From NCBI GenBank assembly GCA_026874595.1, contig CM049312.1:80248929-80312928 (forward strand): 64,000 nucleotides of DNA. Reading direction: 5' to 3'. The notes below the pieces were generated by a model. It did no database searches. It saw only the letters and a program-made list of their open reading frames with translations, and was not told where the DNA came from. The stretch comes from Sipunculus nudus (taxonomy: Eukaryota > Annelida > Sipuncula > Golfingiida > Sipunculidae). Position 1 is the stretch's first letter; every line of letters starts with the position of its first letter. Of the stretch, positions 1-64,000 are shown piece by piece. The translations under genes and the position numbers were made by a program.

Positions 1-2780
1 CATTATTCAGGTTTTATTGGCTCTTTCTTTAGGATACATTATTCAGGTTTTATTGGCTCTTTCTTTAGGATACATTATTCAGGTTTTATTGGCTCTTTCT
101 TTAGGATACATTATTCAGGTTTTATTGGCTCTTTGTTTAGGATACATTATTCAGGTTTTATTGGCTCTTTCTTTAGGATACATTATTCAGGTTTTATTGG
201 CTCTTTCTTCAGGATACATTATTCAGGTTTTATTGGCTCTATTTTAGGATACATTATTCAGGTTTTATTGGCTCTTTCTTTAGGTTACATTATTCAGGTT
301 TTATTGGCTCTTTCTTTAGGATACATTATTCAGGTTTTATTGGCTCTTTCTTTAGGATACATTATTCAGGTTTTATTGGCTCTTTCTTTAGGATACATTA
401 TTCAGGTTTTATTGGCTCTTTCTTTAGGATACATTATTCAGGTTTTATTTGCTCTTTCTTTAGGATACATTATTCAGGTTTTATTGGCTCTTTCTTTAGG
501 ATACATTATTCAGGTTTTATTGGCTCTTTCTTTATGATACATTATTCAGGTTTTATTGGCTCTTTCTTTAGGATACATTATTCAGGTTTTATTGGCTCTT
601 TCTTATAGATACATTTTTCAGGTTTTGTTGCCTCTGTGTTTAGGATACATTATTCAGGTTTTATTGGCTCTTTGTTTAGGATACATTATTCAGGTTTTAT
701 TGGCTTTTTGTTTAGGATACATTATTCAGGTTTTATTGGCTCTTTGTTTAGGATACATTATTCAGGTTTTATTGGCTCTTTGTTTAGGATACATTATTCA
801 GGTTTTATTGGCTCTTTGTTTAGGATACATTATTCAGGTTTTATTGGCTCTTTCTTTAGGATACAATATTCAGGTTTTATTGGCTCTTTCTTTAGGATAC
901 ATTATTCAGGTTTTATTGGCTCTTTCTTTAGGATACATTATTCAGGTTTTATTGGCTTTTTCTTTAGGATACATTATTCAGGTTTTATTGGCTCTTTGTT
1001 TAGGATACATTATTCAGGTTTTATTGGCTCTTTCTTTAGGATACATTATTCAGGTTTTATTGGCTCTTTCTTAAAGATACATTATTCAGGTTTTGTTGCC
1101 TCTGTGTTTAGGATACATTATTCAGGTTTTATTGGCTCTTTGTTTAGGATACATTATTCAGGTTTTTTTGGCCCTTTTTTTAGGATACCTTATTCAGTTT
1201 TTATTGGCTTTTTCGTTAGGATACATTATTCAGGTTTTATTGGCTTTTTCGTTAGGATACATTATTCAGGTTTCATTGGCTCTTTGTTTAGGATACATTA
1301 TTATGGTTTTATTGGCTCTTTCTTTAGGATACATTATTCAGATTTTATTGGCTCTTTCTTTAGGATACATTATTCAGGTTTTATTGGCTCTTTCTTTAGG
1401 ATACATTATTCAGGTTTTATTGGCTCTTTCTTTAGGATACATTATTCAGGTTTTATTGGCTCTTTCTTAAGGATACATTATTCAGGTTTTATTGGCTTTT
1501 TCATTAAGATACATTATTCAGGTTTTATTGGCTCTTTCTTTAGGATACATTATTCAGGTTTTATTGGCTCTTTCTTTAGGATACATTATTCAGGTTTTAT
1601 TGGCTCTTTCTTTAGGATACATTATTCAGGTTTTATTGGCTCTTTCTTTAGGATACATTATTCAGGTTTTATTGGCTCTTTCTTTAGGATACATTATTCA
1701 GGTTTTATTTGCTCTTTCTTTAGGATACATTATTCAGGTTTTATTGGCTTTTTGTTTAGGATACATTATTCAGGTTTTATTGGCTCTTTCTTTAGGATAT
1801 ATTATTCAGGTTTTATTGGCTCTTTCTTTAGGATACATTATTCAGGTTTTATTGGCTCTTTCTTTAGGATACATTATTCAGGTTTTATTGGCTCTATCTT
1901 TAGGATACATTATTCAGGTTTTATTGGCTCTTTCTTTAGGATACATTATTCAGGTTTTATTGGCTCTTTCTTTAGGATACATTATTCAGGTTTTATTGGC
2001 TCTTTCTTTAGGATACATTATTCAGGTTTTATTGGCTCTTTGTTTAGGATACATTATTCAGGTTTTATTGGCTCTTTCTTTAGGATACATTATTCAGGTT
2101 TTATTGGCTCTTTCTTCAGGATACATTATTCAGGTTTTATTGGCTCTATTTTAGGATACATTATTCAGGTTTTATTGGCTCTTTCTTTAGGTTACATTAT
2201 TCAGGTTTTATTGGCTCTTTCTTTAGGATACATTATTCAGGTTTTATTGGCTCTTTCTTTAGGATACATTATTCAGGTTTTATTGGCTCTTTCTTTAGGA
2301 TACATTATTCAGGTTTTATTATTATTGGCTCTTTATTTAGGATACATTATTCAGGTTTTATTGGCTCTTTCTTTAGGATACATTATTCAGGTTTTATTGG
2401 CTCTTTCTTTAGGATACATTATTCAGGTTTTATTGGCTCTTTCTTTAGGATACATTATTCAAGTTTTATTGGCTCTTTCTTTAGGATACATTATTCAGGT
2501 TTTATTATTATTGGCTCTTTATTTAGGATACATTATTCAGGTTTTATTGGCTCTTTCTTTAGGATACATTATTCAGGTTTTATTGGCTCTTTCTTTAGGA
2601 TACATTATTCAGGTTTTATTGGCTCTTTCTTTAGGATACATTATTCAGGTTTTATTGTCTCTTTCTTTAGGATACATTATTCAGGTTTTATTGACTCTTT
2701 CTTTAGGATACATTTTACAGGTTTTATTGGCTCTTTGTTTAGGATACATTATTCAGAGTTTGTTGGCTCTTTGTATATGC
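1..2780 (+). repeat. 36-bp tandem satellite, array 1 (left end outside window)
   Basis: About 77 head-to-tail copies of a 36-bp unit that begins GGATACATTATTCAGG and ends GGCTCTTTCTTTA. Most units differ from the consensus by 0-3 bases. Because 36 is a multiple of 3, two plus-strand frames stay open for long stretches: one reads as repeats of LGYIIQVLLALS, the other as RIHYSGFIGSFF. The third plus frame has a TAG in each unit and all minus frames contain stops. Two 35-bp units (near 240 and 2150) switch the frame. Higher-order structure is visible: a GTTGCCTCTG marker recurs 468 bp apart (627 and 1095), and a unit carrying an extra TTATTA recurs 186 bp apart (2327 and 2513). I read this as noncoding satellite, because changes fall on all codon positions and stops occur in both long frames in one array or the other. 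Confidence 0.95.
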
Positions 2781-3165
2781 TACATTTGTTTTTTTTTTTT
2801 TGCTCTTTTTGAAAGCCATATTATTCGAGGTTTGTTGGCTCTTAATGAAAGCCATATTCAGGGTTTCGCAGCTTTTAGTGAAAACAACATTATTCAGGGT
2901 TTTGTTGGTGCTTTATTATTTATCGAAATTATACAGTTTTTTGTCATATAAAATAATATTGCTTTTATTAGTTATCTGTTAATGCCAAATATACAGGATT
3001 TTGGTGATGACATGTTACAGAATAATTATACTGGACCGCTATTTATAGAACAACCATACATGGTTTTTGCTGTTCTATGTTAAAGCCTAATTTTAAAGGT
3101 TTTTGTTGATTCTTTGTATAAGGCTAATTATACATGTTGTTATTAATCCTTTCTAATATAGCTTA
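2781..3165 (+). repeat. Decayed edge of satellite array 1
   Basis: Beyond the homogeneous array the same unit can be followed with increasing divergence. Successive segments begin GAAAGCCATATTATTCGAGG, GAAAGCCATATTCAGGG and GAAAACAACATTATTCAGGG, each followed by a TTGTTGG-like core. Fainter pieces follow near 3083 (AAAGCCTAATTTTAAAGG) and 3120. This is the usual picture of an array homogenised in the middle and decaying at its edge. The frame-A reading continues open to 2951, but composition alone may explain that. Confidence 0.7.
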
Positions 3166-4410
3166 AAGTTAACCACGTTCGAGCATGGACTTATTACTCC
3201 GTGTTTTACGCCATTGTCGGTCTCCACACCAGGGCTATAATCAGATAACTGACGCTTGTCCGGGACTTAGTAGTTGTTGCTACATCACAAAAGCGATTAG
3301 TCGTTAATCTTATTGACAAACGTAGTGAATTAGTCTCAAAATGCCTAACCCTGAAATTACCGAACCGTGCAAAAAGAAAATAGTAACAACATCTGGGTCC
3401 AACATTTACACCGTTTTACAACTGTCTATGTTTAAGATTCATACATAATGATTTCAATATTACATGATCTGATTCAAGATCTGAAAGGGTAAACATGAGT
3501 GAAGTCACATATATGTGAAGAATATTGCTCATTTTGACATTAATGGCGGGAAAATTACTTTCCTGAAATAATATCTCACCGTATAACTTACCTGATTGCA
3601 CTCCTGGTGTAGACAGAAAATAGTCTGAATAAAATATAACTGAATAAGAATATTAGAGGCTGCAGACTAGCTCAGTCCATATAGAATATTGAAGTCTGCA
3701 CGCTGGCTCAGTCAATAAGACAAGTTGTTTTATAGCTGTCAACATGACATTTATACGTCAAGCCTCATGTACACATTGTATACAAATATCCAACATTCAA
3801 ACCAATACAGCTATATTTGAAAAGATGTACAGACAACATTTTAAGAAATGCATGACAGGTTAATGTAAATCTGTCGATTTTTATTAATACCTACGAATTC
3901 TCCCAACTGTATGCTAAAGGCTGAAATAATTTTGCTGGTATAGTGTATAGGAGATCCTAAGAGATGCTTTTGTGCTCTATGTCACCCTACGTCGAGCCGA
4001 TATTTAATGCAAACATACTATATATACTGTAAAATCTGCGAATCGCCTCCCTAAACTGCTATGTGTAAGGTATTAATGGACTCTTCAATTGTTCCATTTG
4101 TTCATTGTCGCTATTTCTTTAACACGTATGGCATATCAGTTGACATTTATAGCAGTGGAATGCTTAAATGAATGTGATTTCAAATTATGCATGCTTTGAC
4201 TATTGTTTAGTCCTCTATAAAGCCAAATTATTTGGCCTTCTGTTGGTTCTTTGTGAAAGACATGCTGGACGGGCCTTGGATTGTCCCTTGTTAGTTGCCA
4301 ATATGTGTATGTGTGCACATGATTGATTAGTAATAATATCTTTTATCTGTTAAAGGCAATGATGGTGAAGGTTATTAATGGTCACTTGAAAGTTAACGAA
4401 TACCCAGTCG

Positions 4411-4426
4411 TTATATATAAATATAT

Positions 4427-4504
<78 letters not shown>
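4411..4504. repeat. (TA)n microsatellite, interrupted
   Basis: TA dinucleotide run with several TAAATA interruptions. The counterpart at 13452-13541 in copy 2 has a different number and spacing of interruptions, so the tract has changed since the duplication. Confidence 0.95.
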
Positions 4505-4507
<3 letters not shown>

Positions 4508-5070
4508 CATAAATTGTTTCGATCATCGCTAAAAATAAATTGATAACTGTAATATTAACAAGTTACTTGCCTTTATATCAGAGCGGTTGTTCTCCCAGCT
4601 CTTACAGTTGGCCGTACAGAAAAATGTTTATAGTCTAGAGATCCACCTCGCCATTAAATTGTATTTGCATTCATAGATTATGAAAAAGAGTTGTCAAGTA
4701 GTGATCCGGAAAAAAAGGTCCATGAAAAGGTAACGGGTTGTTCAAATATTCACCGCCAGATGTCAGTAAATCCTCTTGCTCGATAAACATGTGCACGATT
4801 GCGATGAGTATCGGTATGTGGTATGGTCTAAGAGAGGTTGATTTTCAGATGCTATAACATATCTGATATCTCAGTCTAATGGGATTCCCTAAAGATCTAA
4901 TTATCTTTATTGTGCTCGTCTGTAAGTTCTTTTTTTCTATGTACGCTGTACCATCCTGTACCGTCCCAAGACACACAAACACACACATATATATATTTAA
5001 GGTAGAGTACCCTCCGATTTTAAGTGCTTTTTGGCCTTCAGACAAGGCCAGAGCGATATAACACTCAGTG

Positions 5071-5125
<55 letters not shown>

Positions 5126-5933
5126 AGTGTGTGAGGGTGTGTGTGTGAACGTACTCATTGGGAAACACTATATTGACTGCACACCAAACGCGCGAGGGCT
5201 TTTTCATTTTTTCGGGACTTACACCCGGGTTCTCGCAAACGAAAATCTGTTTAAGTATATTTAAAGCATTTAAAGCCGGAAAAAAAATGTAGGGGAAGTT
5301 TCCCACAAGTCCTCAGAAAAAAACGTTTTGCTTGTAATTTGCTTTATGTGTGTGTGACAGCGCCATCTATATTGAGAGCTTTGCAAGATGGTTAGAAAAG
5401 TGTGTGGTAGTAAGCCGGGTGCTCGATAAAATGTTTAAACTGGTTATCCAACCTGTTTAGCGGAATCAGATCTTATTTAGATCGTGAGAGGTTAGAATTA
5501 GAACCTTACATTGCCATGGGTTCCAGGAGTAGGCCTAAACAGGAAACAAAATAAAAACTAATAGACTTTCTTATCTACATGATCCGTCTGATCTGCCAAG
5601 AAAAACTCTGAGCGGCTTGGTTCTCAAGTTTATAATAGATATAAAAAAAAAATTGATATCCCATCCAGTGTAAATATATGTAAATATGTGTTAAATTTAT
5701 TTATTTATTTATTTATTTTTGGCATTTTGCACTTATTTTTTCGAGAGAGCATGTTACATCATTATATTGTTACATTATTCATTGATTTCGTTCTAATCGT
5801 ATTGCATGTGTCTTGTTTCATTTTGGTGAAGATAATGAACTTTTCATAGAATTACAACATTAATCTAAACATATTAAATCTTCGCATACTTTATGTATTT
5901 TTACTTGTACCGCGATGTGTTATATAATGTTGT

Positions 5934-5936
<3 letters not shown>

Positions 5937-5986
<50 letters not shown>
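5937..5986. repeat. (TA)n microsatellite
   Basis: Pure TA run ending at TACAGGGAAGC. The counterpart in copy 2 is at 14957-15005. Confidence 0.95.
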
Positions 5987-5989
<3 letters not shown>

Positions 5990-6364
5990 GGAAGCATGTA
6001 CATTAGCCTGATTGGCTACTTTTGTAATCCTGCTATAAATAAATATGTTTAAATAAAGTGTGCTTGATATGCTGTTTGTAGGTCCTCCCTATGACACGAA
6101 GACATAACATGAACTGAAATTCCTCGCAGGTTGTCCTCACAAGTTATGCGCTAAGTCAATGCATCGTTCTCACGTCAAACCAGCCTTAAAAAAAGTGTGC
6201 GAGGAAACATGCGTTCCCTAAGTGTTAAGGATCTCAGTAGCTCTTCTAAGTAACACTAGAAGAACTGTTAGTCCTCGGAAGTATAATGTGAAAGCAAGGT
6301 CTTCTCATGTACGCGTATACGCGTATGTGTTTGTTTGTGTACAAGTTCATAAAATGCATCAATG

Positions 6365-6427
6365 CATTTAATGTTACTACCCGCACGTTTCGTGCTCACT
6401 TCATGGCACTTATCAGGTAAGTAAATG
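6365..6427 (-). ncRNA. Hammerhead-ribozyme fold in PLE remnant, copy 1 (core mutated)
   Basis: Read on the minus strand, the segment folds as a type-I hammerhead. Stem I is CATTT/AAATG plus TTAC/GTAA with an internal loop between them. The first core strand is CTGATAA (6410-6416). Stem II is GTGC/GCAC with a 10-nt loop (6392-6409). The second core strand is GAA (6389-6391). Stem III is a minimal two-pair AC/GT with a 6-nt loop (6379-6388), and the nucleotide at the cleavage site is A (6378). A very short stem III is known for hammerheads carried by Penelope-like elements, and this one lies about 145 bp 3' of a PLE endonuclease on the same strand. The core differs from the CUGANGA consensus at G8 (A here), which should cripple cleavage. 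The fold was assigned by eye. Confidence 0.65.
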
Positions 6428-6570
6428 GTGTTGGTTTATATTTGTTCAGGTATGGGTGCGTGAGTGAGTGTGTGAGATAAATAAGGACTGGCATTATTTT
6501 GTACGTCATGATTAGTAGATTCTACTGTTTACATAGGGTACATCTGTTAACCAATGTTGTCATAGCTGGA

Positions 6571-6882
6571 TTAGCGATAATGGACCATGTAATACTGTGA
6601 GAAATGCCTTGGCGTATGAGTTTCCAAATGTTTTGATAGTTCTGTTTCTTTATCATACTGCTGGCATTTAAAGGACTTCTTGTGGTTCGCATAGCGGCTT
6701 ATGAAAGTATTTCCTGTGTTTCCTATGTATGAGACGGTCCCGTTGTTTGTTGTTATATCAGCTTTGTAAATAACACTTGTTATTTTGCAGTGGCCGTTCA
6801 GTGGACATTCTCCTTTATTCCTGCAGTTGCAAGTTCGCTTGTGTTGGGGACTGATTAGCGGTGGGTGTCGGTTCTTTTTCAT
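6571..6882 (-). pseudogene. Penelope-like element GIY-YIG endonuclease fragment, copy 1
   Basis: A 103-residue frame reading towards lower coordinates. Its N-terminal part has a cysteine cluster of the form CNCR-x3-ECPLNGHC, followed by VIYKA and, about 12 residues later, SYIG, then an F-x2-RY and NHKKSF, and TELSKHL. This order (CxC zinc finger, IY...YIG, R, NH, LSKH) is that of the GIY-YIG nicking endonuclease at the C-terminus of Penelope-like retroelements, which cuts the DNA target so that the reverse transcriptase can prime. The expected tryptophan after LSKH is absent, and the continuation is broken by stops (the next codons read SSYDNIG between stops). No reverse transcriptase lies upstream: homology stops at the duplication boundary. 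This is a 5'-truncated relic. The copy-2 frame has the same predicted protein. Confidence 0.85.
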
Positions 6883-6888
6883 AGTCGA

Positions 6889-7353
6889 AAAAGTAAAGTC
6901 AGTTGAAAAACCTTAACATGCTTTGTAAATAGTATCAAGGATATTAAAGTTTAAATTCATTCGTGACCAAAGTACACAGGTACAAAACAAGCTACACCCA
7001 AGATTGTCCTGCTAACTTTTATGATGTATTTACCCTGCAAATTAAATGGTTGTAGACGTAGTATAAATTTACAAAATAGGGCATGGTACTTTCTGAAGAA
7101 ACCTTGACGAAAGTACAGATTTCGCACTCTGTATCACCAGTTTTCTATCGTTGTGCAAAATGGTATGACCACATGTAATCAATAGAACATGAATTTTGGC
7201 GGGTTGCTTCAATCCATGTTCTGAAAACTGACCATTTTTCGACGACATGAAAATCAACGGTGTCTTATTTTACTTTTCCAGCCAGAGCAATACTATATAA
7301 TTTTTTTTTGCTGAAAGAATCATATAACTTAATTCACACAAACACCCACACAC

Positions 7354-7407
<54 letters not shown>

Positions 7408-8318
7408 CTATTCATCCAATTAAAAATTTACAAGACAATATTTTCATGAGAATGAAACGTTGCATCAGAAACCCATCCACAATACCCAAAGGAAACAACC
7501 GGTAATGTTTCAATTCCCATCAAAAAACCCAATATTTCTGTCTTTAAAGTTTCATATTAAGCATTACCGTGTATATGTGATTCATAGCTCTTCTGGTGGT
7601 TCCTGAAAACCTGAAACGAAATTTGAAGCATAAATTAGTTCAGTTGTACCTGTGAACGTGTCATATGCATCGTTGAAGTCTTTATCCAGTTGGACATGTT
7701 TTCATTACTTACACAGAAACGGCTCTATTTCGTGTATTTCACCGATACAGAGGCAAATTATTGAATGAAATATGTCTGTGTTAGAATCACATAGGCTACC
7801 AACTGATTCAGTTAACTTAAAAGGTTAATTTTATAATAAAGGTCCAATCAAACCAACCTTTCAGTGTTTATTTCCATATAATTTTTCCATATTTTATTAT
7901 CAGGGTAGAGTAAAATCAATACAGATACAATTGTATGGTTGTCTATAATATAAGACAACAAAAGTACTGCTGAATCTATATATATGTGTGTTAATGCGTA
8001 CCCGTAAATGTGTATTTACACCTAAAGATAATACTCAAATATATGCTAAAAGCCGGAACATTAGAGCTTTCACTGATACCGCCTCTACCTGAGTAGTACT
8101 TTTATATGCATCATGTTGCCTCACGTCAAAATACATAAACCCTATGCCCTTTCATGCATGAAATATGTATGTAAACACCATTTTGAAATGTTATCAATGG
8201 ACCTCCCATCTCTCTTCAATTTTCGTCTTCAAACACGTAATACGAAGACAAATCAGTTGAGATACATGGAAGTGAATGATGAGAAAATAAAATGATTGGG
8301 CAATTAACCATTCATATT
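6889..8318. other. Spacer between unit 1 and array 2, gene-free
   Basis: Present once in the window. It joins the end of the first PLE remnant to the first 36-bp unit of array 2. It contains a (TA)n tract (7356-7404) preceded by CA-rich sequence, and otherwise only short frames without recognisable domains. If the duplication is a simple tandem one, the same sequence should precede array 1, just left of this window. Confidence 0.75.
7356..7404. repeat. (TA)n microsatellite
   Basis: Pure TA run preceded by a short CACACAAACACCCACA stretch. Confidence 0.95.
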
Positions 8319-11300
8319 AAGGATACATTATTCAGGTTTTATTGGCTCTTTGTTTAGGATACATTATTCAGGTTTTATTGGCTTTTTCTTTAGGATACAT
8401 TATTCAGGTTTTATTGGCTTTTTCTTTAGGATACATTATTCAGGTTTTATTGGCTCTTTGTTTAGGATACATTATTCAGGTTTTATTGGCTCTTTCTTTA
8501 GGATACAATATTCAGGTTTTATTGGCTCTTTCTTTAGGATACATTATTCAGGTTTTATTGGCTCTTTCTTTAGGATACATAATTCAGGTTTTATAGGCTC
8601 TTTCTTTAGGATACATTATTCAGGTTTTATTGGCTCTTTGTTTAGGATACATGATTCAGGTTTTATTGGCTCCTTCTTAAGGATACATGATTCAGGTTTT
8701 TTTGGCTCTTTGTTTAGGATACATGATTCAGGTTTTATTGGCTCTTTCTTTAGGATACATTATTCAGGTTTTATTGGCTCTTTCTTTAGGATACATTATT
8801 CAGGTTTTATTGGCTCTTTCTTTAGGATACATTATTCAGGTTTTATTTGCTCTTTCTTTAGGATACATTATTCAGGTTTTATTGGCTCTTTCTTTAGGAT
8901 ACATTATTCAGGTTTTATTGGCTCTTTCTTTATGATACATTATTCAGGTTTTATTGGCTCTTTCTTTAGGATACATTATTCAGGTTTTATTGGCTCTTTC
9001 TTAAAGATACATTATTCAGGTTTTGTTGCCTCTGTGTTTAGGATACATTATTCAGGTTTTATTGGCTCTTTGTTTAGGATACATTATTCAGGTTTTATTG
9101 GCTTTTTGTTTAGGATACATTATTCAGGTTTTATTGGCTCTTTGTTTAGGATACATTATTCAGGTTTTATTGGCTCTTTCTTTAGGATACATTATTCAGG
9201 TTTTATTGGCTCTTTCTTAAAGATACATTATTCAGGTTTTGTTGCCTCTGTGTTTAGGATACATTATTCAGGTTTTATTGGCTCTTTGTTTAGGATACAT
9301 GATTCAGGTTTTTTTGGCCCTTTTTTTAGGATACCTTATTCAGTTTTTATTGGCTTTTTCGTTAGGATACATTATTCAGGTTTTAATGGCTTTTTCGTTA
9401 GGATACATTATTCAGGTTTCATTGGCTCTTTGTTTAGGATACATTATTAAGGTTTTATTGGCTCTTTCTTTAGGATACATTATTCAGATTTTATTGGCTC
9501 TTTCTTTAGGATACATTATTCAGGTTTTATTGGCTCTTTCTTTATGATACATTATTCAGGTTTTATTGGCTCTTTCTTTAGGATACATTATTCAGGTTTT
9601 ATTGGCTCTTTCTTAAGGATACATTATTCAGGTTTTATTGGCTTTTTCATTAAGATACATTATTCAGTTTTTATTGGCTCTTTCTTTAGGATACATTATT
9701 CAGGTTTTATTGGCTCTTTCTTTAGGATACATTATTCAGGTTTTATTGGCTCTATCTTTAGGATACATGATTCAGGTTTTATTGGCTCTTTCTTAAAGAT
9801 ACATTATTCAGGTTTTATTGGCTCTTTCTTTAGGATACATTATTCAGGTTTTATTGGCTCTTTCTTTATGATACATTATTCAGGTTTTATTGGCTCTTTC
9901 TTTAGGATACATTATTCAGGTTTTATTGGCTCTTTCTTAAAGATACATTATTCAGGTTTTGTTGCCTCTGTGTTTAGGATACATTATTCAGGTTTTATTG
10001 GCTCTTTGTTTAGGATACATTATTCAGGTTTTATTGGCTTTTTGTTTAGGATACATTATTCAGGTTTTATTGGCTCTTTGTTTAGGATACATTATTCAGG
10101 CTTTATTGGCTCTTTGTTTAGGATACATTATTCAGGCTTTATTGGCTCTTTGTTTAGGATACATTATTCAGGTTTTATTGGCTCTTTCTTTAGGATACAA
10201 TATTCAGGTTTTATTGGCTCTTTCTTTAGGATACATTATTCAGGTTTTATTGGCTCTTTCTTTAGGATACATTATTCAGGTTTTATTGGCTTTTTCTTTA
10301 GGATACATTATTCAGGTTTTATTGGCTCTTTGTTTAGGATACATTATTCAGGTTTTATTGGCTCTTTCTTTAGGATACATTATTCAGGTTTTATTGGCTC
10401 TTTCTTAAAGATACATTATTCAGGTTTTGTTGCCTCTGTGTTTAGGATACATTATTCAGGTTTTATTGGCTCTTTGTTTAGGATACATGATTCAGGTTTT
10501 TTTGGCCCTTTTTTTAGGATACCTTATTCAGTTTTTATTGGCTTTTTCGTTAGGATACATTATTCAGGTTTTAATGGCTTTTTCGTTAGGATACATTATT
10601 CAGGTTTCATTGGCTCTTTGTTTAGGATACATTATTAAGGTTTTATTGGCTCTTTCTTTAGGATACATTATTCAGATTTTATTGGCTCTTTCTTTAGGAT
10701 ACATTATTCAGGTTTTATTGGCTCTTTCTTTATGATACATTACTCAGGTTTTATTGGCTCTTTCTTTAGGATACATTATTCAGGTTTCATTGGCTCTTTC
10801 TTAAGGATACATTATTCAGGTTTTATTGGCTTTTTCATTAAGATACATTATTCAGGTTTTATTGGCTCTTTCTTTAGGATACATTATTCAGGTTTTATTG
10901 GCTCTTTCTTTAGGATACATTATTCAGGTTTTATTGGCTCTATCTTTAGGATACATTATTCAGGTTTTATTGGCTCTTTCTTAAAGATACATTATTCAGG
11001 TTTTATTGGCTCTTTCTTTAGGATACATTATTCAGGTTTTATTTGCTCTTTCTTTGGGATACATTATTCAGGTTTTATTGGCTTTTTGTTTAGGATACAT
11101 TATTCAGGTTTTATTGGCTCTTTGTTTAGGATACATTATTCAGGTTTTATTGGCTCTTTCTTTAGGATACATTATTCAGGTTTTATTGGCTCTTTCTTTA
11201 GGATACATTATTCAGGTTTTATTGGCTCTATCTTTAGGATACATTATTCAGGTTTTATTGGCTCTTTCTTTAGGATACATTATTCAGGTTTTATTGGCTC

Positions 11301-11820
11301 TTTCTTTAGGATACATTATTCAGGTTTTATTGGCTCTTTCTTTAGGATACATTATTCAGGTTTTATTGGCTCTATTTTAGGATACATTATTCAGGTTTTA
11401 TTGGCTCTTTCTTTAGGTTACATTATTCAGGTTTTATTGGCTCTTTCTTTAGGATACATTATTCAGGTTTTATTGGCTCTTTCTTTAGGATACATTATTC
11501 AGGTTTTATTGGCTCTTTCTTTAGGATACATTATTCAGGTTTTATTGGCTCTTTATTTAGGATACATTATTCAGGTTTTATTGGCTCTTTCTTTAGGATA
11601 CATTATTCAGGTTTTATTGGCTCTTTCTTTAGGATACATTATTCAGGTTTTATTGGCTCTTTCTTTAGGATACATTATTCAGGTTTTATTGTCTCTTTCT
11701 TTAGGATACATTATTCAGGTTTTATTGACTCTTTCTTTAGGATACATTTTACAGGTTTTATTGGCTCTTTGTTTAGGATACATTATTCAGAGTTTGTTGG
11801 CTCTTTGTATATGCTACATT
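8319..11820 (+). repeat. 36-bp tandem satellite, array 2
   Basis: About 97 copies of the same 36-bp unit as array 1. It starts abruptly after TTCATATTAA at 8318, with an already canonical unit, and ends in degraded units. Marker units show block amplification. GTTGCCTCTG occurs at 9025, 9241, 9961 and 10429, spaced 216, 720 and 468 bp (6, 20 and 13 units). A run of rare variants starting at 9241 is repeated 1188 bp later (33 units). The 13-unit spacing is shared with array 1. One 35-bp unit near 11375 changes the frame, as in array 1. A unit with CATTATTAAGG, repeated with the 1188-bp block, puts stops in the otherwise open RIHYSGF frame. Confidence 0.95.
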
Positions 11821-12190
11821 TGTTTTTTTTTTTTGCTCTTTTTGAAAGCCATATTATTCGAGGTTTGTTGGCTCTTAATGAAAGCCATATTCAGGGTTTC
11901 GCAGCTTTTAGTGAAAACAACATTATTCAGGGTTTTGTTGGTGCTTTATTATTTATCGAAATTATACAGTTTTTTGTCATATCAAATAATATTGCTTTTA
12001 TTAGTTATCTGTTAATGCCAAATATACAGGATTTTGGTGATGACATGTTACAGAATAATTATACTGGACCGCTATTTATAGAACAACCATACATGGTTTT
12101 TGCTGTTCTATGTTAAAGCCTAATTTTAAAGGTTTTTGTTGATTCTTTGTATAAGGCTAATTATACATGTTGTTATTAATCCTTTCTTAA
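11821..12190 (+). repeat. Decayed edge of satellite array 2
   Basis: Same series of diverged units as at the right edge of array 1 (GAAAGCCATATTATTCGAGG, then GAAAGCCATATTCAGGG, then GAAAACAACATTATTCAGGG). A few base differences include a shorter T tract and a change that opens the stop seen in copy 1 near 2950. Confidence 0.7.
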
Positions 12191-13452
12191 AATCTAATAT
12201 AGCTAAAAGTTAACCACGTTCGAGCATGGACTTATTACTCCGTGTTTTACGCCGTTGTCGGTCTCCACACCAGGGCTATAATCAGATAACTGACGCTTGT
12301 CCGGGACTTAGTAGTTGTTGCTACATCACAAAAGCGATTAGTCGTTAATCTTATTGACAAACGTAGTGAATTAGTCTCAAAATGCCTAACCCTGAAATTA
12401 CCGAACCGTGCAAAAAGAAAATAGTAACAACATCTGGGTCCAACATTTACACCGTTTTACAACTGTCTATGTTTAAGATTCATACATAATGATTTCAATA
12501 TTACATGATCTGATTCAAGATCTGAAAGGGTAAACATGAGTGAAGTCACATATATGTGAAGAATATTGCTCATTTTGACATTAATGGCGGGAAAATTACT
12601 TTCCTGAAATAATATCTCACCGTATAACTTACCTGATTGCACTCCTGGTGTAGACAGAAAATAGTCTGAATAAAATATAACTGAATAAGAATATTAGAGG
12701 CTGCAGACTAGCTCAGTCCATATAGAATATTGAAGTCTGCACGCTGGCTCAGTCAATAAGACAAGTTGTTTTATAGCTGTCAACATGACATTTATACGTC
12801 AAGCCTCATGTACACATTGTATACAAATATCCAACATTCAAACCAATACAGCTATATTTGAAAAGATGTACAGACAACATTTTAAGAAATGCATGACAGG
12901 TTAATGTAAATCTGTCGATTTTTATTAATACCTACGAATTCTCCCAACTGTATGCTAAAGGCTGAAATAATTTTGCTGGTATAGTGTATAGGAGATCCTA
13001 AGAGATGCTTTTGTGCTCTATGTCACCCTACGTCGAGCCGATATTTAATGCAAACATACTATATATACTGTAAAATCTGCGAATCGCCTCCCTAAACCGC
13101 TATGTGTAAGGTATTAATGGACTCTTCAATTGTTCCATTTGTTCATTGTCGCTATTTCTTTAACACGTATGGCATATCAGTTGACATTTATAGCAGTGGA
13201 ATGCTTAAATGAATGTGATTTCAAATTATGCATGCTTTGACTATTGTTTAGTCCTCTATAAAGCCAAATTATTTGGCCTTCTGTTGGTTCTTTGTGAAAG
13301 ACATGCTGGACGGGCCTTGGATTGTCCCTTGTTAGTTGCCAATATGTGTATGTGTGCACATGATTGATTAGTAATAATATCTTTTATCTGTTAAAGGCAA
13401 TGATGGTGAAGGTTATTAATGGTCACTTGAAAGTTAACGAATACCCAGTCGT

Positions 13453-13540
<88 letters not shown>

Positions 13541-14106
13541 ACCGCATAAATTGTTTCGATCATCGCTAAAAATAAATTGATAACTGTAATATTAACAAGT
13601 TACTTGCCTTTATATCAGAGCGGTTGTTCTCCCAGCTCTTACAGTTGGCCGTACAGAAAAATGTTGTTTATAGTCTAGAGATCCACCTCGCCATTAAATT
13701 GTATTTTCATAGATTATGAAAAAGAGTTGTCAAGTAGTCATCCGGAAAAAAAGGTCCATGAAAAGGTAACGGGTTGTTCAAATATTCACCGCCAGATGTC
13801 AGTAAATCCTCTTGCTCGATAAACATGTGCACGATTGCGATGAGTATCGGTATGTGGTATGGTCTAAGAGAGGTTGATTTTCAGATGATATAACATATCT
13901 GATATCTCAGTCTAATGGGATTCCCTAAAGATCTAATTATCTTTATTGTGCTCGTCTGTAAGTTCTTTTTTTCTATGTACGCTGTACCATCCTGTACCGT
14001 CCCAAGACACACAAACACACACATATATATATTTAAGGTAGAGTACCCTCCGATTTTAAGTGCTTTTTGGCCTTCAGACAAGGCCAGAGCGATATAACAC
14101 TCAGTG

Positions 14107-14163
<57 letters not shown>

Positions 14164-14953
14164 AGTGTGTGAGGGTGTGTGTGTGAACGTACTCATTGGG
14201 AAACACTATATTGACTGCACACCAAACGCGCGAGGGCTTTTTCATTTTTTCGGGACTTACACCCGGGTTCTCGCAAACGAAAATCTGTTTAAGTATATTT
14301 AAAGCATTTAAAGCCGGAAAAAAAATGTAGGGGAAGTTTCCCACAAGTCCTCAGAAAAAAACGTTTTGCTTGTAATTTGCTTTATGTGTGTGTGACAGCG
14401 CCATCTATATTGAGAGCTTTGCAAGATGGTTAGAAAAGTGTGTGGTAGTAAGCCGGGTGCTCGATAAAATGTTTAAACTGGTTATCCAACCTGTTTAGCG
14501 GAATCAGATCTTATTTAGATCGTGAGAGGTTAGAATTAGAACCTTACATTGCCATGGGTTCCAGGAGTAGGCCTAAACAGGAAACAAAATAAAAACTAAT
14601 AGACTTTCTTATCTACATGATCCGTCTGATCTGCCAAGAAAAACTCTGAGCGGCTTGGTTCTCAAGTTTATAATAGATATAAAAAAAAATTGATATCCCA
14701 TCCAGTGTAAATATATGTAAATATGTGTTAAATTTATTTATTTATTTATTTATTTTTGGCATTTTGCACTTATTTTATCGAGAGAGCATGTTACATCATT
14801 ATATTGTTACATTATTCATTGATTTTGTGTCTTGTTTCATTTTGGTGAAGATAATGAACTTTTCATAGAATTACAACATTAATCTAAACATATTAAATCT
14901 TCGCATACTTTATGTATTTTTACTTGTACCGCGATGTGTTATATAATGTTGTG

Positions 14954-15008
<55 letters not shown>

Positions 15009-15383
15009 GGAAGCATGTACATTAGCCTGATTGGCTACTTTTGTAATCCTGCTATAAATAAATATGTTTAAATCAAGTGTGCTTGATATGCTGTTTGTAG
15101 GTCCTCCCTATGACACGAAGACATAACATGAACTGAAATTCCTCGCAGGTTGTCCTCACAAGTTATGCGCTAAGTCAATGCATCGTTCTCACGTCAAACC
15201 AGCCTTAAAAAAAGTGTGCGAGGAAACATGCGTACCCTAAGTGTTAAGGATCTCAGTAGCTCTTCTAAGTAACACTAGAAGAACTGTTAGTCCTCGGAAG
15301 TATAATGTGAAAGCAAGGTCTTCTCATGTACGCGTATACGCGTATGTGTTTGTTTGTGTACAAGTTCATAAAATGCATCAATG
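12191..15383. other. Gene-free interior of duplicated unit, copy 2
   Basis: Near-identical to 3166-6364. It holds (TA)n tracts at 13452-13541, 14108-14152 (followed by TG repeats) and 14957-15005, and no gene I can support. Confidence 0.7.
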
Positions 15384-15446
15384 CATTTAATGTTACTACC
15401 CGCACGTTTCGTGCTCACTTCATGGCACTTATCAGGTAAGTAAATG
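15384..15446 (-). ncRNA. Hammerhead-ribozyme fold in PLE remnant, copy 2 (core mutated)
   Basis: Same sequence and fold as the copy-1 hammerhead. Its core (TTAC/GTAA helix to TTAC/GTAA helix) spans 15393-15439. CTGATAA again carries A in place of the invariant G8, so the mutation predates the duplication. Stems I, II and the minimal stem III are all preserved. Confidence 0.65.
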
Positions 15447-15589
15447 GTGTTGGTTTATATTTGTTCAGGTATGGGTGCGTGAGTGAGTGTGTGAGATAAA
15501 TAAGGACTGGCATTATTTTGTACGTCATGATTAGTAGATTCTACTGTTTACATAGGGTACATCTGTTAACCAATGTTGTCATAGCTGGA

Positions 15590-15901
15590 TTAGCGATAAT
15601 GGACCATGTAATACTGTGAGAAATGCCTTGGCGTATGAGTTTCCAAATGTTTTGATAGTTCTGTTTCTTTATCATACTGCTGGCATTTAAAGGACTTCTT
15701 GTGGTTCGCATAGCGGCTTATGAAAGTATTTCCTGTGTTTCCTATGTATGAGACGGTCCCGTTGTTTGTTGTTATATCAGCTTTGTAAATAACACTTGTT
15801 ATTTTGCAGTGGCCGTTCAGTGGACATTCTCCTTTATTCCTGCAGTTGCAAGTTCGCTTGTGTTGGGGACTGATTAGCGGTGGGTGTCGGTTCTTTTTCA
15901 T
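15590..15901 (-). pseudogene. Penelope-like element GIY-YIG endonuclease fragment, copy 2
   Basis: 103-residue frame with the same predicted protein as the copy-1 fragment: cysteine cluster CNCR...CPLNGHC, VIYKA, SYIG, RY, NHKKSF, LSKH. The reading frame ends within two bases of the point where the two 9-kb units stop matching, so here too there is no reverse transcriptase upstream. The sequence on that side is an hAT-like element. Dead by truncation; the unchanged frame most likely reflects recent duplication rather than selection. Confidence 0.85.
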
Positions 15902-15902
15902 A

Positions 15903-16564
15903 ATCGATCATCGGTTTGAGCAAATCGATCGATGATCGATTATAAATCGGTTCAGACAAATATAAAGGAATATACAATTGTCTGTGAAACTATACTTTCT
16001 TAATCCAGCCAGCATGTCTAAGTAACTCTACCTTAAGAAAAGGGGTTTTTGCCTTTTTTATATTTTCCTTTCGTTTTATAACAATTTTGATGGCTGCCGA
16101 CATGCCAGAAAAATGACAGGCCCATATATTTTTTGTGTAAAAATTTTAAAAAAAGTGATCGAAATCTAAAAATATAATTAATCAAGTATGATCTATTTGT
16201 ATAATGTTAACTGCCTAAAGGCTTTGGGGTAATTATTTTCAATTGTTCTTAGTTTGAAAAACTCGGTCACTGTTGTTTGATTTTCAGTGCCAGTTATCAG
16301 ATTGATCATAATGATGCGTTTTACCATCTACCGTGTCATACTCCGTTACATACGGAAGTTATTTGGGAACACTGAGTCATTAAAGGAAGCGCGGGATGTT
16401 GTAAAAAAAGGAAGAATAATTTTTGACTATAACATTAAGGCATTCTGGAAAAAAAAACAATCATGATTATGGTGTAATCGATAGTTGCCTTTGGTAATCG
16501 AGCGCTTGAAAGTGGCAGCAAAGCGACTGACTATCGATAAAACTCGATGATCGGCCCACCACTA
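15903..16564. mobile_element. hAT-like non-autonomous element, left end truncated
   Basis: The right end, read inward, starts TAGTGGTGGGCCGATCATCG, a typical hAT-type terminus. The left part has the matching subterminal CGATCATCGG and further ATCGAT repeats (to about 15950), but the terminal dozen bases are replaced by the PLE sequence at the duplication boundary. The interior has no transposase frame. The 8 bp after the right end (GATCTGAT) has no partner on the left, as expected for a truncated copy. Confidence 0.65.
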
Positions 16565-17056
16565 GATCTGATGGTTATTGCAGAACTGTTCGATAGTGGT
16601 TTCTGATGCTGCCGCCTAGAGACAGCTGTAGCTGACTTTCATAATGTTTCTATTGAAGAGTTTGTGAAGAGGGGTGCCGGGTGGGAAATGTTTGTCTATC
16701 AGGCTCAGAAACATTTTATCCGACGTTATTTCACGCTCTTGCAGAACACAGGGATAAACCAAATGATGTTTCGTCCCCTTTTTTTCCCTCTGTTTGTGTG
16801 TGTGTGTGTGGGAAGGGGGGGGGGGTTGCAGCTAATTTTTTTGTTGTGTCCTGAGTTTTCGAGCGCGTCGTTATAGATGTGGACGGTTGAACTGAATGAT
16901 TCTCCGCCGTAGGGGAGATGTGATATTCGTTTGCCGATCGCTTCTGGAATTCGCTTGATGATTTTAGGTGGGTGGTTTTAGTAATTTTATGAACATATAG
17001 CAGCTCTACTTTGTATCGAGCACTTTGGTCCTGGAATGGCAATCAAACCCTTTCAG

Positions 17057-17093
<37 letters not shown>

Positions 17094-18430
17094 ATAAATG
17101 TTAGTTTTATTTTACAGATCGTCACATTTCATATAACTTTGCGGTAGCCAGAACTGTTTTATTGTTTACAAAGTTACACTGTGCTGCCACCTATCTTGCG
17201 TTCTATAACAAGCCATAACATTACCTGCCCGGAAGTGGTCATTTCTCATTAGCTCTTGGGCTGGTTCACATGTAACACTCAGTGCACACATATTGCAGAC
17301 ACGTTTGAACAGAACACAGTTAATAGTAATACAATTCCTAGCACAGGGGGAGAAGCATGTCATTGTATTATTATTATATTATATGGCTACTGTAAGTAGG
17401 TATTTACACTTAGAAGTCAGATATCAGTAATAAACAGGTCATTCCATTCTCTCCAGTGTTCTATTGTTCTTACATGTATATCTTACAACCTTCAAGGAGA
17501 ACCATAACGTTATTCTTATTATAATCACCAGGACTGTATGTTCTCTGTCTTGTCAGAATGTGTATATGTCTCAGAGATATGTTGGTATCACATTATTTAT
17601 TATTTATAATATATTTGTAGAATCCACAACAAACAGCTACTGTTTCTACTGAATCCACAAATGAATAAAAGACTATTCCTCACCGTACTTGGTCGTTATT
17701 GTTAAGCTGCTCTCTGTTATGACAGGCAGACGGCAACACACACACACACATATATATTCGAATAACTTTACGCATGCACCGAATGAGCAGCCATAAACAC
17801 GTCTTAATTCACCGAGCGCTTTGCCGTAGCCTGCCAGGACAAAATCAAGATGTCTTTTCGTAATATAAATGATTGACACAGCCTGGTGTTCGCGTTGCTT
17901 GTTCAAATCCCTGTAACAAGTAATGATCTCGTTTTTATTAGAAATGATATTTTCGCGGAAATATTCGAGGTCGGCTGAGTGTCCGTATCCAGTATCATAG
18001 GGCTGTGATCAAGGCTGATTTTCCATCGTGTTTTTGGGCACGATTAGTATAAACGATTGGAGACTATTTAAACCGTAGTTGAATAATACCAGACAATAAA
18101 AAGCCACACCATGCATGCAATAACGGAGTGTCTATCCAAAACCCAACCTTTCCTCAGAAACACATTTCTTGCAGGTTAAATACACAAAGGCTGGAGAGAA
18201 TGAGGCATTATTTGTATTTATTATTTTCCATATAAACAATATATCTATTGCTTTTCTACAAAAAAGACAAGGGTTGAAACGTTTCCCTCTTTTTTACAGT
18301 TTACGATGCAAATAATTATGTAAAGAATTTGTTCATGTTTAAATTTTCATGACCTGCAACATTCAAGATTACTGTACGTATATGTTTTATCTTAGCATTT
18401 ACTCACATGATACAAATATACGAGATATTT
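16565..18430. other. Noncoding interval downstream of channel gene 1
   Basis: No gene recognised. Contains a G run near 16815, a TA/TG microsatellite (17057-17094) and a short CA/TA run near 17740-17756. The left-hand open frames (for example 16731-17042) show no domain. Confidence 0.6.
18217..18222 (-). terminator. Candidate poly(A) signal of channel gene 1
   Basis: AATAAA on the minus strand, about 210 bp beyond the stop codon of the S1-S6 exon. It is the nearest canonical hexamer I noticed; in AT-rich DNA chance occurrence is likely. Confidence 0.3.
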
Positions 18431-19315
18431 TTAAAGTGCGCATGCCTGTGCCGGAACTTCAGCGCCATCTGTCACACTTAGTTTTTGTGATATGTCTCTG
18501 TCAGCTTCGGATTTAATTTTCTTTTCTCGTTCATGTATAGTTGCTTTTATTCTAGCATGTGTGTAATACATATTAAAGCTGTTAGCTATCATCGGTATAG
18601 GCAGCCCTGTAGCCAACATCCCAGCCATTGCGCATGCGGCTCCGACAATGTAGCCCAAACCGGAAGTTGGATGCGTGTCGCCATAGCCAACCGTCGTCAT
18701 GGTGACTATGCTCCACCAGAAACCGATAGGGATATGTAGAAACGAGTCATTTTCTTGGCTGAATTCAGCGTAATATATCATAGTGGAGAATATTACCATT
18801 CCAATAGCCATCAACATCACCAAAAGAAGCAACTCTTTCCAGCAAGCTTTTATAGACAAGAACATGATCTGCAGTCCTTTATGTTGTTTGACGATCTTCA
18901 AAACCCTTACGGCTCGCAGCGTGCTTGCTATAGACAAAACGCAGTAGGCGTAGAATATATCGTTGTCCAACCAAAAGCTTGGATCAACAATGTCGATAAT
19001 CATTAGTGTAAAATTTGGAAAGATTGAAAACAGGTCGACCACGTTGTAAAATGTAAAGAAAGTCATTTTATGATGCGGCCATGATATTAGTTTGAGTATA
19101 AACTCAAGCACGAACAATACCATGATGATTGAGTCTGTCCATAGCAAAACCGGATGTAGTTCCGTGCTGTAATACAGGATCACTTTTTGATTAGTTATGT
19201 TAACCAGCGTACTGCTGACGTCAGAGTTACTCGGAACACGGAAGTACGGGTGAGACTCGCAGCAAAGAATCCCAATGGATGCAAGGAGTAAGCACATGTA
19301 GAACAAGGACCACAC
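18431..19315 (-). CDS. Voltage-gated K+ channel, Shaw/Kv3-like, gene 1: exon with S1-S6 and C-terminus
   Basis: Encodes residues 175-468 of a predicted 468-aa pore subunit in the plasma membrane. The exon starts right after TTTTCAG with VWSLFY and joins in phase 0 to the T1 exon at 20369. S1 is about 175-193. A likely glycosylation site (NIT) lies in the S1-S2 loop. S2 carries the conserved acidic residue (FVLEFILKLI) and S3 the NVVDLFSIFP motif. S4 (about 300-320) reads VLSIASTLRAVRVLKIVK. The pore has TMTTVGYGD (filter about 382-387), and S6 has LPIPMIANSFNMYY, with PIP where most Kv channels have PVP. The C-terminus is short (about 45 residues, basic then acidic). Aligning S4 with Shaker, the first two gating arginines are serines (302 and 305), while R3, R4, K5 and R6 are R, R, K, K. 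The start is set by the acceptor, not by the upstream ATG inside the intron. Confidence 0.93.
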   Translation of the reverse strand: MWSLFYMCLLLASIGILCCESHPYFRVPSNSDVSSTLVNITNQKVILYYSTELHPVLLWTDSIIMVLFVLEFILKLISWPHHKMTFFTFYNVVDLFSIFPNFTLMIIDIVDPSFWLDNDIFYAYCVLSIASTLRAVRVLKIVKQHKGLQIMFLSIKACWKELLLLVMLMAIGMVIFSTMIYYAEFSQENDSFLHIPIGFWWSIVTMTTVGYGDTHPTSGLGYIVGAACAMAGMLATGLPIPMIANSFNMYYTHARIKATIHEREKKIKSEADRDISQKLSVTDGAEVPAQACAL

Positions 19316-20368
19316 CTGAAAATAAATTAAAAAAATATACAAGTGTGTATTTCGTTGGATTCCACAAATTGAAACACCTATCTAAAAGATTGTATTTTAT
19401 TCACTTCAAAATAAGTTTGATTCCTTGAAAGACGCCAGAGCGTAAAAATAGCTAGGTCTACAGGCGTTATCGTCATGATAGAAGTTAGGCAGCTAAGAAA
19501 AGAGAATTTTTGGGTGAGATGAACTCAACGGCATCAGATATCCAGCATCAGTCCTGGTTTCCCTGCCAGTGTTCACTCAGTAAATATTTGCAGCCAAAAA
19601 CCTTGAAAAGCATAAACAATTGCACTCTCGAGCGGAGCATTTGTATATCACATCAATATTATATTACTGCTAAAAATAAACACTATACGTTAGCGATGAC
19701 ATTCATATGAAATCAATTTGTTATACATTTTTTTTATATAACATAACTGCTGATAGCCTGTGTACCTCGATTTTGAAAATATTTAGTTATGTAAGTGTAT
19801 ACAACTTTATGACTGGTTTATTTCGACAGGCTTCACTGAAGTAACAAGTTATTCCAACTGAAGTTCCAGTTTATATTTACTAGGTCTAACTCGTGATATG
19901 GTTGCACATTTAGTGGTAGCACTTTCTAGGACGGTGGACTTGTGACCGCAGGGTTGTGGGTTCTCGTTCCGTTCTGACCGCCGTCTTCGCTAAAGACTCC
20001 AAACCGCAGTTCGTACCACAAGGATGCGCTCTCCCACCCAGAAGTGAACGGGACTGGTTATTTACGGCAGGCGAATGTAGAACGGATAACCTTCTAGACC
20101 AGGAAGGTACAGTGTGAAGTCGTATGAAACTATAAACAGATTATAAACCCCCATCCCACCTTAAACAACACTATGCTTTACACTAAAACACAAGACGATT
20201 TACACTGCATTGACCGTGACATGGTTTTAGGATATCTTGGTTGTTTAAATCTGGTAGCTTACTCTCAAACCTTTTTGCCAATTTGTTGTATATAACGTAT
20301 ATACTACTTCTACGAACGAAATTGTCAATCATTAAGTGTTTTACAATACGGAAGATATTTCTACTCAC
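19316..20368 (-). other. Intron of channel gene 1
   Basis: 1053-bp intron: donor GTGAGT right after the codon AGG (20369), acceptor TTTTCAG before GTGTGG (19315). It lies exactly at the T1/S1 boundary and in phase 0, as in gene 2. It contains a SINE-like insertion near 19905-20160. Confidence 0.9.
19905..20160 (+). mobile_element. tRNA-derived SINE-like repeat inside channel gene 1 intron
   Basis: Starts with an A-box-like TTTAGTGGTAGCAC, followed about 45 bp later by a B-box-like GTGGGTTCTCGTTCC (one base off spacing from GGTTCGANTCC). A unique-looking body and AAAC-rich 3' part follow. Inserted antisense to the channel gene. No clear target duplication was seen, so this is a moderate call. 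Confidence 0.4.
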
Positions 20369-20890
20369 CCTGGCAGCAACAGAACTGCGTGGACATTCCA
20401 AGACCAGCCAAAGCTTGTGACGCCACCTGTTGACCAACAAATCAGTCTTATAAAAACGTTCGTAGCACAGTTCCAACGAAACATCGTCAAACAGGTGCGA
20501 CAAATCTTCCAGCGACCTCTGTTCATTTTCATAATCTTGATACTGGATCCAACAACACTCTGATATGGCGGTTTCCGGGATCCCCCAGAACGCTAGCTCC
20601 CTCTGGAGAGTTCTGCCGCAAACACACTTCGGAATGTGCAGCTCGTTTGTGCGATAATAGTCTAAGATATGGGCGAATATTTTAGCGCTTCTGTCAAAAT
20701 AATATTCCTTTGCTGCGGGGTCGTAGTGACTGTCTGATGGGGTGAGCTGCGCAAGCAGGGAGCCAGGGACTTTGCTGAGTGTATCTGATGTAGTTATGAA
20801 CGTCTCCCCACCGACATTCAGGGTCACTCGGATAGGCTTCCGGCTCATCTCTATCCCGGACCGGCAGGGGGCGCCGGTATCTTCACACAT
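20369..20890 (-). CDS. Voltage-gated K+ channel, Shaw/Kv3-like, gene 1: exon with T1 domain (start codon)
   Basis: Encodes residues 1-174. The BTB/T1 tetramerisation domain (about 20-125) begins IRVTLNVGGETF and includes FDRSAKIFAHILDYYRT. The zinc-binding signature HX5CX20CC, characteristic of Shaw-, Shab- and Shal-type but not Shaker-type channels, is complete: H85, C91, C112, C113. FWGIPETAISECCW resembles the Kv3/Shaw version closely. The chosen ATG is at 20890; only 11 bases upstream, a plausible acceptor (TTTATCTCGTAG) suggests that the 5' UTR continues in an upstream exon. The exon ends SSVAAR at donor GTGAGT and joins VWSLFY. The longer open frame to 21016 is intronic or UTR. The domain decides which subunits assemble together. 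Confidence 0.92.
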
Positions 20891-21504
20891 CTTGCTAGTA
20901 TCTACGAGATAAATTATATGAAAAAATGATAATAATGAGGGAACCTCTATGTCCAAAATGCTTTTTATAATGATCTCACTATAACGTTCTGAAACCAAAA
21001 TACATTGAAACACCAAATTAGTAAAGTGAACATAATTGGGAAGTAGAAAATTGGACTATAATGGCACCATGCGTATGTTAATTAAAAAAAAAATAAAAAA
21101 AGGAAAACAATTTACAGTGAAAGTAATCGGAAAAATTATCTCCGCTGGCGAAGGTAACAGAGATCGATTGGATCAATAAGGTTTGCGCGTATATCCAAAC
21201 AAGAATTAACAAATAGATTTTTTGACAGTGATACCTGACATGAATAATTTAAATGAATAGCCTATGATAGCCCTGCAGTGGCTGGTGACTGGTTGAAGTA
21301 ATGGGGATACTTATCCCGTCAAGTCGGCGTCCATTACTTATATAAATCTTCCAGTGGGTCCAGCCAGGATTCTTATGAATGCTTATGTTGGTCTGACACC
21401 CAAATCTCAGTACAGCCGAAAGGTTTACTTTACGGCAGACCAGCCCAATGTGGTTTTACTTAGCTTCCAGATGCGGTTTCTTGCATGGTCTGTGCTCTAT
21501 TATT

Positions 21505-21508
<4 letters not shown>

Positions 21509-21561
<53 letters not shown>
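21509..21561. repeat. (TA)n microsatellite
   Basis: Pure TA run ending at AACGGCTCCG. Confidence 0.95.
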
Positions 21562-21562
<1 letters not shown>

Positions 21563-23639
21563 CGGCTCCGAAAATACCACTTTCATAACATTATCGTATA
21601 ATATCAGGTCATAAATCGCCTTGCTGCCTGGCGGTTATGAATTGCCTTGGTTGCCTTGCATGGTTGCTTTGGCTCATACTGATTTCCAGTAGAGAACCCG
21701 TTTTCTATTGTTTTGTATTGTTTTCATTCAGGCAAACACACGGACCGACTCGCACCCTGCCAAGCCTCAGTCTCATGACACCAAGAACTGATCAGTGTAC
21801 ATTTTGTGCTTGGCAGGGACTCCGGATTGGAGCACTCCAGGATATGTATAAATATTGCTGAATAAATCGACTTTTATGTATATATCGCTGCCTTGCTATC
21901 ATTCATGCCGGGTGACCTGGGCTCTTGTCGGGAACACCCTATATATACTTGTATGAGTGGAGGTAACTGTCTCAGTTTATTGAAGCACTATGTAGATCTG
22001 AATTCTATCCATTTTATTACAGAATGATAGAATTCCATCAAGGTTTCGGACTATCTGAATGGGGCTTACAAGCGAAATTTCTGGCGCCAACCATGCTTAT
22101 TGTACCACTCCTGCGGGTTCTGGGTGAGAATCATCACCCTAGGCCTATTCACGGCTGAGGGGAATCTCAAGCAAAAACGTGGCTTTGTGGGCAAACACAA
22201 GTGTTGCTGTCATGTCAAAGTTCACTGCACCAATGATTCTCTATACGGTCCTGGGAAAAAAGCTGTCAATATATACATTTCCAGCATTTGCAGCCAGGAA
22301 GAAGAAATTGTTTTTTAAAAAAGGTTGCGGTGGCTGAAAAAAAGGTGAGGAGTCTGGACTCCTTGGACCTCTCACCTGGATCCGCTGCTGGTGGTTTGTA
22401 GAAAACGTTAAAAAAATGTGTTATCTAACGTATCATAGCAGCACACGAAGCAAATTTATCCATTTTAAATGTCATTTTATGAATAACATTTCTTGCATTC
22501 AAATTTTTGCCAGACGGTCGAATGATGAATGGGAATTCCCCGGGGATCCCCGGCCTTGGTTTGGGCGATAAAAGGGGAGTTAGATGGTTGATTGAAAGAA
22601 TCCATCAACATCGTGAATGTAATTCATGTAACCTCTGTAAAGTTACTGTAGCCTTTCTGTTGTTTCCCCCAAGGAATTCCAGCAGTTTCATTAGCCCATT
22701 TTCCCGCGATTTCTTAGCTCATGGTGTTCCAGGTTACCGATCTACCCGGTTGAATAAGCCATATAAGTGTTTGCCTTCCAAGCCTCGTTCTGAGTTCCAC
22801 ATGACCAAGAGGGTAATCGGGAACATTGCTTTGTCTAAACACCAAGGAACTTCTGAAAGGCGCACACGTTGGTGAGTTAACTATGGATGTTGGGCACATC
22901 ATCTCCATTAAGCAAAAAAAAGGTTGGGTTCTTGGGCACTTTTTTCATAAATCAGTGCGCGAGGGCAATTTCTTTTACCTTTTAGTGTATGTTTCAATGA
23001 AATGTCATATGACCAGGAAAAACATGACAATAACATAACTGTTTTGCTAAACAGGTAAAAGCACTACATGATAAAAGTAATCTGATCAAAATTGTATTAT
23101 TTTATTGTATATATATGTCCGAGCCAAGCCAAGCCAAAGAAAGTTTACGCTCGTCGAGCAGCTACATGTTGCTGTGGTCACGACCTCAGCCCTGTGCGCT
23201 CCTTAAGCACGTTCTCTGAGCCAACAGACTCCATGCCACACCAAGCCAAGCAGAGCCGCGAGAGGCCTCCACCGTACATCCCGAGCCGGTGACCTTTTTA
23301 GAAAGCTACAGCATCCACAGCCGCAAAGGCAGAAGCAACCCACATTCCCTCCACCGATCCCAGCATGCCATTAGAGAGCCGAACTCGATCTTGTAAACGA
23401 CAGTGTTTCGAGACGTGTCGCCTTTATACTTGCGGTTTCGGCCATTTAGACTGTATTAACCGGTTTACCCAGTTATGCAAGTTTTGGAAGTTTTTTCGTC
23501 ATCAGCCGAGCGGCTGGAGCTAGAAATTGGTAAGCTTCTACTGAAAAACAAAATACAAAATTTTGATGCGGGGTAAAAGTTGACGCGCGGTGCCCGACAA
23601 CCATACCTTTATCTTTTTTTGGCCTTGAGCAAACAAAGA

Positions 23640-23765
23640 GCACAATCTGGGTGCAGGGAATCGACCATGAAAAATATCACCGCTCCTCAACTGAGATTTG
23701 AACTAACAATCTCCAGGTTGGAGCCCTATGCTTAACCCCAAACCACTAAAGCCGGTTCCAGAAAG
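23640..23765 (-). mobile_element. tRNA-derived SINE head (minus strand)
   Basis: Read on the minus strand: GGCTTTAGTGGTTTGGGG (A-box region) and, about 35 bp on, TTAGTTCAAATCTC (B-box region), followed by a body that includes GGTCGATTCCCTGCACCC. Tertiary and anticodon features of a working tRNA are absent. Confidence 0.5.
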
Positions 23766-24902
23766 GATTTTAATGTTTTAAAAAAATAAGTTATTAGAAA
23801 GAAACGCGGTGACAAGAAAGGTTAATTAACAATGAAATAAATATCAGGAATGTTATCACTTTGTAAATGAATAGAAAACGTGAACATGTAAATGTCTGCA
23901 TTCGTGTGTGTGTGTTTGTGTGTGTGTGATGAAGAAAAGGAATACATTTTTATTGCATATCATTGTTACGTCATTATGTACAAAGGGAAGTCATTATTTA
24001 CTCTTTAAGGGACCTTTTCCGATAACGTATGTCAAAGAAAATAATGCCTTAAAAATTTGACACAAATAGGTCGTACAACCCTGATCCCACTGCACACATA
24101 CTGTTCGTTTTGTTTACATCCATTAGTTTAAAACATGTGGGGGGCCCGCCACATAACTCCAAAACACATCGCCATGGACATCGGGGACGAGTAAGACGGA
24201 CAGAGTTTTGCAATCGACATTTTACAACTAGTGACCTTTCAACTTCCGCAACATATGCAAAAAACAAGATTGTATGGTTATTCTGTTTGTCAACATTTCT
24301 ATATTTACTGACAACTTAAAGGAAAACAAGTTCATACAGGATTTATACATGCGTTATAACTTATAAGTTCGTTTCATAACAGGAAGTGCGTACAGTCAAT
24401 TAAAACATCACATAATAAGCAAGAAAACACATTCTACAGAAAAGTTTGTGAATAGCTGGCTTTAAAGTGAATACATATTATTTGTCGTGTTACATGGTAC
24501 GTATGACAGAATATTATCTAAAACGTTTTGTCGGTGAAATCCATAATAATAGACAGCATATGTGTTATTAGGTACACCCATTTGATAACCCATAAGTTGT
24601 CGATTTGACAACCCTGTGTTTTCAGTGTAGGCATTACATTTACTTAATGATTGTCATTAATGTGTACACAGATGTCGGTTTCCAAAATTAAAATGCGGGT
24701 TTGCTGTATTTGTGACTAACAGATGTAATTTAACTCATTTATGCTGTAGGTTGCAGACAGGAAAATAATTTGAATGATTATAATCCTGAATAAATGTGGA
24801 GGTCAAACTATATTTCTCTAATACACACGTATGCATGAATACATATTCATACACACAGATTTACATTTGTAAACTGTTATTAATAGTTTGTGTGGATAAG
24901 TC

Positions 24903-24904
<2 letters not shown>

Positions 24905-24946
<42 letters not shown>
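24905..24946. repeat. (TA)n microsatellite abutting an hAT MITE
   Basis: TA run that ends exactly where the hAT-like terminus TAGTGATG begins, so the element either inserted into it or the run grew at the junction. Confidence 0.9.
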
Positions 24947-24953
<7 letters not shown>

Positions 24954-25339
24954 GTACCGATTAATCGATGATAGGTCGTTTTCAAACTTGATTAATTTCA
25001 TCGCATGTTTACATAATCGATTAAAAAAGAATTACGTATGTACATGCAAATAATCTAATCCTGTCAGAGATATACGAACACAGAGTAAGAACAGCATTAA
25101 AGCGGAACCTTCAGCAACAACCAACAATCGTCTGGCGGCAAGTCAACTCTGGATGCGGGTGGACTGATGATTTCATTATGAATACCGATTAACATCTTTA
25201 CTAGGGTCAATATTTAAGATACTTGTATACAGCAGATTTCAAGGTAATAAAGACATATCATAAAATAATCGATTAATAATCGCACATCGTTCGTTTTTAT
25301 TTTTCAATCATCCATTATGACTTTAATTATTTTCGACTA
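24947..25339 (+). mobile_element. hAT-type MITE, copy A
   Basis: Starts TAGTGATGTACCGATTAATC and ends TTTTCGACTA. The interior matches the reverse complement of 26070-26478 over its whole length (for example GATGCGGGTGGACTGATG here, GATGCGGGCGGATTAATG there; and ATAAAATAATCGATTAATAA in both), so the two are copies of one family in opposite orientation. No transposase. The target duplication is obscured by the TA tract on the left. Confidence 0.8.
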
Positions 25340-25363
25340 GTGTATACACACACACACACACAT

Positions 25364-25364
25364 A

Positions 25365-25420
<56 letters not shown>
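25364..25420. repeat. Compound (TA)n-(GA)n microsatellite
   Basis: TA run to about 25383, then GA repeats up to the pogo-type element that begins GACCTCGCC at 25421. A CA run lies immediately left, at 25345-25362. Confidence 0.9.
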
Positions 25421-25425
<5 letters not shown>

Positions 25426-25545
25426 CGCCTCAGTTTAGAGACCACCTCTAAATAATGACCACTTGTTCATGGTCCCGATTCGTTTTTGCTTTTAATAAAA
25501 GACCACTAAGACGACCACCTATAAAATGCGACCACTGTATCGAGG

Positions 25546-25547
<2 letters not shown>
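25421..25547. mobile_element. pogo/Tigger-type MITE
   Basis: Left end GACCTCGCCTCAGT and, inverted, right end AACCTCGATACAGTGG. Subterminal blocks GACCACCTCTAAATAATG and (inverted) GGTGGTCGTCTTAGTGG are also related. The ACCTCG terminus and insertion beside TA tracts fit Tc1/mariner-pogo-type miniature elements, which duplicate a TA target. About 127 bp; no coding capacity. Confidence 0.6.

Positions 25548-25598
<51 letters not shown>
25548..25598. repeat. (TA)n microsatellite next to pogo-type MITE
   Basis: TA run beginning directly after the element terminus CGAGGTT. Confidence 0.95.
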
Positions 25599-25601
<3 letters not shown>

Positions 25602-26069
25602 TTACATAAATACACAGCTTATGCATCACCTATAGTTTGCTTTATTTGCACCTATCTGGTTCCCGCCTGACTGGCTGTTCGCCAAGGTTTGGCAGATTGT
25701 TAAACTAAGCAAGCGAGGATTACCCCTGAGTAATTATCAGGCGCGAACGAGTTAATAAGTCATGCGCATATGAGTCGATAAATCGCCCGCAGATTTATGA
25801 AATCGTTCATATTTGACTCATGACCCGAACTTGCCTCCGTACACTTGACATTTTTGTTCTAAGCACAAAAATGGTCTATGCTAAGTAGATACAGTTAAAC
25901 CCATTACTCTCTGACACTCAATAGAGCTCACACCTCCGCTAGTGCAAACAGCAATACTAAAATTGGGGTCTGTTATATCAGATATTCTACTTCTAAACAC
26001 GTTTGGTGTAATCACTTCTTTTTAGCAGTTTTGCTAAAGGACAACGAACAAAGCGGTATGGGTGAATAC

Positions 26070-26478
26070 TAGTGGTAGGAATCTATTTTAAAATCATAAT
26101 CAATGACTGATTAATTAAAACGACCAATGATCGATTATTAATCGATTATTTTATGTACTTTTTATTTTACCTTGAAATCTCATGAATAATTGTACTTTAA
26201 ACATTGACCCCAGTAAATGGCGTGACATGTACATTGGTTTTCTTAATGAAACCATTAATCCGCCCGCATCTAAGGTCGACTTGCCGAGGAACGATGAATT
26301 GTTGGCGGTGCAAGGTCCCGTTTTTATCTGTTCGTTAATTCGTTCGTATATCTGTGACAGAATTAGATTCTTTGCATGTGCATAAATAATCATTTTTAAT
26401 CCATTATGCAAAAAAAGGAATCCATTTTGGAAGAACACGACTTATCATCGATTAAACCGATTAATGGGCACTCCGCTA
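26070..26478 (-). mobile_element. hAT-type MITE, copy B, with target-site duplication
   Basis: 409 bp. Plus-strand left end TAGTGGTAGG and right end CACTCCGCTA (inverted TAGCGGAGTG). It is flanked by an 8-bp duplication with one mismatch: GTGAATAC at 26062-26069 and GTGAATAA at 26479-26486. TAG-starting termini and 8-bp target duplications are hallmarks of the hAT superfamily. The interior is the reverse complement of copy A with roughly 75-80% identity by eye. The 95-codon frame inside is fortuitous. Confidence 0.85.
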
Positions 26479-29400
26479 GTGAATAATTTTGAAGAAGTAA
26501 TTACATGTAATTTTGAAAACAAACTAGAAACCGCACTTTATGTAGTCCATATTACGATGGGAATTAAGTATTTTTCTTAAAAAGACCCATGGTAAAGTCT
26601 TGCCTATTATTCAACGAAAGGTTCAAGGATTAACGTTTAGTATTTATATAGGTACTTGAGACTAATGTCACTCTAACCTGCGTCACTGATGATATTTGCG
26701 TTCATTTGGAAAATGCTCGCTACCACCAGGGGTTACATTATTTACTACCATAATATATGACGACTTAATCGCACGTGAACACGAGGGTCATGATAATAAA
26801 GAAAAAGAGTACCACAAGGAAATATGAATACTGTATATTGTACGCCATAATCTAATGTTCCTTTTCATACAAACGTCCCTGTTAGCTTTAGTTTAAAGTT
26901 TTAGCTTTCAGCAATCGTACAATATACGCCCCTAAACGATTTTAGAGAAAATTCTTATGTAACTTCTCATGTTAGAGGATTATACAAGCCTCTATGATCA
27001 TTCTCCCTGCATGATGGACCTATAAAATTAGAAACATACAGTCGGTCACACAGACAGACATACACAAAACGCTGAAGCCGATCCTTTCAGGCGGGCACGA
27101 CCAAAGCTATTTGTGAACAATGTCATCTTAACCATGGCCTAAATTACCCAAACCCGTAAATGTAACGGAAATATCAACCATACGTGCAGTTCAGACGTAA
27201 AGTCTTACCTGTATGGCAGCATGGGATCCACATTCCTGACCATTGGTCACTACACCCGGCACCGTAATGCCCAGTTTAACGGTTTATCTTCTGTTGTAGA
27301 GCCATCTGCCAGGCAGTGGGTTCCGCGTGTTTATTTACGTCTCTGACAGCTTCCCGTTATTATGGTAGGCAAATATACTAACGGATCTAGACCATGGGTT
27401 GAACATGAATGTAGTACGACTGAGAACATAAGATCTCTCCTGTCTGGACGCAGGCTCAACCTACAAGCGACTCCGGCCGATTGTGGGGAACCTATCTCTG
27501 TATCGTGCAGCGACCCTTTAAAGCTAATCTGGAGCCCAATGTTTTTCTTGTTAGTGTCTTACATCAGCGCTTCAACGAAATTTTGGCTTCCGTTGCTACT
27601 TTGCTAGGAAGATAGCATGTGAACTCAATGAGACTCACAAAGAGTAAACTAGTACAGGTTATTTTAATCATATCTGAGTAATGGTATGTTTCGGCCATTC
27701 ATATCGATGTAAAGCCTCTTGTTCTCTCTTTGTGAGGTACCTCATGCGGATACCAATCATTTTCCTGGTTGTAATGATTGGTTTGGAAGGTGCGTGCAAG
27801 CACTCCTTCTCAGCAGGGCTACTGATATACTTAATACACTCAGGAAGCGTTTTCGGTTTTTCAAGATGCAAACGTTAAATGTCAGTCCCTAAGGACTGGC
27901 TCACCTTTATAAGCGACTTTTTTTAGTCAACGTAAAAAAAGTTATTTTTTGTAACAACTCTGTCTGGACCTCGTACCTAAATTGTTGCAAAATTTGGGGG
28001 GAAATACGTAGCCTATAGGAATTTAGAGAAGACGGTCTTCGGTACCTCAGAGCCAAAATGATGAAAACTCGATTGAACATGGTGGATTCGCTTAAATGTG
28101 AAAGCGTCAGGTTATGGCTTTTGGATTATTCCGGGCCCCGTGAATATGAAAGCTTGAATTCAGAGGCCTTAATAATGTTAAAATGCCATCCTTATCGTAT
28201 GGTTACATTCATAAATAAGATAAGCCATGGGTCAGGCCTTAACATATTATCAATAACAGAGCTCAACATCCGGACTCTTCATTATTAATGTACAAAGAAA
28301 CAACAATTCAGCATCAACTTTCGGACAAAGATCAATTAGTTTTTTTCTCAGTTTATATTTTTAGTGAAATATTTAGTTCATCAGTTTTAGTAAACCCCTC
28401 TGAGCTTAATCACCAAATATTCACAATGTTCAATTAAAAGCTATTAAAAGTGTGTCTATGAACACGCTTAAGCATAAAAGGGCAAGGAAATGGATGGATC
28501 TCTGTTTGACTTCTTTCATGAAATTACGTAAGAAAAAGGGTGCAAAGAGATAAAACAGTCCGTGCAAAGTGTTCTGAATGCACCTGATTTATCAAAAGTG
28601 GCACTCAGTACATCAGCTCAGGTGGTGTTAAACACTACACAGGTAATAGATAAAACTCTCAAAGGAAAAGTGCTGCTGATTAATTGCAACACCTTTGCGA
28701 TACTTTTCGGATAACACGCTCTCAGCTCTGTTACATCAAACAAAGGGGTTTATCTTGGGAGCACTAATATTTAAAAAAATACATACCTTGAGGTTAATCA
28801 TTTAACTATGCAAAGAAATACTTACGTATTCCTTGCACTTCGTCTAGTGGCATTCACATAATTGATATTGTATATATTTTGTTAAATGCATTTTCATTTG
28901 GAAATTTAGTTTTTCCAGAAAATATAATCCATGGGGATACGTTATGGCAAGGCAAAATCAAGCTAGGGCGAATGATTTTCATTTGTTTATATCAAATGAC
29001 AGCTATGTTGTATACATACACATTTAAAGTGATAGGACAAAATACCATCTCGTATTTCAATAAATTACTGTGTAAACATAAGCGGCAAGTAATGATTGAA
29101 AACAGGAGAAAGTCAAATGCCACGGGGAAGCCTGAATTTGTGTCAGCCAGAAATTATCACTTCCAGTTAAAAGTGCCGTATATAATTCAATTATTAAATG
29201 CCGCAGCCATGCATAGTCATAACTGGTTGAATTTAGTCATTAGAAATTTACTTCGCTTACAGGAATGCAAACGCTCCCTAACACCATTAACTATTATATA
29301 TATTTATAATTCATTTTACTCGCACTATTCCCGTGAGCTATATACATGCTGAATATACGTTAATCTTTATACTTGATGGCTTCGGGAATTAAACTTACGT

Positions 29401-30692
29401 CTACAGGCGTTCACTTTCCTGTCATAAGCTTCTCTATGCCTGTAGAGCATACAACGAGAAAAACTTCATTCTTATATAGAAATGAAACTTTCCATTTTTA
29501 GAATTTCTATATAGATGGCACGTTTTGAATTCCCGTGCTAGTCTGTTACTTTCAAAAATGTTATGTAAATGGATGGCACCTTTTTAAAGACTAGCGGTGT
29601 GAAGGTTCTATCCACTAGCTTTTGGGTGCTCGGCCCCTACACAGGCGTGAATGGAGTCACAAGACTTTTTTATATATAAGGTAAACTACTATTTTTTTTT
29701 AAAATAACATATATAGAATATTGATTTTAGGCAATGAAAAATACATTAAAGAACAGTACCATGTATATTTTCCTCTATATCTTGACAGAACTGTTTTCGT
29801 TTAATTAAATTGGATGCCAACAAATCTGCAACGGACATATTAATTTAATATATTTATAAAGAATGATGTCTACAAAACGAGAATTTTTAGAAACAAAGAC
29901 ATATAGCCCGCAGAATGTTGTTGTAAATAATGAAAAATGTATAAACGACACAATAGCCTGTATTATTAGCCAGGGGGTAACGAACTTATATAAATGCTTA
30001 ATTTATTTTATTCTAGGTTTGAACAAATATCTCCTATAGTGTCTGCCTGAAGGAAGCTGAAATGGTCTCATTATCTGGAGTTATATTATGGCTTCATTTA
30101 AGTGCTTTGGGCTAGGCCTGCATGTGTATTGCTTACGGGTGCATTTCCGGGGCTAATATTTAATAAGGGAATATTGAATGACAAAATATATGTTAATATT
30201 AGTTGTTTTTTTTTATTCTTTGTGCTTGCACTGTTTGTACCATATAGTATTCGTCTATATCATAGTACTGGAACATATTATATAAAACATATCAGTAGAA
30301 CTGTGTGATATAGCAGGCTCTTATTGGCGGTAAGACATCTAATATTGAACCTGTCTAGACCGTTACGGAGAACATGCTCACAATCAGCTGCTACAGAGCT
30401 GTAAAGGATGAAGCAGCCCAGCCCTGCTGTAAATTAACCTCGAGCTAAAACTAAGTATACAAGCAACATGTCTCAGACACTAACCATTCCTCATGTCTTC
30501 CCAACGGGCACTTGTAACAGAAACCAGAGTTCTCCCGCCTCTAACAACTACACCAGTAACATTAACAAGACGGAAACATTAACACCTCCACAACTTGGAC
30601 CATTCACCTCGTATATCTTTAATAGATACTGTTGCTTGCCTGGTATGTAGAAACTTATATCTAATTGTTGATGCACCCTCCCTACTTTCTTA

Positions 30693-30695
<3 letters not shown>

Positions 30696-30751
<56 letters not shown>
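30696..30751. repeat. (TA)n microsatellite
   Basis: Pure TA run ending at ACATGTAAATAC. Confidence 0.95.
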
Positions 30752-33604
30752 CATGTAAATACTTCTTCCTTTTCCTCCTCGTTGCTCTTTCTTGTTCGTT
30801 CCGTTCTCTTTTTTTCCCTTTGCCGTCCGCATCGTTCTTTATCAATTCTCTTTTCCCTGCCTTTTATGATTTATCCAAGTAAACCCTTGATTCTCGTTCC
30901 CTCCAGTTCCCCACTAAATTTTTCAACTGCCTTATTCCACTTTTGAGACACCTTTTCCATTTATAGTTTATAGTTGTTTTCCATCTTCATTTCTCTTTGT
31001 TTGTCATCGTCATTTCCTATCTTTTGGTCAACTATGTTTACCCTCGTTTTCCCTCTTTTCCCCTTCATGTTTCTACTTCTTTTTCGATGTCTTCCCGTTT
31101 TCCCATAAATTTTCTCTTCTTAGTCATCTCCGTTTTCCTTGTTCCAGTCAGCTGGCCATCGCTTCCCTTTACTTCTTACACATTTCCGCTTACCCGTTTC
31201 GGAATCCTGCTATGTGGTTTCGTGCTATCTTGTTCCTGAACGATTTTAAAAGTTGTAGAAGCACTTAAAGGTCCAATGTATTGTACTCGAATGACAGACT
31301 CTTCATAAAATTCCTCACCTTGAATTATTTTATGTTGACGTACTTGCTGACCATGAACCCAGCTGAGAGTACCCGGTGCAGTTTATCATCATAACACAGG
31401 AATCCGACTACCACATCAGTCGGTAGTAGGAAGGTATGTATATACCCGCGATTATCAGACAAGCCTCGGGCAACGAGTCCTCGAATAATAACATCACGAG
31501 TTTTGAAGTAAAAACAATATAGCCCTCCCTCATATTTCATCTGACACGAGTTCATTATCCAGTACAAGAGTCCCTTAACTGGGCTTATAAAACCTCCGAC
31601 GTATCCCCACCTACTAACATCGCAATGTTTAGTCAGGCAAAGTAGGAGTGGGGAAGGCGATCAATTTATTTATATTGTTTCTCCGTCTCGGGGTGTATGT
31701 GAAGTACTGCTGTCTGGTCTACTTCTTACTGTCTTTGATATCTGCGAGGCACAAATAAACCCACTTAATATCCAGGCCGTAATAAAAGCACGATGTAATG
31801 TAAATTACGTAAATTCCAAAGAATGTTTATTATCTGGACTTATATTAGACTTGCAAATCGCCGTTTCTGTAATCAAACTGAACATTTACAACGTAAAAAA
31901 ATATAAAGTTGTTACAGTACTCAACTCGACATATATATATATATGATATTTTCTTATTCTCCTTATGCAGAGGAGGGTATATGTTTTCATCAGCGTTTCC
32001 TGTTTCGTTTAAAGTCATGGAGCATTTAAAAAAACTGGGTTTCATGATCTTTCTTTTATATCGTTTGATGTCCATGCTGTCGGTAATGCATATGTCATTA
32101 AAGCGCATTTTAATCGGTGGTCGAGTGGACCATTTATGCTCATAGAAAGGATGACCCAAGTTTGTATCCCCGCACAGGCAAGCATTTCAGGATAATCCTG
32201 TAACTAAGACTTTTATGATTCTTGGCAGAGTTATGTCCCCCGCCCCTTCGAGTAACTCGCCAGTCGTCCAGTAAACCAGTATACATTTGGGTCAGCTTAA
32301 TGTGTGTCCGTCTTCCAGAACACCCAGGCGAATGACTTGCCGTTCCCATTTAAACAGATGTGTTTGCATTATCAGATGTATTGAGTGCCGTGTGTAAAGT
32401 TATACGCCAGAGAGATTGAATTTATACTATGAAACCGTTTGCTTGCGCTTGCGCCTGTGTCCGTGTATCCATGCCACATATTGACCAAACTCTCTCTTTA
32501 GCTGAAATGTATAAGCTCTTGTGAGGTGTGCTTCCTACAGAGAACACTCGCGCTGTCCAGTTGTTATCCTGTATTTGTAGGCCTATATGTGTGGAGTTCC
32601 CGCCTGCCTGTGTTAGCCATAAATTTTATCCATATCACGTTGTGTAGGTAACATATGCGTGGATATTCAGCCCAGGAAGCGGTTCGTGCTTCACCAGGAG
32701 CGCTCTACTAGGAGCCTGGTTCCTGCTTCTGTACTTGTATAGAGCTGTCCTTGTCAGTGCCAGCGGCCAAGTTGAACAGCTGCTATCGCCTTAGATATCT
32801 TGACCATTGGCCAGTTTCCGCTGCCCATTTCTCGATACGGCCATTAAGATCCCGGGAGTCTCTTCAGCGGCTCCGATTAGGATCGTTCATATGGTCATTA
32901 CTACTGTCAGGGTCGCTGATAAATGGCCAAATATTGTAACAATCTCACAGCTCATACACAGTCAATAACAAATGATGCCGTCTTCCTGTCAAACAATTAT
33001 AAGTACCATTCCTGGGTAAAACCGCGCCTGGCTGGCTTAGGTTAGCAGACAAAGGTGTATTTCTGATCCTTTTTTCCCTGTCCATATATAAGGTCGTCAA
33101 ATGAGCCCAGGCGACCTTCCGAAATTAGCTAAAAGCGGCCTGAGAAAGGCAATTATGTCTATGACAGCGCCCTGCCTAGAAGTGCCGGGATATGTTTTAG
33201 TTCATTAGGATCACTGTTCGTGGTAAGACGTTCTGAGTAGGGTTGCAAATTGTGAAAAATTGTCCCAGATCGGACAAGAATTATTTGCCTTAGCCAGACT
33301 CCCAAACTAGAAATGTGCGAGTGTCCCATAGGATGCACTTATTAACATCTTTCTGCGAAGGTAATACTTCCATATTTAACGGAGATTTGACAAAACATGA
33401 AATGGGTAGTGATTGTACTGCCACGAAGAAGCGAAGGTATAATGTTACATTCGTTTGATGTCGTCGTCTCCAAGCAAATTTCCTGAAAATTGAAGAGATT
33501 TTCAAGTGGAATATGTAATGAAAGCGCTTTCATATATATTCCACTTGGCACCGGACGAAGGAACTCTCAGCTTCGAAAGCTCGTGAATGAAATAAGCTGT
33601 AAAC

Positions 33605-33626
33605 ACTATCTATCTATCTATGTATC

Positions 33627-33683
<57 letters not shown>
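33605..33683. repeat. Compound (TATC)n-(TA)n microsatellite
   Basis: CTATCTATCTATGTATCTA followed by a TA run with one TACATA interruption. Confidence 0.95.
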
Positions 33684-33686
<3 letters not shown>

Positions 33687-36234
33687 GCCTACATAGTTTA
33701 TTAATTATTAAATACTACACATATTGCCAATATATATGCAGTTCATTTTTCAGAAAGTACAGGTTAAGACTTCGACAGGAAGTGTTCAAATAGAGTTGTA
33801 CACTGTAAATACTTTCTTCCCGCCATGTTCTATAGCTCTCACATAATGACATCAAATATTTCTTCTTACCTGTGCTTAGAAGCAATTTATCATCTGTTTA
33901 CAAGGAATGCTCGCGTGCCGCAGTGAGTGGACGTGAAATGACAAACAACAAGACATCAGTACACGGTACTGACTGGAGGCCGGCAGCTGTGGATGAGTGG
34001 GTTGCGGAAATCTGGAATTTCCAGGTGCAACTTACAGCTTTATATACAGATCCCACATCAGGCTCGCTAAGCCAGCGAGGCGTCATTTATCCGGGGCTAA
34101 CTCATATATTGTCTTTATATTCCTGCAAATGTAAGTTATATTCCATTTATTTGATCAATGGAGGTAACATTATACCCATAAGTATCAATTTATTTGTATA
34201 AACCTAAATTATGATACATATAAGATTAATATGAACGGCATTATCATATGCGCATAATTGCGAATGACACAGAATATGTTCGAGTTCACGATTTGATAAT
34301 TAAGTCAGAATTGCACCTGTGGTTGGCTTATTAGAATCTTGTTTTATCGCACAGAGAAGATCCGCATCCCTCCGCCAGAGGTCGTTTCTCCTAAAAACGA
34401 ACCTTTTCCTTTTAGGGTCTGTGGGGCGGCCGGGAACACTTAACCAAATGTTAAAAACAATTCCTGTATCCCGTGTACGTTTTCGGACTACATTACCCGC
34501 TTTACTACATTTATACCTACGCGATTTGTGTATTCAACCTCCGCGCAGGGATAAGGTTTTTTGTGCAAAATTAATAAACCCTGCTTGCATTCACGGACTT
34601 AAGCATGTTTGACCTGACATTTGACCAGTCACCACCTAAGTTGATAGTTTAATCAAACAACATGTGACTCTACCTCTTGGGACTCATGCCATATGTCAGC
34701 ATGCAATAAAAATTAATCCCCCAATTCAGCCAGGAATTCCTTTTGCATAATGTTGAAAAGATCGCAACAAGTGTCGCTGCATGATTACCGGGCATTTACA
34801 TCTTCAGCAATTCTGGAAGCAGTTGTATCACGTTAATAAGTTTCTGTTTATAGCAACAATACCACGTCACAGGTATTACACCGCAGGTTTAAACTACAGG
34901 TTTATCAATATACAAAATATGTTTCACGTAAAAATACCTTTTTATTTGGAATGGATGTCGTCGAAGTATACTCTATATTTGCTCAATTTTTGTTGTTTAC
35001 GCTTCTCAGGCGAACTGACTAGATTTCGGCCCCTAAGCCTGTTTTGTGCACGAATACGTGCATGAGATCTATGCTTGTTTTTCATATATAGATCTCATGT
35101 GTGGACAATGCTGTATATTTAGAAGCCGCGGTGCATTGTGGGGGTCAGATTATGACGCCCGTAAACCCCAAAGCAGAGTCGTACTCTTGTTGAGTCCGCG
35201 TCTGCGCAGAGCGAGGAGCCCGGTCTTCGAACCCGATCGTCTGGAACACCCAGCAGCGACAGTGAATAAACGGGAGTGACATAGACACCAAATTAGGGCG
35301 CACGTTAATATAAGGCTAATATACTCATCGCGTCTTACCTCTGGTTAAAAATCAACTGAAACCCGAGCTCACACTCAGCCAAAGTGACCTACTCTAATGC
35401 TAACTTCAGCCCACAAATACACATACTGCAATGGTGACACTAGGTGGCAGTGTGGTTGTTTCTTTCAATTGATCAACAATCATAGAATAAGACACAGCTA
35501 AGGGACGTGACCTTACTGATTCAGTAGCTATTCTTTGTGGATTCTGTTGACCTGTATTTGAGCTTTTACCATAACCTTCGCCCTAATGTTTCGGCATTAC
35601 ACAGCCAAGGTCTGCTCACTTTGGTCACAAAATTTGGTTTTTATATTCATTTTTCCCCTATAAAGCATAAACCGTTACTGGCCGCACCAAATATTACATA
35701 ACACTATATACTAGTATGCCTAGTGACGGGTAAATCCAGCTCCTGAGAATTGAAATTACTGAGACAGTTCCTAAAATATCGAATATGGACTGACTTTTCA
35801 CTGTTTGAGTCATTAATGATCTGCCTTGAGGGATAATATTAAGCATGTTTAACCAGCAGATGGATATCTCATGGCCATAAATGATTAAAAAATTATGCTG
35901 CTAGCCTCGTGCTTAAAACACGAAAGAGTGACCAAGTCATACCGCTATTCCAACAGCTCCATTGGCTTCCCGAAAAGTACTGTTCCCGTCATTTCCATGT
36001 ATAACTGCTATCATATTTGTCAGGAATATCAGATTAATATCGGCCTTTACATAACTTGCTGTCAGTGCGTGAAAACGTTCCAGACACACCGAAATGCAGC
36101 ATGACTTGGATTCACACCAAGTAAACTCATTAAAAAAAGCGACCTTTACTTTTTTTAAACCATTTTTAAAAATCGTACCTCTTTCGGCAAACAGTTTGTT
36201 ATTAATATATTTATATCTAATTCATTCAGAGAAA

Positions 36235-36240
<6 letters not shown>

Positions 36241-36293
<53 letters not shown>

Positions 36294-36320
36294 CTGAAAG
36301 ATTAAATAAAAAGTATTATA

Positions 36321-36354
<34 letters not shown>

Positions 36355-36360
36355 TATTAG
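36241..36360. repeat. (GA)n and (TTA)n microsatellites
   Basis: GA repeats with GACA interruptions to about 36296, then after about 20 bp an ATT trinucleotide run. Confidence 0.9.
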
Positions 36361-38944
36361 TATTATCTATGTTTTTGTTCATGAATATTCTGCGAGTACA
36401 GAGGTTTAACATACCATCTTTCATACATAAACAGCATTTTATTCAAATATTATGTCGAATTGTTTAATCAGGTCTAGATAAAGAGTTCATATTCAAGGCT
36501 ATGAGTAATGTGTGTACCGCCGGATGAACTCGGACAGGCATGACTAACGAATGAACGGTTAACTTGTTAGATAGGTAAAGCGATCGACAGGCCAAGGCCT
36601 CATAATGTAGGAGGCCTTGCTTTAAATCAGTATTATTAAAGTATTTTGTCGATGCATTTTTTTGTGTCAGTGCCATATGAGAGGGAGAGTGTGTGTGTGT
36701 GTTTAGGTGTAGAATTTACTTTCACGTAACTCTTACTGAACATTTAACTCACATGAAGAGAAGGTTGGAGATATATAATTTATAAACCAACTTTGACAAC
36801 CTTCAGATTAATTATTCATTTTCGTGGTAATGCTTCTACTGTTGTCCTGATGTACTAATGTACACGCGATATAACCGCTATATAACATGCATGTGAATTT
36901 TCTCTGAAAAAGACGACCGAGCTGATATGCATGTAAAGGTAACAAAATAAATACACCAATATTTGCACCAGCATTACACTGTTCGTGCAGTGCGTGGTGG
37001 CTTCAGAACATATCCATATGTCGACAAGGTAGGGACCTTGTTTGAACAACACCATTGATTAAACTATATAGTTGTCATCTCACGTTATAGAGAGATTATA
37101 TTCTTTAAACGCCAAATAAAAAAAATAAGTACAAGTAGATTTACGCGAATATCAAGTTCTTATACATTTCGGCTTGTATAATCATAGCATTTAGAACTTC
37201 AGGGACCATTCGGGGTAGGAGTTGAGGAAGTTCAAAAGTGATTATTGATTTCACATTTTTTATAGCGATGTTAAATCGTATGCGGGTCTGATATAGCTGT
37301 ATAAGTTATGATATTTATGTCAACTATCTCAGCATCATCAATACAATTTCTCTAACAGTGACACTGTCTCGTTACTTAGACGAAGACGCAAATATTTTCG
37401 TCATTTCTGACAACGCCTCATCGCGTCCCTGTACGCTGTCACTTGACATAAACCAGAGCAATCGTTAACTTAGTTTATTTAGTATAATTTCTAACAATAT
37501 ATACCATGTGCATTATGTTTAAGCATAGAATATTGGTAAATTTATCTGGGTTATTGTTGAATGTCTGACTGCATAAACTCTCACGGGACGGTAGCAAACT
37601 TGTAGGCGATACAAGAAATGACACGTTACCTTATAGATTGATTTTTTTTCCAGCTTGGTGTGTGATTTCACATGTATTTTTTTCTGTTATTTCATCACTC
37701 GTAGCCTCTTGAAAAAGAGATTAACTGCTCTTTTTAAATTGTTACATTTGTTTATCTAATATAGGTGATACAGTTACAAACACCTTTTATCACAGCGATC
37801 ATTTCAGCTATGTTTTACTTCCCGGGAATTTATAGATGTATAAAGATGAAAGCTTTTTCAATTTCCTGTGATCACATACTATTGCAGTCAGGCCCACTAA
37901 AGTGTCTTTAATCCTTATCCCGCACTGAATAGAGATGAGCTGATATTAAGCTGCGGGATTCTAACCTTAGATTTTAATTTTTTTTGCATTGGACCGAATC
38001 AGTATAATGACACCTCCCAGGTATCAGCTCTGGTGGGATTTCGTTTTTATTTCAACTGATCGCAAAAAAGATCTGAAATATAACAGAACCGGTAACTGTA
38101 ATAGTTTAACCGGTAATAGTTTGTTCGATTCTATTATATCTTTGGCCTATACTTCCAAATCAAAGATTATTTCGACACATATGGTTGATATATACAAATC
38201 TATTTTCTCGATCAGTGTGGTTAGGAATGGTTTAATAATGATTTCAAGGGGAAAGGGATCACTTAAGTTGAATAGTCGTTAAACCTCTCCCACGTTCTTG
38301 TAATGTGTTTTACACAGCACTTTCATTAGGAAGAACATTTAGATTGTCCGGGACGCTTATGTAAAAATTTGGAGAGACGCTATGAATTTTGGAGGGTCCC
38401 AAGGGGAAGCAATTTGTGACAGAATTAGAAAGGTTATGTAAATTTTGAAATTAAGTTGTTAACGTCATTATCGTATCATCTTATGGTTATATATCGTGTC
38501 ATGGTACAATTATCTGATTTTAGTGTTATATAAGTGTCATTTATCAGATATAATTGCAATTTTTGACTGTGTTGTTTAGAGTATTTAGTAATGGTCAGGA
38601 CTGCAACAAGAGTCAGCTCCAATCCCAGAGTCGTTCGGACGCTCGGGCGTCCCAAAGAGAATTCGAGCGTCAGAGACGCTTTCCCTCGAGTATGTGATAC
38701 CCCTTATATCACATTATGAGCATAGCATTTCAGTAATATTATCCTTAGGAGAACTCCACTGTGACAAACATAGGGTAAAGTACGATACAAATGTGTTATT
38801 ATGATGAGCTGAAACAAGGTTAACAGTAATGCATCATAAACGCGTGATCAAACATCTTAACGTGGCCAGCATTTTGGACAGATCAGTACCTGCGTTTGAA
38901 CAAATATGTTCAGGTCCAGAACAATAAAAAGTAATCGATCACTT

Positions 38945-39290
38945 ACCTTGCCCCGTGATTCAGCCCATATTGTAGGGTAAAAATAATGTCTATGATCAGG
39001 CACTCCCCGTCCCACGGGCCTCAGTGTGCGGAATGGTGCGTCCCGGTGCCGAGTCCGTTTAACAATGCCCGCTCATGGTTGGTGCAGCTTTCGATATTAG
39101 TTGATACGCAATCAAACAGTCAGTGGTTAAAAGCTGAGCACACATCCACCACTACCTGCTCACAAGCTAAATCAACAAGCTGTGACAGCACATAAGTTTA
39201 ACTGTGCTGCCAGGCAGCGCATCTTCCTGTCTGCTGGCTGGACAGCAAGCACACCCGAGGCTTACAGCAGCCCGGGGGAGAGGGTCTCTT
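38945..39290 (-). promoter_or_regulatory. Possible 5' exon/promoter region for channel gene 1 (speculative)
   Basis: GC-richer than its surroundings, with a good minus-strand splice donor (GGGCAAG/GTAAGTGA) at its left edge. Channel gene 1 needs an upstream noncoding exon because an acceptor sits 11 bases before its ATG. This patch lies 18 kb upstream on the right strand, but nothing in the sequence ties the two together. Confidence 0.15.
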
Positions 39291-40707
39291 GTCCACTCTA
39301 ATCTCCGCTATTCTGTTTGGTGATAATCGCCAATGCACAAGTCGGTCTTTGTAAGTTTGTTCTGACCATTGTCTCTATTTGTTTTGTTTATAGCTCCCAT
39401 CTGTTATATTATAACAAATGACTTTTGTGTTATTCCTCGTTGCCCTTTATTATTGATCACCCCTGTTTGAGGATGTACACCTCCCGTGGCCAATAGAATC
39501 AATGTTATTGTCAATTGATTCACTGATTGTGATTGTAAATATGTGTGACTACAACTGGAGACCATCAATGATATATTTTATTTCGGATAAGTTTTTTCTA
39601 GCCGTCAATCTACGACCGTCAGTATATGCACATCTTCATACTATCGAGTCTGTGGCTAGTCTTTCAGAGACCTTGAATCTCATACCACATACCCTTTCTT
39701 GCGTCTAATTCATGGATAATGTATAAAACAAATGTACCAATCAAATAGCTCGTTCACACTTGTGCTATGCGGATGTCTGGGGCGTCATTTTGATCAAACG
39801 TTTAGCATTGTCGGGATGGCATCGATAATCTAATCAATCAAATAAGTCGATCAGCTTTCTGGAACATTTCTTCTTGTTCAGACGGCTTAACAGTGTATTG
39901 CTTACATTAACTGACAGTATAGGGATTTCGGACCTAATACGTGGAGACTTGTTCATTCTTCATGAATCAGACACCAGAATCGGTCACTGAATCAAAGTCT
40001 GTGAAATCGTAGCTAGAGACTTAGTAGTATATAGATGAGTGTCAATGTTTTTTATGGTTACCGAATACCCTCTAAGGACAATCATACCAGGCCTCTCCCC
40101 CCCCCCCCCCCCCCCATCTCATCTATCTACTCATTATCCTGTAAATAAGCTGATGGACGTAGGTGTCATTAAGGCAAGTAATAGAGTCGGATAGGAGAAA
40201 ACAATTTTTTTACGACAACAAAAAAAACCTCCCACGCTGTTTCTTATTTGTTGCTTGAAAATGCTTGGTGTACAAATTCGCCTTTTTAATGGATATTCCT
40301 TTTTCAAATGAGGACAAGGTGCTCGGTAATGTTGTTAATTTGTGTTTTTTTTTACCTGGTTCATGAAATAAACAGTCCTTAATGGTGTGAAAGAGGACAG
40401 ACGTTTGTGTAATTTGAAGACACCATCTCAGGAAATTGAAGCGACTAATAGTTTTTTTCGGCAAACTTTGACACTTTCATGCTTTTTGTCTCAACCAATA
40501 ATTAAAACATTTCAAAACCGATTCTCTCGCTCGCTATATATTTTATTATCAGAGTTCGATTGACCATATTTTTTTATTGAGTTTGTAGAGCATATTTGTG
40601 GTATGGACTAATTGTAGCAGCTAAATGAGGGTATCTAGTTCTTCTGATACTTAGACCAGCCAAGCTGCATTAATCGGTTTACCAAGGTTTTGATATTTTA
40701 TACCAGT

Positions 40708-40742
<35 letters not shown>

Positions 40743-41595
40743 GCATTCCAATGTAAACTTAAAAAAGGTCTCATAACCTTTTATATCCACATTTGGGCTC
40801 CAAAGAGACGAGACTTCTGATGTTTATCTTAAATGGTTAAGAGATAACGGCCGTTTCTCCAAGAATGGCGTCTTGTGATAAGATAACACACATAAAAGGG
40901 AAATGCGCCGGTCATCCAGTCGAGGCAAACAAGTTAAAAGTTTCAACACCACTGGTCCCTTGCTGCACGCAAAGGCAGTTTTATTTAGCATCAACAAAAT
41001 AAAAACCTTTAATGCTTTATCATCAAACAAACATTATAGGATGAGATACTACGTTCACATATGGATCGTGATCTGTTTTATCATATATATATATATATAT
41101 GTGTGTGTGTTTGTGTGTGTGTGTGTGGGTGTGTGTATGTGTGTGCCTTTAAGTCTTTATAGTTGTATGATTTTGTATTGCTTTACTGACAGCAATGTAT
41201 TATTGACAGGAACTTTTAAAAACGTTTATAATTCGTCTGAATTTCATCTGTAAATTACACATTTATGAAAATATGATCTAAATCTGAATACAAATTAAAC
41301 GTCTGTGTATGATCAAACACGACCAAAACAAGAAAATAAAACATTTGTGCATTGGTTAGCCTTGAAGTACGAGTTGTTTAGACGGTATACCTGATCCGTA
41401 TATGCGACTGCATTTTAGTCTTTGGGTAATGGGCATATCCATGCAAGGAACCGAACATGCTACTGAAGTCTGGTGGAGAAATGTGGTACTACAAGGGTAA
41501 TGGGTCTTATCAATTTGGATATTGGTAAGTATAACTGGCTGGTGTTTTCAGATATATGCTTGGTGTTATGATTACTGGTTCAATATAATTTTGTA
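39291..41595. other. Noncoding interval
   Basis: No gene seen. Includes a C run (about 40097-40116), a (TA)n tract (about 40711-40739) and a TA/TG microsatellite (about 41083-41146). Confidence 0.6.
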
Positions 41596-41783
41596 CGAGC
41601 CCGGGACTGTCAAGTGGTAACGGGGTCGGTTCTCTCCGCTTACGACACAGGTTCGATTCCTGGCGTGCATATTTAAGTGGGTAGTGGTTGGCTGCCCAAG
41701 GTCGGTGTTTTTTCCTGTTCCATGTTTTACCATGTTTTTGCCAGGGGGAGTCTGAAGCATTAGTTATCATAACTTTGTACTAT

Positions 41784-41787
<4 letters not shown>
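41596..41787 (+). mobile_element. tRNA-derived SINE, family 1
   Basis: tRNA-like head with A-box region GTCAAGTGGTAACGGGG and B box GGTTCGATTCC (41650-41660). The body has GTGGTTGG..CCAAGGTCGGTGTTTTTTC, shared with the SINE at 51905, and the 3' tail TTTGTACTATCC matches TTGTACAATCC of the other copies. A (TA)n tract follows the tail. The 86-codon frame across it on the minus strand is not a gene. Confidence 0.75.

Positions 41788-41848
<61 letters not shown>
41785..41848. repeat. (TA)n microsatellite after SINE tail
   Basis: TA run with one TACATA interruption, adjoining the SINE 3' end. Confidence 0.95.
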
Positions 41849-42804
41849 AAATATGTGTGTGTATCCTACTTTAATGTAAAATCAAGGTTTAACCAAAAAA
41901 TTTGACAGGGCGGTTTTGAAACCTGAATTTCCAGTAAGTTAAGTTAAGCGATGACCAGAGCTTGGTTCACAACAACGTTTTCACTCCAACGGTGTCGTTG
42001 GTCCATATAACGGAGCTTATATTTATAGCCAGACTTTAGACTATTGAAACCGAGTTTATACGTTTTAATTTAAAGGCTCCTGACCAAGATGCCTTCTTCT
42101 TCTTAAATTGTTACTTTACATCCTGTTACCCTGGTGGGGGGGGGGGGTGCTTTACAAATTTGGCGCATTCATTTTAAAACGCTTCTTGTAACGTATTAAA
42201 AATGTTTATATTTATGTTTTTAGTAGGGAAAAACCTTTTCATTTTTTTAATGTCACGTACAAAATAAAAATTTAATTGTCTTAAAATCCCTACTTATTCT
42301 TCCATGGTAAACAAGGTTTTATACATACGGCCTATATTTAGTATGTTTAAAACATATTATGATATAATGTCGTGATGCGTTTCCTCTTTGCTACGTGACA
42401 GACAGGTAGCACATGCTTCCTCAATTTATACCCTATTATATCACCCAGGCTTGGTATCTACCCCACCTGCGGACATGGGTGTGTAATCATCCATACCGCT
42501 GAATTATAACACCGAAAAACTTCTCAAAGTCGCACTCGTTTCTGAGATTCGAACTCACGATCTTCCGGCTTTTGACCCTGTGCTTTGACCCTAGGCTCTG
42601 TAGTCGGTAGGTGCACATATTTTTGTTATATATGGTTGATTTACTTAGATATGTCTTACTCTGTTCTTTTATATGTGTTTAGAAAATAAATTGAATACAA
42701 AATCAGCGTATATTTATTATATAATCACATTTCATGATTTAATGTTTAAACATAATTAGTATAAAGTATACATTCATCGTGATATATTAATTCCTACCTT
42801 TATA

Positions 42805-42806
<2 letters not shown>
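41849..42806. other. Noncoding interval with a SINE relic
   Basis: No gene. A G run lies near 42135, and the family-2 SINE relic described separately lies at 42445-42612. Confidence 0.6.
42445..42612 (-). mobile_element. tRNA-derived SINE, family 2
   Basis: Minus strand: B box GAGTTCGAATCTC in a degenerate tRNA-like head. The body shares AATTCAGCGG..GGATGATT, a CCGCAGGTG block and CCAAGCCTGGGTGATA-like sequence with the fragment at 52430-52520. Confidence 0.6.

Positions 42807-42868
<62 letters not shown>
42807..42868. repeat. (TA)n microsatellite
   Basis: Pure TA run ending at TTTCATACC. Confidence 0.95.
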
Positions 42869-42869
<1 letters not shown>

Positions 42870-43424
42870 CATACCAAAACGATGAGAGTTGCGTTTGAAC
42901 TCCGAGGCACAGCGGTGAAAGATTGCTTCTTCATAAATTGCTTCTTTGGACCATAAAGTACCATCCGAACGGAAATAATTCCTTTCTCGAGTGTATCATC
43001 ATTCTATATCAATAAATAATAATAAACTCTCTGATATTAATACACTCCCGTGAACGTCTTGTCATATCGATTCATTTCCTGTGATCAGCAGAGTTAGTTA
43101 AGACCTCTCATCTCAAATGCCGCATGACGAGCAAGTCAAGAGATTTCTTGCGGCTGAGTGGACGCTCTGCGGCCATCACACGCTCTAATTTTCTCTGGGT
43201 CGGCTGACTTTGTTTCGTGATAGCTATGGTGAGTTGACCAAGTGAACGTCTTAGACAGATATTTTCTGTCGTACTTATAAAGGAAGAATTCAGGATTTAG
43301 AGAAGGAATGTATTTTTAATTCCCTCTGTATGGTGGTGTGCGTGTGTGTGTGTCGGGGGGGGGGGGGGGGGTGTTAGGGTTTTGAGGAGTTAACTTATTT
43401 ATCGAGCTGGTCAAGGTACTGTTC
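42869..43424. other. Noncoding interval
   Basis: No gene seen. A TG run and then a G run occupy about 43338-43371, just left of the TIR element. Confidence 0.6.
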
Positions 43425-43766
43425 AGCCGCGTGTCCACTTGTACGGATGCGGTGAGTGTGCGGGGCGGATACGTATGCGGATATTTTGTGCGTGTGTGTC
43501 CATTAGATACGTTTTCAGTGCGTTTTTAGGTCTTTCACTCTCTTTCACCTCTACAAAATGGCACTTTCCGTATGCGTTTCCGCATGCGTTTCCGTACCCG
43601 CGGCAACATGGTCCGGTTTTCGAAAAACGTATCCGTTTCCGCACGCCGCACGCACTCCGCACCGCATAAGTGGACACACTCCTTCTTTATTTCATATGCG
43701 CGATTTAAAAAGCGTCCGCATCCGCATCCGTATCCGTATCCGTACCGCATAAGTGGACACGCAGCT
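43425..43766. mobile_element. TIR element with GTGTCCACTT termini
   Basis: Left terminus AGCCGCGTGTCCACTT (43425-43440) and right terminus AAGTGGACACGCAGCT (43751-43766) are inverted repeats matching at 15 of 16 positions. Subterminal GCGG/CCGCAT and TCCGTATCCG-like GC-rich repeats extend inward on both sides. A further partial right terminus (CCGCATAAGTGGACAC) lies inside, at 43662-43677, suggesting a nested or duplicated end. Non-autonomous, 342 bp. The several frames across it on both strands are products of the inverted repeats. The superfamily is uncertain (the termini recall PIF/Harbinger-related repeats), with no clear target duplication. Confidence 0.75.
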
Positions 43767-45024
43767 TTATGGTTGGACAGGGCATTTTAGGTCATCAGAG
43801 TGCAAATCAATCTACTGAAATTTTCTACATATTCCGTGTTCTGTCCATGTTTGTTTTATCTCAGTAATTGTTTTGTTTTCAAAGCTTTCGTTTGATCAGT
43901 CATAAAAGTCATAGGTCACAGATTTGCACCTCAAATTTAATTAATTACCGTGATCTCATTTTCATGGTCGTGAATAACTTTATTTATGCAGGGCCAATGG
44001 ATCTTAGCAAGACATTCAAAATTCGCCACTTTAATAACGCATGTCAGTTCTGGGCCATTGCATGCCTAGAAGCCAAATGTATTCGGCTAAAAGAGAAAAC
44101 AGTTACAGGTTATGATAATTATTAAAGTTATTGATAACTGAGACTACTGAGACTGCTATGTGAGAGTAAAATAGTGAGACCAAATGTCCGAGGAAGAAAG
44201 TAAGCAGTAGCAGAGAAGAACCACAACGCGACATTATATTATAATATGTTTTAAAAATACTAAATATCTGCCGTATGTATAAAACCTTGGTTATCATGGA
44301 AGGGTCACTATGGATGTGAAAAAAAACACCCTATGGTGACTCATTTAAAGACAATTAATATTTTTATATTGACACTGGTTTCTTGTCTGTTGTTAAAACC
44401 GTTCGATGCTTTATTGACGTCAAGCAATACAAATTTAAAGGAGCCCATACCGATATCTGACGTTTACTAATAATCATAATCCATCGAATCTTTTATAAAA
44501 AAAATCCAAATAGAGCCGATTCCAACGTGAACAAATTTTCCAATCTGTTTTTATCAACGTCTTTATAACAGGATGCCAGGATGGCCGCCTGTCGTAATCC
44601 GAACATGTTCAGCAAGGACATCTGGTGGTAATTTCGACGAACCAAAAATTTCTTAATGACAAAAGATTGCGTTGCTTCATATGCTCTCACCACCGTCAAC
44701 AAGTGATCTTTCAATGTGCAATCAACCACTTTCGGTTATCCTTTTTTTCTCTGCATGGGCTCTGCACGGGCTCATTGTTACAGACGACACTTTTATTGTG
44801 AGCTGTTGACATGTCTCTTTTATTGTGCGCTGTTGACATTCTGATTCATGTTTGGCTCAAGCCCTGGTGTTGCTATGTAACAGCGTTTCTTGTTCTGGCT
44901 GGCCGGGTGCGGCCCACGTGTAGACACAGCGGTCATGCTAGTCTGGGGCTTTCTCGCCTGGCCGAGCCGGCCCGGCCCACGTGTGAACCCTGATATGTAG
45001 AAACACGATGTTCGTTGTTCTAGA
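43767..45024. other. Noncoding interval, GC-rich at its right end
   Basis: No gene supported. Around 44790-44845 the sequence CTTTTATTGTGAGCTGTTGACAT is imperfectly repeated in tandem. At 44905-44995 a GC-rich stretch contains GGCCCACGTGT twice and ends CACGTGTGAACCCTG, which inverted (CAGGGTTCACACGTG) looks like one end of a DNA transposon; I could not find its partner. Confidence 0.5.
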
Positions 45025-45512
45025 TGTTACCTGTAACGTGTGTGCTATCGGCGTCTTTAGATTGTTTGGGAAATGGAAAGTATATAAAGGGGCTGTTTTT
45101 TAGAGCAAAGAAGAGAGGACAGAAATATTCAAGTGGACACAGAAGCGTGTAAGTCTGTTGTGGACCTATTCCGATAAGTGCGGCAGTTATGGATTTTCTT
45201 CTAAATTTGTGACGGTTCTCATATAGTCTTCAATTCTTCCGGGATTATAACAAGATCTTCATTTTTGGATAACAGCAGATTGATTTTGTGAATGAACTGG
45301 TCTGTTATTCTCTGAGAAGATTTATGTGAACTGTTCATCTGGGTTGTACGTTATAAAGAACTTGTTGTTGCCTTGACAGTGGTGGTATCCAGGTACTGTA
45401 CACATTGTTTATATACTTGTATTGATTTACTGCTGTACTGTTGTAATTGTATTGATTTAGTGTATTGTAATGTTAGGGTTGTTTTAAGAATAAATTATAA
45501 TTATTTGTTAAC
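45025..45512 (+). mobile_element. Possible solo LTR or retroposed transcript
   Basis: Begins TGTTACCTG and ends TGTTAACA (TG...CA). It has a TATATAAAG box at 45081 and AATAAA at 45489, followed by an A10 run starting at 45513. These are the parts of a solo LTR (promoter and poly(A) signal inside one ~490-bp unit). An A-run ~20 bases after AATAAA would equally suit a processed retrocopy. No 5-bp target duplication is seen (CTAGA against AAAAA). No coding sequence. Confidence 0.35.
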
Positions 45513-48500
45513 AAAAAAAAAACACTGACTTCTCTATTTATTCCCCTAGACATTTCACGCTGCCTAGTGTTACAGAATCTAATTTTTTTTTAACTCCATT
45601 ACTCCATTTATGTTCATCACGCATACGTGATCTGTTGATATTAGGTTCCGTAACACTCATAAATAGCCTGTGTCTCATGGGCGTTGTCAGAACTTTTATT
45701 TTAGCAGGTTTTAACTTCAAGATTTTAATATGTATGCAGAAATATCAGGATAATATTAGAGCGATTTGTAGAAACAAAATTATTATGATTCATGTTCGAA
45801 ATTATTAAAACCTTCTCATAGATTTTGATCATTTATGATAGGTTGACTACAGGTTACCTGAGCTGTTACCATGCACGTCGTCTGTCGGTTTGTTTAACTG
45901 GGTAAAACTGATTACCGATATACCTTGAAATTTGGTTTTAAAAACCAGGAAAGATCTTAATAGAAGTAATTTTTATGTAAACAGATTCCAGATAAACTGT
46001 TGTTGTGTCGTATAAATGTGGACATGCTGGCCACCTGTGATGACTTGTTTTGACTTTATATATTAAAGACGATCGCATTTCTCAAAATTTTCACAATATA
46101 ATTAAAACGACGCATAATTAAGAAAAGGGGCAACCTGTTGGTGCAAATATTAAAGTATTTATTATTCAGTTAAATAAATATTTCGCAAAGAAAAAAAAAG
46201 ACATTTCCTGTGCTGCATTTTAAATTAACCGAGTTATTGTTGAAAAATGGCAGTATATTCTTCATTAGGTTAGGTCTGTGAGGTTTTAATTTGGCAGTGG
46301 GCTGTAGGGGAAAATAAGTTAATGAATGCCGAAGTTTATATTGCAATTATGAGTATGTAAATCGTCACTTTTGAACGTTTATATTCCATCCGTATGCCTG
46401 TTCCTGGGGTTTTATTTTTTGAATGCATGATGTACTAGAATACATGTTCTTTTCCTTATTAAGAGGAGTTGCGAAAAAAGGAGGAGCTTATTGAATAATA
46501 TTTTATATGGATCTGGTTGTACAAGTGTCTTGCAATATATCATAAAGAATTAGATACGGGTGCTGAAATTTAGTTTAAAAAGCAATAGACTGATTTATTA
46601 TTTTTATTTTGACTTCTTATTTTTAGAAGTTAGATTAAAAGAGTGTTTCATAGGTGTTTCATTTCATGTCAGTTTATTTCATCAGTCTGTTTTTATTAGC
46701 CTGTTAAAGTTTTAATAAGAAAGTTCCCCATGTATCAGTGAAATTCGTATTCTCTAAATAGTTATCCTCTTTTCAAAGTGAGATACATTGATCGTTTTCC
46801 GAGTTAAATTCGATAATGTACATCTTATTTTCATGTAATAAGTAACTCTTAATTATATACTACTACTTAACCAAAATGGATTAAAAATGTCAATTTTAAT
46901 ATTTTCTAAAATCCATTTTGTTACACAGGAGACACCGCACTCTCGCCTTATTCACCTATCCCTAACTGACAAAATTCTTGAATTCAGTGGTGTACATATT
47001 CTGTCCATATAGTATAGTCTTGTTAAATAAGCCTCTACGAGGAGGAATTAGATAATTTCTATTAACAACTCATTTACTTTTAAGGTAAAAGTATCACTAT
47101 AAAATTTTTAAAGAAATTGATAACAATTTTATTATTCCGGCCCACAGCTCACCTGTCACGTAACTGATACACATTACCCTGTCTGTGTAAAAAACACCAC
47201 AGTTTTGAAGACCACGTTAGTGCACGGTGTACTCAGAGGGAAATTGATCCATAAACGTATTCCCTGACGGCCAGAGGTGGTATTTAATATGGTACAGCAC
47301 AGCGCACTGTGTGTGCAGGTCTAAATGTCATTCCTTTTATGCCTATTTAGATAACATGCCAGATGAACGACATTCACATTCTTTTAAAGTATTGAAGGAA
47401 ATCTGTTTGCCTAGTTTTGGTTACATGTCATTTAATAAGGGTAAATTATCCATTTGTTCACGTGGTGCAAAGCATATTTTAATACCTCTGGTTACATGAT
47501 ATATGATAAGGCAATGTTTAAACGGATGATAAGCAGTGCTTTAGCATAACGCCTTATATACAAACTGAAGTATTTGTCCACCGTCTGGTGATTGTTAGTG
47601 AACAGACAGTTATCTCAGTTTATCTTACATATACATCTGAAGTCCGGAAATTGGAGGGAAACTTATGGTGTAATAATACAATTTTTCTTGCCTATATGAC
47701 CGATAAACTGAAAAATAAATGATTTTTGTCTCTCTTTATTAAGTTTGGAGTCATATGATATTTAAAAATAAATGATTTTTGTCTCTCTTGATTAAGGTTG
47801 GAGTCATATGATATTTATATGTGTTTTTATAAAGTTTATGATAATTAATATTCATTTAGGGACATTTATTTGAGTGACATATATAGGTCCTAATATTTAC
47901 AACACTTCCCACGTAACTAATGGTTATGTTTTTTATTTTCCTAACCCTACATTTATACATGTTATACCATTAAATCTTGGTACAAATACATAATTTCGAA
48001 GGTTTTGATTCTCCGAGTCGACGAAAGCTTTCGCATAACGAAATTGGTTAACTAGTATTAACGGGAGAGTATATATCCAATGGATACCCTTCTTTAAATA
48101 TTCTCTTGTCATGCTTCTTCAGAATTAACGCCCCCCATTCTCGAATTACTGGATCCGCCACTGAATAAACACTTGCACGAAAAAAGGTCGTGTTTAGCAT
48201 CCAAGTTTTCTGATCCGGGATTATTAAGAAAGGAACCATGTATTCCCTGTACTCTTTTAATTTTCGACCGAAAAAATTGTTAAATTTTCAACACTCGCAA
48301 AATTGGGCCCCATACTTGCTTTTACATGTAAGACTTTTACTACAAACTCTGTTTCACAAGGATATAGAAAAAAAGAAGATTATATTGAAGTCATTTTAAT
48401 TTCCATTACTGTGCAAATATTATTATTATTATTGTTGAATTAAATGATGTTTTCTTTCTGCTGACGTTTGCAGATTAATATCGCATAATTAAAAAAAAAA

Positions 48501-48724
48501 CACCTATTTATGTGTGTATGTGTTTATGAATAAAAATGTGATATGTTAGCAACATAACCTAGTACAAATGTAAAAAAAAGTTGTGACTGTCCTCCCAAGT
48601 ATGTGCCACGTACACGTTGATTGTACAGGTAGGATCAAATATACCAGACTGTCATATCAGTCCAAGATTTCATATACATTTTCCCAGTAGAACACAACCC
48701 TGCTTTGTATACAATAAAACGGCA
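45513..48724. other. Noncoding interval downstream of channel gene 2
   Basis: No gene recognised. Contains a two-copy 53-bp tandem repeat (47711-47817). On the minus strand ATTAAA occurs at 48395-48400, about 330 bp beyond the stop codon of channel gene 2, and could serve as its poly(A) signal. Confidence 0.6.
47711..47817. repeat. 53-bp tandem duplication
   Basis: Two copies beginning AAAAATAAATGATTTTTGTC and ending GGAGTCATATGATATTTA, with a few substitutions (TTTATTAAGTTT against TTGATTAAGGTT). Confidence 0.9.
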
Positions 48725-49741
48725 TCACGTGACCTCTCCTTCAGACGGCAGCGCGCCACTGTTTATATATGTAAACTTGCCACATTGTTCCGTAAACCCA
48801 CCATTTCTGCCAGACCTGACGGAAAATGGCGTCTTTCCGTGTAACACGGAAATGCTGAAAGGACTTTTTCCAGTGACGCCATCTCTGGCTTCGTTTTCGC
48901 TTCGTATTACAACAATATCACCGGTAGTATCTATTGTCTTTTCACAGTCACTGGGTTGTGGTTTGTTGCGTCTTATTTGAGCTTTCGTGAAAGAATAATA
49001 GAGATTGAAATTGCTAGCTATTATTGGAATTGGGAGACCGGTAGATAACATGCCACATACTGCGCACACTGCTCCCACCAAATAACCCCATCCGGAGGTC
49101 GGGTGTTTGTCACCATACCCGACCGTCGTCATGGTAACGATACTCCACCAAAAACCTATTGGAATGTTTAAGAAATCATCTTCCTGGTGGAATTCTGCAA
49201 AGTATATCAAAGCGGAAAATATTAACATCCCCATGAACATGAGCAATAACAAGAGAAACAGTTCATGTAAACTAGTGCGTATTGCTAACATCAGTACCCT
49301 GACCCCGGTAACATGGCGGGCGTACTTCAGCAAGCGAACGGCTCGCAGCACTTCAAACAGACAGCACACAAAGTAAATCCTAAACAAGACTTCACTTCTC
49401 CAAAAATCTGGATAAATTTGCTCCAAAAGTACCGCAGCCAACACTGGAACAATACTCAAAAAGTCTATAATGTTATACACAGATTTTACAAATCCGCATT
49501 TCGATGGGCTCAAAGCAAATCGCAGGACGAGATCAAAAAGGAATATCCCAAAACAGACGAAGTCTGCCATTATTAATGCTGGCAGAGGGTCCGTTGTTAC
49601 GTACATCCGTAGTTTGGGGTTCGTCAGGTTGGTCAAATCTCGTCGAGGTTTCTCTAATGGGATTCTGAAGGTCGGGTCTGTAATCATACACAAGATTGCG
49701 ACGGAGGCTAAAACCACCGTGGTAAATATGACACCCCACAC
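48725..49741 (-). CDS. Voltage-gated K+ channel, Shaw/Kv3-like, gene 2: exon with S1-S6 and C-terminus
   Basis: Encodes residues 158-495 of a predicted 495-aa subunit. The acceptor TATTTCAG precedes VWGVIF, joined in phase 0 to the T1 exon. S1 is about 158-177. The S1-S2 loop holds NLT, a possible glycosylation site where gene 1 has NIT. S2 has an aspartate (FLFDLVLRF) where gene 1 has glutamate. S3 is YNIIDFLSIVP. S4 (about 282-300) reads VCCLFEVLRAVRLLKYAR. The filter TVGYGD is at about 363-368 and S6 reads LPIPIIASNFNLYY. The cytoplasmic tail (about 85 residues) is longer than in gene 1, with several S/T-rich stretches. Against Shaker, gating position 1 is C (284) and position 2 is E (287), with R, R, K, R following. 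Same strand, exon structure and PIP motif as gene 1. Confidence 0.93.
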   Translation of the reverse strand: MWGVIFTTVVLASVAILCMITDPTFRIPLEKPRRDLTNLTNPKLRMYVTTDPLPALIMADFVCFGIFLFDLVLRFALSPSKCGFVKSVYNIIDFLSIVPVLAAVLLEQIYPDFWRSEVLFRIYFVCCLFEVLRAVRLLKYARHVTGVRVLMLAIRTSLHELFLLLLLMFMGMLIFSALIYFAEFHQEDDFLNIPIGFWWSIVTMTTVGYGDKHPTSGWGYLVGAVCAVCGMLSTGLPIPIIASNFNLYYSFTKAQIRRNKPQPSDCEKTIDTTGDIVVIRSENEARDGVTGKSPFSISVLHGKTPFSVRSGRNGGFTEQCGKFTYINSGALPSEGEVT

Positions 49742-50196
49742 CTGAAATAAAAAAAATGAATTAATCAAATGACTTAGTGTTTTTTGCGTTAAGTCTAACA
49801 AGCGTGTAAACTTACTTCGTCTAATAAGCACTGATAGTACTATTTTAAAACTCATTATTTACTGTTATTTAATTTCATGTTTCAATCGGTTTTATTTGCC
49901 GCATAATAATAGTTATATTTACGTGATATGGCCCGTTTCGAGCACACTGCCGCGCGTCCTTTTTTAACTGCATAATGATAATAATGTAATAGCAAGTATT
50001 CGAGTAATGCCAATATGTCTTTTCAGTGGTGTGATATGGCGTGACGTCATTAACCTTTATATATGTAATACACCAGCTATATTGATTCAATTGCTTAGCG
50101 AGAAACAACATATTCGAAAGACTTTATACTGTGTGTAATAATGATACTTATGGGAGCAAGGCTTCCTGACTTTACCGCGTGATGTATAACACCTAC
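49742..50196 (-). other. Intron of channel gene 2
   Basis: 455-bp phase-0 intron with donor GTAGGT after codon AAG (50197) and acceptor TTTATTTCAG (49742). It occupies the same protein position as the gene 1 intron. Confidence 0.9.
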
Positions 50197-50667
50197 CTTG
50201 GCTGCTTTGGAAGAGGTCGGGTCTTCTAGAAAACGCCAAAGTATAAAGCGCAATGTGTTATGTTCCCTTTGATCTGGACTGACCCCGTTTTCATCCCCCG
50301 CAGTAAATATTTCTTGAACGCGTCGAATGTGCTTTCGCTCTTCCTCATACTGATGGTAAGCTCTTTGACAACACACGGAAATATGGTTTTCCGACAAACC
50401 CCAGAAATCAAGTTCTTTTTTCACAAAAGGCCCGCATAAGCAATGTGGAAAATGGAACTCCCCTGTGCGGTACACATCCAGTATGGCGTCGAATAACACA
50501 GCATTCCGATCAAAATAAAATTCTTTTTCTTCACTGTCGTAAGCGGGGTGAGTATAGGTAAGTTCCGCCAAACGGGTGCCCGGGATTTGTGAAAGTGTTT
50601 CTTGTGACGTAACAAACCGTTTGCCACCGACGTTGATGTATATCCTGTCCACCGCGCTTGGAGCCAT
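50197..50667 (-). CDS. Voltage-gated K+ channel, Shaw/Kv3-like, gene 2: exon with T1 domain (start codon)
   Basis: Encodes residues 1-157. The T1 domain starts almost at the N-terminus (RIYINVGGKRF, about 8-18) and contains FYFDRNAVLFDAILDVYRTG. The zinc site HX5CX20CC is complete: H72, C78, C99, C100. FWGLSENHISVCCQ is the Kv3/Shaw-like segment. The exon ends EDPTSSKAAK at donor GTAGGT, giving SSKAAK-VWGVIF across the junction, close to the equivalent Kv3 sequence. ATG at 50667 is chosen for its context (CTCAAGATGG) and because it sits directly before T1. A possible acceptor (GACTTTCAG) at 50756-50764 would make everything further upstream intronic. The open frame to 50808 would otherwise add 47 residues with no similarity. 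Confidence 0.92.
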
Positions 50668-50764
50668 CTTGAGATCACGAACAGTCTTTCCACTGCATAG
50701 TGTACAACGTGGAAATGGCGATTCTTCTAAGTGACGCTGTTCATACCTCAGTAAACTGAAAGTC

Positions 50765-51008
50765 AATAAAAATCTCCTACAGTAAGCGGTAACATGATAA
50801 GCAAACAATTAACATGAACACTTCTCGTTTGAGAGGATGGACTTATTGACCATAACAGGTGTTTTGCTCCTATGTTACAGTAACTTAGTCTAATTAAAAT
50901 TTCATATTTCCTTCCATGCTTGAAAAGACAAGTGAAATGACTGTGACAATAACGGAATCATTATCAGCAATACTGAGACAATTTGTGAGGCAATATACAA
51001 ATATTAAC
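50765..51008. other. Noncoding interval upstream of channel gene 2 start exon
   Basis: No gene seen; presumably intron or 5' flank of channel gene 2. Confidence 0.5.
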
Positions 51009-51227
51009 GGGGCGGATCGGATCCAGGATAAAGGGGGAAAAAAAGGGGGGGTCCAACCCAGGAGGACAAATGACAAAGCCTGAAAAAAGTTCCCTAGGTC
51101 GGGAGAAAGGGGGGGGGGGTCGGGTTGTCAAGGCCGCAACAATTGGTCTGAAACCCTTAAACAAGATTTGCGGCGGCTAACAAGTAGACCCCCCTCCCCC
51201 CCTCCCCCCCCCCCCCCGATCCGCCCC
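51009..51227. repeat. Inverted-repeat element with G/C homopolymer tracts
   Basis: GGGGCGGATCGG at 51009-51020 is matched exactly in inverted orientation (CCGATCCGCCCC, 51216-51227). Inside lie runs of G (about 51044-51050 and 51108-51119) and a long C-rich run (about 51189-51217). This looks like a small terminal-inverted-repeat element of about 219 bp, with no coding capacity. Target duplication not evident. Confidence 0.55.
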
Positions 51228-51904
51228 GATCCGCTTCTGGTTAAAATTGATTCTCAATGGAAAAAATAGCAAACTTTTGAGGCATAAAAGGGTTGCATAT
51301 AACATCCAGGACACATTTGGTAAACAAAAAATGCACACATTTTTTTTGGTATTTTACTTCAGGAAAGCAACTAATTGAACATGCATTTTTCTTTCAATTG
51401 CCCATGACAATGCCTCTGTCAGAATAAATCGATTTTCACAGCATTGTATAACCTTGAGGGCAATTCCTAATGTTAAAAGGCATTAAGCTTTGTTCATGGA
51501 TGTCTATCAGCTTTTCATAAGTAGACAGATAAAACATGACAGAGACAGGTTGAGAGAACCTTGACATTAAGTAATCAATAATTTCTAAATGTTTTGCAAG
51601 TTCACACTCTTTACCATGACGATAGACATGTAGGCCTGTCGTTAAAACATTATCACTGTTTCGTATGAGAGCTTTTAGCATTAGCTTGAACGTCCCATAA
51701 GATATGAGTTTGTTGGGTATCTCATTACTGTCGTTCCTGTCGCCCGTTTGTGTGTTTGCATATTTCCCTGTATCTTTACAATATCACTTTTACCAAAGGT
51801 ATTTTGTAGTTAAAAAGGCCTTTATGTACAAAAAAAGAATTATTTGATACCAATTATAATATCAAATGAACGACGATTCTATATCTATTTATAATGATTG
51901 TTTC
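51228..51904. other. Noncoding interval
   Basis: Nothing recognised. The minus-strand 81-codon frame at 51436-51681 has no domain that I can name. Confidence 0.55.
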
Positions 51905-52140
51905 GGGGCCTGGGCAGCTGAGTGGTAAGCCGCTGGGCTCTCACCGCTAGCGATCCGGGTTCGATTCCAGGTGCGGCCATGAGAGTGGGTTGTAGTTTCC
52001 CGTCCAAGGTCGGTTGTTTTTTCAGCTTCTCTGGTTTCCTCCACCCTACAGACAACCGAATGCTTTCATCTGAGCCATGAAGATCGCTCAGATTAGTTTG
52101 ATAACTACATGTATTTGTACAATCCATGTAAAATAAATAA
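51905..52140 (+). mobile_element. tRNA-derived SINE, family 1 (best-preserved copy)
   Basis: The head has A box CAGCTGAGTGGTAAG and B box GGGTTCGATTCC (51957-51968) in a cloverleaf-like context. The body has GTGGGTTGTAGTTTCC, CCAAGGTCGG, TTTTTTC and TCTGGTTTCCTCCACCC. The 3' end is TTGTACAATCCATG followed by an AAAATAAATAAG tail. Body and tail are shared with 41596-41787 (plus) and 57143-57365 (minus). Transcription would be by RNA polymerase III and mobilisation by a partner LINE through the tail. The 80-codon minus-strand frame is spurious. Confidence 0.85.
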
Positions 52141-52429
52141 GTTAATATTAAATTGTATAACTATGTATCTAAAACGCATTTCTATGTAGTTTCATTTATC
52201 TATTTGTCCGAGTATTAACAACATCATATTTTTTACACTACCCTACGCATTCGGAATGAGGCTAAATTCCATCCTCTCTTTTTCAGATTTTTTCTTTGTT
52301 AAAGGTTACCGCCTCCATTTTGTAATGCTAGTTTGTAAGTATTTGTACTTCTGAAGAATTACATTCCGGTTTCAGACTCAGTGACAGGGCAGTTTTACAC
52401 GCTTCCTCTCATATTTAATCCTGTTATTA

Positions 52430-52520
52430 GCCAAGCCCGGTGACTACTGCACCTGCGGGAGCAGGTGAAATGAAATCGTCCGAATTTACCGGGTTATACC
52501 ACCAAGGTACCCCCGAAATA
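52430..52520 (-). mobile_element. SINE family 2 fragment (body only)
   Basis: Resembles the body of 42445-42612: AAGCCCGGTGACTACTGCACC, CACCTGCGG, AATCGTCCGAATTTACCGG and TTATACCACC correspond to the blocks there. The tRNA-like head is not recognisable. Confidence 0.5.
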
Positions 52521-55062
52521 CACTGCCGTTAAGATTGTATTTTATTAAAATTGGACCTGAGCATTTCCGAATATTTTGTAAAAAGCATTTCCAGTCTCTT
52601 TTTGACTGGATACACGGCATTTTGCCATTTTTGTTTTTGAAGAGGTATGTTGTGATGTTTGAAAGATGCTTTGTTTGTAATTGTGTATATACAAGCTCAC
52701 AAAGTACCTTTTTATCCTAGTAATTTTATGTGGCTCTAAAGACATGGAATAATAGTACTATATGGGTACTATCGTAAGTAATAAATCATTAATACATATC
52801 ATATATATTTTAGTATCGCATGCTCTGCTTAGGTATTGGTTTTCCGTTTTCCCCTAGCAATATAACTTTGAATGTTTAATACAAATGATTGAGAGGAAGC
52901 CCCTGGAACCAAACAAAAGGTAAATATCGACTCGAGAATCAACCGACGTCGGTTTTGCGTCAAACACGAGGGCTCTAGGAAATGATTTGCTGACCAGATC
53001 TAAAGCGAAACGACATGGCTTGTCAAGTCACCTGGTAAGATCCTGTGTCTGTATGCAAGGCCAAACAAACGCCGAGAAACGGATCAATGTAGTTCCTTTT
53101 TCAACCATTCATAGTCGATTGAGTTGTGTGACATGACATTAAAGAATTACGGTACGTAGTAAAATGACATAGATATTTCTATAAAGCTCTTACAAATTTC
53201 TGCATAATTAAAAAATTACATAAATCATGTATTTTCATTCAGTTTTAATGAAAGAAGAATGATGACTTATTCAATATCTCACTTGAGTGCGAAACTATAC
53301 ATTGTTATCTACCTGCAAAATTTCAATTTATAAATTCAAGACTATCGTTTTCAACCGATCCCCACTGTGCCCGCGATAAGCACCCCATAAAGTCAAATAA
53401 GATCGACAGTGTTTTCAACCAAAACGCACTAATCAACCCTGGACTAAGTAATAAGCTGACCATACTTTCCCATTTAATGATTTATAGATGAAGCATATGT
53501 GATTTCAAGCATATTTCTATGGGAAAAATGTAGACACATAATAACCATATACATACATAATAAACGTTAATCGTTTATTACCTACCAGCACCATCTAAGG
53601 ATACCGGTCATAATTTTATGAGTATACTTCGTGAAAAGTTCTTATTGTGTGAAATCTTTTATGAAAAGTACAAAGTTATTGCCATTTTATGGCATGCATA
53701 CATGAAAAATAAGAACACAGAGACGTACCTGTTAGACACGGTGTTTCAGTTGCCCTGTTTTTATAGCTTGTGTACTATATACACAGTGAGTGTTAACTAT
53801 ACCAGTGTGGACAGTAGAAACCACACCCAAATATCGACGATTCAATGTCGCGTGTTAGATCCAGGCGGCGGGCTTCTGTTTGTTCGTCAGTGCGTCCTTC
53901 CGATCGATACAGAACGATGAGGCGGTGCACAGCATACTTCAACTGTTGGTTTAGTGTAACGTCCGGCCGTGTCCGTTTCACTCGGATGAAGACTTTTAAT
54001 CTCGGTCAATAAAGTCCGATCCTTAATGTCAATCTGGACATTGAGTGACCACTCGGTGTTTGCTCGTGCGTGTCTGCTCATAACAAAGCGCTTGATAATG
54101 GTTAAGAGTGGAATAGTTATCACTGCGCCGGGAATCCGTTCAGATGAGAAGGTTAATCAAATAGAGTTAATATCCATTTATTAACATTTGTGGATGTATA
54201 TGGATGAGTAAACATTGGCCAAGATTCCTAATAATATAACATTTTAATAACATTATTATAATGATACAAATAAGAAATAATTTGCAGTAATGCAAATATA
54301 AATGGGTCTTAGAATGTTTGGCATATATCCGTATATTTAGTAAATTTGAAAAATAATAGGAAAAAAGCTAGCTGTAAATTTTATTTATTATTTTTTTCCG
54401 GATGCTCTGACTGTAAAAAATACATTTACAGAAAAGTAGATTTAAATTTAAATTATTACTTCAAACGGTTGCATATAGGTACATTAATTTTGGTGTTTCA
54501 AAGAAATACGTATTAATAAAGGAACAATAAAAGCATAATAGTGTGACGAAATGTTAATAGAAGTGTCAGAACTGTATTTATCCAAGAAACGCAACTGAAA
54601 GGTTCGTATTAAAATAACAATGTTGTTTCATATTTTAGTAAGAATCAATAATATTCCAACATTCAATATCAATACGTCCTATTAATCATATATACACAGT
54701 TTATTTTGTCAAAAATATCTACTTTTGGGCAAAAAAAAACCTGGATAAATCTAGTGATTGCCAAATTTAGGAAACAAAATTGGTAAGTCTGAATTTTCAG
54801 ATCATGATATCAGTGAATTTAGTTAATAATATTATTTTTTATGGACATCTTCTAACTTGCACAGAAGAATATAGATTTACACCGGAGTTGTGGGCTCCAG
54901 GAAAAAAAAAATATTATTTGTTAGTGTTATTCTCTGAAAATAATAAAAACAATGAAATATAATTAATCAGCCTTCAATTTTCCCGATTATTATCAAAGAA
55001 ACAAGGAATAATCTATAAAAAACATCAACACTTATTTCTCGGGTTACGTTAAGATATTTTTG
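52521..55062. other. Noncoding interval
   Basis: No gene supported. A CpG-richer patch at 53830-54090 has overlapping frames on both strands (for example 53887-54123, minus) and a donor-like CAG/GTACGT on the minus strand near 53726, but no recognisable domain. Confidence 0.5.
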
Positions 55063-55165
55063 AGACTCTAGTGGGCATCGATCCCGGGCCTTTCAGCTCC
55101 TCAATCCACGATCTTAACCACGTGACTACGCCTTTTCGGTCTTTCAGAATCTCCACGAAGAATCC
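55063..55165 (-). mobile_element. tRNA-like SINE head (minus strand)
   Basis: Minus strand: AAAAGGCGTAGTCACGTGG then TTAAGATCGTGGATTGAGG, and a B-box-like GGGATCGATGCCC about 25 bp later. Degenerate; no intact cloverleaf. Confidence 0.45.
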
Positions 55166-56635
55166 GAGACAATGAACACCGGAGAAAGCGACTGTGACGC
55201 TCGAAATAGGTTTTTGGACGCTCTGCTATGGCTCATCGATCGTCCAAGCTGACGTACGAATTCTTTCTGATTCAGTGACGATCACAAAAAGCTGGTCATC
55301 TGTGTCAGCTTAAACACTATCCTAAATCTTGCCACTGAGAAAATCTCACAATAACACCCAGTTCTCCAGAATATATTAATTTTAAATACTACAAAGTCTA
55401 TGCAATATATTGTGTTGAATATTATTTATCATTGAAGTAAAAATTTATTGAATTATATAGACCAATCAACTTCTGATACGGAATTATGGAACCTCCAAAT
55501 TCCATGACATTCCAAACTCCATAACATTCTCCAAATCTTTGCCCCGAGAATCACAGACTCTGCAAGTGTAGTCTATTGAGAGGCCTGCGAAGTGTTTTTT
55601 TTTATTCTCACAGGGATAAAATGCAACAGATAAAGTGCAAACACCATCAACTTATTAAACTGATAGATTGTATATATATATATATATATTAATCAGATTA
55701 AGTATTCAGTCATACAAGCTATATACATTTAAATTACTCCATTTCATCTAGAGCAGCTATGATTTGATAATAACATAATATATCGTCCCATTTCAATGTC
55801 ACCCTAAAGTGCTTTCTGAATTAAATTTTCAATAGTTTCTGTCATGCAAAATAGTGCTTAACTGTTAGCATTTTCATAAATCCATGTTATCTCCATGTCG
55901 TATTGTATTACCTTGCCATTTAGAAACAAGTATACAAAAAATAACCATCGTTTTTATGTGCTGCAGTGTTCGTGCTTCCCTCCCATAACTGTTAATATTT
56001 TTCACAGAAAGGGTTGTTTTATACCTGGACGGTGGTAAAGTCTGGAAAACTATTAGTTTTTAAAAATTGTATATTGATGTTTCTGAAAAGGTTTATGACA
56101 ATGATTAATCCTACTATAATTTGGGGAATGTGGGTGGTTAAAAAAGGGTTATTTCACTCTAAACGTTACCGATACAGGCCCCCTTGTAACCACACTCTCC
56201 TCTCAGACAGATTCTTTGCTTGACGCTGTCCTCGGAGTAATTTCATAACGCATCCAAGTGATCGCCATTGTCGAAACCCTTGATACTTTATTTCTCTCTG
56301 GTTCTCTAAACTGCTCACGCGTACATACTAAACCCCGAATGTCGAATGTAATAGTAATATAAAAACAACAATATAGAAATATAATGCTGACAATACGTTA
56401 TAATTTATTATACTAGTGGACGTATATCCTGTGGTTTGTGCCTTTATATGTGTATTTTTAACGAAAATAAATCATCCCAGGGCAGGAGAGATGATAAAGA
56501 AGGTAAAAGATAAAAGAGATTTTATTTTTACTTCTTGTTCATGGTAACGGAAAACACTGCTTTTTTAAACGCTGATTTTCAAGGTGACACTTGCATGTTA
56601 ATACCTTGTGATATGATATCTGAAAAAAATATGAA

Positions 56636-56640
<5 letters not shown>
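55166..56640. other. Noncoding interval
   Basis: Nothing recognised apart from a short TA tract (about 55671-55689). Confidence 0.55.
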
Positions 56641-56671
<31 letters not shown>

Positions 56672-56682
56672 TATATATATAT

Positions 56683-56726
<44 letters not shown>
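56641..56726. repeat. (TA)n microsatellite, interrupted
   Basis: TA run with AAATA and CAATA interruptions that ends at a pogo-like terminus (GTGAAACCTCGC). Confidence 0.95.
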
Positions 56727-56730
<4 letters not shown>

Positions 56731-56775
56731 AACCTCGCTATAACGACCGTCTAAGCGAGGTCTTATATAAAGAGG
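56727..56775 (+). mobile_element. pogo/Tigger-like terminus fragment
   Basis: GTGAAACCTCGCTATAACGA directly follows the TA tract and closely resembles the CAGTGAAACCTCG(C/T)ATAACGA-type terminus of pogo/Tigger elements. ACCTCGCT (56732-56739) is repeated inverted as AGCGAGGT (56754-56761), so this may be a collapsed two-ended relic. Confidence 0.5.
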
Positions 56776-57142
56776 AAAAAAGAATATATATCCTCAGGTG
56801 TCACCTTATTGTAGTTGCCTTTCGTTCTGATGACCAGAACTGATCTGTGATTCAGCTATGGAGCTGTTGAGACGTAACACATATTTGGATTTTATTTAAT
56901 ATATTACCTATATACAACTACCTACCACACAATTCCGTCTAATCAAGAACTGGTATAGTAATTCGGATCTGGTGCTCCAAAAGTTGCAGGGGGGAGGGGT
57001 TATATGGTCAGTGGGTGCTTTCCATTTAACCGCATGGTGTATTCGTCAGTAGGCTGTTCAAGCATGCTACGCTTCTGGAGTGGCTGCCTGAAGTTCCTGG
57101 TAATATCTATATTCTTTATTACCTTTTTTTATTTTATAAATT

Positions 57143-57365
57143 TGATTTATTTTACATGGATTGTACAACTAGTTGTAATAACTAATACGAGGCACTGTCT
57201 ATGGCTCGGAAGTTGGCGCTGGGTAAATGGCAAGAGTGGAGGATACCTGAGGACCAGGAGAAAAACCACCGGCCTGGGACGGGCCACTACAACCCACACT
57301 CATAGCCACATCGCCAGCGGAGAAAGACGAGCTTTTTACCACTCCCCAACTAATCAGCTGGGTTG
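57143..57365 (-). mobile_element. tRNA-derived SINE, family 1, minus strand
   Basis: On the minus strand the body GTGGGTTGTAGTGGCCCGTCC..GGCCGGTGGTTTTTCTCC and tail TTGTACAATCCATG, then TAAAATAAAT, match the copy at 51905. The head keeps an A-box-like GAGTGGTAAAAAGC, but the B box is missing or deleted. A 148-codon plus-strand frame across it (57004-57450) is not considered a gene. Confidence 0.7.
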
Positions 57366-58498
57366 TGCGTCGGGCTTTGGCGAATTAAACGTTTGCATTT
57401 ACTGTTGCTGTTGTTATCTGCTTTTATATCATTTTAAACATAATAAGTAATATGAACACAACAATAACCCCGGCATTAATATACCATTAGCAGAAATGTA
57501 TTTAATTAATATCACCTGTTTTATATTATTATTATTATAAGTAATAGTAATAGCATAAATTGTAGTAGTCATAGTAGCATGAGCATTGAGTAGTAGTTCT
57601 AGTAGCAGAAGTAAGTATACTGGTACCCGGTAGTAGTAACTGTAGTGTTCGTATAAACAGCATATGTTTGTGTAGTAGATGTCCGGTGTGTGTTTATTTA
57701 CTATCACTTCTTTATGAGAATGTCTGTATATCCGTAAAGCTGTGTTCCGTTGTTACAAAGGGTTCGCATGTTTATGTGCGGTAACTTGCGTGCAGCTGAA
57801 ATCGATAATTATGTATTCCTATTTACCATTGTACATGATAATACTGAAATATATATTCGCAGAATATGCAGACAACAAGCTTACAGACGTCATGTGTTCC
57901 TCTTAATGACTGTGAAGTTCTTAAATATATTATCAGACAGGGGATGAATTTTCTTATACTTACACCATCTTATCAGTCAGCTACCAAAATTCATCAATTA
58001 TATAACCATTATGAAAAGACGGTTAAAAATTTGTATACCATTTGATTCCGGAATATTTCAATATTATGCTTGTGGAAACCGCAGGGGAATAAGACGAAGT
58101 TTATTTATCCGTTTAATCTATTAGACGTCACCGTTAAAGGAAAGAATCAAATCCAAACAAAATCTTAAAAGAGATCCTCTCCAAATGCTTTGAATATATG
58201 AAATTCAAAAGAATTAATCATAGTGCTATTGTTACCACTCATATAACTACTGTTTCTCCGGCTACTACTTGTGCTACTACCACAACATATCTACTATTAC
58301 TTATAAATTGTACTACGAAGAAGAAGAAAAACAAAAAAAAAAAAAGAAAGAAGAGGAAATCCATTCGCATTCCTTCGTTACTTTTGACAAATGCAGACAA
58401 CGAACATATTTGTTTATATATTAGAAGAAAGCACCCAGAGAAACAGCATTAAGCACGCAGAGAAAAATGAAATGCATATATTTTATAGATAAACTTAC
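57366..58498. other. Noncoding interval
   Basis: No gene seen. Trinucleotide-rich sequence (TAG/TAA/ACT types) around 57525-57640 and an A/G-rich stretch near 58315-58360. Confidence 0.55.
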
Positions 58499-58830
58499 CT
58501 GTTTTACTCGCATATGATTTGGGCGCTCCTAGATGCGGGCGCTATAATCATCCTATTCACGTCTCTACCTGTTGAAGGCTGTACATGTTCACGGTCCAGT
58601 CAAGTTAGTTGCTGGTTCTTCCAGTAGCTGGCCACCTGCAGTCTGTCAGCAGTACATGCAGCCAGTATGTACTTGGTTTTGTTTACAGTCAGGGCCTGCG
58701 GGCTGCTCCGTGTTCTGTATCGCTTGTTATATCGACATTAATCAATGTTTCCTCCAGTCGTCACGTGCCGGTACACCGCGGAACTTCCGATCGTCTGCTC
58801 CCATAATCCTCCAGGACTGTGGGTGATACG
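58499..58830 (-). promoter_or_regulatory. Possible 5' exon/promoter region for channel gene 2 (speculative)
   Basis: GC-richer than its surroundings, with a strong minus-strand donor (AAAACAG/GTAAGTTT) at the left edge. It lies 8 kb upstream of the T1 exon of channel gene 2 on the coding strand. No sequence feature proves the link. Confidence 0.18.
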
Positions 58831-61800
58831 GTACAAATGCTAAAAGTATGAAACACTGTAGGCTATGTTCAATTTATAATGTGAATTTTGTTACCTATTA
58901 TCGTTTATTTGATAACGTAAGATTCACCAGATCCTTACAACATGAAAATATGGAATTCGTAATTTTAACGATATATTAAAATCTATGGTTTAATGTAAAT
59001 CATTTAACGAGTGACCTCGGGGGATTTGACTCCAGCATGTAGGCCTACATTGAGGTTTCATTGGAACTGGAAATCCGATTGGTAATAATTGGAACGACTA
59101 ATCATACCACCCCTGTCGGGAATGCCAGAGGATGCTCATGTAGTCCTTACCACTTAGTAATAGTGCCCCCACCCCCCTAGAAAAAGAAAGTAAACTATTT
59201 GCACCCCACAGAAGGAGCCATTACATGAAGTTTAAAATGATCACTGAACATATGTGAAAAGAAATGAAAAAAAAAATTATTCCTCGACCTGTTGCAGGTC
59301 TAGGTCAATTACCAGAATACTGATATAGAAATTAATTCATTAACCCCTGCTAGACTCCATTCCTGACAGAGGAGGTATGATTGGTTGTTCCCTCATATTC
59401 CCTTTCCCCACACTGTATACTTGTTGACTTAAAATAAATGTTTGTTTATAATTATATTTATACATCAGAATTCCAGTTTCAATGAAAGCAGAAGGGCAGC
59501 TTGCTGGACAAAGAGTCATCAGAGTAACAGTATAGAGATTGCTCATACTTGGTTTATATTTATGTAAAATCAGGGTCTGACAAAATGAAAGGGACCTACG
59601 CAGGTCTAAAAGTGTGTGTGTGTATATGTGGACTTTCTTATTTCTAGCACCCTAGTGGGTCGATTATGGTTTTTGCTCTTTCTTCTGCCCATATTTGCGC
59701 AATAAATCTTCAATATGATTAATAATAAAACTGACGTTTGAGCCAAGTATTAGGCAAGGGTGACAGATTTGCACCTGCTATTTGTTTTAGCCTTCCAGTT
59801 ATTTGCATCCTATCACGCAGGAGCCCAACCCCATTATTGCTCGGTAATGTCCCTGTTTGCTGTAGGTCTCCAATATGGCTGATTCTAAAAAGCTGACCTT
59901 TGCGTCATAAGTGACAGATGAGCACCTGGTGTTAAGCCTTCGAAGCGGCTTTAAGAGTTTAATGAGTTTTTAAATCTAATATTTTGCTTCCATTGCGATC
60001 GCTCTTTGATTGAGACATGATGAGATTAATTCTACCACAACACTGGTCATCACTAATTATATTTCTATACGGGACAAATAAACATATTCTAGAGTCTGGC
60101 TCTGTGAATTTTGTTTCCCTTCATATGCTTGCATTTTCCCAATTTTATCCATATCGATGTTGTACCTGAATAAAAGTGAATAAAGTTTCCGTGTCGGAAC
60201 TGATTCCTGCATATAAAAACAAAAGAAACAGTTTTGTTTGTCAAAAATGAGAATAAAATTGCAACCTATGTAATTTATCAATTAACTTTACAAAAAAGTC
60301 AGTGAACTTTTTGCATTGAGTAGGCAATAAACTAGCATCCTCGCAATATGGTTCCCGGTTAATTACAATTTATCTCTAAACTAATTATTTTTTTTATCTT
60401 TAAATATATAAACCCTCTTCCATTTGCCTCCGTCGAGTGGCATTTGCAACATCTGAAGTTCCGAGCGGCTGGGATTACCTATTTTACAGGTAAGCGGGAT
60501 AAGTTACTGATGCTTTTCCTACAGCATTCTAATAACCTATTCATGAGGTATTGTAAATGTTCCTTGACATGCAAAGAATAAGAAGGGATAGAATGGTACG
60601 TCAATTTATACATCTCTGGTACCTTCAATTGGTCAAAATACAAATAATAATTTTAGTATTCTTGACATTTTGGCAAAATTCAGTCATGGTCAGTCAACCA
60701 GTCGCCATCTTGAACTGACTGCAGTCATTTGGTTAAGCACACTGCTGTTACGCAGCAATACTCCAGGGTACGCAATAATATATTGCGCAAGAACAAAAAA
60801 AAAACGTTTTGTGGGACAGACAATATCACTGAGAGACACAATATTACTGAATATTTGTGTACGGCTTTTACTTGCACCGGTGAGGTTATTCCGTTTACGA
60901 ACTGATAAGACTTCACCGCGAGGAACTTGAAAACATGACTGATTAGTCTGTATTTCTTAGAAACACCGACTCATACTGTTGAAAGTAATTCAGAACAGCT
61001 GTCAGGTACCACAGGTAATTCGTCAGCCTGACTCCTTGACACGCTACCATGACGATAACCTTTACACTCCCCCAGACCCTACATCCCGGCCAGGGTGCGT
61101 TATCGGGAGCATTTGAGGAGACACGCACCCCATTACCCAGGAAGTCGAAAACTGGGAACTAAAGCTTCATCAGTACATTCGTATGCAGAATTCTCTGGGT
61201 AAACTTGGTTGGAGCATATTTAAGTGTATTGGTCAGTATATAAATCTAATAAATCCTTGTAATATTTTAGGATTTGGGCGTGGCCCCTTTTTCCCTTTAA
61301 TCTCACAACTGAAGTCCTTCTAATCTTTCATTCTCTCTCTTTCCTCCTTGCAGATTTTGCTTGTTTGGTGAAAGGGGCCTAGGGAATATAACCGCCTAGC
61401 TGCAATTTCGCTACGTTATGTTTCAGGATACTCAACACTTGCAATAGTGGTCAAGCCCCCTTTATTGTTATATAATCGAGGTACAAATCATATATAAAGG
61501 TAAAATATAATTTTGAATAACACTTGATTTTGAAACGTCACCTTACCTGCAGTGTCACTGCGACAACGAAATGATGATGGCACTTAAGCAAAACTAGTAA
61601 AATTAATAACTGCAGAGGCAAACTTGAGAGACTCTTGAACTCCATAAATATTTAAAGTTTTTCTTGCAGCGGCAGCTTAGCACAAGAAACACAAAAATCA
61701 AATGCTGGCGACGAGGTAAAGGTAACGTCCGATAGGGTACAGGGGCTGAATGGATACCAACCGATGCCAACTAGTGGTTTTGTTGGAAAATTGAGAAATG

Positions 61801-62399
61801 CGTTGGTTTCATATCTAATGTGTGTCTGTTGGATATCTGCTGATACCCCTGTGGAATTATCTCAGTTAAAGTGAATTCCGAGGTGTCTCTCTATGAATTA
61901 TCCAAGGTGTCTCTGTTTGCGTTTTACTGCTTTCTGTCAATAAAGATCCCTTTCCTTGATCTTTGGAAAATGATGTTATCATTCATCCGTTATACAGGGT
62001 ATTAAGTTTCCGTCTTAGTTTGTTGGCTACTGGGTTGGTTTGTTGGTTGAGCAACAATAACGGAAGTGTCTATGGAACAGTTTTGGAGATAATCTGGATC
62101 AAGTTTGTTTAAAGGATTTAATACGCTTTTCTATTATGGTACTTACCAGGGCTTCGATGGATTTTCACGAAACGCCCCATAACTTCTAACAAATTATCTC
62201 GCCCAAGAACAACATTTTTCCAAAATCCACACATATTAAATGAGGTTAGAGGTCACAAGTTATGCGACAGGTGTATTTACTATTACAGAATAGAGGTATT
62301 TACTCACACCATACTTTTTCTTGCGAACATAGATCAGATATATTACAACTACGATCAGTGAAACCTTGTAAGTGAAGGTAACGAGCGAATGCAACATCA
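58831..62399. other. Noncoding interval
   Basis: No gene supported; no frame over 90 codons and no domain. A donor-like CTGCAG/GTAAGG on the minus strand lies near 61547. Confidence 0.55.
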
Positions 62400-62610
62400 C
62401 AAACTATGATATTTAATACGCAAAATTTAATTTATAGTATAAACGCATCGCTGGCTGTTGTGTGATTTTTAGTACGTCAAAAATACTATATAGTATGACC
62501 CCATCGCTAGCCCTTGTGTGATTTTTAATTAGCAAGAATTTCTTTACAGTATGACCCCCTCGTTAGCTGTTATATTATTTCTAATACGCAAGAATTACTT
62601 GAATTACTTG
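62400..62610. repeat. 56-bp tandem repeat, about 3.5 diverged copies
   Basis: Units aligned on ATAGTAT: 62433 (ATAAACGCATCGCTGGCTG), 62489 (ATGACCCCATCGCTAGCCC) and 62545 (ATGACCCCCTCGTTAGCTG). Each is followed by a TTRT-GATTTTTA-like stretch and TACGYAARAATTACT. A partial unit precedes (TTTAATACGCAAAATTTAA, 62412). Confidence 0.85.
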
Positions 62611-62639
62611 CCGCCTGTATATTCCATTGCGAACCTATG

Positions 62640-63470
62640 AATTGATTTATAACAAGGTTTTTTTATGGATATATGATGTTTGAGGTCCAATGACATTTCT
62701 CAGATTGGTTGTCCCCACGACGACCTTGGTAATTTTTGTATAATGCAACTTAGGGCCGCCATTGGTGAAAATTCTATTGTCTTCAATATCTTCAGAACCT
62801 ACTAAGAAATCTGTTCCAACATTGCATCTAGAACAAGGTTGTCATGACCAAAGGTTCAAATGAAACAATATTAAAAGAAATTATTTCTATTTAAAGTTTT
62901 AATATGCAAATTAGGGCCGCAATAGATAAAATGTCTGCTCTCTTCGATATCTCCAGAACTAACTAGGAAATCTGGTCCAACATTATGTCTAGACTCAGGT
63001 TTTCATGGGTAAAAATTCAAAGGAAACAATATAAAGAACGATTAATTTCGTATTTAAAATTTTAATATGCAAATTAGGGCTGCCATAGTTGAATATGTTA
63101 ACTTCTTTTATATGTCAAGAACTCACTATGATAATTGGTCAAACACTGTGTATAAATCTAGGTTTCCATGGTCAAAGCTTCAAATTAAACCATGTTTCTA
63201 AAAGTTCAGTCCGTGTTTTAAAATTTAAAATGCAAATTAGGGTCCAAATTGATGAAACCCTCTTTCCTTTATATATCAGCCGGATAAAATGATAACTAGC
63301 CAAACATGATATCCTAAGTTTACATACACAAAATCGTTATAAGACAATTGGGAAAAAAATCCAAATAATCTACCGCATTTTCAAAAGAACTAACCATAAT
63401 ATTATACAAACATTAAATCATGACTTAGGTTCAAACAAAACCTGAAAATAAGATTTTTAGAGTATTTTTA
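62640..63470. repeat. About 163-bp tandem satellite, 4-5 diverged copies
   Basis: The landmark GCAACTTAGGG/GCAAATTAGGG recurs at 62745, 62906, 63069 and 63232 (spacing 161, 163 and 163). Between landmarks each unit has an AGAACTMACT-like block, a GGTYMAACA block, AGRTTTYCATGG and a tail of T/A-rich sequence ending TTTAATAT. Weaker units lie before the first and after the last landmark (AACTAACCATAATATTATAC near 63389). The frames inside are not genes. Confidence 0.85.
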
Positions 63471-64000
63471 TTTTTATTAAGAATAAAGGCTTTCCATATG
63501 AAAAAAAAATGCATTTCTGCAATATTTCAGTCAGAAACGTTCATTAGGTGAACAGGCTGGGCAAGGAGCTCAAGGGGCACGGTCCAACCCCAAATAATGC
63601 CTCATAGGCAAATTGTTAAAAGGGTTTATTATCACAGAGCTTCGATTGCTCTGATGTCTTCATGGCAATTTATGACCATGTTATTAACAACCCCGTGCAA
63701 AAAAAAACCTTAAGTTAGATATTCTTAAATGAGTAAGAAAAAACAAATTACAGGTCATTTTATCATGTCATTCTCCTTCAATGCACAGTTTTATCTTCAG
63801 AAGGGAACAGATGCTTAGAAACATGACTTTTTCGACCAGGAGGCCATTAATAAAAAAAAACAATATTTTCTTCATATGCAAATTATTAAAAAAAAATCAT
63901 GTTAAAATCCTAATGTAACTATTAAAAACAATTATATTGCAAAATAAATTAGAAACTCGCATAATAAGAGCTTCCAAAAGATCACATTAATATTTTGCGA
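63471..64000. other. Noncoding right end of window
   Basis: AT-rich. ATATGCAAATTATTAAAAA near 63875 recalls the landmark of the 163-bp satellite, so the array may continue in decayed form. No gene. Confidence 0.5.

What the first reader, a model, noticed from the sequence alone, without database searches (positions are those of the whole stretch)
6365..6427. Hammerhead-ribozyme fold next to a Penelope-like endonuclease fragment
Seen: on the minus strand all three hammerhead helices can be drawn around CTGATAA and GAA core strands (stem I TTAC/GTAA and CATTT/AAATG, stem II GTGC/GCAC, minimal stem III AC/GT, cleavage-site A). Known: PLEs carry hammerheads with a very short stem III in their terminal repeats. 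Here the fold is 3' of the EN fragment on the same strand, where a pLTR would be. The single core deviation is G8 to A, which predicts a dead or very weak ribozyme preserved as a fossil.
Basis: partly seen in the sequence, partly recalled or inferred. Interest (0 to 1): 0.7.

Follow-up and report, generated by a model that had tools for sequence, protein, structure and literature searches.

The report
Dead hammerhead ribozyme in Penelope retrotransposon
A broken copy of a small self-cutting RNA sits at the end of a decayed Penelope-like jumping gene in an animal genome, and many relatives elsewhere in the same genome keep the intact RNA core, so this is a new example of a known kind.

Summary
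The motif at 6365-6428 (minus strand) occurs again at 15384-15447 through a tandem duplication. It lies in the terminal repeat (pLTR) of a 5'-truncated Penelope-like element (PLE). The window's own genome could be searched: 58 matches, 30 loci fetched. Of 37 pLTR rows from these loci, 30 have G at position 8 and 25 the whole catalytic core; the window lineage (4 rows on one contig) has A8. The motif starts 41-45 nt after the endonuclease stop codon in 24 of 37 rows. A pattern for the intact motif has 101 genome matches against 0 for the reversed control. Rfam sees no hammerhead in the window or in 18 relatives. A model built only from phage hammerheads ranks the two window copies first in 64 kb, though at E 0.4, and scores relatives down to E 2e-4. 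Covariation inside this young family is not above chance. Cleavage by relatives and the dead state of this copy are inferred, not shown. Verdict: new member of a known kind.

The parts
6365..6428 (-). Hammerhead-like motif of the pLTR, with A instead of G at position 8 (CTGATAA)
15384..15447 (-). Second, identical copy of the motif in the tandem duplication
6340..6364 (-). Short tail behind the motif; similarity to dispersed copies ends here (3' edge of the element)
   Evidence: matches end at query position 573; tails of relatives
6340..6849 (-). Part of the 5'-truncated PLE that is shared with dispersed copies of the genome
   Evidence: query positions about 64-573
6571..6912 (-). Open frame with the endonuclease fragment (GIY-YIG type by recalled motif); 5' limit of the element near 6888
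6525..6632 (-). Continuation of the endonuclease in another frame (decayed copy)
15593..15907 (-). Second copy of the endonuclease fragment

Best explanation
The motif is the hammerhead ribozyme of a Penelope-like retrotransposon family, seen here in an old, 5'-truncated, decayed copy. In better preserved members the order is RT-EN, about 45 nt, hammerhead in the pLTR, then a short or a long tail. Shown: the anatomy, the conserved core in relatives, the number of copies and the loss of G8 in the window lineage. Inferred: in transcripts of intact or tandem members the hammerhead cuts after A17 (between GGGTA and GTGAC) and so trims or separates element RNAs, probably helped by the PLE protein or by pairing of two motifs, as published for other PLE hammerheads. 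Because C3 faces A8, the window copy should cleave very weakly or not at all; it is a fossil.
For: G8 in 30 of 37 pLTR rows and complete core in 25 of 37. 101 genome matches to the intact motif, 0 to the reversed control. The motif starts 41-45 nt after the EN stop in 24 of 37 rows. RT-EN frames upstream on the same strand, tandem units of about 2.36 kb. A model from phage hammerheads only ranks the window site first of 64 kb (E 0.4) and hits relatives at E 2e-4 to 0.22. A natural relative, L099, folds as a hammerhead at -15.1 against a best -15.8 kcal/mol. Head-to-head pLTRs and long/short tails as described for PLEs. Literature: minimal type-I hammerheads in PLE pLTRs (PMC7761336, PMC6155905, passages); G8C and C3G abolish cleavage in the Anolis PLE (PMC11167929, main text).
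Against: Rfam finds no hammerhead here or in 18 relatives at E up to 10. Covariation is not above shuffles (1 pair changed on both sides, 336 of 500 shuffles as many; a slid structure gave up to 3). Stem II copies that differ from the majority are mostly intact or broken, with one double compensating change. The phage-derived model gives no hit in 5 of 26 loci (L097, L098, L110, L113, L118), of which L098 and L113 have the whole core, and E 2.5 in L121. The best fold of the window copy is not a hammerhead. No cleavage was measured; in Anolis the motif did not cleave without protein and its mutants still inserted (PMC11167929).
Confidence: 0.88

Rival explanations
1. The stretch is kept in PLE copies only because pLTR and tail are the start region of reverse transcription and protein binding; the hammerhead likeness is inherited, and no member of this family uses it any more.
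For: In the Anolis PLE, hammerhead mutants insert as well as wild type and no RNA ends at the cleavage site were seen (PMC11167929, main text). The part 3' of the motif is conserved too (84 exact matches, 0 controls).
Against: 25 of 37 rows keep every catalytic residue, and the majority form can fold within 0.7 kcal/mol of its best fold. Recent common descent alone could explain the conservation, so this is weak.
Confidence: 0.25
2. The motif belongs to a small non-autonomous retrozyme (circular-RNA element with type-I hammerheads) rather than to a PLE.
For: Animal retrozymes carry type-I hammerheads (PMC7229834, passages). Several copies are short inserts with paired motifs and little or no coding sequence (L153-L156).
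Against: EN stop 41-45 nt upstream in 24 of 37 rows; RT-EN tandem units. The short inserts are inverted pairs with the same tails, not direct repeats of about 300 bp.
Confidence: 0.04
3. Chance resemblance next to a transposon fragment.
For: Rfam silent, best fold different, modest score of the window copy.
Against: Dispersed relatives restore the missing G8; about 0.004 such motifs expected per window.
Confidence: 0.01

Closest known systems
Minimal type-I hammerheads of Penelope-like elements (Cervera and De la Pena 2014; Lunse et al. 2017; neither held, known through passages of PMC7761336 and PMC6155905)
   Same: Place in the pLTR of an RT-EN element, type-I order, very short stem III, intact core in relatives
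   Different: Window copy has A8. The family's stem III is ACC-TGCG-GGT, three pairs; how this compares with each published PLE sequence could not be checked
PAc, the Poseidon PLE of Anolis carolinensis, with its hammerhead (PMC11167929, main text read)
   Same: pLTR with hammerhead, optional tail, AT-rich insertion sites, GIY-YIG endonuclease
   Different: In PAc the ORF starts at stem II; in L164 the recognisable RT frame begins about 160 nt after the motif. Cleavage was measured in PAc, not here
Penelope elements of the rotifer Adineta vaga (PMC3846280, passages)
   Same: Head-to-head inverted pLTRs, tail at one of the inverted pLTRs, partial tandems, 5' truncation
   Different: A text search of that paper for hammerhead or ribozyme found no occurrence; it describes low copy numbers, here over a hundred motif copies
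Metazoan retrozymes (PMC7229834, passages)
   Same: Type-I hammerhead in a dispersed retroelement
   Different: Here the motif follows an EN stop codon and repeats with coding units of about 2.36 kb

Membership tests
Type-I hammerhead ribozyme (window copy) | Conserved core CUGANGA ... GAA ... H17 with G8 | tested here: not met
   A at position 8 in both window copies
Type-I hammerhead ribozyme (family in this genome) | Complete catalytic core | tested here: met
   25 of 37 rows; G8 in 30 of 37
Type-I hammerhead ribozyme (family in this genome) | Three helices around the core, entered by stem I | tested here: met
   92.7% of pair cells form standard pairs, 12.7-46.7% when slid
Type-I hammerhead ribozyme (family in this genome) | Compensating changes in the helices | tested here: inconclusive
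   1 of 19 pairs changed on both sides, no more than in shuffles; mean column identity 91%
Type-I hammerhead ribozyme (family in this genome) | Match to a hammerhead covariance model | tested here: inconclusive
   Rfam: none at E up to 10 in 19 loci; own model from phage hammerheads: relatives E 2e-4 to 0.22, five of 26 loci without a hit
Type-I hammerhead ribozyme (family in this genome) | Self-cleavage at H17 | not testable with these tools
   needs the bench
Penelope-like element | RT and GIY-YIG EN in one ORF | tested here: inconclusive
   Frames up to 362 aa join a YRDDGL stretch to the EN-like part; names rest on recalled motifs; Pfam, PDB sequences and low-confidence models did not confirm them
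Penelope-like element | pLTRs in tandem or inverted head-to-head order, optional tail | tested here: met
   Neighbours within 3 kb: 23 divergent, 5 tandem, 0 convergent; tails long/short in 17 of 21 divergent pairs
Penelope-like element | Hammerhead in the pLTR | tested here: met
   41-45 nt after the EN stop in 24 of 37 rows
Retrozyme | Direct repeats of about 300 bp with hammerheads and no coding sequence | tested here: not met
   Copies seen are PLE fragments, tandem units of about 2.36 kb or inverted pairs; not every genomic copy was read

The most novel reading that the evidence does not exclude
The intact members form a distinct PLE hammerhead whose stem III is a three-pair hairpin, ACC-UGCG-GGU, closed by a C(UNCG)G tetraloop (its stability is recalled). 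Such a cap could let a single minimal motif cleave by itself, where published minimal PLE hammerheads need a dimer or the PLE protein. The window lineage has lost both the third pair (C15.3 to G) and G8.
Probability: 0.25. Interest if true: 0.5.

Novelty: new member of a known kind. Interest (0 to 1): 0.32.

Why it matters
The in vivo role of the hammerheads conserved in PLEs is called a mystery in the literature (PMC7761336, passage). This genome holds about a hundred natural copies that match the intact motif beside natural copies changed only at the catalytic base (6 of 37 rows), a ready natural set for asking whether loss of the ribozyme stops spread. It also shows that the Rfam hammerhead models passed over this PLE motif in the 18 relatives tested, so scans that rely on them will undercount.

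Tried and rejected
Rfam at gathering threshold on the window and at E up to 10 on 5000-8500, on 6340-6450 and on 19 loci (L093, which is the window's own stretch, plus 18 relatives): no hammerhead. Relatives in IMG/VR: 90 stretches matched a loose pattern; 39 distinct sequences with clean stems and a classical stem III were taken from them, none with this family's stems. The EN protein in IMG/VR and in phage records: no relative. GTDB genomes: 0 exact matches and 2 unrelated pattern matches. EN by Pfam, PDB sequence, two AlphaFold models (mean pLDDT 35.0 and 35.7) and a fold search: uninformative.

Cleavage scars: of the 84 exact matches to the part 3' of the cleavage site, 39 lack the exact intact-motif pattern nearby. 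34 of these were read in L166-L194 and 5 lie in loci already held. Two of the 34 begin exactly at G1.1 (L184, L189), but in L189 the joined inverted tail overlaps in letters, and the pattern itself forces that edge, so this is not evidence of processing. A wider pattern to settle it, genome counts of position-8 losses, a looser pattern for diverged motifs and a search of the genome with RF00163 (sent once) did not complete.

Full report
Observation. It is present twice, because 1-6888 and 9046-15907 are a tandem duplication. A motif descriptor with positions 7 and 8 left open has only these two hits in the window and 3 in 47 Mb of Markov sequence. Rfam shows no hammerhead in the window, in 5000-8500 or in the 111 nt around the site. 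The best single-strand fold is a different one.

Surroundings. Upstream on the same strand lies an endonuclease fragment, 6571-6912, whose C-terminal part continues in another frame at 6525-6632. Similarity to dispersed genomic copies runs from about window 6849 to 6340, so the element ends near 6340 and is truncated on its 5' side. The duplication breakpoint, 6888/15907, lies close to that truncation.

Relatives. The window is G000:C7:80248929-80312928 of a 1.43-Gb genome in 153 contigs. A 613-nt query gave 58 matches (249 first-look candidates, 40 scored, so a lower bound) and 30 loci. From these loci 37 distinct pLTR places were extracted; one (L103) is cut off before the motif and one (L110) has a partly deleted core. 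Position 8 is G in 30, A in 6 and missing in 1; L110 is among the 30 only by its gapped alignment. All core residues are present in 25 of 37. Six rows have position 8 as their only core change: four are the window lineage on contig C7, the others are L097 and one place in L122. L097's neighbour L098 keeps G8. A further A8 copy, L183, was seen. A pattern for the intact motif has 101 matches and 0 in the reversed control; a pattern for the part 3' of the cleavage site has 84 and 0.

Link to the coding part. Relatives carry open frames of up to 362 aa that join a YRDDGL stretch (RT, by recall) to the EN-like part: L103, L120 and L165. L120 and L165 have a core-complete motif downstream on the same strand; L112 and L109 have shorter RT-EN frames with a motif downstream. 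The motif begins 41-45 nt after the EN stop in 24 of 37 rows; in the other 13, among them the four of the window lineage, the expected EN end was not recognised. In L164 and L165 motifs repeat at 2.36-2.37 kb with RT-EN sequence between them. Pfam, PDB sequences and low-confidence structure models did not confirm the domain names; these rest on recalled motifs plus the architecture below.

Independent model. From 12 phage hammerheads only, with stem III reduced to two pairs, I built model R2. Without filters the two window copies are the best of 64 kb, 11.9 bits, E 0.4; the next is 9.6 bits, E 2.3. Over 27 sources (window and 26 loci) 22 motif places in relatives score 13.9 to 23.3 bits, E 0.22 to 2e-4; L095 and L096 score as the window does; L121 has E 2.5; L097, L098, L110, L113 and L118 give no hit. 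Rfam sees no hammerhead in any of the 19 loci it was given.

Covariation. On 36 rows (26 distinct) 92.7% of pair cells form standard pairs, against 12.7-46.7% when the partner is slid, but changes on both sides are no more frequent than in shuffles (1 pair, 336 of 500), and a structure slid by three columns had 3. The one double change, C-G to T-A in stem I, belongs to the window lineage. Among 46 non-majority copies, one shows a double compensating change in stem II and 15 pair cells are unpaired. The family is too young (91% mean column identity) for this test to decide.

Element architecture. Merging 100 of the 101 places with the 84 gave 139 copies; neighbours within 3 kb are 23 divergent, 5 tandem and 0 convergent, and one convergent pair appears at 6.3 kb. 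Some of these are segmental duplicates. In fetched loci 17 of 21 divergent pairs have one long and one short tail, 3 have two long, 1 could not be classed. Flanks are often (TA)n. Head-to-head pLTRs with a tail at one of them are described for Adineta vaga Penelope (PMC3846280, passages), and cutting and extension of both strands at AT-rich DNA for the Anolis PLE PAc (PMC11167929, main text). So this is the known PLE pattern.

Mechanism. Shown: anatomy, presence of the full core in relatives, loss of G8 in the window lineage. Inferred: cleavage after A17 in transcripts of intact members, and a dead window copy. In PAc, G8C and C3G each abolish cleavage, cleavage needs the protein, and the mutants still insert (PMC11167929); G8A, the change here, was not in the text I read. 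The role in PLEs is called a mystery (PMC7761336). The family's stem III, ACC-TGCG-GGT, is one pair longer than in the window; that TGCG in this frame makes a stable tetraloop is recalled.

Novelty. PLE hammerheads are known (Cervera and De la Pena 2014 and Lunse et al. 2017 are not held; seen through citing papers). Searches pairing hammerheads with cephalopod, octopus or mollusc (lists capped at 20 of 31, 20 of 36 and 1 of 1) showed no title or abstract on this family; a giant squid genome paper reports 235 hammerhead 1 matches, without a link to PLEs in the passage seen. The window copy is an ordinary fossil of a known kind, with an unusually informative set of relatives.

Noticed in passing
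window 1-6888 and 9046-15907: Tandem duplication, 97% identical; its right breakpoint falls at the 5' truncation of the PLE fragment. Two further copies of the PLE part lie on the same contig, about 0.13 and 0.48 Mb away (L095, L096).
   Followed up: partly
window 1-2843 and 8317-11876: Long arrays of a 36-bp satellite (unit like GGATACATTATTCAGGTTTTATTGGCTCTTTGTTTA) that stay open in reading frame over hundreds of codons.
   Followed up: no
window 18431-21055 and 48725-50808, minus strand: Two gene pieces pairs with BTB_2 and Ion_trans domains, probably two related voltage-gated potassium channel genes.
   Followed up: partly
L005 (IMGVR_UViG_3300031366_000001) 542-4551: Seven distinct classical type-I hammerheads within about 4 kb of one viral contig; L013 also holds several.
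   Followed up: no
L122, minus-strand frame of 198 aa: A different open frame with a YIGETG...RMNNH stretch, possibly the endonuclease of another PLE family.
   Followed up: no
L115, minus strand, offset 802: Another hammerhead-like core, CTGATGATCGGGTCGCGTCCCGTGAAAC, unlike this family; possibly from a second PLE family.
   Followed up: no
L191 and L192 (C17:21270290-21270500, C17:21560470-21560680): The part 3' of the cleavage site is repeated in tandem with a 60-nt period behind one nearly intact motif, at two loci that look like duplicates.
   Followed up: no
L153-L157 (C16, C14, C8, C10, C17): Short palindromic inserts of two outward-pointing motifs with one long and one short tail; in L153 and L154 the cores are only 5 and 7 bp apart.
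   Followed up: partly
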